Source: Agelaius tricolor (Eukaryota > Chordata > Aves > Passeriformes > Icteridae). Taken from it: a stretch of DNA of 64,000 nucleotides. Made by a program: the position numbers and the translations under genes. The notes under the pieces are model-generated. The model was not told the origin of the DNA, searched no databases, and saw only the letters and a list, made by a program, of their open reading frames with translations. How positions within the stretch are numbered: position 1 is the stretch's first letter; every line of letters starts with the position of its first letter. Of the stretch, positions 1-64,000 are shown piece after piece. The stretch spans positions 76,155,001 to 76,219,000 of the forward strand of contig JALJCS010000002.1 of assembly GCA_023055355.1 (NCBI GenBank), read 5' to 3'.

Positions 1-3000
1 TTGGTAAATGATCAAATCTCTTTGGAAGTGGACTATAAACCTGTCATGTTAGTCTAAGTAAGGTGTTTGCAGAAGCCTTACTGATTGTGTAGTGGCTCTG
101 CCTGACACAGGCCCTTACTTGCATAGGGAAAATAAATGTAGCTAATGAGGAAATTGTCATGATACAGTTGTATTTTATAGTGACACCTGGGAATGGGGGA
201 GAAATGGTTTCTTTTTGCTGATTTAGTGTTCTTCTGCATTTTTAAATACCAGATGTTTATCAGCTTGTTTTCCAAAAGTGAGAGATTCAGGGAAAGCTTC
301 TGGTATTTTTCTTGTTTAATGATGAAGAAGCAGGAGCTGGTTTTTTGTTTGCTGTTCTCTTTCTCAAGATGTTTATTAAATCATCTAGAAAATTCAGTTC
401 ATTAATTCACTTACTAGAAAGGGAATTGAATGGTACAGGTTATTATTACAGAATGTCAAATCTATTTTTTTTCCTGTAGAATCTATCTCTTTTACTTTTT
501 AAGGTCTGCCCAAACTATGAACCCTAATGAATTTATAGCGCCTTTGCCCCATAAAGGACTTATAGTAAAGAGAGAGATGTTGGAACCCCATCACTGCTGT
601 GAAGGCTAATTTCAGCAGTGCTATTCACCTTCAAAATATTGGCATTTTAATTTTCCTCTTAAAAGCATTTTTGAAATCCTGGTCATAATTCCTATTACTT
701 GGAGCACAAGAGGCCCAACATTCCTTCCTGTGGTACTTCTTTTATAACCTTTGTCCCATGTGGCAGTTTTCCCCTCTTCTAATTACTCCATGATGCAATA
801 TTGGATTTGGCATCTTCTGTATCTGCTGCTGCTGCCCAGAGTTGTGGCAGGTGCCTTTGCTTCCTCAGCAGCAGCTCAGAAAGAAGGAACTGCTGCTTTA
901 TAGAGAGTTCCCTCATATTCCCACAATGGAGCTAATTGGGTGCTTTTGTGATATGAAGAAAGTTCTTTTGATCCCATTTTAATATTGCCAGATGTGCTTG
1001 TCAAAGTTTTCACCGTTGGTAGGTTTTTGGGATAGAGTTTCAACTTTCTTTGTTCTAAGTTAATTTGGGGGGTTTATGTGTAATTTGGGGTGGGTAGAGG
1101 AAGCCTCACTATCTAGAGGAAGCCAGTGGCTAACATCACTGTTGGGAGGTGAAAAATGAATAATGATTTATTGGGACTCCTAGGTCTGTTACACAACTGT
1201 AAAAACTTTAATATCTTTATTTAATCATTGCTTTCTGTGGAAAGAGAAAAGCAGCTAAATTGAGACTTTTTTACATTTCCATGTATTTGAGTTGATGGTT
1301 TCTCCCCCAGCCTCTGGATAGGAGGAAACACATGAGAAATATGGATGGAAAATACACACAGCACCTGCAATATTATGATTACAAAAATAAGTCAGAGTAA
1401 GTCAGCTCTGAAAGTGAAAGTCTCTTTTCCAGAATGAACTTTGACTCTGCGTGCAGTACACGGTACAATAAGCATCATGTATGTTTTAGCTGTATTGAAC
1501 ATGACATTTTTACCAGCTTATCCTATGGTATCCAGCTCTATAATAGCATTAACTCTGAGTATATAGCCACAAAATCCTGTAAAGGAGGGAACCTAAGGTC
1601 AGTTTGGCAAACTCAGTCTCTTTCCTTGTTCCCTTTTATAAAACTACAGTTTGGTTTTATTATTTTTAACTCATGTAACTTGGAATTGAACAACATAGCC
1701 CTTTTCTAGAAGGGCTGTAGAGTGGCTTTTGGGGGGGAGTGTGTGCAGGTGTGTATGTGAGAGGGTAAGATACCATTATTTGCCCAACTGGGAATTCTCT
1801 TACCCTAATCCTACCCCAGGCACCCTCCAGTGTCCTATTTCACTCTGTATTGTGAGGTTTTGCTAAGGAAGTAATTTCCCCATGGAAGCTAATGAGCAGT
1901 ACTGTTTAGGGACTTTTCTAGCTCTTCTGAAAATGGCTTGTGAGTAGTCACTTTATTCAATTCTTGCCTTGAAAGATGAAGCTCATTGTGTTAGCTTGAG
2001 GACTGGGGTGGTGTTTGTTTGTTTGTTTTTTTCTCTTGGAGCATTTCAGAAATTCCTTGTAAAGAAATAACGTTGAAGTAAAGCTGCTTAAAGCAATCTA
2101 TTTGAAGGCTTTCTAAGACAAATACTTAAAAAAATTTAGTCACATGCTAAGCATGAGGCCTTGCTATGTGGTTAATTAACTGGAGCCAGAAATTTGGTCA
2201 GTCATATGATGCCTGTACTGCTTCAATTGTTCAGCAGTGCTTTTTTCTGTTATGCATTTATCTTGAATAACTTGAACTATCATGAGATGAGTAAAAGCAT
2301 TACACATTTCCTAAGGTGTGTTGATTTCCCAGAACGGGATGAAGTACTTAACTAATGCTAGCATGCTTCAGGATGCTTCAAAACATCTCTAAGATAGATA
2401 ATACATGCTTTATAAAAGCACTTCTGCCTCTCTAGTCCTTTTAACTGTGTTTCAGTGGAATCATATTCCTATTTTCTTCATTACTAACCTGTATGTGATT
2501 GCAAATGTGTGACTCAAGATAGATTTGCTAAACAATGCTGAGCTTCTAGAATAATTTTTCTAACTTGTAGTAGATAATATTATGTTTTACTTGCACTGTC
2601 TTGACACAGCAGGTAGAGACAGAGCTGTCTGTCCTGGAGTTCATAGTCTTGATGATGAGTGACAGAACTTCCAGGAGATTTATTTACCTTGATTGTCAGA
2701 AGTTATTTGTGCAGCTCATATAAATTGTGATAGAACTCCGAAAGAAATTGCAAAGTAAGAAGCACTTGTCGTGTTCTTCAAGTTGACTTAATAGCCTAAA
2801 GAATTTCAGTATTTGGAGATGTTGAACATGGAAAAAAGTTACATGTCTGTGACTAAAATGATTTGTATTGATCTTCAGAGTAGTTTAGTCACTGAACAGT
2901 ATTGAGTATCCAAGAAATGGATAGTGAAGGTTGTTATTACATTAATGACATGTAGGGGTGGTAGAAGTTATTTTCAGTTACTTAGATGCGGTGAAGTATT

Positions 3001-3442
3001 GAAGCCATATGCTGATGTGCTGAAAGTCTGAAGGGTGTCTTGCATGGAAGCTGGAAAGCAAACTTGAGTTTTGCCATCCAAAGGCTATCCAAGACAATTA
3101 CTGGGATGTACTGGGGGTGCAGAAGGTAGACACACTCAAGCTGTGGATGTGGCACCATTCCCTTTCTTGTAAGCACCTAGATTTTTAGGTACTAGATAAG
3201 CACCAGCAGTTCTTTCAAATAAAAATGAGGACTCTGTCCTGTACTTTGTAGTATAACTGTAGACTTTGCTTACAACTCTATAAACTGAAGATGGTGTATT
3301 GCCATTCTCTTTCTATTCCCCATTGAGACTGAACAGTTACTGTTGATGGTAGGGGTGGTTTTTGTGGTGGTTGTTATTTGGTTGGTTGGGCTTGGGATTT
3401 TTTGTTTGCTTTTAATTTACAATACCATTTATTTTCTAACAG
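1..3442 (+). other. PIP4P2: PIP4P2 intron (3' part), no exon seen
   Basis: The sequence lies upstream of the first recognisable PIP4P2 exon and ends with a pyrimidine-rich stretch and a CAG acceptor at 3440-3442. I looked for the preceding zinc-ribbon-like exons of this family (Cys-x-x-Cys pairs) and did not find them, so they should lie left of the window. The stretch is AT-rich unique-looking sequence with only short T runs. The open frames here (for example 193-405 and 1434-1709) are short and resemble no protein I know. Confidence 0.6.
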
Positions 3443-3533
3443 TTCTTCTGTTGGAAGTGCACTGCCACGGAGGCGCTGCTGTGCATATATCACAATTGGA
3501 ATGATATGCATCTTCATTGGTGTTGGATTAACT
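3443..3533 (+). CDS. PIP4P2: PIP4P2 (TMEM55A) penultimate coding exon
   Basis: The product is type 2 phosphatidylinositol-4,5-bisphosphate 4-phosphatase, a late-endosomal, lysosomal and phagosomal membrane enzyme that converts PtdIns(4,5)P2 to PtdIns5P. This 91-nt exon starts after a CAG acceptor with one base of a split codon and then encodes 30 residues. They begin SSVGSALPRRRCCAYITIG and run into the first C-terminal transmembrane helix (IGMICIFIGVGLT). It ends in phase 0 at a GTGAGT donor. The stretch matches my recollection of human PIP4P2 almost residue for residue. The paralogue PIP4P1 (TMEM55B) has a different tail, so PIP4P2 is preferred. The catalytic part lies in exons left of the window. 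Confidence 0.93.
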
Positions 3534-4676
3534 GTGAGTGATGTCCCATGATAAATTTGCAGCTGTGTGCAGGGGTGTGTGTGTTCAAAGAAGTTCTCTT
3601 AGTTGACCAGCTCTTCTTTTCCCAGCATTTGAGTAAAACTTCCTAAATTGTGTGGTTTTTGTAATCTCCATTAAAACTGTGAACTTGATCATCTGAGTAG
3701 GCCAAAACAAGGATTTTTTTAAAAAAATATATTCTGGCACTTTGATAATCTCTTTTTTCTGATGTTAAATTTGACTCTTCATCTCTAAAAATTTGAGTTT
3801 TATGAAAAATGGTTCATTTCGCTGTAGAAATACTGGAACATCTTGCTCTTGCTAGAGCTCTCAAAACTTCATGTTTCCAAAAATGCATGTCACTGTATAG
3901 CCAGAAATAGAAGTTCCACTGCACTAGAGGTGAATGGGGTTCCAAGCACTAGAAATATGTATGAGTCTTTGTAATTTGTAAAAGCTGTAAAGAGGAAAAC
4001 CAGCTCATAAGCTATTTACAAATGAGAAGGCTCAGTCTGTTGTTATTCTGTTAAGTGGAACCAGTGGTATCTGGCTTGCCAGTATCTCCTACAGGTTACT
4101 AGAGCCAACTTTCTACCTGGGAATCCCAGAAAAGTTAATGTGAGGAAATACCTCCAGTGAATTCATATGTGTAATTCTCATTATGCCTCTAACTTGCGTT
4201 TTTACTCGAATAATTAATTATGTGTGTTCTTAAATGAGTTGTGAAGGATTTTCCAGGTTCCCTCATAGAAACAAAGCCAGAAATAAACACAGTGAGAGAC
4301 AAATTTCTTTTCCTTTTTTTCATGACCTTACTGAATTGGGAAATTATGTGAAAACATTTTTCTATGAAGTTTGTCTAGAGGCTTGTGTAGCCTCCATCCT
4401 TGGAGTTATTTGGGACCTAGCTGGGTTAAAACCATGGACAACTTGGTGTGACCTTGGGGTTGACCCTACTTTGATTGGGGAGTTGGCACTAGAGGTCTCC
4501 TGATCTCCCTTTCAAGCTCCATTATCCTATGGTTATGTAAAATCAAGCTAATAAAACACCTAATTTACCCTTACCAGAGTTGTAAAGGTGCTGAAATGCT
4601 TCTCCTTAATATAACTTCCTCTTCCCTGAAGAACAGACAGTGCTGTATGTTTGACACTACTGTTTTCTCTTTTTAG
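3534..4676 (+). other. PIP4P2: PIP4P2 last intron
   Basis: An intron of 1143 bases between the two recognised exons. It has a GTGAGT donor at 3534 and a pyrimidine-rich acceptor ending TTTTTAG at 4676. No other feature was seen. The 89-codon open frame at 4234-4503 has no recognisable similarity and is taken as chance. Confidence 0.85.
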
Positions 4677-4820
4677 GTTGGTACACAAGATTTCGCCAGG
4701 CGATTTCACGCAACATATGTTTCTTGGGCTGTTGCTTATCTCTTAGGTTTAATCTGCCTCATTCGAGCCTGCTACTGGGGGGCCATTAAAGTCAGCTATC
4801 CAGAGCACAATTTTGCATAG
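4677..4820 (+). CDS. PIP4P2: PIP4P2 (TMEM55A) terminal coding exon with stop
   Basis: This exon starts in phase 0 right after the TTTTTAG acceptor and encodes 47 residues plus TAG at 4818-4820. It opens with VGTQDFARRFHATYVSWAV, includes the second C-terminal transmembrane helix (about YVSWAVAYLLGLICLI) and ends ACYWGAIKVSYPEHNFA. The tail resembles the human PIP4P2 C-terminus, with only conservative changes. The helix pair anchors the enzyme in the late endosome or lysosome membrane. The frame is intact and the length looks normal for the family, so the gene appears functional here. Confidence 0.95.
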   Translation, partial: VGTQDFARRFHATYVSWAVAYLLGLICLIRACYWGAIKVSYPEHNFA

Positions 4821-5497
4821 AAAATTGTTAGGTTATAGATGAACACCTAGTAGTTCTGGATATTACATCTTGGACACTTTTAAAACCTTTCCTGTAAGGA
4901 TTCCATTCTGTTCAAAGTAGTTTAAAGACTGGGGGGTCTCTAAGAACAAATGTTCATTGCACTACATAATATGCAAATAGTTTGTTTTGCTGCTAGATTC
5001 CCTAGCTCTGAATACTAAAGCTATGTTTACATGTTCATAACTCTGTCTTTATAGGTGTTGAATTGTATTTCAAACAGTATTAAGTTTTACATTTCCTTTG
5101 TTATGTTAAAATCCGTCTGCCATTTTTCTAGATTATCAGTAAGAATTCAAAAGCAAGAGTGTTTATAAGTGTTTCTACAGTAGCTTCACATTTGTACTTA
5201 ACATTTTAACTAAAATTATATTCAAGTGGCTTGCTTTAAAACCTAAGCAATAAGCATTTTGCTTGAACTGCTTTACTGCATCTTTTGCCTAAGATCATAG
5301 TGACCTTATTCAGGAAATGAAAATTGTGAGTGTTTAAAAGACTGACACTGTTGCTAGAGAGACATTTGTAAACACTGTATGCTTGGAGATTTTTCAGGTA
5401 GAGAGATGCTATTTTGGTAGTCCAATTAAATTTCCATTTATCCAGGGTTGGATTTCAGTTAGGATAAATGCTTTTTCCTCAAGGATCCTGGGACTGA

Positions 5498-5575
5498 GGT
5501 TTTGGTTTTTGGTTTTGGTTTGTTCTGGTTGGGGTTTTTTTTTGTTTGTTTGGTTTGGTTTGGTTTGTTTTTTTT
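5498..5575 (+). repeat. G/T-rich simple tract (TTTGG/TTTG runs)
   Basis: About 78 bases made almost only of G and T, with repeated GGTTTT, GGTTTG and TTTGT units and poly-T blocks. It lies inside the presumed PIP4P2 3'UTR. The tract is open in several frames on both strands, which explains the overlapping short ORFs here. It is low-complexity sequence with no protein implied. Confidence 0.8.
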
Positions 5576-6262
5576 TAACTGGCAAATCCTAAAAGCCATG
5601 CTCGGATTATGGAACTTAACTCTGGTTACTTGTACAAGTTCCTTTACAGGGTCTAAGGGAAGCATTTCATATGACTTGGTTTGTAATACTTCAGTGTCAT
5701 GTAGATGACAATAAGACGGTGATGGGTTGCCTCTTACTTTCCTCTGATCGCATCAGATTTTTTCTGCTTGGGAGAGTTATGACACTGGTCACTGCAAAGG
5801 GAGACACTGTAAATTCTCATTAACTGCTGTAATAAGGAAATTAGTAAACTATTACTTGGACCATTCCATCAAAGTACATCTAATCAATTTAGCACTGACT
5901 TGCCAAGAGAATACGGAAACAGAAAGTTTTTTCTAATGATGTATTCAGAAAGGATTGAGGGACCAGTTCTTGCACTGCCCATCTTTATAATTTTAAACAA
6001 GTTTTTGCTAAATTCAGAAGGAATGTCCTGAGTGATTTAGACAACTAGTAATTTAGCTAATGGGGTCAGATGGGTAAATTAATATGGATGTTTCAGGGAT
6101 ACATGTAATTTAAATTATCTATGTTCCTGCTAAGTCAAAATGATATTCGGATAAGGATTTTGGAGCACAATAAATGTAAATGATCGAACTGTAAATGATC
6201 TGTCTTTGTATGACGCTAAATGTATAAAAGCAGTAGCTCAGGATTACAATGTACCTTTTACA

Positions 6263-6276
6263 AATAAACTAATAAA
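6263..6276 (+). terminator. PIP4P2: Candidate polyadenylation signals, PIP4P2 proximal
   Basis: AATAAA occurs at 6263-6268 and again at 6271-6276, with a further ATAAAG just after and T-rich sequence downstream. This is the strongest candidate 3' end for the PIP4P2 transcript. Confidence 0.55.
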
Positions 6277-7174
6277 GAAATAAAGATTATTATTCAAACT
6301 TAAATGTATTTTGTTATTTATATGTATATAAGAATGTGTAAGCGGACGAATTTGCTGATATGATACAGGAACCACAAAAGTATGGCACACTAAAGGTGAC
6401 CTCTGCATTTTTGCCAAATGGCAGCCTCAGGAATATATGATAGCAATAATAAATTGCAATTATCTTGATGTTTTAGGAAGAATGAGGATGTAAATAATGG
6501 ATGAAACCAGTGTTGGGATTCTATTTTCTTGAGTCAATGGCTTATTGATGGACTAATATACTCGTTTCTTTTCCTAGTGATTTTTACATCCCTTCACTGT
6601 TGAGATTTGCTGTATTCACTTGCCTTTGAATCTGTGAATACTCTTTCCTGGTACTTGGTGTTTCAAAATACTGCCTGCACTCCACATTGTGACATAAAGT
6701 AGGTTAGGGCTGTACAGAAAACTATCCACTGCTTTTGTAACTTCAGTGAGGGTGGCATTGGGAGTGGGGGGGGCTGGGTATGATGTTATTTTAATGAATC
6801 AATTGAATTTGTACTTTTCTCCCCTGTGTTAAGCTATACTTTGTTTCCTGTCTTGTGTTTCTTTTTCTCAACCTTTTTCAGCAGAAGGGATGGACAAAGC
6901 AACTTACTTCTGTCAGGATCAGGGTACTAGCACAATGTTAGCTTCTACTTCCTTTTGCAAAGTAAAACATGGTAATTATTCCTATAAAGTGTAATTACAT
7001 TTCAACCACTGCTGGTAGATAGAATGTACATAGAATTGTGATATTTTTACCAGCTTAGAAATGTAATGGTAGAATCTGATGGGACATTGAGGGACTCCAA
7101 TGGATGTGGCTGTTTGTGAAGTGGACTTGTTTGTAGACAGTTGTGATGTTCTGTGCTGAACTACTTACCAATCC

Positions 7175-7180
7175 AATAAA
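7175..7180 (+). terminator. PIP4P2: Candidate distal polyadenylation signal
   Basis: AATAAA preceded by CC and followed about 20 bases later by an A-rich run from 7196. It could be an alternative PIP4P2 3' end. The genomic A run could also make it an internal-priming artefact in cDNA data. Confidence 0.35.
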
Positions 7181-10100
7181 CTTCTCTGAACTTAAAATTA
7201 AAAAAAAAAATTAACATCCTGTCCTGTGCATACAGACCACTAGAACAACTTTCAGGTTTTATAATCACTCATTGTTTTTGTTCATTTTCAATAGTCTTTT
7301 CCTTAAGGTACTATTTTTGTATTAGGTATTGGAATGTCCTATTCAAATTCAGGATTAAGGATTTATGTCCTTGAGGTTTTAGTTCCCCCCGTTCCCTGTT
7401 CTCCTTCCACTCCTTTCCACCAGAGCTTTTATACAAACTGTGTGTCCTTGGCTAGGAAACACTTCAGATCTTAAACTGGATTTAGTTTTTAAATTATAAA
7501 CCTACTGATTAATAAGTCTTTGACTGTTTTATTTATACCCACCATACATGTTAATATGTTGTCTTATGAGGCCAAGAGGGTAGTGTTTCTGAAAATTAGG
7601 AGATCTTCGTCACAAGTAGCATGCTGAAAGAAGCTAAATCTTTCAGACTAGTCTGATAAGAAATTCAGCATGAAGTGCTTGGAGAAGATGCTGGAGCAGC
7701 TGTGGAGTCATGAGTGGTTATTGCTGAGAAATGGATATTGTCTTTCAGTGTATGCCTTTATAAACAGAGGGAATGCCAGGGCAGCAGCTTCATATGAAGT
7801 TCTAGAAAATCTTTCTAACTAACTTTAAGGCCTCGAATAATAAATAGGTGAGTAGCAGCAAGATGATTTGTCATGTTAGATCTACCTCACTGCTTTTTCC
7901 ACCAGCAAAAAATCCACACTGAATGAAGCATGCACTCTAAAAATATCTTGGAAATGTTCTTCTAAGCAAGCTTGAGAAACCCATCAGTAAAATTATTCAA
8001 ATATAGTGATTATCAAGGTGCAAAGATATGGCAAGCCATGCATACCAGCTTTTTGGAAATACTTAATACTTTGTCAAGTTTGTATGCTGTTTATATCTTA
8101 TAATTCCAGCTGTTAGGAACTGAGAGCAAGTTGAGTGACTTCATTATATTTATTCATCCTGGTTTCCTACTTAATTCCTTGTGTGATTTGGATTAACAGT
8201 GCCAGGGACTGAACTTCCCCTTTCAAAGAATCTGTTGTGGGAAAATAGATCAGGGTTGGAGAAATGAGTATCACTAAATTATTTGAAATAAAAAATTATA
8301 TCCATAATTCATAGAATGTATAGTATTTGAAAGCTGGACTCTCATTGTATTAAATCCCCCTTCATAACTAAAATTAGTCTCTTTACAGGGGAGTTACAAT
8401 TTTTGTCTCAGTTGCCAGATTAAATTGTCCCCATTCCTCAGCCTTCCAACTGTGCCTATACCAATCCCAGGATTTAGCAGCAGAGTTGTACTGGAGGAGT
8501 ATGAGCAACTGCACTGTACACACATTATAGGTGTAGGACAGTATCCTGCTTGAAAATAACTCTGAAAGTGCCTCCTTAATTCAGATTTCCTTCTGTGATT
8601 TCACTGATGCTGTTGACCTGCAGCACATTGCATGAAGGTGAAGGAGCAAAAGGCTGGGTGGAGGCCTTGAAGGAGAGGGGAGAGAGCAATTTAATCTGAT
8701 TAAAGTTATTTGCAAGATTTTTGTTATGGATATTTGAGCCAACAAGAAAAGAATATCTAGGCTCAGTTTCCTACAGCTTTAGCCACAAAAGGGGTTTTAT
8801 TTTAGAACAATAAAGCTGCTTGTTAGCTTGATTAGCCAGCAACTTGTTATGTTACACTTCAGTGGAATCTGGGGGAGTCTACCAGGCAGGTATCCCTGTA
8901 TCACCTCTTCTGCTTTAGTATTCATTTGTAGGTGTTCATGCTGGCTGCTTTTGGGGAAAACAAAGAAAAATGACATGACAGTAACAGACTTTGGATCTGG
9001 ACCTGTGTAGTGGATTTTATGGTTCTTTTTAAGAGTTCATTTGAAAGAAGTGTGTTCAGCTAAATCTTGTGAGCAAAAGCAGTAGATATGACTATGGATT
9101 GGGAATTAATCCAGATGAAAAGCTGTGTGTCATTGCAGTGACTTAGTAAAATGATTATCAAGTGGGTCAGGGAACACTTATGGCTAAAAGAGAAAGCTGG
9201 ATGAGGTGCATAGGGTCATAAAGTTGCATATTAGCATTTTATCCAGTAACAGCATATTGTGCAATGGAGAAACCACCATTTATTTCAAAGTAAATTTAAT
9301 AGGAGCTCTTTTGCATGAATTTATATAAATTTGTAACGACACGGTTATAAGAAGTTCCAGCTTCCTTAGATTTACATGCAGTGCTTAATGTCTAAAACCA
9401 CTCCAAACAACTGGAGAAGGGAATTAGAGACTGAGCTTAGAAAACACCTCTGAGGGCATGCTGCCATTTTTTGGGGTTTTTTTTTTTTTGCAATATTTCC
9501 TCAGAAAAATGATTTGGCTGATGGAATTTCAGGACTGATTTGTGTTAAATTGTATGAGAAAGAATTTGCTGACAGGCCAAATGACATACAGCATATTACG
9601 CTCACAGAAGGATCAAGCATCAATTTTTAGTATTTCCAAAACAGTCTTTAAATTTTCATTGTCTATTAATGAAGTCTCTTACCCATGCATAATATCTTTC
9701 TTGCCATGCTTTCAATTTGTTAAGAAAATTAGAAAAATTGACTAGATAGGAAATAAGTAGAGAATTTTATATTATTTGTGTAGTGTTATTGGAGTATATG
9801 GGGTCTGTTTTAATTTTGTAAATGGGATGATATTTTTCTTTGCATATTTTAAAATTTTCTATCTGTAACTGATACCACTGTGTGTTTTATCTGCCAGTTT
9901 CTCAGGTAAAACTTATGAAGTGTACCAAATTCTTGCCTGTTTAAGGAATGCTCTAACAACATACTGAATATAATTTCCAACTATATCAGAGAGATAAAAC
10001 ATAGAGTACCTTGAAGATGTGAATCTTTAATACAGAATTTCTGTTCAACAGTAATTGAAAGGTATAACACAACTTCCAAGAAGCTCTGCAAGCTTGGAGC

Positions 10101-11396
10101 CCTATGCCCTGCACAGACTGTATGGCAAGGAACCCCTAACAGCCACCAACCACATGACCCAGCAGAAAGAAGAAATTTTCACAGGCGTTCTCTGGCTGTA
10201 TTTCATTGAAAATGCAGGCACCCAAAGAGTCTTCCTTTCAGAAATCTGAGTCTGACAAACTGGCATTCTTTGGTTTTTGGGTTTTTTCCCCCCATCAAAA
10301 ATTGCTGAGCTCACTCTAATCAGTGTGGAAGAGGGCTAAAAAAGTCTATAGTGTTATTTGTAGTTCGTGCACCTTTCTTATTTAGGAGTGAGAAAACAAT
10401 ACTTCACATTCTTTTTAGCATAAATGCACACTATTCTTATTTTGATGGACAGGTCAATGAACTGGGAAGCATGCTTTAAAATCTGAGCTATAGCTGTCTC
10501 TTATTTTGCTTTGTTGTTTATAATGTCAAATATTAATCTTTTAGATAAAAAATTTTCATCCCAAAAGTTTCATGTATATTTTTTGGGCAGTTTCAGTTCA
10601 AGTAGTACTGTTTTGCCAGGAATGAGATCAGGGAAAAGCTGTTTATGCTTAAATAAAACCACATAGCTCTATACAACTCCAGCTACCCCTGCACCCTGCT
10701 TTGGAGCACTTTGGTAGGATCAGTTGGTGATTTTAACTGTCCTGCACAGTGATCTGAAATATGGCTAGGTTATAAGACTCAGGAAAAATTTCAGCTGTGT
10801 GTGAGAATAAACCTTTTTTCTTCCTCTTTGTTTTAAAGTTTTAAAGAAAGCAGAAAAGAAAATCTGTTAAATATAGTGATTTTAAGCTAATGTCATTAAT
10901 ACAGAACAACACCACTCTGTAGCCCTTCTGTTTTGATTGAGTTTAAGATATAGTGCAATTGGATTGGGAAAAAAAATATTTATTTGTTTGTTTGGTTTTA
11001 GAACTCCAAAGTAAAAGCTTGAAAACTATTGACTTTGACCATGCTTTAGCAGAGGAAAACAGAGCAGGTCAGGAGTGTGGAGAGCTCACTCTGATGCATG
11101 GCTGCACGTGGGGACAGCAATTTTTGTCACACACAGGCAGTGAGGCAGTGTTGGGGTGGGACCCTGCCCTTCTCTACTGCAGAGAAGCAGCCTGGCTGTC
11201 ACAGCAGCCAGCCCTTGCTACAGTGACAGGAGCAGGACACTGCTTCCATCACACACTGCAGCATCTTTTTATGCCCACAGCAGCTCATGTATTTTAATAC
11301 AGCATCAAGTGTTGCTAATACCAATCTGATTCCTGACAGTAGGCAGAGAAAGAAGGTAATTTTTTTTTACAATTCCAATGTTTGTATTTGTGAAAT

Positions 11397-11686
11397 TCCA
11401 CAGAATTCACAGAAATTCACAGAATCACTAGGTTGGAAGAGACCTTCAAGATCATTGAGTCCAACCCAGCCCCAACATCTCAACTAAACCATGGCACTGA
11501 GTTTTCTTAAACACATCCAGGGATGGTGACTCCACCACCTCCCTGGGCAGGCTGGTCCAGAACTTTATCACCCTTTCTGTAAAAAACTTTTTCCTAATAT
11601 CCAACCTATATTTCCCTTGATGCAGCTTGAGACTGTCCTCTGGTTCTGTCAGTTGCTGCCTGGTGAAAGAGACCAACCTTCATTTA
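11397..11686 (-). mobile_element. CR1 LINE 3' fragment (antisense to +)
   Basis: The left edge carries the CR1 3'-terminal signature read from the other strand: repeated CACAGAATTCACAG motifs, then CACTAGGTTGGAAGAGACC and an AGATCATTGAGTCC block. On the minus strand the open frame contains the CR1 ORF2 tail pattern [16 protein letters not shown] followed by [11 protein letters not shown], which is the C-terminal end of the reverse-transcriptase protein. The element is 5'-truncated, as usual for CR1, and is not active. Confidence 0.9.
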
Positions 11687-14600
11687 CTTCTCAACTAGGA
11701 TTAGCTGCTTTTGGTCTCACACTTGTAAGCACACAGGCTGGCTGAGCTGGAAAACTTGAGTGGAATTTTCAAGTAACAGCAGATCCTAATCTTGGCTTGA
11801 AGGAAAGCCTTGGCGTGAGCTGATTTAATGAGATATTTATGTGAGCTGACTGAACCCTAAGTTTCCTATTCAATTATTATTTATGGAATCTCTGCCATTC
11901 TTTAAGTCTACAATATTTTCTGAATTGATGAGGAAAATATGCTACACTGAATATAACCATTTACTTTTTCTGACACTGACTAGAGTGATAGAACATTTTC
12001 TGTTTAGTACAACTATAGAATGTAGTTTCAACAATGCTAACTGCCTGGATTCAGAACATCAAGTGTGGATCACTTCTCCTGCAAAATATGGTATTGCTGA
12101 TAGAGAGACTGATACCACAGCAGAGTCCCTGAAGTCACTCTCCAGAGGTGAGGTAAGACTGAACAAATTCCTGATCCAGGGCAGCACATGCCTCATGTTC
12201 AGTGGGATTCTGACAGCCCTGTTTAACTTTCCTGGCTGGAGAAGGTGGGACAGGTGGAGAGGGTCACAGCAGCTCACATGATGATTCCTCATGGAAACTG
12301 ATATCCTAGTTATAGACTTCTCAGAAGAATGGCTGAGAAGACTCCTTCAAAATCTCAACTTCGTAAATGCTTTTGTGCTTAATTAAAACCTTTGGATTAA
12401 AAACTTAATAAATCTCAAAGTGGGTTAAATTTGTTGATTAAATTGCAAAAGTTATTTGAAAGATTATTCCAGAAACATACCGTTTTTTTCATAAAGGCTT
12501 AGTTTGATTGGTAGTTGCAGTTAAAAGCATGAAAAGTGAAATACTTGTTTAAAAACAGTTTTTTGTATTTACAAACTTGCAGGGAAAATGTATTTTTATT
12601 TACACAGTTTATATAAGCAGACAATTTTTTTGCACATTTCTTTCACTACACTCATATGATAAACACCAAATCCAGATTAAAGCTCCATAAAAATATATTT
12701 TGAAAAAGTTCTAGTATAAGCTAAGGTAGAATAATAAAAAATTGATAGATATGATTTACTGGAACAAATTTGTTCCAGACCAAGATATATTATTAATGTA
12801 ATACTTCTAGAGCCCTAGAAAGTAAGACTTATTAATTAAAACAAAGGAACATCTGTAACTGCTTTATGGGGCCAAATGTCTCTGCAAGCTTATGCTCCTA
12901 GACTAATCAACAAACAGTATTTCCTACACAGAAATGAGAACTTGATCTGATGTTTTTGATGTTTCTTTTTTATTTTTAATAAGATGAAGTTAAAATCCTT
13001 TAGTTTTAGCCAGTTTGGGGCCATGATGGGTCCTTATTCTCACAAACATCAAAGACTTCAACTGTTCATTTTACAAGCAGTGAATTACTTTTTTTCAGTT
13101 CTTAAACAGAAAAAGAAATTTCTGCATATTCAGAAAATCAAATTAATTTTAATTCCTGGGGTAGTTACAAGGCTTCAGTTCCAAAATAGAATTTTTAGGT
13201 AGTAATTTTGCTTTTTTGTGTGTGTTTTTGTTTGTGTGCTTGGGTTTTTCTAATTATTTCTATGTTTGGTTAATGACAGCAACAGTTCTTTTGTTTCTGA
13301 TTTGATGTCATTCCTTCTTCTCATTTGCTTTTTGGTGACCTTTGCTTTGTTCCTGCCTTTATGTTTAAGAGACACACAGTAAACAATCAAGAGCATTTGG
13401 GTGAGAAAAAGTTCCTTCTTGGCCAGAACAGCCTGCTGTCCTGAGATACCAAACAGCCAAAATCTGATGGGTCCACTGCCACAATGAAGTGGCAAGCTTA
13501 GATAGCTGAAAGTAAATAAAGGATGGGTGCATTGGAGCATAAAGTGTGCAGTTTCTGGCTTCTTTTAGCAGGATGATCTGCAGCAGGCAATGCCAAGCCA
13601 AGGCACACAATGCACTTATTTTCCCTTAGTGCAAACCAGTGCAAGTGTTCCCTTGTCAGAGCTCTCCTGCTTCTGGCAATTAGTTTCAATCAGAAGGAGT
13701 CCCTGCACAGGCAGGAGTTATTTCCCTGAGTCTATGTAACTGCTATTTCTGGCAGAGAAAAAGCAGCTGCTAAGCAGACAGACAAAACTCGCTAGACTTT
13801 GTTCTGCACTGCTCTGAACTGCTAGTTCTCAGATTGCTTCTGTGCACTGTCTTGGTTCTCTCATGCTGGTTCACATGGCAGGAGATCACAGTTCCACACA
13901 GGGAAGTGAAGCACAACATTTTGTTCTTTCTTACATTCTCAGTCTTCGACAGCACACACAGCAGCCAGATTATCTCTGTGCAGGGGGTAGGTGTATGCTC
14001 CAAACTCTGTTTTAGGACAAGAGTAATGCTCATCCCCTGCCTCTCCTGAAATGGAGACAATGTATTTCATAATGCAGAAAGATCAACTGAAGTTACACTG
14101 GCTGCTGTCTTGTCACTTCATCTTTGGAGGCTACTAGATATTCACTGCATAGAAGAACAGTGAACTGATGTAAGGCAGGTACTAACTTAAAAGCTATAGA
14201 AATATTAATCTTTCTCATGTAAATAAATAATTTAAATAGTAATATAAGTAAGGAACTTTATTCTGATTCCATGTAAATCAGCCATACCTCACATCTAGCA
14301 AAAGCTAAATGAGGTCATAATTATTACATTTCAATAGTTAGCAATATGCATTTAGCCATTTTACACTGTATTTCAAGGTGGAAAATAAAATCTTATTTCT
14401 CAGATTGTGCATAAAAGTGTATAAAAGTGGATTAATTTACAAAGGATTGATTTTCAATTAGGTCATTCTTAATCTCATGTATATATGTACATCTGAACAC
14501 ACACCACTTGTATTAACTTGAAATTATATTTCCTATTTGGCATGTAAAACTAAAATTGTCAACAATTTTGATGACCATGTCACAGCTATGACAAACAATT

Positions 14601-16669
14601 ATCTCAATACAAAGAAGCATGAATGCATAGTTTTAATGTGTGTATTTTTTATAACCACTACTCTTTTGCACAGTTAATATGTTTCCTTATGTCACATTCC
14701 AAACTTTGGTCTTTTTTTTTTGTTATGCTCTTGGTCCTGACTATTCTGTCCACATTCTACTGCATCTTTATTTATCAGTACAGGTTTTGGTGCCATTTGA
14801 TGAATCATGCTGACTGAGTCTGAATCTAAAGGTAGCAATGTCTTAGTAATAAGACTCTATATATACTCATGGTATTAAAAGCTATGACAATCTCAATCAG
14901 CCTAAAAACTAAACCCAACTCCCATGACTGAAATACTGGAAAGCAGAATTCTTCATTGCATGGAAGTGTGAGCTGATTTCTCTTGAAGATTTTTTCAGAT
15001 TCGGAGACTAATTCCAACATATATAAAGGTCTTGTAATTCAGCTATGATAGATGCATCAGGTGTAAGAATTCAGAGTAAAGGAATCTATACAAATAACAA
15101 GTGAAATTCTAGCCCAGGAAAAATGAGCAAAACTTTCACTAAATTTATTAAGCTGTGATTTCAGAATTTCAGTTCTCCCAAAGCAAAATGAACTCTGATA
15201 TTATCAGTTATTAAAGGTGTGAGTCTCTTTCCCTGTGAATATCTAAAACCACACAAGAGAACTGTATGTGTAGGGGTTTTTTTTTTGTCTTTTATTTTGT
15301 TTCATCTATCTACTACTAAGCATATGTAGTAGATTATGTTAGCATATGTTGTAGACTTACAGACATAGATAGTAAAACTTTGTCATAAATAATGATAGAT
15401 TTTTATTGATTCATCCTAAGCAGAACCACAAATCTTTCCTAATTTCTTTAACTTATTATATTGTTACTGAAAAAAAAAACCAAAAACAACAACAACAGAT
15501 ACCTTGATACTTGCTAATACTCTCCTTTATATACAGAGTAAGTTTTTCAAGCTATTAGCTGCAGTCTATCAGTTTTCCCTCTCTAGGCTTCAACTGCCCC
15601 ATGGCAGCTTTTCCCACTGTTTAATGCAATTCCATAGCAAACTCAGCCTCTGCATCTGAGTTTTGCTCTCCACAGGCTAATTCTTCAACAGAGACAGCGT
15701 TTTGTGTATCAAAACAAAAGGGCAGCTCTGATAAAGGTGCAGTGCCAGTGCTGATCCAGGCAGTAAGCACACACCCTGCTGCCCAGCTCCTCTGAGACAC
15801 AGCAGAGCCTACACGTTTCATGGGCCTTTCTGCCCTTTAATCCTCCTGCCTGTGGCTTCTGGGATCCTGTTGAAGAAGCAGGACATGCCGCTGGTGTTCC
15901 AGAGCCTACAAAGTAAGGTCAGTTGAAACACTGATGTTGAGTTTGATGTCTGCAGTTACTGAGAATATTCAGTGCATCCTGAATGCAACTTCAGTTCAGG
16001 GGCAGGAATTTACCTCTGCAATTCATCCTCAGCGATAGGGACGAACAAGGCAGACCTCCCCCAAAATAATGAATGTTTAGTTTTGATACGTATTTTATTT
16101 ATAAAATAATTTTGTCTGTCATGTAGGGATTCTTTGGTACTTACACAGTGCTTTTGATCCACCTTGTTGAGATTTTTTTCTCCATATTTAAAGGAATCAG
16201 AAATTTTAAGAAAAATATTGAGAATCTGTTACAATTAATGTTACCAGAAAATTAATTTTAAAGGAAGATACAGAATCCTAATTTGAGAAGTGTGACAGTT
16301 CACAGACTTGAGAGAATTTTTGTATGTGAAGAAAATATATTTGATATTTTATATAGTATTATATGCTGATCATAAACATTCCTCTAGTTACACATAGTAT
16401 GCACTAAATACAGCAATAGCTTCCCCACTTTTAATTCAACACTTTCTGTAGTCAAAAAGAACAAGATTAATACTCGTGATTAATATTCTGAATTCTCAAC
16501 ACCATTGAAAGATGAACCTCGATAATATATTAAGTAGCTCAATTTCAGGAACAGTCAGGGGGTAGAAGAGTTCTTGTGTTCTTTCCCCGGGCTACCCCCA
16601 CAGGGCAAATCACTACTTCAGCTGAAAGTAGCCACTTCACAAAAGTACAATCAAAATAGTCAGTGTTTG

Positions 16670-16687
16670 CATATATATATATATATT
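16670..16687. repeat. AT dinucleotide microsatellite
   Basis: A pure alternating AT run of about 17 bases in AT-rich intergenic sequence. Nothing suggests a function. Confidence 0.85.
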
Positions 16688-17265
16688 TACGTACACATTC
16701 TTGTCTCTTGGAGTTCGTTCTGTTGACTGACTTAATAAAGCATACAGTGTTGGAAATAATGGTTTGAGAGGAGGGTTGGCTTGCTTTCTTTTTTGCTTTG
16801 TGATGAAATTATTTTGAAAGTGAGTTTAAGGAAAAAAAAAATCTCCCAAAACAGTACTGCTAAATAAATTACAATTACATATGCAAATATGATTGGATTT
16901 GGCTGCAGAACTGAGTATCAAATTACACTGAAAATGGCTTTTCAAACTCGCAGCTACAAGTGTGCCCTCAGGCTGACCCCAGAGTCCTTTCATTTCAGCA
17001 CAAAGCCATTACTTTGCTGTTAAGTGCCATCCATTACAAACCTAAGATCACATGCAATTACAATTACACGCTCACTTAGATGTGCAATTGCTCATTTTTA
17101 CACGTGCAATATTGATACTGTCTTTAATAAATGTTTTCTGCTTTCCTGAATCATATCTAGTACAGAGAACAAGTGTGTCACTTTCTGCAATCTACAGCCT
17201 TTAGGAGCACAATCTGTATGTTAAAGAAAATTATTTTCCAGATGACTCTGGAAAATAATAATAAT

Positions 17266-17270
<5 letters not shown>

Positions 17271-17310
<40 letters not shown>

Positions 17311-17347
17311 TACTATTACTATTACTATTACTATTACTATTATTATT
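17271..17347. repeat. (TTA)n merging into (TTACTA)n microsatellite
   Basis: About a dozen TTA units followed by about six TTACTA hexamers, then TTA again. An AATAATAATAAT run at 17254-17265 just upstream is its reverse complement, so the region could fold into a hairpin. An open frame through it encodes poly-tyrosine only because the unit length is three. Confidence 0.9.
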
Positions 17348-17689
17348 TCATTAAATATAAAATTAATAATTAAAACTAATAATTATTATTATTAGTTCAT
17401 CAAATAGAAAAAAAGTTAGTTTTGGGATTTTTTTTTTCCTTACATATAAGCATTTTGTTCACACAAAATATTTATATTTTGCAACATATACTAAGTCTCT
17501 CTTGGCTAGACCTTCATTGGCTCTTCAAATTAATTACTGTATATATCAGGTGTTTGAGAGAACACTGGATTATCATCATTTAAGAACATAAACAATACCA
17601 ACCAAAGGAAATAGAAATTTTCAGTAGTGTAATTGCCAGCACCAGACAAAGTGGGAGACAAGTGATAAGCTAATGTATTTTCCACTTCC

Positions 17690-17840
17690 CGCAGTGGGAG
17701 GCACGATTCTCCCCGGGCACGGGCGAGGCTGCCGAGCAGAGCAGGTTGCTGGCATCTGGCGATTGCCAGCTCACATTGCAGCGTGCGGGGTGATAACTGC
17801 TCCTGCTGGCATGGGCAGCCTCGCAAAACAATGTTCCCAT
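17690..17840. other. Modest GC-rich patch in AT-rich intergenic DNA
   Basis: This patch has several CpGs (CCCGGGCACGGGCGAGG and nearby) against AT-rich flanks. It lies about 1.5 kb upstream of the C8orf88 CpG island. It could be a distal regulatory element or an unrecognised old repeat. The sequence alone does not decide. Confidence 0.3.
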
Positions 17841-19269
17841 CTTCCCAGCAAGCTTTCAAAATACCTGGCACACTCCTTTTTTCACCCCGTATTTTTGTTC
17901 CTGCCCCTTCTCCTTGCCTTACAACCCAGCAGCAATCCAGTTTACAGCCCCTTTGAAAAACACATGTGAGGTTTTTTACTGTTTTGTTCATCCTTAGCAT
18001 ATTTAAATATGCAAAAATACTGGAAGAATTCCTATTGCTACATGTGTAGGTGATACCATTTCAATATGTCAAGAAGGATAGTGTCACTCTTGTGTAAATC
18101 TGGTTTGCAGCACCTGACACGCTTCTTTCAAAAAGCACAACAGCTCTATAAAAAAAACCATACCTTTATTTTAGTTGCCCCATTGACTTTCCCATCAGTA
18201 ACAGTTCTGGAGTAACAGCCAGAGACATTTAATATTTATGGGCACTTACATATTAATAATTTATAATTAGTTCTTATGTAGCTAAGGGAATGGTTGATAA
18301 GAATAGGAGAGCAACTGTTTTACATGACAATCTTGCGAGAATGGATGGTGGGTCAGAAGAAACAGGACATGTCTGAGTATAAACCAATTCACTTGGGAGA
18401 AATTACTTTTAATCAGACCTTAAACAGCAGCAAATGGGTTAGTGAGTATGCAGATTGGTGCACCAGTGTCTGTAAAGAGAAGGCTGATAGGACATCATGC
18501 ATGAACAGCTCAGGAAACCAACTGGAAGATGTGTTAGGAGAGAAGACTGTAGGAGTGTGACATCTGTATATAATAGCCACTATTTCAGGGACAGCTTCAT
18601 CTCTGAATACCTAAGTTAATAAAATTCAGAGACTGTAGCAAAGCAGAGCCAATATACAACAAAACAGTCTTTATAAACTAGCCAGGTAAATCTTAACAGT
18701 GGATATTAATAGTTGCTTGTTATTTGTGTGATTATGTACTTGGCATTACCTTCCTATTCTGAACTTCTGGAGTTCTTAGTAGGTGATATGAAATACATAT
18801 GGTAGAAAAAAAATCAGCAAAAACTTAAGGACTTTTAATTAAAATTGCAAATTTAAGTAAGGTGAAGTCTAGCAAACTAACATCAGGGAACTTCAGTGTG
18901 CTTCTCCGGTAGTGAGCAAGGTGTGTTCATTGCTACTGTTGATTACATGTTGTCAGCAAAAAAGGAGGAAAAACTCTGAATTTCCAAACCATACAGGATG
19001 CCATCACTTCTGTAACTGAGAAGCCAGAGGCCGTTCTCTCGTCCCTCCTGCCCCATGCCATGAGGGCAGCTTTCCAATTCACGGACAGCTTTCCAAGGCC
19101 TGCAAATTGCTCATTTCTTTCTCGATGAGGTTAGCTGTAGAGGCCTCACAGTTGTGTTCTAAAGTCACTTATTTCTTCCAATTACCACTGTGAGGCCCTG
19201 ACATGACTGCGTTTGTGGGACAGAGGAGGAGGACACCTTTATCCATCTCCAGTCCTCTGAGCTCTAACC

Positions 19270-19700
19270 CCAGAGGGAGCTGGGCAGCAGCACCTCAGCC
19301 CGCCTCTCCCGCTCCTTGGCGGGGAGGGCCTCATAGGGCGGCCCCGCTGCCCTGAATCCCCAGGGGCGGCGGGAAGCGGTGGGAAGAGGCGGGAAGCGGC
19401 GGGAAGCGGTGGGAAGTGGCGGGAAGCGGCGCCGCAGCCCCGCGGAGCCCCGGCCGTGCCCGGCCCGCGGCGCGACGTTGAACGGCCCCGCCCGGCACGC
19501 GGCCGCGGCCGAGGCGCCGCGCGAAGGCCGCCCCGCCCGGCCGCGCTGAGGGACGGAGCGGGCTCAGCGGGACCACGGCCAGCGGCATCGCGGGGCAGGG
19601 GCGCTGCCGGCGGCTGGAGGTGGGCTGGGCATCCCCCGGCCCACGGCAGGGCACGGGGGCTGGGCAGGGGGCGAGGGGCCGGGCGGCGGTGGGGGCTTTT
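19270..19700 (+). promoter_or_regulatory. C8orf88: CpG island, likely C8orf88 promoter and first non-coding exon
   Basis: A sharp GC- and CpG-rich block in an AT-rich region, about 2 kb upstream of the first C8orf88 coding exon on the same strand. A plausible non-coding exon 1 would end at the GGAG|GTGGGC donor near 19619. Open frames inside it (19331-19732 minus, 19456-19791 plus) are low-complexity Arg/Ala/Pro/Gly strings typical of GC-rich DNA. The island position and the promoter role are inferred from composition and gene layout. Confidence 0.7.
19371..19430. repeat. Six tandem 10-bp units (GGGAAGCGGY) in the CpG island
   Basis: Six contiguous decamers fill exactly 60 bases: GGGAAGCGGT, GGGAAGAGGC, GGGAAGCGGC, GGGAAGCGGT, GGGAAGTGGC and GGGAAGCGGC. 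Several junctions create GGCGGGAA, the core of E2F-type sites read as TTCCCGCC on the other strand. The array sits just upstream of the densest CpG segment and could be a cluster of factor sites or a simple minisatellite. Confidence 0.85.
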
Positions 19701-21707
19701 GTTTCTTTGTGAGGTTCCCAGTGCGGTGCCATTTCGGGCGAGAGGGGACGGTCAGTTTCCGGTTACCTGTGGGGATTTTTCACGAAAATAGCGTCAAATC
19801 CCCTTCACGCATTTAGGAAAAAAGCCTTCCAAACACTTGAGATGGGCTCTTGGGAAATGGCTGCCGTCAATGTCCAGGTTATTCATATGCTAAAAAAAAA
19901 TCCTGGGTTCTACAGAACTGCTTCTAGGCCCGCTTGTTGGTGCCAGAAGGCTTCCCTTCTGCTGGGCAGGTCTCCCATGGGAATGGCCCCAGAGAAGCAG
20001 TGTGGCCTTGGAAGGGACAATTCTTGGAATGCCGCCCCTACTGCAGTAGTCTCTCATGGAAGCAGTTTATTTCTCACCTATTAAAACGACTCCTTCTCCA
20101 CTTTCCTTGACACTGGTCAGAAAGAACACTCTATTAATTGAGCAGGTTGGGCTAGATAACTTGTTGAGATCATTTCCAGAGTCTTCCTGGGGGAGGGTGA
20201 GGGAAGAGTGACAAAATGTGTTTTGTTGTCCCCACAAAACTTGTTTTTATTGTGAGAACACTATGAAAAAATAGAGGTATGCTGCATTCTAGAAGCTAGG
20301 CAGCCTCTTTAACAAGTTTTCCTGTTTTTAAAAAGCATGCATATCATTTGTCATCAGGGCATGAAGGAAAACTTGCCTGTTTGTTGTGGGTTTTTTTCAC
20401 TCTTGTTATGCAAATGTGTATAATTACTGCATTGCTCTCTGTGGAAATTCACTGTCTAGGATAAATGTGATTTATACAAGCATTCATAATTTGGGTAAAA
20501 TCAAATATGTCATCCATATGTGTAGTCTTAGTTAATTCAGTTGCAGGAATTTTCATTGCTGCTTTTGACTATAGCTTTGAAGTCTCCCTTTTTTGAGATG
20601 AGCGGGTAGGAAAATCAGAGAACCAAACGAGATTTTTTTTCCCTGCTTTAGTTAAGTTGTTCTAATTAGACAGTAACCATGAAACAGTTTCTAGATCTGG
20701 TTCCAACTTCATGTGTTGGAAAATTATTTGACTGTGTTAGAAGGGTTCAAAAACTTATAATGTAGTAAATTCTCAGATGATTTTTAGTTTTCTTCCTGTA
20801 ACATAAAGACCAAGTAAAGTTGTGAATGATACTGGGTCTAACAGCCTAGCTTCTCTTTTCCTGTTTTGTACTGAAAGTGGACAATGTAGTTGTAACCCTT
20901 GCAGTTGTGATTATTTCTTGAATTTTTTTGTTATAACAGTTATTCCCTTGTCTTGTAAACTTTCTTAGAGAAAAAAAAATCAGTATCATTTATATTGTGG
21001 CAGTTGCTCTTTCTGCTATTCTTTTTCTCTAAAAATGCTGAAATTCCTTCAAATCATAAAATCTCCCAGTTGACAAGAGATGGGAATGAGAGGGATATCC
21101 ATTAGGATACAGATACTACAAATGAACATTTTCCAACTGATTGCTTACTTAAAGTGTGAGATTTTTCAGCCCAGCACCACCTTCGCAGTTTTTGATGCTT
21201 CTATAGTAGCTAAACTGAGTGGGAAGATACAAAACTGTATTAACTTAACTGAAGTAGCTATTAAAAAACAGTCCTCTAAGTTTATATAGATATGTAAGGA
21301 ACTCGTGTGCAGACAACAGATTGTTAAGGGGTATGCTGATGCTAATTAATTAAAAACTGGTTGAACTAAAATGTTAGAAACTCCCTTATTTCCATCATGT
21401 CCTCCATCTCCTTTCTCCAAATGTGTACATAGACATACAGGGAAAGAATCTTCTTAAGAAGAAGCTAGGGTAGCTCAATTGGAAGGAAAAATGAGAGAAG
21501 TGTCTGATTCTGTTTTCATGCAAATTTTATCCAGCATGTTCAATCATCTAAAAAAATTGATGCATCAGACCTTTCTGCTTTTTCCTGCCCAGATATAATA
21601 TTGCCTTGTCAAGTGCAACTAAGAAGGAGTAGGTAGATTGCTCTTCTTGTTTAACATCCATTTGTGAAACTGAATGCTAATGATTTCAGCTGCTTTTTTG
21701 AAGTGCG

Positions 21708-21795
21708 ATGTTTCAAAATGTTACAGAAGCAAAAAAGTTTATTGGTAAATCCCTTCAGCCAGCACGACCTGTGCATCAACTGTCTTCTAAACAAG
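21708..21795 (+). CDS. C8orf88: C8orf88 coding exon 1 (start codon exon)
   Basis: The ATG at 21708 opens MFQNVTEAKKFIGKSLQPAR and then PVHQLSSKQ. This matches the N-terminal block of human C8orf88 (KLIGKPLQPARPV). The exon is probably spliced in after TTTCAG at 21689. A TGA lies in the same frame three codons upstream (21699-21701), which fixes this ATG as the first possible start. The exon ends at 21795 with one base of a glycine or alanine codon before a GTGAGT donor. The bird protein has about five extra residues at the N-terminus compared with human. Confidence 0.88.
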
Positions 21796-22615
21796 GTGAG
21801 TAGCCTGGCTAAGGTGCAGTTCACTTTACCAAAGTTTGGGTTATGTTTCGGGAAGTTACAAGGATGTGTAAGGTGTCTTGTTTTGTTTTGTTTTTAAATT
21901 ACTTCATTAAACTACAGTGAGTAAATAGCTTGCTGTGTGTTGATCTTAGCACATCATTTCTGTGATAAAATCTGAATTTAAACTGTATTAGATTTATGCA
22001 GAGCTCTTTGGTACTGATCTTCTAGCTTGGCATCTGAAATGTCGCTTCAGAAAGCTGGATCAGGCTTCTCTGTTAAATTTGGATTTCTTGGGGTGGCTGA
22101 TCCTACTATTGAAAACATAAAATACACATAATTTAGCAGATTATTTGGGTTTTATTGCAAGTATTGATGCCTCAGGTACAGTACACTGCACTGCATTGTT
22201 CTTATCTAGCTTTCATACAATTTCAAAACAAAAAACCCAAAAAACTTCCAGAAAAAAATCATGCAGTATTTATGTCAGGTGTGAATATTTTGATTTAAAT
22301 TTTAAATTTCTATAGATTAAAGCCTAGCTATTGCAGTACTACAGTTGTTATTGTTAAGTTAGAAAGTTTTGGTGGCCAGAAAGTCATCAGCTGTGCTGAT
22401 GTGGACTGCAGCTAAGTGACATCATAAATTTTTACTTTGTATGAAATTTATGGAAGAAACGGAAAAGGGGTCCTGTGGTCATGTGGAGCTTCTGAGTTGT
22501 GAATAAATGCCTGTATAACCTCTGTGCAGCAAGGAGTGTTCTTGGGGCAAGTATCACAAAATAAAACTGTGGTGTCTATTGAAATTATTTTTTCTTAATG
22601 TTTTATGCTCACCAG

Positions 22616-22692
22616 CATCACCCATTGCGTTAAACATTCGAACTGAATTACCCAGCAGCACTGAAGTATGTTTGCAGAGTAAGGTTAACTGG
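22616..22692 (+). CDS. C8orf88: C8orf88 coding exon 2
   Basis: This 77-nt exon follows a CACCAG acceptor. It completes the split codon (Ala) and encodes 25 residues, SPIALNIRTELPSSTEVCLQ then SKVNW. It ends in phase 0 before GTGAGT. The spacing and residues align with the human segment containing NFQNEYPCNTQCIQSGV, although this central part of the protein is poorly conserved. Phases on both sides agree with the neighbouring exons. Confidence 0.78.
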
Positions 22693-24050
22693 GTGAGTAT
22701 TGAGGAAATATATAATTTTTTATAAATTGGAGGTCAGCTGATCTGTTATGGAACCAAATGAAAACTGTTTCCAGCTTGGAGTGTCCTTGACTCTGAATGT
22801 TTTAAAACAGCAGTGTCAGAACTGTTGAAAAGAATTATGAGTTTCAGGAATGCCTTTCCCTGGTATTTGCATGCACTAATAGCTGAAAAATGCAGCTTAG
22901 GAATTTAAGATTCTTACAAAAATCTGTGTGGCATTTCTTTAGTCTTCATTGAATTTAAGTCAGCTCTTTTAAACGTAGAGTATTCTGTCTTCACTTATGT
23001 GTAAATAATAAAATTAGAATTTTTTTTGTTGTTAGCATGTGTACAAATTCATTTGAGACAGCAAACATCATAAAACTTTATGCTTTATTGCTAGAAGTGC
23101 TTGACTTTGGACATGGTACAGATATGTTTTTCGGACTTGAAATTGGCTATAGCTGTTTGCTGGAAAATGAAGTTTGAAGTCTTCCAAATGGAATGCTTCA
23201 TGTTTCATAGCCTGAATTTGACTTTCTAAAGATTCTGATTTGAATTTTTTTCAGAGTGTTGATAGATGGGGGTTTTTGTGAGAACAAATACCTGCTCCTT
23301 AGTTTTTACTTTATTTTTTTATTATTTTAGAAGAGTTTTAGTAATCCAGTAGGTGTTCTTTATTTTGTTAAGCTTGTGCAAGCTGCTTTTGACTTTAAAT
23401 TTTTTTTTAAAAAATCAAGGTCTTGGGAGCCTATCTTTGATCCAACACAGGGAAATGAACACTTAGCCTTGTCTCTTGAGCAGTAATTACTGAAGAGAAC
23501 AAACTACTCCCTTTTAAATAAGCCTTTGGTCATCAGTGCTGTAATATTTAGTTTCATCAGTATTTAGCTACATGTAGCTGCACTTTGCCTTTGTTTGATA
23601 TAGGTATAGCTGTATTTTTTATATATTTTTTTAATTTTTTCTTTAATGTAGCATATGGATAAGACTTTTCAATAATACTTTTAACCATCTCCTTTCTGCT
23701 AAATGAAAGAATCCAAGTCCATCCTTTGGTCTTTAAGAAAAGTTCTTCCTGCTGTTATTATTCCCAAATGTAGCAGCTTGTGGCTGCATTCTAGGTGGGA
23801 TGATAGAAAAGGAAGGGTTAATTGTGTTCTTTTTAAAGACTAACAATTGAACTGTAAAGTTCTGTATAAAAATATCTCTCAAATATGTTCATCTGTATTG
23901 TCTTATTCCTTTATTGTATGTAATCAAAAGTAACATTCTACAGGTTCAAATTAAACTGTACTACAACTGTTACTTTTACCTAAGAAACATGTATCCTTGT
24001 TTTAATATGCTTAAAGGAAATAAGCTTCATAACTTTCCTTCCTATCTTAG

Positions 24051-24135
24051 TCATCTGAAATGACTGAAGTGAAGATCTTAACTCAAACTATGATGCTCTG
24101 TCAACCAAAGCAACATGAATCAGGAGAAAAAAAAG
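24051..24135 (+). CDS. C8orf88: C8orf88 coding exon 3
   Basis: This 85-nt exon follows a TATCTTAG acceptor in phase 0. It reads SSEMTEVKILTQTMMLCQPK then QHESGEKK and leaves one base before GTAAAA. It occupies the place of the human glutamine-rich linker before the conserved KKERI block. Similarity is weak here, but the final Lys pair, the frame and the splice phases fit exactly. Confidence 0.72.
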
Positions 24136-25769
24136 GTAAAATACTGCATGTGGAGCTGTGTCAGGATTTTATTTTCTGGAAAAAGGCCAACTGAACTTTG
24201 AAGTGATATGGGCTGTACTTTATTTTTTCTGATCAGCCAGTGCATTGATAGTTTGGAGAGCAGAGTGAAACTTTTCTGCTTTTCACATAGCACTCTAGAG
24301 AAAGTATAAAAATTCACCATAAGTGAGGTAAAGAACTTCCCTGGTAGAGCTGCTTGCATATAGGGATATAACTCTTAAAAAACCCCAAACAAACCCAACA
24401 AAACAAACAAACAAAAAACTGCAGCCAACCCCCTGTAAAAACAGACCCCAAACATAAAAAAATTCTTCACACTAAATCTTGAGTTTATATAGATTGCTTG
24501 TGTGTGTAGAAGTACAGATTTGAGTTGCATCCTTTAGCCTGCTGCAGGGCTCAGTTGTGGCACACAGACTACTGAATGTAAACAAGTTGAGAACTCAGCA
24601 TTTTGGCTTCCTTGTCCTGCTCTTACTACAGTGGTTCTGAAATAATAGCGTTTGGGTGGTTAGATATGAATTAATTTTTTTATGATTAATCCTGGTCTAT
24701 TTGTTTCTGTGTCAGTACTGTCCTTAAAGTTTGCTCCTCATGCTTTTCTCTCTGTACTGCCTGCCACTGTACTCATAGAGAAATGGTAGTTGGTAACCAA
24801 GTCAAATTTTTGCTCCTTTTTTTTTTTTTTTATTAAGGGATAATCTCAGATTTCAAATGCTTTCTCACAGTACTTCCCTGCCCTGCTTCCTACCTAATTC
24901 TTCATTTCTAAACATGTTACAGAAACTGCATCAGTGACCCAGGTTAGGTCACCAGTTCATTGAGACAATTTCATTTGTCTGTGTCTGCCTGTAATCAGGC
25001 ATCCATCTGTAATTTCCAGTCCTTAAGTAATCTCTGAAGATGTAGTTTGTTCTTTTGCTATTTGTACTCAAAATTTGAAAGAATTCTATTAGATTTTAAT
25101 GAGGCCTTCATATTTTTGTCAGTCTGAGGTTACCATCTCTCAGGTTCTTGAGCATTAGTTTGGTTCTGACTTGAAAATAAGTCTTCCATGTATCTTTATA
25201 AAGCTCAGGTTCATTTCTTCTATTTTTGATCTTGATAAATAGAAGAGAGCCCTGGTTTTTGGTTTCTGGTTAGATTACAGACTTGTCAAGTTCTGTCTGT
25301 TTAGTGATTTCTTTCTGATCCTTTATCATCGATTCTGCTTGTGGTGAGTAGAGATTGTTTTGTTCTACAAGATCTTAAACAGCTTCTCATCAGATCCTGA
25401 TCTCTTGTATAATCCAACCCTTTGGATCGTTTTCAGTGGTTACTTGCTCTGTGATGCCTCTCTGAGTCTGCTGCACAATTCTCCCTATTGTCAAACTTTT
25501 TCTCACACTTGTTTTCAAAGGGCTTTTGTTTGTTTGCTGATAGTTGTAATCTTTTCCTTCTGAGTTACACAACTTTAGAGGTCTACTATTCAGCTACTTC
25601 TTACACATAAGTCTTTTGTTTTCTTCATTTTTTTTACTTGCACAGTAAAATTTCTTCTAGAGCTCTGTTTATGTTCAGCTGTACTTTAAGTTCCAGATAA
25701 TAATTTCTATTTAATATCTCTTCAGTGGTACTGTGCTTTCAATCATCTGTCTCAGCAGTTCTTAAGTGC

Positions 25770-26015
25770 AGCATGGTGTTTTCATGGGCCTGCTTCTTGA
25801 GCTTTTCCAGGTCTCTCTGGATGGTATCCTTCCTTCAGGTGTGCCAACTGCACCACTCAGTTTGGTGTTACCTGCAAATTTGCTGAGGGTGCCATTGATC
25901 CCACTGTCTGTCATTGCTGAAGATACTCAATAGAATTGGTCCCAATATGGAACCCTGAGGGATACCATTCATCACTCACTGATCTACATCCAGACATGCC
26001 CACTACTCTTTGGAT
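25770..26015 (-). mobile_element. CR1 LINE fragment, left half of an interrupted element
   Basis: The + strand reads like antisense CR1 (CAGGTCTCTCTGGATGG, TTTGGTGTTACCTGCAAATT, GGTCCCAATATGGAACCCTG). It stops abruptly at CACTACTCTTTGGAT near 26015, where a different CR1 begins. The matching right half resumes at about 26474. The element lies in the C8orf88 intron between coding exons 3 and 4. Confidence 0.8.
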
Positions 26016-26473
26016 TATAGGATGGTGTGGGTTGTAGGGGACTAAAAAGTCATCAAGTTCTAACCCCCTGCTATGAGTGGGGGCCCCTGCCAGGAGACCA
26101 TGTTACTCAAAGCCCCACCCAGCATGATGATGAGCACTCCCTGGGATGGGGTATCCATAACTTCTCTGTGCAGCCTTTTCCAGTGCCTCACCATCCTTAC
26201 AGTAAAGAATTTTGTTCTCCTGTCTAACCTAAACCTACTGTCCCTCAGCTTAAGGCCATTCCCCCTTTTCCTATCACTACATGCCTCTGAAAAGTCCCTC
26301 TGTAGCCTTCTTGTAGGCCCCCATTAGGTACTGGAAGGCTGTCCCAAAGTATCCCAAGAGACTTCTCCAGGCTGAACATCTCCAACTACCCAAGCCTGTC
26401 TTCATAGGAGAGGTGTTCCAACCCTGTGATCAGCTTAGGGACTCTCCTCTGCACTTGTTCCAACATGAGATCA
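26016..26473 (-). mobile_element. CR1 LINE inserted inside an older CR1
   Basis: It begins with the CR1 3' terminus in reverse orientation (TATAGGATGGTGTGGGTTG) and continues through standard antisense CR1 text such as CCAGTGCCTCACCATCC, ACAGTAAAGAATTTTG and AGCTTAAGGCCATTCCCCC. It ends near CAACATGAGATCA. Both flanks belong to one other CR1, so this copy inserted later. GGAT at the left edge and AGAT at the right edge are a possible short target duplication. Confidence 0.78.
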
Positions 26474-26600
26474 GATGCAGCTGTCCAACCAGTTCCTCAT
26501 CCAGTGAACAGTCCCCCAATCTAATCCACATCTCTCCAATTTAGAGAGAAGGATGTTGTGGGGGATTGTGTTAAAGGCCTTACAGAAGTCATAATCTTCA
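26474..26600 (-). mobile_element. CR1 LINE fragment, right half of the interrupted element
   Basis: The text resumes as GATGCAGCTGTCCAACCAG, CAGTTCCTCATCCAGTGAAC, TCTCCAATTTAGAGAGAAGG and AAAGGCCTTACAGAAGTC. In other CR1 copies this follows directly on the sequence that ends at 26015. Confidence 0.75.
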
Positions 26601-27588
26601 TAGGTTTTTAATCAAAGGGAGGTAAAAAGAAGACAGAAGTTTTCAAGTATGCTTGTATTCTTTAAACTGTTTTTTTTTCAAAGTTACCCACATGCCCTCC
26701 CTTAGGTTCACCAGTTACTGCATCATTTGTGTTCAAAGGCAGGAAAAGATTTGTGTCATTGTTGATATCAGCTTCTCTCTTTTCAACATCCCGCAGTCTG
26801 AGAAGGAAAAACTGTTGGTCATCAGGTGACAGTGTAACAATCTTGCAGGAAGCCCATTATTTCTAAAGCAATATGCTTCTTTGTCATCAAGGACCAGAGA
26901 TAAGGTTTGTTCTTTGTTTGCCTAATTCCTTTCCTCTTGTTTCTGCTCTTGTTTGAGAATATCAGCTTAAATACAGACATTGCTAGATATATTGTATCCA
27001 AAGCTATGCCATAGTAGACATAGTGCTATAAACTCAAATGAGAAACCTACATGTTCTGAGCAAAGGCTCTGACACTTGTTGATCCAACATAATCCCTCAA
27101 AAGTATTTCACTGCTATTAATCTGTTTGCCATTTTACGTGCAGCAGATCTTTTCATTCCTTTTAGGTGTTGAAAGACATTTAACTTATTAGCTTCAAGAA
27201 AAGAGACACCCTATTTTTGTTATCTGTCACTTAGAAATAGGTGCCACTTTGGAGTGAGTTATAAACAGATTTCCTTGTGGGTTTCAAGACCAGTTTATGG
27301 TGTTTCTGCTAATTGGAACAAGATACAGGGAGTCTGTCTGTTGTAAGGTTGGAATCACCTTTTTTCTTCTTTTGTGTTGATTTACTGTGTCAGTTTGATG
27401 CAGGTAAAGTGAAATGCTCTATAATTTACTTCAGAATTTCCTGATGCAAGATATGACCTAAATTACTTCTGTTTTTAAAACTGATTTTTATATTCCACGT
27501 GTAGCATTTCTACTATTATATAAGTTACAAAATAATTTTTCTGAATTTCCAATCTTAATTCCTTAAACAAGAATGTTATACTTAGTGA

Positions 27589-27735
<147 letters not shown>

Positions 27736-29379
27736 TGAAGTTATAAAATCATCATGGAAGTTTTGATAAACCATTTGACAGGAAACACCTTCAAAATGGC
27801 CTGTCAAATTGGCAAAACCTTCAAGGGCAGATTGAGCAATTCAACACAACTTTTGTATGTAACTTCTGCAGTTGATATTTGACATCTTACCCTGGGTATT
27901 ACCCTATAAAGGGAAAGAGTTTTAAATTTGCTTTCAGGAAAAAATCAGGTATGTTTCCATGTTTTCAAAATAGAAGAGAACAATCTTGATAAATTTCCAG
28001 CTTGGTAAAAATCTTAATCCACTGTTTGAGTTATTCATGCATCAGCGTCCACCACAAAACCATTAATGAGCTCATTGCAGTTTGTATTATCATTATCTTT
28101 GGTCTTTGGTTTTGGGGAGAAATTAATAGAAATGAATGTGAAGGATATCCATGTGTGCTACCTTAATGTTTGTGATGAAATAATCATCAAAAACTTCATA
28201 TGCTAGGAGAAAACATCTACTGGATTACATTCTGGACCCCAAGTGTGGGAAAATCTGTGTAAACATCATATCAAATTAGGCTACATAACTAGGCTGCTTT
28301 TGAGACCATTGGGATGTAGTTCTGCTAGAAATAGGATTCCTATTATGGAAAAGTATGTCCACATGGTTAGTTTGTTGGCCACATTTGGAGGTATTTTTAA
28401 ACTTTAAAAATTTCTGTACTTTGAAAAAACAAAAATTAACTAATATATGACCATAATCACCTTTCCCTGATCTTACTTTTTGTATCTTTCTATTTACCCT
28501 CAAGATGAAAGCTTTGTTTGTTTGAAAATCTGCTTTCAGATTCAGAAGTCTCAACTCTTTAATTTCCTAACTTTCCCCCCTCTCCCACCACCTGGGTTTC
28601 TAAGAGTGACAAATTTTGATAATCTGTGTGCTTTCAGATGTTTACATTCCTAGGAAAAGGAGGGTCCCTATACAGAAATCAGTGAGATCACCTAGTTCAG
28701 CCAAAATTCCGGGCTATTGGTTGACCATGTCATCTGTTTTTCTGCACAGAAACCAGAGGAATTGATGAGATGCTTGTGTAAATCAAATAATTGATGCTTA
28801 AAAGTGGCAGAAGGTGTCCTACAAATAAATTTCTAATGACAGACAATCCTACAGTGTCAGTGAGCTTGTATTTTTGAGCAGGTGGTTTTCAACAGTTTGC
28901 TGCTGAACTGAGTATTCAGACAGTTCATGCCTCTAAGACTTTACTAGTTCTGAATTTTTGAAGCCACTGCTGAAGTGTGTGCCCATTTATGAAAAAAGTA
29001 AAAGTAAAAGTTGTGTTGTCAGATGAAGAAAACTTCCTAGAATGACTTGTAGAAGGAAGATACAGTTGTTACAGTCGGTGGACTGTGGACTGCATTTGTC
29101 CCAAAGGACACTGGGGTTTTTTTCAGATATGGGGATCTGGGCTACCAATACATAGCTCAGCATTCAAACAGATGTTAGTACTGTTAGTGCTTGACACCCA
29201 ATAGGAAACTTTAAGTTGAAGTCTCTATGATTAATGAAAATAGAACTGTTTGCTATAATAAAAAAAAATTCAAATTGTGAAATGTATGTGGAGTGAAAAA
29301 GAGTTACAAGCAGACTGAAATGAAAACTTTAAGTGATCTGTTATAATGGAAGTAATTTGAGGGTTGGTTTGTCTCACAG

Positions 29380-29418
29380 GTAAAGAACAAACCTTTCATT
29401 GACATCTGCAAGAAGTGA
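29380..29418 (+). CDS. C8orf88: C8orf88 terminal coding exon (probable)
   Basis: A GTCTCACAG acceptor is followed in phase 0 by VKNKPFIDICKK and TGA at 29416-29418. Human C8orf88 also ends with a very short tail after the conserved KP, but with different residues (ENNQSFK), so the call rests on splice phase, position and the polyadenylation signal about 210 bases further on. An alternative is read-through of the previous donor or another small exon. Joined with the other four exons it gives about 131 residues, against 117 in human. Confidence 0.55.
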   Translation, partial: VKNKPFIDICKK

Positions 29419-29629
29419 CATGTTGTTTGGAAGATCCAAAGTCTGTCACTGAGGGACCTACATTTGATGTAGGTCTTCAAGATTTTTGAAGGTACTTGGG
29501 TGCCTGCAGATGGAAGTACGACCCTGTGAAACCTATGAAAATGCCTGTTTCTTCCTGTAATTGCCTGAATGCTTTAAGAGACAAACCTTTAATTTGTAAT
29601 GCCTGAAATGGCAATATGATTAAAGTGAA

Positions 29630-29635
29630 AATAAA
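29630..29635 (+). terminator. C8orf88: Candidate polyadenylation signal, C8orf88
   Basis: AATAAATAATT lies about 210 bases after the probable stop codon and is followed by GT-rich sequence (TTGGTGTGGCAG). A second AATAAA lies near 29720. Either could end the C8orf88 mRNA. Confidence 0.5.
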
Positions 29636-29639
29636 TAAT

Positions 29640-32600
29640 TTTGCATATTGGTGTGGCAGAATTTTGTCATTGAATTGTTTGTGTTATGTAGCCAGATATG
29701 TTGCCTGACCATAAATTCCAAATAAATTCTTCACTTGGACTTTTTGATTGCTCCTAACTCCCTTCCTCAGAAGTAAAGATGGAACAACTACTGCCTGTGT
29801 CAAATCTCAGATGTCTTAGGGTATCTACTCCTCTAGTAGTAGAGAGATTTTTTAGTTTTTTTTTTTTGACAAAACTTGACTTGCTTCTTCTTAATTTGAA
29901 ATCTTCATCTTGACACAAGATATTCTTTAATATCTTGTGGATACCCATACCTTTTTTCAAGGTATGAAGTCTCTTATTAGTAGTAATTTCACTAACAAGA
30001 GACATTTTCTCTCATCCTGCATCAGAACAGGAGATCTGCATATGCATTGTATTCCTTAAAGTTCTTTGTAAATAATTGTTCAGTGTTCTTGACTTTGAAA
30101 AGTGAAAGTAATAGGGAAAACTGAGGAACAAGACAGATTTTAATCCTATGTCTCATATGGGTAAATGGATGTACCAGTGTAGAGTTAATTCTCTCTTTTT
30201 TCCTTCAATGAGTCTGGTATCCAATACTGAAGTGGAAGGCAGTAGTTCAAGTACTTCCTGAAAGCATCCATCAGTTGACAGGCATCAATAATAAATATTT
30301 TGTATGAATATAATTAACTTATAAATGTCTATTTAGACCCATAATAATATCATTTGGGTACTGCAGGCAATTTTTTACCCTCTGTCACAAATGTTAACGA
30401 AAGCTAAATGAGGATGTGTTAAATGGCAATTGCAGTAATGCAAAAACCTGTCAAGTTGCACTGGATCGCCACTGGATTTCTTTTCCTGAATGATGCAAAT
30501 AAATCTTTTTGTTGGTTAGTTTTTAATCACTGGGAGTTTCTTAGAGTGAGTCATGTGGATCTGTTTTCCCAATATGTTGGGGAATATTTCCCGACGGTTT
30601 CTGTGTGTAGCTCTCAAAACTCCTAAGTGAAACTTCTCAAACTTCTTCTTGTGTATGATTCAGTGGTTTTTTACTAGTATATATACAAAGGTGAGTAACT
30701 CTTATAAGGATATAGGACCTGCTACAACTTTTTTTACCCTTCCAGCACCTAATTGACATGAAGTTCTAAAGCAGGTGATTGTAAGAATGATTTTAATACA
30801 TTTTTCCCAGTGAAAAGAAAAAATGTCACAAACCTTAGTGTAGTATGTAATTTTTAGGGTTTTTCCCTGATTCTGTGTCAGATGTCACTATTTCCTTTAT
30901 TGGTAGGTCAGTAGTGACAAACCCCATGCTATATAGTAGCTTAACATCTTGGCATAGTAAAAATAGCAGCCAGATGTTGTATGTGTAGATTTACTTTGAT
31001 TAAGACAAGAAACCTTTAAACTTATACTGATGTCATTTGTGAGGGTAATTTCAGTGCCCTTTTACAGATGGACAGATCTGTAGGATCTGGATCATGTCAA
31101 TACAGGAAAGCCTTGGACTTCGGTGTTAAAAGCATTCACTTCCACTGAGATACTGTGAGAGAGATAAAGGTGAAATTTTTCTATACTGTGGGCACATAAA
31201 TTCAGATGTGCACGTATCCCTCTCTGACATCCACATTTGTGTGGATAACCAAGGCCTCATGAACTTTATTGGCAAAGGGCTTGATTCAATTGCTTAAAGG
31301 TAGGCATCTGGTGTCATCTGAGACTCACCTGGAATTCCAGCCCGCATGCTGCATGGGCCTGGCATGAATGACAGACAAACTACAGGTAACACATGTCATC
31401 CTCAGCTGGGAGCTGGAGAACAGTTGGTGTCCTCTACAGTAACTCACGTGCACTACATTTGCCTTTCTTTAGGCAAATAACTTGCCTCAGAACTTTACAG
31501 ATAAAATAGGAACTTATTGAGCTTAGACCTTGTGATTTCTGGAATACAGGACCTTACTGCAATAAAGACTTTGTAGTTGGAATTCCCCCTTTTCAATTAC
31601 ATATGGTAACTTTTTTGTTGAGAAAAAATAAAACTAAACAAGACGGTATTTTATTGAACATGGCATTTAAGTTTCTTTTTGGGTACTGTTTGTAAGCTTA
31701 GACTGCTAAATGGATGGAGACAGTGGTCATGTAGCATGTAGAGCTTGTTAACCTGCTGTGGAGTGTGAGGTTACAGTGGTTGCTTGCCCATTCTTGGGCT
31801 GGAGGGCACACCTCAGATGCAGGAGACAACACCATGACTTGCTAGGGAATCAGGTATTGCTACTTCCAGGTCTTACAGCATCACAGAATATCCTCAGCTA
31901 GAAGGGACTGAAAAGGATCATTGAGTCCAGCTCCTGGCCCTGGACAGGATACACTTAGACTCAAACCACGTGCCCGTGAGCATTGTCCAAATGCTGCTTG
32001 AACTCTGTCAGGCTTAGTGCTGTGACCACTGCCCTGTTCCAATGTTCCTCCACCCTCTGCATAAAGAACCTTTTCTTATTGCCTAACCTTAGTCTCCCCT
32101 CATACAACTTGATGCTGTTTCCTTGGGTCTTGTCACAGGTCACCAGAGAGAAGGGATCAGTGCCTGCTTCTTCTCCTCATGAGGAAGCTGCAGACTGCAA
32201 TGAGGTCTCCCCTCAGTCTCCTCCAGGCTGGACCAAGTGACCTCAGCCACTCCTTGTATAGCTATGTCTGTAGGCCCTTCATGATCCTGATGACCCTCCT
32301 TTGGACACTCTTAAAAACCTTTATATCTCTCTTATATTTTGTGCCCAAAACTGCCCCCAGCACTCGAGGTGAGGCTGCCCCAGCTCAGAGCAGAGCAGGA
32401 CAATCCCCTCCCTTGCCCTGCTGGTGAAGCTCTGCCTGATGCACCCCAGGACAGGGTTGGCACTGCTGGCTGATATTCAATCAACCAGGACCCAGACCCC
32501 TGGATGTGAGGGCAGTCTGGCTCCACCCCTGTCACCCACTGATGACCAGGTTGATTGAGCTGACCCAGCTGGCCTGGTGGGTGTCCACTTCCCCCTCAGT

Positions 32601-33448
32601 GCTCCATGTGCCTCCCTACCAAAGCTGCACCCTGGTTGAAGAGGGTGATCTTCCCCATGGAGATGGTGCTGTTCATCGGTCAGGGGTATACAGCAGCCCT
32701 GCCCCCTGCTAGAACCAACTTCCAAACAAGGTCAAGGTTTATGGCTATTTATGTTGTAACTGCAGTTTCTCTAATGATTTTGCAGTAACCTGCCAGAGAT
32801 CTAAAGAAAATATTTTCTGAGTGATCAGGACATAGAGCTTGTGCAGTGTTCAGTCTGGGGATTACAGTGACGAGAGACAGGCAGATATGTTTCCTCTTGG
32901 GAGGGTAAGGGTGGAGTCTGTTACGAGAAGGTAGTGCTGCCTTGTCTTGTCGTGAGCAGAAAATATCCTGGGGAAGTTCTGTATTAGCACAAAGAGTTTT
33001 CCCTATGTTTATTCTTTTCATTAATGACTTACAGCTTCTCTGCAGACATGTATGAACATGTGTGTTCAGGTTCATACTTCTTTCTTTTGTAAAAGGAGAC
33101 CACAGCAGCATTAAGTAATGGTTGTTTATTAATGCAGTAATAAAACTTTTCACAAATATTTAGTCATACATTCAAGACACACTTTTCTGTGACAGTTTGG
33201 ACTGTCACAGAAATAATTCATCATAGTTGTCTTATTTCAGTTTTTAGAATGCATCATTTCACTGAACTAGTCACAAGAAGAAAAGGTAATAAATGCACAG
33301 TTTTCCAGATCTTAGAATGGATAAAGTGGGAAAGATCCCATCCATAATAACAAACTTTATCACATCATAATTTCACCTGTACACTGCAATATGAATGTTA
33401 GTGTAATGAAAGACAATACAACATTAACATTACTTGGAACCACAGCTT
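29640..33448. other. Tail-to-tail gap between C8orf88 and NECAB1
   Basis: The sequence lies between the C8orf88 3' end (+) and the NECAB1 stop codon (-). Part of it is presumably NECAB1 3'UTR, with a TTTATT (AATAAA on the minus strand) at 33125-33130. It includes a large CR1 fragment at 31.88-32.48 kb. The poorly characterised GC-richer stretch 32.48-32.74 kb may be a continuation of that element. No other gene was seen. Confidence 0.6.
31876..32480 (-). mobile_element. CR1 LINE fragment (antisense to +)
   Basis: The left edge has the CR1 3' end (CATCACAGAATATCCTCAGC, AGAAGGGACTGAAAAGGATC). It continues through the ORF2-tail region and then antisense ORF text such as AGGTCTCCCCTCAGTCTCC and CCAGGCTGGACC. 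On the minus strand, 31961-32143 retains a decayed CR1 tail with a LRLGNKKRFFMQRVEEHWNR pattern. It is an old, mutated copy. Confidence 0.85.
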
Positions 33449-33477
33449 CTAGTTGTTATTGAGAACCCACCACGATG
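33449..33477 (-). CDS. NECAB1: NECAB1 terminal coding exon with stop
   Basis: A 29-nt coding end: after TTTCAG, CA completes Ala, then SWWVLNNN and TAG at 33451-33449. It matches the human terminus ASWWILNNN. The 3'UTR follows toward lower coordinates. Confidence 0.9.
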
Positions 33478-34191
33478 CTGAAAGAGAGCAGAGTTTATTT
33501 ACTTTTTAGCATAAATTGCATTTCTTTTTTCACCTCTGGTAAAAATTCTAAATAAAATACCTATAATATATATAATTAAATGTTTGTTTGTATATGCAGC
33601 TAATACTGGTGACAAAAAATACTCAGAATACTTGGAGAGCTAAGTGGTGGGAAGGTGGCTTTATCACAATAATTATATCCCTTTTTGATAACATCCAAAG
33701 AAACATCATTGTGTCATAGGTGCAGCTGCATAGAATGAAGCGCCCTGAGAGCAAACCAAATAAATCCTCAGTCCTGTGCTGCTGTGTGTGTCAGTTTTTA
33801 ACCCAAGCACTGTTTCCTGGGTGGCTGTGTTAGCTTTAATGACTTGCTCTTCTAGTGACATTATTCAAATCTATGGGTTTTTTATACAACTCTAGGAATT
33901 AGTAACTTTTTGTCCTCAAAAGTAAGAGAATTGATGGACTTGCAAAATGTCATTCCCATAAAAAATTCTGTAATCACCATATTATAGGCAGTGCTGGGGT
34001 GAAACCAATTTGTATTTCTTCCCCACAATCTCTAGCCTTTGACCTTTTGAAATGGAACCTTATGCAGAGAGGAGCCACAAGATTTATGGAGAGAGATGGG
34101 AAGGAAGGAAAGGAATTGGGACTGTATCTGAGATGCCAAGGAGTGTACGAGGCTACGTAGGTGTCACACTACACAAATTCATTAACAGAAC

Positions 34192-34261
34192 TTATTTCTT
34201 ATTTCTTATTTCTTATTTCTTATTTCTTATTTCTTATTTCTTATTTCTTATTTCTTATTTC
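34192..34261. repeat. (TTATTTC)10 heptamer microsatellite
   Basis: Ten perfect copies of a 7-base unit, in the last NECAB1 intron. The other strand is purine-rich (GAAATAA). An open frame through it only reflects the repeat. Confidence 0.95.
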
Positions 34262-36455
34262 TATATTTCTTGTATCCATAAATGTTTCCATTAATGGTTT
34301 TTGAATGAAAATTATTATTCATGAAAAAACATCATGAGAAAATAGTCAAGTCCTACCTGAATTCAGGCTATGAGCCTAGTAGTCTTTGAAACATCAGTGG
34401 ATGTTTCAACCCCCAAAAATGCCAATTTACCGATTTATTTCATGAGTTATAGTGTTATAAGTGTTCAGTAGTTTCCCTTTATCTTGTTTTCTTCACCCAA
34501 ATGTTCTCTAGAGTCCTTAAGTCCAGATGATCTTGTATAAAAAGGAGACATTCACTGAATGTGAACTGAATGATTCATGCCACCCTGGTAGATTGGCTGA
34601 AGCAACTGGGTGAGTTAACAGGTGTATGAGTGGTTATAATAGCTTGTGGTTCCTCTTAACTGAGGGTAAATTATTATCTTTGGGATAATACTGAATCAAA
34701 TGGTCTTGAAAACTTGTCTTTCTGAATCATTCTTGGCCACAGAAGTGCATCCTTACTAATTTTAGTTAATTGGTAAAGACTTAAAGGTTGTAAACTTTGA
34801 ATGAATCAGATTCAGATTACAATTTGCAATTGATTCAGTTCTTATCTACCCAGATGTGGAAAAGAAGTTTGGAAGTTTCTCAGCTAGGGTAAATTTGTTT
34901 TTAGAATAGAGCCTATCTGTGCTCTAACTGCAGACAGGTTTAGGGTTTTTTTCCTTCTGATTTTACAGCAATATCACTTTATGTGATGAAATATGTCTAA
35001 AATTCTTTAGTAAAGTGTACTGGTGGAATTGCAGCCATCATTTTTTACTTCAAGATCATTTTCTGTCTTTCAAACACAAATACGGTTTGTGTAGATCAGT
35101 TGTGGGAAGCTCTTTCCATGAAACAGAGTTCAAATCATTGCACAGATTTCTAAATTACAGGTAATGTATAATATTGTACAAAGAACTGTGAATGCATCAA
35201 TTCCCACTGCCCCCCTGCCCCAGCAAGGAGTGCACAGTGAGAAATGCTGTTTCTATGGTAACTGTCTGCCAGGACAGAGTGCTGCAGACTGAAATCCTTC
35301 TTAGCAGGCAGAGCAAATGCTTTAATGAGTACTTGGAATCCAATTTCAAACACTTCCATATTTAGGCACTTAAAAATTATGTTTACATTTTATTTTATGC
35401 AAATTGCACTTTACCCATGTGTAAACTACCCTGGAACACTGCTGGATCATGTGCAGTCTCTTGGACAAAAAGAATTTTTGAAAAAGGCTCCACTGTTTCC
35501 AAATCAAGTTTCTCTTAAATCCAGCAACATCCCAGTAGATACAAGATTTACAGAGATACTTGGTTCATTAACTTCAATCTCCGAATTCTGCAGGAGTCCC
35601 TGGCATATAATTTACTGTCCACATCAGGCTCGTGAGATCTGAAGATGTCTTGTCTGGTTTCTTTTAAGGACAAATCCCAGGTACAGGACTACATTTATTT
35701 TTCTACTAAGTGAGGTTTTATTATTTTAAATTTAGCCTGTACTCAGACACATAGAAAATTAGGGCTTCATTGTAATAGATTGTGTTCTCTAAAAAAAAAA
35801 AAATTACTGTCCTCTTTCTGTAAATATGGGACTGATGCTTTCTTTCTTATCTTCATCCTGCACCTGCACTGTGTCTTTTAACTCTTATTTCTAGGAGAAA
35901 GATGTTACATGCTCATTGGTTTCTATTAAGAATAAAAATTTGGAATCTTTACCAGCCTGTTTTTTTTGGTTTTTTTTTTTTTTTTTAACATAGCAGGAAG
36001 TATGTACAACAAGTTGGTTAGTGAATATCAATTATTGGTAAATAAGGCTCCCTTCAGTTAATGTAAGTAGGAATAAATTGAAGTCCTAATCAGAAAGCAT
36101 TTTTTTTCCTTGAAAATCTTAAATGGGATCTATTTTACCATTCACAAATAGTATTGTTTACTCTAAATATTTTCTTAAGTTTATTCTAAATATTTTCTTA
36201 AATAGTATGTCAGTGTTACTTCACACTATGTGAAATAAAGCACTGTGGGTCTTCTCCTTGCTGATGCATTTTATGTTTATGTGGTTAAAATAGAAATATT
36301 TGTAGTTCTTTTCTCCTCTATACTTTACCAAAGAAGATCTGAATAAGGGTGATATTATGCAGTGGTCTTGCATATGGAACACACTAATAGAACCATTCAC
36401 ATGTAACAAAAAAAAAAAAAAGACAAAAAAAAAGAAGTGAAAAGTTGATATTTAC

Positions 36456-36547
36456 CAGGGACTAGCATTGTTGTGATGAGCTCTGGAGTTTCCAAGAAAT
36501 CCATATTACTTCTCTGGAATGTCTTGCTGTAATTCATTTGAAGGTGG
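36456..36547 (-). CDS. NECAB1: NECAB1 penultimate exon, end of ABM domain
   Basis: After TTATTTAG the 92-nt exon completes a Ser codon and reads HLQMNYSKTFQRSNMDFLET then PELITTMLVP, leaving one base before GTAAAT. It differs from human at only three positions. Frame and splice sites are intact even though it lies downstream of two stop codons, so the damage is recent or the region was under constraint until recently. Confidence 0.92.
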
Positions 36548-37561
36548 CTAAATAATTGTAAAAAATAAAAATGTAACATGTTTTTTAAAGGGGCTCAATT
36601 TTTTAAATGAGCATAAGAAATTTCACAGTTAATGCTGTATAGAGATTCTGTGCTTAAAATCTTACAGTGATAGTGGGAGAGGAGACCAGATAAGCTATGA
36701 AGTGCCTGCAGATATATGAAACCCAGGTTTTCTCTGTGCAGCTCGCTGTCAGTCTGATGCTCATCTCTTGGTTGTGACCCAGTACAGTGTTGACATGTGT
36801 TACCAGCGTTCCTGAGTCTTGGTGATAGGAAACCCAGTAAAACTGGGGTTTTGTTTGACAGGAAAGCAACAAAGCTGCAAGAGACTTCTCCATCTCCCTA
36901 TGAACAAGCTCTCTCTACAGATTTAGGATCACAGGGTTGGTGTATTTCAGTGCTGTAACTAAATGTAGGTAAGGACAATCCTTTTGTCTCTACTCAACTC
37001 CTTTGTCATCTGCCTGCCAGAGGCTAGCATTCAGCTGGTAGGATGTTTAATAATTTCTATTTTGGGCCCAAAAGAGACACTCTGGAAGTCTGTTGGATGG
37101 GTTCCTGTGATGTAGATTGGGAAGTTTTGGGAGAGTTCCCCATAACTACTGATGTGTGCTACAGGCTGGCACATCTTCTGTTTCAATAATTGTGACTTTT
37201 TGTTTCTTCTTCCTTATCATGAAACTGGTGCTATTGCTGTCTTCCTGGTTTTCTGTCTCTGATGAACTAACATCCACCTGATGCTATATCTTTATGTACT
37301 TGCTTTTGGACTCTTTCTGCTTTGAATAATCACCGTTGTATTTCTGGCATTTTTATTTATGTTTCAGTACATTCAAGTCTTTAGCAACCAAAGTATTGTT
37401 CTGAAGTATTAATTGTGATGTATTTAGCAAAACATCAGTTAGCAGTATTTAAAGTAATTTGTACTCAGTCTTTCCACACAATTGATTTCTAACCTTCAAA
37501 ACTTTATGCATTACCAAAAAAAAAAAGAAAAAATGAAAGCCACCACAGTCCTGACACTTAC

Positions 37562-37639
37562 CTATTCCAGGCATTGCTGTTTTCTCAGAACTTGTAAACA
37601 ATGAAGTGGAAATTACTCAGAATCTTCTGTATGGAAACA
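37562..37639 (-). pseudogene. NECAB1: NECAB1 ABM-domain exon with in-frame TGA
   Basis: After AATTCTTAG the frame has one split base and 25 codons. They begin VSIQKILSNFHFIVYKF, then TGA at 37587-37585, then ENSNAWN plus two bases before GTAAGT. In human the segment is YEFWENSSVWN, so the stop replaces a conserved Trp (TGG to TGA). The exon length is exactly that expected, with no gap, but only about half the residues match human. This is much poorer than neighbouring exons and suggests relaxed constraint. Confidence 0.85.
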
Positions 37640-39637
37640 CTAAGAATTTCACAATAAAACTAATTTAATGAAACAAAACAAAATTATTGGACATATACAT
37701 TTTATTCCTAACTGCTTATCAGTAGGAACAAATGCAGTGACTTTTGAAAAAAAACCCCACAGAACAAAACAAGAAAACCAAACGCAATACAAACCCAATT
37801 AATAAACTTAACAAATGAGTGATCATAGTGATCACATACTTCAAATTATCTGAGCTTCTAAAAATAAAAACCCTTGTATATTTATTTTTATTACGTAATA
37901 TTTTATGCAAATCATTTTTCATATTGCTCCAATAGTGTAATTTATCTAAACAAATGCTAAACAGAAAATTAATCAAACAGCTGCTCAGGGAAGATCATCT
38001 AATAAGTAGAAGTTATCCTTTTGTATGAGAGATGCATCCAAGTGTCATAGAATTTAGGTGCTTTGAAAGCAAATGGAGTAGATGAAATAATGTACATATT
38101 ATAGAGTAAAAAGCTACAGAGGCTGACATCTGGTGCAGATACACTTTTAAATTAATATTTTGCCTACTACTTACTTGTTCTTAAGTTATTCAAGTAACAG
38201 TTTCTCAGGAGTGGAAAATGACCCACAGAATATCTGTTGATTCTCTACACAGCATCATCCTGCTTATTATCCTGAGCATAAAGGATAAAAGCTTTATAGT
38301 GTGTAGGGTATTTATTCACTTGGGTACTCATATTAGTGTTTAGATAAATGGCACAGAAAGTATATATACAGATTTTTCCATGTGCCCAAGTGTGATATTG
38401 CTGACCTCACTAATGATGTGTTTGAAAACTGGTCTCAGCTTATGCTTCATATTGTAGTCAGCAATGTTTTGTGATTTATCGTTTTTTTCCTGCTGTATGT
38501 GAAAGTGCATGGTAAAATGGCCAAAATATCAAAAGCTGTTGGAAAAAACAAGTCACTGTCAATTATAGCTACAGCAAAACCCATCGTTAGGTGGCATTAC
38601 AGACTTAACAAATGCCTGTAGACTTGGGAAAGAAAGGAACTTTCTGCCAGCATTTGCTAACTTGCATTCTGAAGTCATGTCACCTCTCTTCCCCAACAAA
38701 TCTGCAGTCACGACAGTGTTTTGCTGGATGCTCATTTTTGGGAGGAGGCTGGGAGGCTTCTTATTGGGGGCTTTTTCCATCTCTTGGCCAACAAGAGAAT
38801 TTTATTTTCCTCATCAGTCTGCCTTTGCAAGTGAACCACTGCAGAAAGGTCACTCTTCCAGCTTAATTTTTCTGGTCTATGTGAACACTACTGATAAAAT
38901 CCTAATTGTGATAATCTCATAGCAACAAGACTCATAAATTAGGGCTGTGATAGGCAGTCTTTGAAGCCCTTGACTAGATGGGAAGATTCTGCGTCGTGTA
39001 CACATTACCAAAATATCTTTTTCATAATGGTCTATAATATGTATGATAGTAGATCTCTCTATTATGTTAAATTCAATATTAAGTACACTGGTAAGCCACT
39101 AAAATTTATTCTTAACCCAGCTCTAATGTTTTATTAATTCTAAAAGGAGCAAAGCAGAAACACATTTTCATTGAAAATTTTGCTTTTTAATTTTTCCAAT
39201 TATTTATTATGAATTAAAATTTTACAGTGACAGCCTAAAGGGAAGATTCTGAAAGCTTCCAAGCAGAGAACTGGTAAACAATTGAAAAGTTGCTCCTTTT
39301 CCAGGTGAGCAAAAATGAAGGACGGCAAATGAGTTTTCCAATAATGTCAGCCTAGAAGCTTCCAGAAGTCATGAATTGATGACCTGCAGAGCTAACAAGC
39401 CTGAAAAGATTGTTTAGCATCTTTGGGATGTACAGTCATTTTGTGATAGTAGGTAAAATCTGCACATTCCCACATCTCTTTCTAGTTCTAGGTGTCTTTA
39501 AAGAAGCTTTGTCTTACACACACACACGACACACCAAGAAAGGTGTCATAGGTTCTCTCTTCATGAATAATCTGAGTTTCTAAAGAAAAAAGACTACATT
39601 TCTTCCTTCAGCCCAAGGACAATAACCCTGTATTTAC

Positions 39638-39750
39638 TGCAAGCAGCCACCTTGAGCAGAAGCAGATTCCAGGTACTGCTTCAGGGCAAGGTGGAATTCT
39701 TCCACTTTTTCTTCTTTCACAGACATTTAGTGCTGAACAATCATTATCTG
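39638..39750 (-). pseudogene. NECAB1: NECAB1 ABM-domain exon with in-frame TAA
   Basis: In phase 0 after an ATCAG|CAG tandem acceptor the frame reads QIMIVQH, then TAA at 39729-39727, then MSVKEEKVEEFHLALKQYLE and SASAQGGCL plus two bases before GTAAAT. Human NECAB1 reads HIMLVQRQMSVIEEDLEEFQ, so the stop replaces Gln: CAA or CAG in the ancestor became TAA. The rest of the exon is well preserved and both splice phases still fit. The exon opens the ABM domain. Confidence 0.85.
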
Positions 39751-41155
39751 CTGATACAAAACCATGACAATATTGCTGCCACAGCTTCCTCTGAATTGTA
39801 CTTTAAACTCAGAAAAGTCTAGAATGAAACAAAACCACAATCATAGAAGAAAACCCACAAAAGTTCCCTTGAGGTTTGCAGTCCCTGTTTTAGTGATCTG
39901 GAGTGGAGAAGTAGAAATGCTCAAGCATGGCTTTTGTTTCTGGGCATCAGTGTCCACTTCAGCCTGTTGTCCTAACTCTGGAGGAGAGTCTTCTCAGAAG
40001 AGGGCAAAGCAAAGGTTGGTCTTTGAGATGCTGAGTAATAAAATCAGTGTGTTTCCTTGGATGAATCTGTATGCCAGCAGGTGTGAGGTTTGGGATAATA
40101 GAATATCCCCACAACCTGCACTGGATGCATTGTTGTTTTTGTTAAGATGCTTTCATAGTTTTTCCCTTTTAGAGCCCTGCCCCTCACCTGACTGAGATGC
40201 CTAAGATAGCCCACATTAAGTGATTAAGAGAGGTCTTCCCTCCATAACTCTGCAGGAAAATGAACAGTCTTTTTAAACAGGACTATGGAAACTGTCAGCA
40301 GTGCAGAAGATCCTATCTATCCTGAATTAAAATAATTATCATTTAGTTCTTTCAAGTTGTTTATTTACTGATTAATCTATTGAAGCTTGTCAACTTTACT
40401 AATGGAACATTTAAAGCAATACTATGTGCTTCTTAATGAGTACAACTTAATTTCTCATGCAGGTTTTTTACTTGCTTCTGCCTTGATTATGAATACTGTT
40501 AAATCATGGATTATTAGCAGTCTGTGTAGCAATACTGCATAATCTCATTTAAAAAAAATCTAATCAACTCCTGTGATTAAATGATTTTTTCATGTATATT
40601 TGATTTGCATTTTCTTAAGTTCAAATGACTGAATGTTAGGTTTATGAATTTAGGAATGCTAGTTTATCAATCTTGGGACCTAAGCTTGTTTAACAGTAAA
40701 TTTATTTCTGGTCACAATTTTGATTTTGTCGATTGTAATGAGCACGAGATACTCTTCCATTTTACCTCATAAGATTTCCTATAGCAGTTTGGGAGGGAGG
40801 GAGGCTGTACAACAATGGTTAAAGCATGCATTCAGCATTTGGAGCAGAGAAGCTACCACCCCATAAACATTGCTGCCAAATTTGATAAATCTTAATAATT
40901 TTTCTCCTTATGTGTGTTAAGGTTTTGGCTCACTCTGTCCTTTAAAAAGTTAATATAAAAGTTTTACTCACATATTCTAAATTTTGTTGTTGCCTTTTGC
41001 ACAGTGTATCCTGCTAACTAAAATGGATTCTTATCACTGGAAAAAGTGAGGATAAAGATTTTTAAAATTATTTTTTAAAAAAAGAGACCAGGTGTGGTCT
41101 CAATGCCCAGTGCTTAAAATAAAATGTCAAAATCATTATCTTGAACAGTACTTAC

Positions 41156-41209
41156 AGATCTTGCATTTTCTTCCAAAACTTCCTCTTCAAGTGGCTCAAG
41201 CTTTAGGTC
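41156..41209 (-). CDS. NECAB1: NECAB1 54-nt exon, acidic linker
   Basis: Eighteen codons in phase 0 between a CCTCAAAG acceptor and a GTAAGTAC donor: DLKLEPLEEEVLEENARS. Human has DLKLEPPEEEIIEGNTKS. It links the coiled coil to the ABM domain. Frame and splice sites are intact. Confidence 0.9.
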
Positions 41210-44200
41210 CTTTGAGGCAATTGAGAAGAAAATAGAAATTGTAAGAAGAGTCAATAATACAGATGTATTCCACTCTTACATTTTTTACAAGCTATTCCAA
41301 AACCTAGATTCTGTTCTACCTCAAGAAGTTAAATCCCTTCTTTATTAGTTCTAAGTCAAACACAAGTTTTACATGATCCTGCATGCCTCAGTGGTTAATT
41401 CCAGCCCAGGCTGTCTTGTAAAGTTTTATTTATAGTGCTTGGCAGGTGATTTTTCATTTTAACAAATCTGCTTGTTCCCAAATGTATGTTGGATTTAATT
41501 GAGAAAAGACAGACATCCTCTCAAATTGTCTCATGGACTGTGGAGATGAGTAAGAATGGCAATTTGAAATGAACTATCAGCTACTGTTGTGCAGTCATGA
41601 AATTTTACACAGAAGAAACTTCCCTGCAGGGAATCTGTGTTTCCAAGGGGCTGTTTTCTAGCATTGAAAGAGATGTGCATGATGGTCCAAGTCAGGTCTC
41701 TGAACCTCTGTTCAGCTCTTGCTGTAAGAATGGGCTGGGCAGCAGCAAAGAGATGCATCTGTGAGTGCACCTGGTACCCAAACTGGATGTGCACTTCAGG
41801 AATCAGTGATTCACACCAACACCAACCTGTAACACACACAAAATCATTCTTTACTTGCCAGGCACATGCAGTACCTCCTAACCCAGTGCCATTATGATAT
41901 TCTGAAAAATACCCATGTGCCTGAGAAAAAAAAGCAGATTGATTTGCAATAAGCAGCTGGAGCAAAACACGCTCTGTTAGTGGTGCTTCACGTCTCACTG
42001 AACACAGTTCTTGTGCAACAAAGAGAAAAATCTTCCACTCCCAGCATGGGGGAGGATTGATTAACCTCAGGTAGCAGCTGTTCTGCCAGCACAGATGCTG
42101 TACTCACTGAAAACCAACTAGAGATGTGCAGGTAGAATTCAAATGAGCAGAGCACCTCCACCAGCAGCAGGTGGCAGAGCAAGGCAGGCTCAGAAGCTGC
42201 TGTGAAGTTGAAGTCATGAAATGTGTGTGGGAAGGGAAAGACAGCCAGCTTTATTGTCAGTGCAGACACTTCAGATAAAAAAAATGAGGGGGAAAAAAAA
42301 GTGTATTCCTGAAGTGAAAGTTCACTTTCACTGCCTTTGTTTTGGTCAGGAAACATATGGAAAAAGAGAGGAAAGGAATGACTCCAGGAAGTACTGCAAA
42401 ATTTCTCTAAATGTAGCAAGAAAATAATTGTTTTCTTTGCCAGTATACGTAAATAAAGCCTGGAAATAAAAATGGATGCAGCTCAGAGGCTTTAAAATGC
42501 CTTTGTGATCCTACCTCACCTCAGCTGAGAAGTGGTGGCTTCTGAAATTGCCTTTTAGAATGATTGTGCAATCCTTTCTTATAGTTTTCAGGGCAAAGTC
42601 AACAAGAGGAGTTTTAGTCTGACAGGCAGCTGGTATTTAATGCCTCTCCCAGTCAGACATGGCTGCGAGATACAAATTCAAGTAGATGCAAAATTAGACA
42701 AAGGTGAATATAGATAGATTGTCTACTGGAAAAATTAGACTTATGTAATTGCTATGTTTTATTAATCAAGTTTTATATTGACAAGGAGGTAATTATGGGA
42801 GGTTTATACCCTGCCACTGCTTCCCTTTGGCACCAAGCTCCTTTTCAGACTCAGGTTCTCTGTTATTGGTCTGTAAAAAATTTGATCATTTTATAACACC
42901 CTTGTTATAAGTTTATTTACCACAAAATGTTTGGCTGCTTTCTGTAACATTTGAACTGCATTATTGCTGAATGCCGTGTTTATTTCTTTTTAAAGTAACA
43001 TTCTTTTAAATGGGTTTTTTTTGGCATCAGTCCATGTCAGGTGGCAATTGTGGCAGGGCAGTGAGCTGCTATTTCCAGAGCTGAGCGGAGAGTAAAGCCA
43101 GACTTACCTTTCATGGTGGACTTTGACATTTCAAAATCCAATTTATATCTATTCAGAAAAAGATCAAGTTGCTACTAAAATGTCCCTAATGTGGCAACTG
43201 CTGTGTAATTGCCTTTCCCATGCAGAAATGGCCTCTGGGAGGAAGTGGCTGGGCAGAGGCTCATGGGTACCCCTGGGCAGAGCTTTCTGCACTGAGCAGA
43301 CCACGAGGAGCTGCAGGGCAAGAGCAGAGTGAGAAGCTGACAGAGTCATGGACAGTGCCACAAGGAATGGCCCCATTTCACAGCTGGTTAAGGAGAAGTG
43401 ATGTGAGAGACTGTCAGACTGCAGGGATAACCAAAGGGAACACTGGGCTCCTTTTGGAGCAAGGCCAGCAGTGCTGGGGGTGGCCACATGCAGCTAATCA
43501 GTAATGAGGCTGAGATAACAGAAACACCAAACTGGGACCAAAAGGGAAAGGTAGTTAGGGGCATTTTTTTTCCTTTGGGAGGGAGGAAAGGTCAGTGTGC
43601 TTCTCTTGCTGAGGCCTGTGCCAAGTCACCACCATTTATTGGGGTTTTTTGTTAAAATCCTCACTTAACTATTTTCTGTGTGTGTAACTTGCTACTGAAC
43701 TCAAGCTGGACTAGTGGTTGAGTAACAGGAGATGTTTTTCTGCCTTGACCCAAGGTCTGAGCCAGTGCCTGGGTAAGGGGTATGGGTCCAGCCACAAATA
43801 CTAGATGACAATATTCACAGGGGAATATCCCAAGCAACTAGAAAGAAAAGAACAGGATCAGACTGTTTCATGTCCCTGTGAGTGCTGCCTGTGTGGGTGC
43901 TGGTGAAGAGACCCATGCCAATGTCTTTGAAGTGCTCTCACTGCTGCTGAGCACTGACCTGTGGGGAGGAACAGCAGCAGCTGCACTGGGACTGGAGCTC
44001 CTCCTGGGCCTGAGAGCACAACTCAAAACCTCACCTCTAGTGGACAAGGAGGAAGAAACACCCTGGGTCCCAAAATCCACTGAATTCGGCCACTCCCTTA
44101 GGGCATGTCTGAAATTGTCTGTCTGTCCTTCAATAGGGAAATTTAATGCAGAGAAAAACTCAGGAATTTATAACCTTACTTTTCCCTCTGCTGTTCTTTC

Positions 44201-44924
44201 TTAAAATAAAAAAGAAAAAAAGAAATCATCACATACAGATTTTAAGACAACTTTTGAACATCAGAGTAACAATCAAGTCAGAGTAATAATGAAGAATAGA
44301 TATATTCTGTACTGACAGATGTGGCTCAGGATTTTACAAGCACTGGGAAGCCCTGGCATTTTTGATCAGATGGGTGATTTTTCAGACTCCTGGAGGGCTC
44401 TGCTTTGGTGTGGGAAACACAGGTGGTTTCTGGGCTCTGGGAGCTGCTGCAGCCAGCTGCCAAAAATATTTGCATCAGACTTTGGTTGAACTGTACTGAC
44501 AAGCAAAGCAGTTTAATCTTTATAAATGAGTATTCTCTGATGGGAAAGGAGGAAACAAAACTTTCTACCAAGCTTTCATGTAAAAGTTTAGAGAGGAAGA
44601 GGAAAATATCAGATCCTAAAAGAGGAAGATTGTAACATGCTCCCACAAACAAGCACTACTGAATACATTAACATTCTCCAGTCATAGAATAATACAATTT
44701 TTCACATCTTTATGAAAAGTTCAATCTGTGGTAATGGGAGGGGGAAAGGGAAGAGCATGGAAAAGCAATGTCATGAATAGGAAAGACGAAGGTGAAGAAA
44801 ATGTAGGCATTTAATGAGTGTTAGGTCTCTTAGGTAATGTTGCAACTGGGGCATTGAAAACATTTGTAGTTTAAGGATTAATTTACTGAAAGTGAAAGAA
44901 GAAACAGGTGAAAAACCTGCACAC

Positions 44925-45001
44925 CTTCTTTTCCAGTCTATCAATTAGCCTCTGGAGTCTGTTTATCTGGACAACACATTGGCTGTCTTCTTCAATCCAA
45001 C
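44925..45001 (-). CDS. NECAB1: NECAB1 exon, coiled-coil segment
   Basis: After TTTTCAAAG the exon has two bases of a split codon and 25 codons, WIEEDSQCVVQINRLQRLID then RLEKK, ending before GTGTGC. Human NECAB1 has LLEEDNQWMTQINRLQKLIDRLEKK. The segment is a good leucine-heptad coiled coil. The exon itself is intact, but it needs one base from the preceding exon, which that exon as found does not supply. Confidence 0.88.
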
Positions 45002-45169
45002 CTTTGAAAAAGAGAAAAGATTAACCTTTATAAAATGTTGCTAAGTTGCTGGTAGATAGTGTATTCCTGTATTTTATAAAAAAATATCCCTGCAAATTTT
45101 TTGGCTTTTCAAAGATTGTGCTGCAACTAGTTCAATGTTCATTTAGGTGGATGTGGAAGAATGGCTACG

Positions 45170-45479
45170 TGACAGGGGCCACGTTCTAGACCAAGAATTG
45201 GGAAGATGCAGCTAATCTGGGTCCCTGCACCTGCAAAACATTGTGTCCTTGAGCATAGCTGTAGTATGATAACAAGTAGTGAGAGAGACATGAGAAAAGA
45301 AAGATGTAACCCCTAAGGTATGAGGAAGAGCTGATATTGTAGTATAGCCAATAGATTGCTTAGCTTGCAGAATATGTATGAGCTTATTACTTGTTGTGCA
45401 TAAAAGCCTGATGCTCTCTTCAATAAACAAAGCTTGCCAAACACTCATATTGAGCGTCCAAGTTTCCCTCACTGCGACA
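45170..45479 (+). mobile_element. Solo LTR-like fragment of an endogenous retrovirus
   Basis: The segment has the layout of an avian retroviral LTR on the + strand: a CATAAAAG TATA-like box at 45399-45406, an AATAAA signal at 45422-45427, a GCGTCC-containing tail and a CA end at 45478-45479. Text such as AACAAGTAGTGAGAGAGAC and AAACACTCATATTGAGC is familiar from songbird LTRs. No internal retroviral genes flank it, so it is probably a solo LTR. The left border is uncertain. Confidence 0.65.
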
Positions 45480-45667
45480 GGTGGAACTAAAGGAAAACAT
45501 GATTTGAATCAATGAATTATTTTCTTTCTTTTTAAGATTCAATAGAAATCCAAGACAGAATGAAAACTACATTATAGATTAATGCCAGTGCTTTTGAAAT
45601 AATGCTGGTAGCAGAAGAAAGTTCTCCATCTCCACTGCAGGGATATTCCTGTCTGTATAGTGACCTG

Positions 45668-45790
45668 ATCATAGAATCATAGAATGGTTTGTGTTGAAAG
45701 GGACTACAAAGATCATCAGATTTCAACTCCCCTGCCACAGGCAGGGAACCTTCCACTAGGTCAGATTGCTCAGTGCCCCATCCAACCCAA
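45668..45790 (-). mobile_element. CR1 3' end fragment, minus orientation
   Basis: It begins ATCATAGAATCATAGAATGG, the reverse of the CR1 3' terminal repeat, and continues TTCCACTAGGTCAG and CCCCATCCAACCCAA. It is about 120 bases, severely 5'-truncated. Confidence 0.88.
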
Positions 45791-45856
45791 TCTGATGTCA
45801 TATAGCAAGGCTGGAGCTAGACTATATTGTTCTAGACAGGCAAAAGCGTCTGGGCT

Positions 45857-46292
45857 ATGAAGGTGGTGAAGGGTCTTGAGGGGAAGCCATAAAAGGAGCA
45901 GCTGAGGTCACTTGATTCGTTCAAGTTTGGAGAAGAGGAGACTGAGGGGAGACCTCATCACAGTCTGCAACTTCCTTGTGAGGGGAAGAGGAGAGACAGG
46001 TACCCATCTCCTCTCTCTAGTGAGAGTGACAAGTGACAGGGAATGGCATCCAGCTGTGTCAGGGGAGAATTAAGTTGGATATCAGGAAAAGGTTCTTCAC
46101 CCAGAGGGTGTCTGGGCACTGGATCAGGCTCCCCAGAGAAGTGGTCACAGCATCAAGAGTTCAAGAAGCATTTGGACAATGCTCTCAGGCACATGGTGTG
46201 ATTCTTGGGGATGACACTATACAGGGTGAGGAGTTGGACTTTGATGATCCCTATGAGTCCCTTCCAATTCAGGATATTCTGTGATTCTGTGA
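45857..46292 (+). mobile_element. CR1 3' fragment, plus orientation
   Basis: It reads in sense through GGAGACCTCATCACAGTCTG, an ORF2 tail (KLDIRKRFFTQRVSGHW then LPREVV) and the 3' terminal ATTCTGTGATTCTGTGAG. It faces the minus-oriented copy just upstream, so the pair forms an inverted repeat within a NECAB1 intron. Confidence 0.9.
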
Positions 46293-47375
46293 GTCCCTCT
46301 AATATCTCTGGAAAGTTTTGCTTTGCTAAAGTATTGTGAAAATTGTCTGCCAAATGAAAATGACAGTACTCAAGGAAACAAATATTTGCATTATTAAAGA
46401 AGTTTCTGACATCACCCATCATGTAAATGTGTAAATGAGTGGTTGCTTTAAGGAGAGAGGAAGGTTATTTATCAGAAATGGAAGATTTTTCAATAAATGC
46501 TCTTGTTATCCACATTCATCAACCTTCTCATTTCCCAGCTGAGAGTTCTTGTGTCACTTGCATATATTTTGACCAAAGAAAGAAATCCTAATGCTGAGAA
46601 CATACCACAGCTGTGCTCTGTACAGGAGACAGGGTGTGGCTTTACCTGAGCAGGCACACAGGCTGAAGGAATGTTGGCCTGAGCCTTGGGTGCACACCAC
46701 AGTGTTACCGTGGGCAGCTGGCAGTAAGCAGGACGACCAAGTGCCAAGACAAACACAAACCTTGTGTAGGAAAGTGGACAGCTGTCAGCTATTAGTAGAG
46801 CTGTGGAGGAAAATGTTAGCTCTTTAAGATTACACCAATACAGTGAGTGGATTTGGTAGAACTTGCATTTGTTTGGGCTCCTTCTGAATCAGGAGTGCAG
46901 CTACAAGGCTCTGTGACCTTCCCTGTTAGGAACACCAACCCACAAGAGACCAAACATCATCCTGCATCACTGCTCTCAAAGACCAGCATCATTTGGTGAG
47001 TGGCAGGGAGTGAGTCCTGAATGTGAGTGACAGAAAGGTCCTCAGCAGAGGGTTTAAAAGGAAGAGGTCAGCACATGGTCAAGAAGAGAGATAGACTCAC
47101 TAGATGTTTTGTTGTTTCAGTCATCCTCATGCCTTGATTCTGGGACATGTAACTAAGCACAGAGATGTCTTCACTGCAGCTTCATGCCTAATGTCACAGC
47201 TTCCAAATAATCCCATTTACCAAAGTACTCCATCATTTTCCAAAGCAGAAATGCTGCTGCAGATTTTTTTTTGTGTGCGTTATCTTAAATGAAATATTCT
47301 TTTCTTTCTGGTTTTGTGTTTTCTTTTTCTGTTTATTATTTATTCCCCTCAGCTGAGATGTGAGTCATGGCAGAG

Positions 47376-47479
47376 AACTTGGTTGCATATAAGTCATGCC
47401 TTCACATTTTCATTCTGCAATGCATGAATGACTTTATATGCAACTTGGTTGCATATAAGTCATGCCTTCACATTTTCAT
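47376..47479. repeat. 66-bp tandem duplication (about 1.6 copies)
   Basis: A 38-base block beginning AACTTGGTTGCATATAAGTC occurs at 47376-47413 and again at 47442-47479 without mismatch, with a 28-base spacer. The duplication looks recent. It lies about 270 bases beyond the donor of the damaged NECAB1 exon. Confidence 0.9.
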
Positions 47480-47746
47480 ATCTGCAAGCAATACAGATTA
47501 CCTAAAAAATGTTGAATCAATCCAAAATACACACTTTGGCCCACAATTAAGTTTTTATCTTTTATAATTTCAGATCTATGGATATGCATTAATTTTCCTC
47601 AGTTTTCATTTAGTATCTTCTGTATTAAATTGAAATTGTCTTCTGCCAGTAAAGTATCTTAGTTACATGTCTAAATTAAATTCTTGAGAGGAAGATTTGT
47701 GTGTATTTTTCTGTATATATGTCTATGTGTTTAAAATGTGAAATAC

Positions 47747-47864
47747 CATATCTGTGCTAGAATAAGGGCTATTTGGTGACAGGCTGTTGTTCCTCTGAAG
47801 CCTTCGAGCTAAGCATTTTCCTGGCCACTGAACTGAGAGCACTTCTGGTTTTGTTGGATCTTTT
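47747..47864 (-). pseudogene. NECAB1: NECAB1 exon with lost acceptor and phase mismatch
   Basis: The homologous frame reads KDPTKPEVLSVQWPGKCLAR then RLQRNNSLSPNSPYSSTDM, matching human QGPAKPEVLSIQWPGK and HNSFSPNSP. By homology the exon should start at 47864, but the two preceding bases read GG (TGTGCGG) where AG is needed. The only nearby AG, ending at 47860, would put the exon in another frame with TAG at 47771-47769. At the other end the GT donor after ATG (47747) leaves phase 0, while the next exon needs one carried base. Read as is, the next exon soon meets TAA. Confidence 0.75.
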
Positions 47865-49089
47865 CCGCACAGAAACACAGGAGACTTCTTAAGAAAAAAA
47901 ATGTGGGATAGCTCTTCTCTCTCTGTTCTCAAAAAGTGTGCTTTTATGTTCCCTTTTGAATTAAATAAAAAGAAATACCTGTTGAGAGCACTGAATTATT
48001 TTCTGGATTTTCACTATTAGTCATTAGTTTTGATTAGGTCATTAAAGAAGTTAAAAGAAAAAAACAAGAGGGTTAAGCTGGCATAAACCTAAATCTTTGA
48101 GGGAGACAAATTTCAAGGTCAGTATGTGTGCATACTGTGGTTCTGACCTGACCTAAGTAATCATTCAGTTTGTTCATTCACAGGAGTTTTGTAGCATCAC
48201 TGCAGAGGAACTGGCATGAATAGAGGTGCACAGACACTGTGCATGCTTGGTGCACCCTCAGACTTTCAAAACCTGATTGATTCCTACAGTCAAGATGCTG
48301 GCACAAAACCAGGTATTACTCCTGTACTTCAGGGGATCTCAAACCCAACAGCAAAACAAACAAGAAAATTGCATTTCCAACAGAAAAAAGAATTACATTT
48401 CCAACAGAAAGGTCTTAAGATCTTCTTTGTCCATAAAATACAACAGTTTGTATTTTGCTTTCCCTATTGTGTTTAACATAGCATACTAAGGAAAAAATTC
48501 CATATAACCAAGTAACTTTTCAAAAATATTCTGACCTTTGATTCTACAAAACCTCATTACAGAGATCAAGCTAAAACCCTTGGAGGGATGAAGGCTACCC
48601 AGGTGATTGAGAGTTTACAGAGCTAGAAGTTAACCAAGAATATGGCCATATATTCTAGGAAGAAGCTGTGACAAGCAAAAGTCTGGCTATTTTCTTCCTT
48701 TAACATTTTTGCATCGTGCATCAAAAAAAGATAAATTATAAAGCTGGAAAAAACAAACAAAATAATCAGTCATCTTAGTAATTTCAGAGCTCTTTATATT
48801 GCAGTGGTTTGGTTTCTACATTTCATATTAAACTGTCCAGGGATTTAAAAATAAGTCAGCAGAACCTAGCAGGTACCTAAATTACTGTCCTACAGGCAGC
48901 CCCACATCAGATGCATTCAGTTTCAGGAAAACTCCTATTAGTGTGTTCCTATAGGGAATAAAAGGTGTATCCCTATTTCTCCTGTTATTCCCTCTATCAG
49001 ATTTCTGGGTGAAATGTAAAGCAGCTGTGGAGTTTCACTGTGACCTCACTCCTCACCCCTTCCCTGCAGCTGAAGAGGGCTTTGCTCAC

Positions 49090-49226
49090 CTCTCCTGCCG
49101 GCTCTGCTCCTCCGTGCTTTCCATGGCACACTCCAGGGAGCTCTGCAGGGATTGCAGCTGGTTCAGTGTCTCCTTCAAAAGAAAGTGAGTTACAAACTGC
49201 TCCAAACTGGAAGCCTCCTGATAGTC
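49090..49226 (-). CDS. NECAB1: NECAB1 exon, start of NECAB coiled-coil region
   Basis: It begins after ATCCTTAG in phase 0 with DYQEASSLEQFVTHFLLKET, continues LNQLQSLQSSLECAMESTEE and ends QSRQE plus two bases of an Arg codon before GTGAGC. It is very close to human NECAB1 (DYQEASNLEQFVTRFLLKET). The Leu/Gln-rich heptad pattern is the helical oligomerisation part. This is the last clean exon before the damaged one, so a truncated product would end shortly after it. Confidence 0.93.
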
Positions 49227-51639
49227 CTAAGGATTAAATGAAAAAAAACCCCAAAAGGTCAGGCTTTGCTTAATAATTTAGAAATACACGAGGGAAGGTT
49301 CAGACTTCATTCAGGAAGGAAGCAGGTTGGATGTTTCCATGTTTATAAATGTAAACCACACAAACAACCTTTGCTGATGGGCAAAAAGCCCTCTGAATTT
49401 CCAGATGTAGGCACAACTCCCACTCAAACTGAGAGGCTCAAGTACACAGTGACACAATACAGTTTCTACTCAAAAAGACCCATTTCCTTAAATCCTTAAC
49501 TCCAGTTGATGGCAGCACCACATTACTTCTGAAATGTGGAAAAGCCAAAGTAAGACTGACAGCTGCAGAACTGAATTTAAAGTTTTAATGCAGATCCACT
49601 CTTGTGAAAAGATGTTTCTCAAGCCCACTGGCCTGTCTCAGACATTGATTATGGGAATGGTCTTGGAGCAGAGCACGTGCTTAAGATACTCCCCTGAAAA
49701 ATCCCACCAGCAGTTGGCTGAAGGGCTGTGTGAGAGAGATTGCCTTCTGAATTTAACACTCTTTGACTGATTTTTGTTCCTTTAATTTGTTTAATTATTT
49801 TTGAAACCATATATCTGTATGTTTCACAATTTCAAATAATGTATCTAAATGTAATTTAAACTAGAGTTTGGTTATTATAAAAGTTTGCACCTATGCTTAG
49901 CAATTTGTAGTGGTTCTTTGAATAATGACATTTCCAATTTATTGTATGTATCAAAAATATTTATGCTTTTTTTTTGTGCAGATAATTTCAGAAATCAATT
50001 TTTATGCCTGTTGTCTCCCTGGCCCAATATATTTATTATAAATAAATTATTTATTTATTATAAATAAATCATATTTCCATGGCTGGGGTCAAATTTGATG
50101 TTTCTGGCAAGCCCAAATCTGCAAAAACACACTGTTCCCTTCCAACCATGCCCATTAGGTGATTCTGTGATTTGGCAGTTCTGCAGTAATACGTAGGTAA
50201 TGCTTTGTGAGGGGGCCACCTTTACAATAATATGAACACCCTCTTTATTTTTTTTCTCATTAATAAATGTAACAGAATAGAAGAGACCCCTAGAGCCTCT
50301 ACTTACTGTGTTGAGGTCACATCAGGAACAGAGATAGAAAATAGATCTCTTATGCTCTGAATGAATTTGTTGGCTCCTCACTCAGCTGATCTTGAAAACC
50401 ATTGGGCAAAATTCCATCTAAAGCAGTTTCATAAAATATGAGGGGCCTTCAATGAGAAATTTCTTTAGTCACTGCATCTGAAGAAAGATGCTGGTCCCCC
50501 ACCTCCAAGCTTTAAAGAAGACCTGTCACTTCAATGGTGTGGCCTCCTACACTATCTGAGAACCCATTTGAGTCTTTTTGGTATTCTTAAGGTATTTCAT
50601 GTTCTTTCCAATGTGAATTACAGCTGAAATGCCTTTCTGATTTTTAGGCTTCTCTTAGAATTTTTCCATGTACATGTTTGCAATCAGAACACAAATAGAA
50701 GATGTTTAGAAATTTGAATGTAAAATGAAAGATGTCAGATAATAGCTTTAAAAGCATTTTGCTCTCAAATGAGAGGAATCTTTTCACAATATTTGTTATT
50801 AAGTTAGTTCTTGGTGGAAGACTTCTGCTACAGAAATCTCAGGTGTTAAACCACCCATAAATTATCAGAAGTTACTTATGTAGCCAGAAGCTTCAGGGTC
50901 TTCTACATTTACTTATTCTGTCTTCAGACTAATCAGCTGTGAGTCACTTTCCAACAAATAACTTTTCATTGATACAATTTTAAAATAGATGCTCATGAGA
51001 GATTGTCTGTCTACCTGAAGGACTCATACCAGTCTATAATAATGTTTATGGCAAACTTTCTATGATTAATCTTTTTGTGCAATAGGAAAGCTGTTATTTT
51101 ATTCTTCTTCTAAACTGTCTCCATTGTAATTGATTTAAAACTTCAGTGAACCTAAGAGATCATTTCATTTCCAAAAATTTTGATTTTCTGGCAGGTTAGA
51201 ACAACATGTGTGAATCTGTGTAGCATGGACAGATAATTGAAACCTTTCATTGGAAATCCAAGGTATACTTTCATTTGTTTTTCAGCTTTTGCCATTGCTC
51301 TTGGAAGTAAGTGAAGAAATCATCCCAGAACTGACTATTTCTTGTAAGTTTTTGAATTGTGTTTTAAAATTCTGGGGATTCAGAAAGTAAATGTTGCAAA
51401 TATGCTGATATTGCTTCCTGATGATACTCATGGTAAATCTGATACAAGCATGCTGAATTACAACCTAAATGTAACATCAGTATTGTTTCATTTTGCAAAC
51501 AGTTCAGGTGGGTTCTCACAGATATGGGGATCATATAAACATTAGCTATGTAATACTTGCTGCTGTCTGAGGCTTCTGCTTTCCAACTCCTAGAGAAAAA
51601 AATTACTCAGAAAAGCTTTCCTGCATCTTAAAGTTAGTA

Positions 51640-52145
51640 AGATTTTTTCATTAGAACTACTCCAAGTTTGTGCATTGCACTGGGATTTTGTGGCCGCCAC
51701 TCTCTTCACAGAGAGCAGCAGGCACAATTTTCCCATAGGATTTTTCCTGAGGAAGGCAGTGAGAAGCTCAGAGAAGAAGAGAAAACCATTATTATCTCTA
51801 CTTGCTGCGCCTCTGGTTTTGCACATGTGGAATGTGTTATGGAGATTGCTTACCCAAAGTGATTTGCTTATTGGACACCGGTGAAGGTTGTTTTGATTCC
51901 TTGGCCAGTTGGGTCAAAGCTGTGTCCTGGCTGTCTGCAGACAGTCACAGGCTTTTCTTTAATATCTTTTTAGTATAGTATCTATAATATTTTAGTATAG
52001 TATTCCTTAGTATAGTAACTCTTTAGTATGTAATTTAGTACAGTGTTAGTGTCATGTAGTATAGCTTAATAAAGCAATTGTTCAGCCTTCTGATTCATGG
52101 AGTCAGAGCACATTATTCCCCAGCTGGGGGATTGCCTGTTTCTAC
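51640..52145 (+). mobile_element. LTR-like fragment of an endogenous retrovirus
   Basis: The sequence resembles a songbird ERV LTR: a TCCCATAGGATTTTTCCTGA block near 51733, a degenerate TTAGTATAGTA repeat zone at 51969-52060, AATAAAG at 52068-52074 and TTGTTCAGCCTTCTGATTC just after. No gag, pol or env remnant lies beside it. Both borders are approximate and no target duplication was resolved. Confidence 0.6.
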
Positions 52146-54867
52146 TATAGGATTTAGTCTTTTTTTCTTTATATTCCTGTCCCATAACTTCTATATTTAA
52201 GGCTTCCCTATGAAAAAGGTCCTTGTGATCTTTAGATATGTTTTAGAGTTACCTTATCAGATTTACAGAGCTATTTTTGAAGATGGGAAAGGTAGGCAGG
52301 ATGCTAACATCATCTTTGGCAGGCTAGAATTATCAAAGACCCTTTCCTTACCCAAATATTAGTGCTCACAACTATTCTATGTGGAATTACTTACTTCTCT
52401 TAATGCACGTAGTTGAGCAAATAATTACAAATTATTTACTGTTTTCTTTGAGGAATTTATGAGTCAAGAATTCTGAGAATTCTGAGCTCACAGCAATGTT
52501 GGGCAGCTTCAACTCCTGCCCAGTGAAAAATAGCTACTACCTGTCTTTCTAAAGTTCTTTAAAGATCACAGAATAGGGTATTCAGGATATATAAATGATC
52601 GTAATAATTGTAATTTAAGTCATGGAGGGAAAAAGATTGTCCATTACAATTCAATTTAAACCTCAAGCCTAGATCTCAACAGTGAGGAATTAGTAGCCAT
52701 GCTTTGCTTAGCCATCATTTCACCACTCTACTTCCTTTGAAAAGTACCTTATTTTGTGTTTTACTAGAGGCACACTGGTACAACATGTTTGTATCAAATT
52801 ATTAAGTTTGTCTTGTGGTAGAATCAGCTTGACTGGCATGCCCGGCATTTGTGCTGCCAGTGCATCGTGCCACCAATCAGTAATGGGACCCATGGATGGT
52901 ATCTGAACATAAACTAGGAAAATGTCCCATTTCTTGAATTTCATTAGCTGTTAGTTACTGTTCATTAGCATACACATTACACTGCACCACACTCTGGGCA
53001 GTCCAGATGAAATAAGTCTGTGTTAACATATTGTTCTGCTTGTTAGTTTTACTGAGTGTGAATGACTGAGGGTAATTTTCCACATTTTCCTCATCAAGAG
53101 GCAACTGTGACCTTTGCAAGCAGCAAAGATTTGTTTAATGAAACTGAAAATGCACATAATTAGTGATTTCACTGTGGAAAAGGTGACTGTGGTCTTTAAA
53201 AGTGTCTACAGGCCACCTTGAAAAGTGAAGAAGAGGTTCTTTTACAAAGGCAGAGGAGGGAGGGTTTAGGAATTTCCTAATGCAGTCCCCATCTCAGAGT
53301 TACCAAGGTTCAGCAACTCTTGATCCTCTCAGTCTTTGGTGCCAGCCTCACCCCTCTCCCCTTGACCCTGTTGCTCCATTATCAGAAGAGCAGCTCCTTG
53401 AGATGGAGAAGGAGTGGGACATTTCTTACTGATGTATTACTTAGCAATTTTCTGTTTCTTATCTATATGTCATATTAAACATAATTTCTAAAAATATTTA
53501 TGCTTATCTTTACAGAAAATACCCTCAAGTCAACTGAAAAGCAGTTATCACTGAGTAGAACTCAGTAAGAAATAATCTATTCAAATTTCACTTTATCATT
53601 GAATGTCTCCTGCCCTGCTATGTTTAGATCCCAAATTAGAGGGACAATGCCCTGGGTTACAACTTTAAATGAGGATATAAAATTAGTCAGAATAACTTCA
53701 CTAAAATGAAATCACCAAGATCTAATTCTTCAGACTGTAGGAAGAAATCAAAACAGCATCAGAATAAAATCATAATTTCACTAGAAGCCATATTGAGAGA
53801 TGCTCAATGTATTGATGTCACACAAATGTAACTTTTACAGCATCCTCACTGTAAAAGGCAGATGTGCCCAATTATTAGATTCAACTTTGAATATGGCACA
53901 AGTTTTACAAGTTTATCCAAATATTATATTTAGCATAAATTATGTTTTTAAATTCTTTGGAACAGTGACAATTTCTACTAACCATCTGCAGTGCTGACAT
54001 AGCAGCAATGAAATAAAATAGGCAACCATGGCTGATTAGAAAGAAGATTGTCACACATTTGTAATAGCACCTCTCAGAACACTCTATCACTCTCCTCTGC
54101 TGGCATTGCTGAAGGAGTAATGCACTGTTGTTGCAATAATAGGGTGCACAAAATCCATGCATGGATAAAAAGTAACTCCTATTTAAGTGCTGCTAGGTGC
54201 ATCAGGTAGCTTAGAGATGAGAAACTGTTTTGGCTGTGTTTGATATTAGCAGGTAGCAGGGAAATGTGTACCACCCTTGCTCCAGGGAGAGGTTGCACTG
54301 CTACACATAAAACATCAAAGCCTCTGGTGGTTTTGATAGGTATCAAGAGGAGAATAGCTAGTTAAATGTTTATTTTTCTGCTGTGAAATAATTTCTATTT
54401 AGAGGTATGAATATTAAATTAAGGGGGTTTTTGTTTTGTTTTATCTTTATTTTTGACTAAACACATAATCTCTGCTGCTGGCAAAAATTTGAGCATTGTG
54501 TCTTTCTGACCCAGTAGGTATAAAATTCCCCAAAAAAAGATCAAAGAAGCTCCCAAGAGTTTTCATTACTCTGATAAGGAGCTAGAAGAGGAAAGGAAAG
54601 GCATGAATGTCTGGAATATCCTTGCATGACTCCTCAGAATTGCTTGCATTTTGCATTTATCTTAGTTTGACTTGACTTGCACTAACAGCCACAATCTTAA
54701 AAATAAACAAAATAGAAAGTCCAAAACATAATTTAATAATGTTCCCAGATAAAAATAGCATTTATCTGTAGGGTCCTCTCTGCCTTGTAGCAGGGTGGAC
54801 CTGGTGATATATTTAGCATCATCACCAGCATTTCTCTCTTCAGTTGAGAGACAGTCAATTCAGTTAC

Positions 54868-55036
54868 TGACTGGAACAGGCTTCTCAGGGAAGTGGTGGA
54901 GTCATCATCCTTGGAGGTATTTAAAAGATGTGCAGATGTGGCACTTGGGGACATGGCTGAGTGGTGGATTTGGCAGTGTCAAGAGGTTAATGGTTGGACT
55001 TGATGAATTTAAGGATTTTTTCCACCTTGAATGATT
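54868..55036 (+). mobile_element. CR1 3' end fragment, plus orientation
   Basis: It begins TACTGACTGGAACAGGC and continues GGGAAGTGGTGGAGTCATC, TCCTTGGAGGTATTTAAAAG and GGTTGGACTTGATGAATTT. It ends CACCTTGAATGATTCTAA, the CR1 3' terminus. It is diverged and 5'-truncated. Confidence 0.85.
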
Positions 55037-56282
55037 CTAAACCTTAATGATGCCATGATTTTTGATTGACAAAAAAAAAAAAAAGAAGTTATAAATCTAA
55101 AGGAACAAATGAACTGTTTTCCAAGTGAATGCATGAAAATTAATACTCAGGATAAACAGAGCAATACCTGTTTTTCTTGTGCAGCAGCTATTCATTGCAT
55201 TAATTCTGTGAAAGGTGCATTTGTAAAAAGTGTAATTTCAAAGAGAACAAGACTATGTTCTGTGAAAAATGTTAATAAATTCTAACCTCATGGAAAAATG
55301 GGTGCCAGCCAATTTAACACAGTTTTTATGAAAACAAAAAAGCAATTTAAAACTTCATTTTTGCTCAAATATAATGTTAGTTGTGGAACACCATTGTCAA
55401 CAAAGACTTATCTAACTTTCTTCCAAGATAATTTGTTTTGAGATAAAATTTACATAAATGCTACTGTTACTATTAGTCAAATATGCAAGTAAAAAAAAAA
55501 TCTAGGCATTCTGGTTTATAATGGGTATCAACCCTCAAGATTGCAGTGATTTACATAATTACCATAAATGCACTATCAGTAACTAAATTTCAAGCCCTGT
55601 GTTACTCTCTCAGCTCCTATAATCTTCTCTTTTATTTTACTGGCTCCTATTTTTAGAGTAATCAAGAAATTTTCAAGTAATGATAAGGCTGCACTGACTT
55701 TTAGCTTTGGGTTTTTCTGAGTAAAGCAGAAAAATTAATGATTTCATAGAAGCAGATAATTGGACATGCTGTGTTTGTCATTGAATCCTTGGTGTTGCAC
55801 ACCACACCCCCCCTTTCTATGTTTTTACAAGCAACATGTAAAAAGCAGTTAGGGTTTCTTGCCCCCCAAAAGACTTGGAAGGCTATTCGAGAACTTTGTA
55901 GCTCCACTGAAGAATTGTCTTGTTTTCATCTTAAAATTAATGTTTATGTTTTGTGTATGTAAGTACTGCATTAAAACCAGGCCTAAATAAATCAGTTTTG
56001 ATCACTACTGCTCAAATGCATTTTGCTAGTTCACCTAGTCTGGTCCCTTGCTCTCACAGATAGATCATTAGGTGTCTTTCATAAAAGAGCTGCAAAGGAG
56101 GGAAGAAAGTCCCTCCAAAGTAAAGAATCAGACTTTTGCAGAGTCTGAAAAAAGGAAAATTTGCAATGTTCCATCCCTCTTTTCCTCTGTTGTCTGCCAT
56201 TCCTTCCCATGCAAGCCTGCTATTTTTTTGTCTCCAAAAGTAGAGCTCTACCTCAGTATTTACAGGAGTAGTGTGTGCCTCA

Positions 56283-57128
56283 GAGGTGATCACTGTGCAC
56301 TCAGAGGTCATGACTGTGCACTCAGAGGTGATCACTGCACACTCAGAGGTGATCACTGTACTCAGAGGTGATCACTGTGCACTCAGAGGTGATCACTGCA
56401 CACTCAGAGGTGATCACTGCACACTCAGAGGTGATCACTGTGCACTCAGAGGGGATCACTGCACACTCAGAGGTGATCACTGTGCACTCAGAGGTGATCA
56501 CTGTGCACTCAGAGGTGATCACTGCACACTCAGAGGTGATCACTGTGCACTCAGAGGTGATCACTGTGCACTCAGAGGTGATCACTGCACACTCAGAGGT
56601 GATCACTGTGCACTCAGAGGGGATCACTGCACTCAGAGGTGATCACTGTGCACACAGAGGTGATCACTGTGCACTCAGAGGTGATCACTGTGCACTCAGA
56701 GGTGATCACTGCACACTCAGAGGTGATCACTGTGCACTCAGAGGTGATCACTGCACACTCAGAGGTGATCACTGTGCACTCAGAGGTCATCACTCTGCAC
56801 TCAGAGGTGATCACTGCACACTCAGAGGTGATCACTGTGCACTCAGAGGTCACCACTGTGCACTCAGAGGTGATCACTGCGCACTCAGAAGTGATCACTG
56901 TGCACTCAGAGGTCACCACTGTGCACTCAGAGGTGATCACTGCGCACTCAGTGGTGATCACTGTGCACTCAGAGGTGATCACTGCGCACTCAGAGGTGAT
57001 CACTGCGCACTCAGAAGTGATCACTGCACTCAGAGGTGATCACTGTGCACTCAGAGGTCACCACTGTGCACTCAGAAGTGATCACTGTGCACTCAGAAGT
57101 GATCACTGCACACTCAGAGGTCACCACT
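56283..57128. repeat. 21-bp minisatellite, about 40 copies
   Basis: The unit is GAGGTGATCACTGTGCACTCA with a limited set of variants: GCACAC or GCGCAC for GTGCAC, GTCACC or GTCATC for GTGATC, and GAAG for GAGG. Three units lack two bases (19 bp). Because 21 is a multiple of three, long frames stay open on both strands, giving pseudo-proteins of repeated HSEVITV, HCALRGD or ITSECTV. These start and stop inside or just beside the array and no splice or promoter context supports them. The array is in a NECAB1 intron. Confidence 0.95.
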
Positions 57129-59743
57129 TTCCTTCCTGCTGTGAGGATATAGCACAAGCAAACAGTACTGGAACAGAAAGTCATCTTCTGGTTAGATGGG
57201 ATTTGTATTGAAGTATATTGCTTCCAAATGCAACTCAGTCATCTGAAAGATGTTCCTGGAGAAATCTAACCCTCTGCATTTTTAGCTTCGAACCTCCCAT
57301 CAAGCAATGGGGCATGAACAGTTCCTACACTCCTGAGAGCTTCCCAGGTGCAGTTTAGTTTGGTTTGGCAGGAGGGATCTGGCCCCAGAACAGTGAAAGG
57401 AAGTCAAAGCTTCTTGAACCTGCTAACACACTGGAATGTTTTCTGCCACAAATTATGATGGTTTCACTTTCAGATAGCAGAGGACTGGAAGGTTGGAGAA
57501 AACTCAGCTCAAAAAAGCTGTGCTGACAGCTCTTTCTAAACTACAGAGGGCAATAAGTACACAGAAATCATGCTGCTCTGGGTCATTGAAAACTGACTCA
57601 GCCACTGTAGATACACTGTGTGCAGGTGGGTCCCACAGTGCAGGTCTTCAATTCCAGAATTCTTTTCTATACATGAATTTTCCAACTAGCACATCACTTA
57701 GAAGAGAGTAATAAATGCTGCTAGTACTCAGTGGCTGTTCAAGGGACTCAGTGGCTGCAGTGGCAGACTGGTGACAAAAAGTTTTATGCTCCACTAGGAG
57801 AGAAAACCCAAGTCTAGCCTGGGATGCACGTCAATGGCCATTTAAAACCACATGAACCTGAGCAAGGAGCAGCTTGAGCTATGAGCTGTCTCACATCTTG
57901 TGTGTCACTGGTGAGGAACATCATTTATTATGCTATCTCAATGTGCTAACTAACTTTTGCTGCACATCCAGCTCTGATTTTAGATGGCTGAAGTCCAGAT
58001 TTTAGACCACGAACTTAAGTAAAACTTGAACTACTTAAGACAGAAATTTTAATATTTGCATTCCAATGATTTATTGGGTAATGAAGTCACATAACCTATC
58101 TGTTTCCTGAGAAGTGAGTTCCTGTTGAAAACAATCCAAACTTTGAATTTAATTTCCATACAAAGATGTAGTGTCGGAGCGTATCCTTGGCAGAAAGCTC
58201 TATTTTAGAATATTTGAGAACACCTTTTTTGTTTGACTGTGTTCACACAGAGTTTCTACTAAATGGAATTAAAAGTGCTTTTCCAATTTTAGGCTTGAAT
58301 CCTCAGTTAAGAAAATAAAATTCAAAGAAATTGTGGTTTGGTTATATTTTAGATGGGTTCTTCAAGTAGACATAGGCAACACTAATATTCCAGATTTTCT
58401 TATCCATATTTCTAGTCAGGCCAGTACATATCTTTTATAATCTCATTAGTCTGCAGGGACTTCTCCTAATTAACTTTCTGAAGTAATTCTTAAATGCAGT
58501 CTTTTATTTACTTCCAGTTGCTGAGATGACATCCTGCCCTTCAGCAGCAGTATTTGATACATATGGCTATTTTAAAAAAATTATGCATAGCTAAAATGAA
58601 CCAATCTGTTGCTTTTTAATATCCAGCTCAACACGACAGTGAGTCAGTGCCCGTTCATTATGAGTGGAAGATGCACAGCATGAATGAACAGACATTCAGC
58701 TTCCTGGCTCAAGCTGTAAATAAATAATGTACACTTTTGGGTTTTTATTTTGGCAGGTTATGTAAAATGTATGAGTACTTTACTCCTGCAAACACCTGAA
58801 TACCAAAGATAACAGCTTCACTAAAGAAGCACAGCTTTTTCCACATTGATCTCTCCACTGATTGACTGAAAAAACATCCAGGGTTTTTTGACCCCAGGGG
58901 ATCTCACTGAATAATTTTGGCTGAAATTTCTGGTTTTGGTGATTAGCCTGGTGTGGATCTGTGGCTGGGTTTGGAGGATCTTGGCTCACTTCCCTCACCT
59001 TTTGAAGCTGTTCCACCTTGCACAGGACATTTAACTGTTCAGCCAGGGAAGAGGAGGGAATCACCCAATGTACTGATGCACTTTTGGTCAGCCACACTGC
59101 TGGGATGGGGTCTGAACACAGGAGCAGGTACAGCCACAGTGAACTGAGTGCCAGCTGGATTGGCTGCCTGGCATGTCCTGCAGCCCTGCCACATCCCTGG
59201 TGAGATGTGCAGGTGGACAAACCAACCTTCTTCCCCTGAGAAGCATCTCCTCCCTCCAGGCTAAAGGCCCTCTTGCTGTGCTGGTGGGCAACAGCCCTAA
59301 CACCTGCTCTTGGCAGGCTCTGTGACCACTGCTTTTGTTTAAAAGGCCTCAAATGGAAATGAAATCTTGTTCTTGGCCAGGAGGTTTCCCTCAACCCACC
59401 AGATTTTTTTTTCAAATTTGGTCTATTTCCAAATGTTGGTGTTGATACTTACCCACATTTGGCAGGGGACATAGAACCCTCTTCACACAACAGTGCAAAG
59501 AACATTCTTCAGACAATTCACAAACATTTTGGCTATATCCAAACTGCAATAGATTGCAGACAGGACTTAAAAGATTTTGTATACAACCATTTTGACAAGG
59601 CTTTTCTGACTGGATTTTGCTACAAACATGCATATTTGGAAGAACTTAAATATGAATTAGTAAATTCTCATAAGAAAACTACAAGAAATATTCCAAACAA
59701 ACAAAATATACAATGTAAGAAAAAATTCACAATCTTTATTTAC

Positions 59744-59841
59744 TTTCTTTGTTTTGTCCATTGCCTTCAGTATGGTTATGTTTAAGTCTTCCAAGACAGA
59801 TAGAAAATTTTCATACTCTCCTAAGTGCTTTGAAAAATAAT
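59744..59841 (-). CDS. NECAB1: NECAB1 exon, post-EF-hand segment
   Basis: After a TTCTTTTAG acceptor the minus strand reads (D)YFSKHLGEYENFLSVLED then LNITILKAMDKTKK and stops in phase 0 at GTAAAT. Human NECAB1 has EYFSQHLGEYENVLAALEDLN and so on, with about 8 of 33 positions changed, mostly conservatively. The frame is intact. It joins directly to the DYQEAS exon at 49.2 kb without phase conflict. Confidence 0.92.
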
Positions 59842-61872
59842 CTAAAAGAAGAAAAAACCCCACATCACCTACAAATGACCTCAAAAATCAGTGTCTCATT
59901 AAATATCAGCTTCATCAAGTCTGAATTAAGTTACAGCATTATTGAATATCTAAATGCAAAATGAAAAGGAGTTACAATGAAAAGGATAATTTTCTTTTTA
60001 AATTTTGTATTCTTTCTCTGCAAAATCATTCCTGGCATTCTTAAAATACCAAGATCAGTATTTCAAAATATTTTATTGAAATAAGTGATCTGTCAAATTC
60101 ACAAAAAATGTAAATATCATTTTACAGATGAAACAAACTTATTTTCAAAATATCTACATCTTCTTTGTAAATTGAAATTTCAGTCTAATAGTCTTCAATT
60201 GCTAGCAGCAAGTGAAGTTTTCATATGTATGTGGTGAATTTGATTATATTGATATGAAAATGAGTAATTCTGGTAGAGCCCTTAGAGGAGAGAATATCAG
60301 GTGGGGGCTGTTGTGGGGCAGGGTTGGGAGAGAGCAGCTGTTTCTCTGAGAAATGAAGAGACCATGAGTTGGCCAGATAAGCTTCTAGTCCCAGGTGCTG
60401 TGACATTTTCAAACAATTACAATGCATGCAAAATTAATTTTAATGAAAATCATGGAAATAACAAGTTGCAGGATGTCCCTGTGTAGCTTCTCAAAGCAAA
60501 GGACTTCTTTACAGAAAGAGCTGATGTAAAATCAGAGGGACTACAGCAAGAGGAGGAAACAAACCTGGGAAATGATGACCCGACTTCCCATTTGGTTGAT
60601 GTGGTGAAATACAATAGAGGGAAGAACAGGAAAGAAGTAGTGTAGAAAGAAGAAAGAAAAATAAATAAATAAAATTATGTTAAAGCTTAGAGACTGTGTT
60701 AGACAAGGCATTTAAACATCAGATCACCTGGAAGAGCACAAAAATTAACATCTAAGTGGCAGACAGGAAGAACAATATTAGATAGGAGCTTTTTGAAATA
60801 ATAAATAGCAACCCTTCAGGGCTTTTAAGAGGTCAGCATGAGCTCTCAGGGGAATCATGAAAACATAAGTTACCAGGAACACTGTGATGTGACCTCATAT
60901 TGCTGCGAGATTGAATGAAATTATTTAGAATTAAAATGTATTATTAATTAGTACCCTGGATTTTTTTTAGCTTCATTTCTGAGATAAACTCATATAGCTC
61001 AGAAAGAGATGTATAATCACAAGCTTAAATATGGATTGAGTAAATTCAGTACCAGATTCACAGATGAGAAACACCCTAGTGGCAACATTTGAAGGATTTA
61101 AAAGGCATTTGAAGCAGCCTGTACTTAATCAAAACAGACAATAAACAGAGTCAGTGCTGGACTGACACCCCCAGGCCAGCAAGCCTGTGCAACATCAGCT
61201 GCAGTAAATCCCATGTGGAACAAAACCACCTCTCTTCCTCAGCCAGGTTTATACAATTTTGGCCAGATGCTCAACCAGCAGAAATTGTAACAGCCCAGTT
61301 CACTTCAGATAAGCCTCTTGTCACATATTTATAAGCCACAGGGTGAGGTGGTTTTTAGGGGGTTCTTGGCCATGTCACCCTGTGGATGGGTAAACAAGCT
61401 GGTATTCAACTTGACACTGTTCATCTTTTAAAGGTGTTCAACATTGCTGACCATTGGAAAACTTACCAGGCTGCCATGTTTCCCTCAGAAACTGTCTGGT
61501 GTTGACGAGTAGGATTTTTTTTTCCTGACATTTTGTGGGAGAACCTGCAAAAACATTTGTAAATTGTTTTCTGCTGCAAGAAGCACTCCTAAATCAGGTG
61601 CTGTTAGATAAGCTGGAGAGCAAACAGGGTGTTGGGGAAATGACTCACAGCTCAGAATGAGGTACAGAAATGGGTAATTGGGCCAAAATCTGGGCCTTGC
61701 AGGAGTTTTATTGCAACAAAGGATGATAGAGCTTGTCAAACTTGCTGTTCTCCCTGGCTCAAGTAGGAGGAAAGTAATGAATTTTCTTTTAGTGGGGGTA
61801 TATGACAAGTGTTAAAGTGAGAAACTAACTAGAAAAGATAACTCATACTAAGGGGAAATAAAATACAAGTCA

Positions 61873-61924
61873 TCTATCCATCCATCTATCTGTCTGTCTA
61901 TCTATCTATCTATCTATCTATCTA
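61873..61924. repeat. (TATC/TGTC/TCCA)n tetranucleotide microsatellite
   Basis: A run of ATCT/CTAT tetramers with TCCA and TGTC variants at its left end and about seven clean TATC units on the right. It is in the NECAB1 intron just left of the 26-nt exon. Confidence 0.9.
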
Positions 61925-62187
61925 ATCTTTATGTCAGAACAGATCTTGAGTCTCAGAGAGTGTGAAATACTGATTAGGAAAAATATTTTCAAAGCAAATT
62001 CTGCACATAGGGGATGACAGAGCCTGAAAAGATTATAAGCCATCTGCATTTTCCCAGGAGTTCTCTGAGTGGAAATTATTTTCTGTTTGAGCTACAAAGA
62101 TTAAACAGAAAAAAATAATCACATGGCATGTTTATTTGCACAGGGCTGCTGTAGGCAGATTTTGTTCTTCCCCAAAAAAGAACTTAC

Positions 62188-62213
62188 CACAGAGCTCTTC
62201 TGTGTCAAGAGTG
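62188..62213 (-). CDS. NECAB1: NECAB1 26-nt exon, end of EF-hand 2
   Basis: On the minus strand, after CTTTCCAG, one base of a split codon is followed by TLDTEELC and one base before GTAAGTTC. It matches human NNLDTEELCEYF, in which the loop of the second EF-hand ends with the calcium-coordinating glutamates. It joins in phase with the exon at 59.8 kb, where G|AT gives Asp. At 26 nt it is a microexon that gene finders often miss. Confidence 0.85.
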
Positions 62214-64000
62214 CTGGAAAGATAAGAGTATAGAAGGTTAGTGAGGTTAGTAATGTGGTTTTTTTGTTGTATTGGTAAATAGTGCAACTCAAATATTAGC
62301 CTGACTGGCACATGAAGCCCCTGCTTGGGCTGCAGCAGAAGATGCAAGTGCCTGGCTCTGGCTGGCCTTGCTCTGCTGCCTTAAGTCAGAAGGCTGCAGC
62401 CTTTCTGAAGCTGGCTGCAGGTTCAGCCTCCATTCCTGGGCCCATTCCCACTGGCACCTTCCTACTCATTGCAAGCTCACTCTCAAGTTCAGCCTTTGTG
62501 CACCACAATGCAGTCACTGCTCCTCAGGCCCTACACATTTGGCCCCGGTTCTTGCAGAAATACATCTAAACACCAGAAATTTTTGGTTTGGGGTTTCTTC
62601 CTCCACCTTTCTGCCTGTACTCCCCTTCTGTGGCTGTCATGTTGGACAGCAAGGCTCAGAGACCTTGGCCTTCCATGCTAAAGAAGAAAAAACCCAGTAA
62701 CTTTCTCCTGTTTGCAATCCTTGATGTGCAATAGTGTTCTATGGGAGAGCCTTGCAGAAGGAGGACAAAACCAGACATAGCCCATGAGCACACATAATTC
62801 CTAAGACTTTCTGGCCATGCCAGACCATTTCATCACTACTAACTCTGGCAAAATTAATAATGTGAAAAATATAGATGTACTGCCATACTCCCATGCCATC
62901 ATTATATAAATAGATAAATGCAGGGAAGTATTCTATTCAATTCAAACCTGTTTGCTTGAAGCAGATCTCATCTTGATCAACTTTGAAGAGATATTTTCTC
63001 TCATAAGCAAGGCTTTAATAGTTAAAATAGCTCATTACTGAAAGTTAGCACATTGCTTTTCTTCCAAGGAGGAAAAGATACAGATTATTAAAAAAACTTA
63101 AAAGCATGAATGTCCTCTTTGAATCTTGCTGAGGGGTGAATATTGAACGGCTGACTGCACTTAGTATTTTTTCACTTATCTTTTTAATGGAATTTTTAAT
63201 TGACCTTTTAATAAAATGATGACACAGTACTATCTTAAAATCACTTTCTCCACTGCTGACTTCCATACATCTGGCTTTTATTTCACAAGGGAGAGAAACT
63301 GATAGAAATTGCAGGATCCTGGATTATCACAAACTTTCATACTCAGGGCTATAAAAACTTCTGAACACTTTTAATTGATAATGTAAATGAGATTTTCACA
63401 CAACACTTATTAATTGAAGTTGATTCTTATCTGCGTTCAAACAGGCCAAGTGAGATGGCTGCAAATGAGGCTTTCACCTGATTTCTCCAATGACCTTGGT
63501 GGCAGGGTTAAAGGAACTCACAGTCTGTAAGAACTGGTGCTGAACTGTGAAATTCAACTCTTAGGTAAAGAAACCATGTGATGGGGAAGTGTCTGCAACC
63601 CCTCAAGGCTGTTTACCACAGATCACTATGGTATCTATGATCTAATGTGTCTGGCCAACTCTTCTGCAGTTCAGCAGCCCATTTTGGAACAGTCCAGATT
63701 TCACCTCTTAAATGCCGACTGAAACCCTGAAAGCTGGAAAATTTCCTGAGCCAAAGAGCCTTGACAGGATATGATGAGGTCAAAGGACAGGAGTTTGCTG
63801 TTATAATGCCTACTCTTTTTTCATTATCCCTGCATTTTCTGCTCCTTCATATCATCTGCCCTAATGATTTAATGTAAAAGACTTCTGCATTTCTTAATGC
63901 ACAGCTTGATAACGGTGTTTAAAACAGCCTTTCACATTGTTAACCAATCAAATTCATGCTCTCTTTTCAAATTTTATATTTAAATCCCTTCTGGTCTGTG
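62214..64000 (-). other. NECAB1: NECAB1 intron running off the right edge
   Basis: I looked on the minus strand for the preceding NECAB1 exon (the GEELHELFHTIDTHNTN part of EF-hand 2) and did not find it. The first exons should lie beyond 64000. The open frames at 62312-62700 lie in slightly GC-richer sequence with no recognisable product. Confidence 0.6.

Follow-up and report, generated by a model that had tools for sequence, protein, structure and literature searches.

The window, by which we mean the whole analysed stretch of 64,000 nucleotides from what is, by protein similarity, an emberizoid (nine-primaried) songbird, contains exons 3–12 of NECAB1, collinear on the minus strand with zero indels, together with exons of C8orf88 and PIP4P2, two genes located 3' of NECAB1 and encoded on the opposite strand. 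The NECAB1 exons were matched by tblastn and carry their usual numbers; exons 1 and 2 fall past the window end. PIP4P2 is named after its human counterpart, and a repeat in intron 6 is of the CR1-like kind. The features are as follows.

3443–3533 and 4677–4820 (span 3443–4820), plus strand: last two coding exons of PIP4P2 (TMEM55A); intact, used as a control
21708–21795, 22616–22692, 24051–24135 and 27605–27711 (span 21708–27711), plus strand: four coding exons of C8orf88, used as a control for local decay
33449–33477, minus strand: NECAB1 exon 12; open, carries the native stop
36456–36547, minus strand: NECAB1 exon 11; open, canonical splice sites
37562–37639, minus strand: NECAB1 exon 10; ABM domain, in-frame TGA at 37587–37585
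39638–39750, minus strand: NECAB1 exon 9; start of the ABM domain, in-frame TAA at 39729–39727
41156–41209, minus strand: NECAB1 exon 8; open, canonical splice sites
44925–45001, minus strand: NECAB1 exon 7; open, canonical splice sites
46024–46125, minus strand: CR1-like repeat piece in NECAB1 intron 6; 34-residue match from 46125, low end calculated
47752–47864, minus strand: NECAB1 exon 6; frame open, acceptor GG, donor AT
49090–49226, minus strand: NECAB1 exon 5; open, canonical splice sites
59744–59841, minus strand: NECAB1 exon 4; open, canonical splice sites
62188–62213, minus strand: NECAB1 exon 3; intact 26-nt microexon ending the second EF-hand, acceptor AG, donor GT, in frame with exon 4

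A first-pass annotation of this DNA had described ten NECAB1 exons in order, and indeed they run on the minus strand from exon 3 (62213–62188) to exon 12 (33477–33449). All ten connect in a single reading frame; the phase mismatch it had also listed does not exist, and the actual fault there is the AT donor of exon 6. Canonical splice dinucleotides are present at 17 of 19 sites. Because introns separate the ten exons, we rejected a processed (retro)pseudogene.

Four disabling changes were found in NECAB1. Two flank exon 6: the acceptor, already reported as lost, is GG instead of AG immediately above 47864, and the donor is AT instead of GT immediately below 47752. The other two are the in-frame stops of the first-pass annotation, both of which are present: TAA in exon 9 replaces a Gln found in 12/12 emberizoid models, and TGA in exon 10 replaces a Trp found in all 10 emberizoid models that cover the position. 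Most of the ABM domain is encoded by these two exons. The other eight contain no stop, and exon 6 alone among these has splice defects, which leaves seven fully clean; within exon 7, a Trp of 12/12 emberizoid models is Cys in the window.

To see what product could still be made, we enumerated all 256 exon chains from exon 3 to exon 12. None encodes a complete ABM domain, and only three are open as far as the native stop, each lacking both exon 9 and exon 10. The longest open chain without exon 6 is E3-E4-E5-E11-E12. Rescue by cryptic splicing of exon 6 was rejected: within 250 nt, 34 pairs of cryptic sites are frame-compatible as far as exon 8, and 0/34 stay open to the native stop. Given two stops and two destroyed splice sites beside intact neighbour-gene exons, this songbird can very probably no longer produce normal full-length NECAB1, although an EF-hand product without the coiled coil and ABM domain is possible. 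The earlier claim of inactivation is thus supported for the full-length protein by the four lesions, the absence of any chain with a complete ABM domain, the failure of cryptic exon 6 rescue and the intact neighbour exons.

Both sequence and gene order identify the gene as a NECAB1 orthologue. The NECAB1 read-through matches songbird NECAB1 with E values down to 3.5e-153, and the informatively named matches are all NECAB1/NECA1 and not NECAB2 or NECAB3, with a few unnamed, hypothetical or uncharacterized (both among the best 120 of 598 matches). Among the matches listed, identity is 89–91% to the nearest songbird models and 72–73% to primate NECAB1; the earlier description of the exons as near-human was loose. 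Gene order was compared with the human order NECAB1/C8orf88/PIP4P2. The C8orf88 exons form an open frame of 119 codons with seven canonical splice sites, the gene's end lying outside the exons located; the first and fourth of these matched the human protein, and the middle two were placed by frame and splice sites only. The four C8orf88 and two PIP4P2 exons, with 591 coding nt and 10 splice sites in all, carry 0 disabling changes against the 2.9 predicted from the NECAB1 density (P 0.06), and as a control for decay specific to NECAB1 these clean neighbours are only suggestive. We judged it unlikely that the whole region is decaying on a chromosome that is sex-limited or germline-restricted, because the exons beside NECAB1 are intact. 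Viral contigs were scanned for NECAB1 DNA of birds that could serve for dN/dS, which gave six pattern matches and no relative.

The window differs from the emberizoid majority at 17 positions in NECAB1. Five (G7E, T64N, A80T, S106L and C267W) were dropped by hand because the window residue is common in other birds, and the changes left after this selection on the window lineage are 10 missense plus the two stops. Among the 10 missense changes, S118P and N120S match the state of several non-songbirds, while N2T, R56H and V248M are present in at least one other row. Under neutrality 1.3 disabling changes are expected per 10 missense; we observed four per approximately 10. The absence of indels and the mere 10 or so missense changes agree in part with the earlier view that the loss is recent. 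By missense load alone, window NECAB1 is not an outlier. It has seven private residues (including the two stops), three of them at columns invariant in every other row, and the Geospiza (Camarhynchus) parvula model, for example, has nine, five at invariant columns. Of 192 conserved columns, 16 are changed in the window; the 26 other rows compared have 4–25, with annotation faults raising the figure for some.

Matches came from a protein database clustered at 90% identity (best 120 of 1411, best 120 of 598 and all 90), so conserved songbird NECAB1s are hidden in clusters (e.g. P0107, 53 members) and the visible singletons are biased toward divergent ones. Many "partial NECA1" models skip microexon 3 and translate intron in its place. 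We built a 46-row protein tree in which 45 proteins were picked by hand from 266, masking residues 1–9, 77–93 and 264–272 in all rows and local read-through pieces in Prunella, Dryoscopus, Taeniopygia, Climacteris and Anser, because intron-derived ends of partial models distorted the unmasked tree. Root distances of all 12 emberizoid models (0.236–0.275) exceed those of all eight non-passerine birds (0.111–0.160), a faster songbird rate measured on NECAB1 as the single gene; songbirds evolve faster in general. The window is placed weakly with Rhodinocichla (support 64), and then both with sparrows (87). By elimination its family might be Icteridae or Parulidae, neither of which is named for a NECAB1 among the matches listed, where each cluster shows a single name.

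NECAB1 models of New World sparrows are abnormal too. Among 25 hand-picked proteins, the exon 5/6 junction is abnormal in 9/9 New World sparrow models (eight species) versus 0/5 other emberizoid models, and the abnormality differs in kind from the exon 6 lesions of the window. Where sparrow models extend over exons 9 and 10, the window stops are absent from them, and the window retains exon 5 and its donor; therefore, these comparisons suggest that the losses in the window lineage and in New World sparrows would be independent.

Altogether, we consider it probable that window NECAB1, known here from one genomic locus, represents a unitary pseudogene in an emberizoid songbird, or at the minimum an allele that is null for the full-length protein. 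The strongest competing account is that NECAB1 is shortened and still under selection, exon 5 running on into exon 11 or a repeat to give an EF-hand protein that lacks the coiled coil and keeps just the last part of the ABM domain. The E3-E4-E5-E11-E12 chain, open to the native stop, would allow this, and truncated N-terminal models occur in Zonotrichia albicollis (P0189, exon 5 plus repeat) and Junco hyemalis (P0198); the CR1-like piece in intron 6 is the counterpart of the tail fused to exon 5 in P0189. However, these sparrow models are predictions and not transcripts, and a residue in the second EF-hand is also changed in most sparrow models. Window-lineage changes affect 4/127 residues in exons 3–5 and 11–12 versus 8/145 in the others, which leans the right way but falls short of significance (Fisher P 0.39). 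We regard a selected short form as unlikely.

It is quite unlikely that the window holds a duplicate in decay, with an intact NECAB1 elsewhere; a germline-restricted or sex-limited chromosome would be one setting for such a duplicate. Copies of this kind are known in songbirds, but PIP4P2 and C8orf88 adjoin NECAB1 in the human order with intact exons, which fits the ancestral locus. As weak evidence in the same direction, a full-text literature search did not find NECAB1 together with "germline-restricted chromosome." Sequencing or assembly error is very improbable: all four changes do resemble single-base transitions relative to relatives or the splice consensus, but at least four disabling errors in one gene have P ~1e-6 at 1e-3 errors per base, and the neighbour exons are clean. 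Least credible of all is restoration of the protein by RNA editing or recoding; some changed sites are of a generally editable type, but a GG acceptor and a Gln-to-TAA change would not be restored by A-to-I editing.

If NECAB1 is a pseudogene here, its constraint may have fallen in songbirds, after which point mutations would pile up without selection while the genes beside it would remain under selection. Transcripts that skip exon 6 would be frame-shifted and probably subject to nonsense-mediated decay, and the exon 5/6 junction would have been damaged separately in New World sparrows. Tentatively, we extend this to the possibility that NECAB1 is dispensable in songbirds and was lost repeatedly and independently in Emberizoidea (exons 6, 9 and 10 in the window; the exon 5/6 junction in New World sparrows), perhaps also in estrildids (Lonchura), which would make a natural multiple knock-out series in vocal learners for a neuronal protein that binds calcium.

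In the titles and abstract openings of the open-access papers listed, we met no mention of birds having lost NECAB1. There are parallels in other genes. STK33, another gene conserved across vertebrates, is described as having turned into a unitary pseudogene within a bird lineage, but its loss is dated to ~100 million years and is common to neognaths (PMC4509753), whereas that of NECAB1 is seemingly young, within one songbird superfamily and perhaps repeated. DCC, likewise a neural gene, is reported lost more than once in birds (passerines and galliforms), by rearrangement with a block of neighbours (PMC5327424), in contrast to the point lesions and intact adjoining exons at NECAB1. Parallel single-gene losses across bird lineages are also reported for MDA5 and RIG-I/RIPLET, which, unlike NECAB1, are immune sensors of RNA viruses (PMC8619217, PMC9861763). 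The window shares with functional NECAB1 recognisable, ordered exons 3–12 (EF-hand end, central region, ABM part), but cannot encode the complete ABM domain. According to PMC7869086, mouse and human NECAB1 are 97% identical, the mammalian gene is strongly expressed in CB1/CCK interneurons, and its specific neuronal function is unknown. A songbird group without NECAB1, perhaps through several losses, would show that a complex brain can do without the protein, and related species that have or lack it could be compared for expression, behaviour and NECAB2. NECAB2 is among the markers common to nucleus RA and area AId of the zebra finch (PMC7599217).

NECAB1 lies on the minus strand of the window, where the ten exons in order reported by the first-pass annotation are borne out: exons 3 to 12 are collinear and share one continuous frame with no insertion or deletion. 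The window stops short of exons 1 and 2. Exon numbers follow the mammalian gene. Used as a protein query with X at both in-frame stops, the read-through translation matched 598 proteins. Among the 120 listed, every informatively named match is NECAB1; the best is from Aphelocoma (3.5e-153, 89% identity), with 91% identity to Pheucticus (94% of the query covered), 90% to Cardinalis (96% covered), 89% to Corvus, and 72-73% to the listed primates.

Features of the NECAB1 locus (coordinates, strand where assigned, description)
62213 down to 33449, minus: NECAB1 exons 3 to 12, ending at the native stop
56274-57128: minisatellite with a 21-base unit present 41 times, within the exon 4-5 intron
47864-47752, minus: exon 6, with GG before it (acceptor AG expected) and AT after it (donor GT expected)
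about 45060-45480, minus: putative solo LTR in intron 6, likeness judged by eye
34191-34271: array of 11.4 copies of the heptamer CTTATTT, within the exon 11-12 intron
32502-32801, plus: whole-length match to the 7SK RNA model (score 88 bits, cut-off 35)

Canonical splice dinucleotides are present at 17 of 19 sites (10 acceptors, 9 donors). The lost acceptor of the first-pass annotation is confirmed as GG for AG before exon 6, and so are its two in-frame stops: a TAA in exon 9 (39729-39727), where 12/12 emberizoid models have Gln, and a TGA in exon 10 (37587-37585), where all 10 emberizoid models covering the site have Trp. The phase mismatch also claimed is absent, as all exons share one frame without an indel.

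NECAB proteins begin with an EF-hand domain that has a single calcium site, continue with a central homology region, and end in a putative ABM domain. In the Aphelocoma model, Pfam places the ABM domain at residues 230-303; the window stops map to residues 235 and 283, both inside it, so a whole ABM domain is impossible. Of the 256 possible exon chains that start with exon 3 and finish with exon 12, all of which were read, three were open to the native stop (exons 3-4-5-6-12, which requires exon 6; 3-4-5-11-12; and 3-12), and none includes exon 9 or 10. A shortened EF-hand product may still be made. Cryptic splicing of exon 6, scanned up to 250 nt away for AG and GT/GC sites, gave 34 pairs with the frame open as far as exon 8 (GC donor in 30), of which 0/34 stay open to the native stop; such transcripts would probably undergo nonsense-mediated decay.

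Are these changes errors or decay? The computed chance of at least four disabling errors is ~1e-6 if 1e-3 errors per base are assumed, and drops to ~1e-10 for a rate of 1e-4. The plus-strand neighbours serve as a control: C8orf88 (four coding exons found, the gene end not among them, the two middle ones assigned via frame and splice sites; 7 splice sites) and PIP4P2 (last two coding exons; 3 splice sites) are intact throughout. Their 591 coding and 20 splice bases hold no disabling change against 2.9 expected at NECAB1 density (P 0.06), which is suggestive only that the NECAB1 damage is no regional effect. On the window lineage we hand-picked 10 missense changes from 17 differences (N2T, V22F, R56H, S118P, N120S, W134C, I136V, P214L, E223K, and V248M; read-through numbering), for which neutral drift predicts 1.3 disabling changes; the four seen fit an absence of selection against such changes. 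However, the missense load by itself does not single out the window, which counts against a loss of selection. The window has seven private residues (stops included), three at invariant columns, within the range of other songbird rows, and 16/192 conserved columns are changed; the 26 rows compared with it show 4-25 such changes, in some cases inflated by annotation faults. Residues 118 and 120, in exon 6, are Pro and Ser in the window but Ser and Asn in 12/12 emberizoid models; the Pro/Ser pair also occurs in several other birds and may be a chance reversal. As a rough estimate, the loss may be a few million years old, given ~12 nonsynonymous changes among some 600 nonsynonymous positions and the lack of any indel.

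Exon 5/6 boundaries were compared in 25 NECAB1 models. The canonical junction is missing in 9/9 models of New World sparrows (Passerellidae, within Emberizoidea; 8 species of Melospiza, Ammospiza, Passerculus, Zonotrichia, and Junco), two of them flagged low quality by the source. Five (Junco, M. georgiana, A. caudacuta, Passerculus, and Z. leucophrys) have residues like the window intron directly past the exon 5 donor, in varying reading frames, and three (M. melodia, A. maritima, and Passerculus) have residues matching the intron directly before exon 6. The Zonotrichia albicollis model P0189, labelled NECAB3 by the source, joins exon 5 to a repeat; a counterpart of this repeat runs in the window from 46125 downward on the minus strand, in intron 6. 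Elsewhere, the Lonchura striata model P0224 is abnormal (exons 6-7 missing, odd exon 5 end) and the Ficedula junction differs slightly; the remaining 14/25 are canonical, including five non-sparrow emberizoids. A second estrildid model, P0148 of the zebra finch (Taeniopygia guttata), is irregular in having an odd exon 6 end. These models are gene predictions, so the sparrow lesions are inferred, not observed in DNA. Neither window stop occurs in the sparrow models covering exons 9 and 10 (the M. melodia model has no exon 10), and exon 5 and its donor are intact in the window. If the models reflect DNA, there would have been at least two independent events of NECAB1 damage.

A protein tree built from 46 rows after masking places the window within the emberizoids, grouped with Rhodinocichla (support 64), and this pair joins the New World sparrows (support 87). 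Root-to-tip distances were taken for NECAB1 alone, not set against a control gene for the overall pace of songbird evolution. Eight non-passerine birds lie 0.111-0.160 from the root, two suboscines and the New Zealand wren Acanthisitta 0.158-0.168, 19 non-emberizoid oscines 0.184-0.285, 12 emberizoids 0.236-0.275, and the window 0.258.

Judged by titles and abstract starts, the open-access literature yielded no report of NECAB1 loss in birds, and no open-access paper was found that pairs NECAB1 with passerines or with the germline-restricted chromosome. PMC7599217 names NECAB2 among markers that nucleus RA and area AId of the zebra finch have in common, so a NECAB1 paralogue is expressed in the songbird forebrain; that NECAB2 compensates for NECAB1 loss is speculation.

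Two flanking elements were also seen. The 7SK match, ~650 bases past the NECAB1 stop, is perhaps a 7SK-derived copy. A GC-rich stretch at 19240-19760, where long open frames on the two strands overlap, lies ~2 kb ahead of the first coding exon identified for C8orf88 and is perhaps the promoter of that gene.
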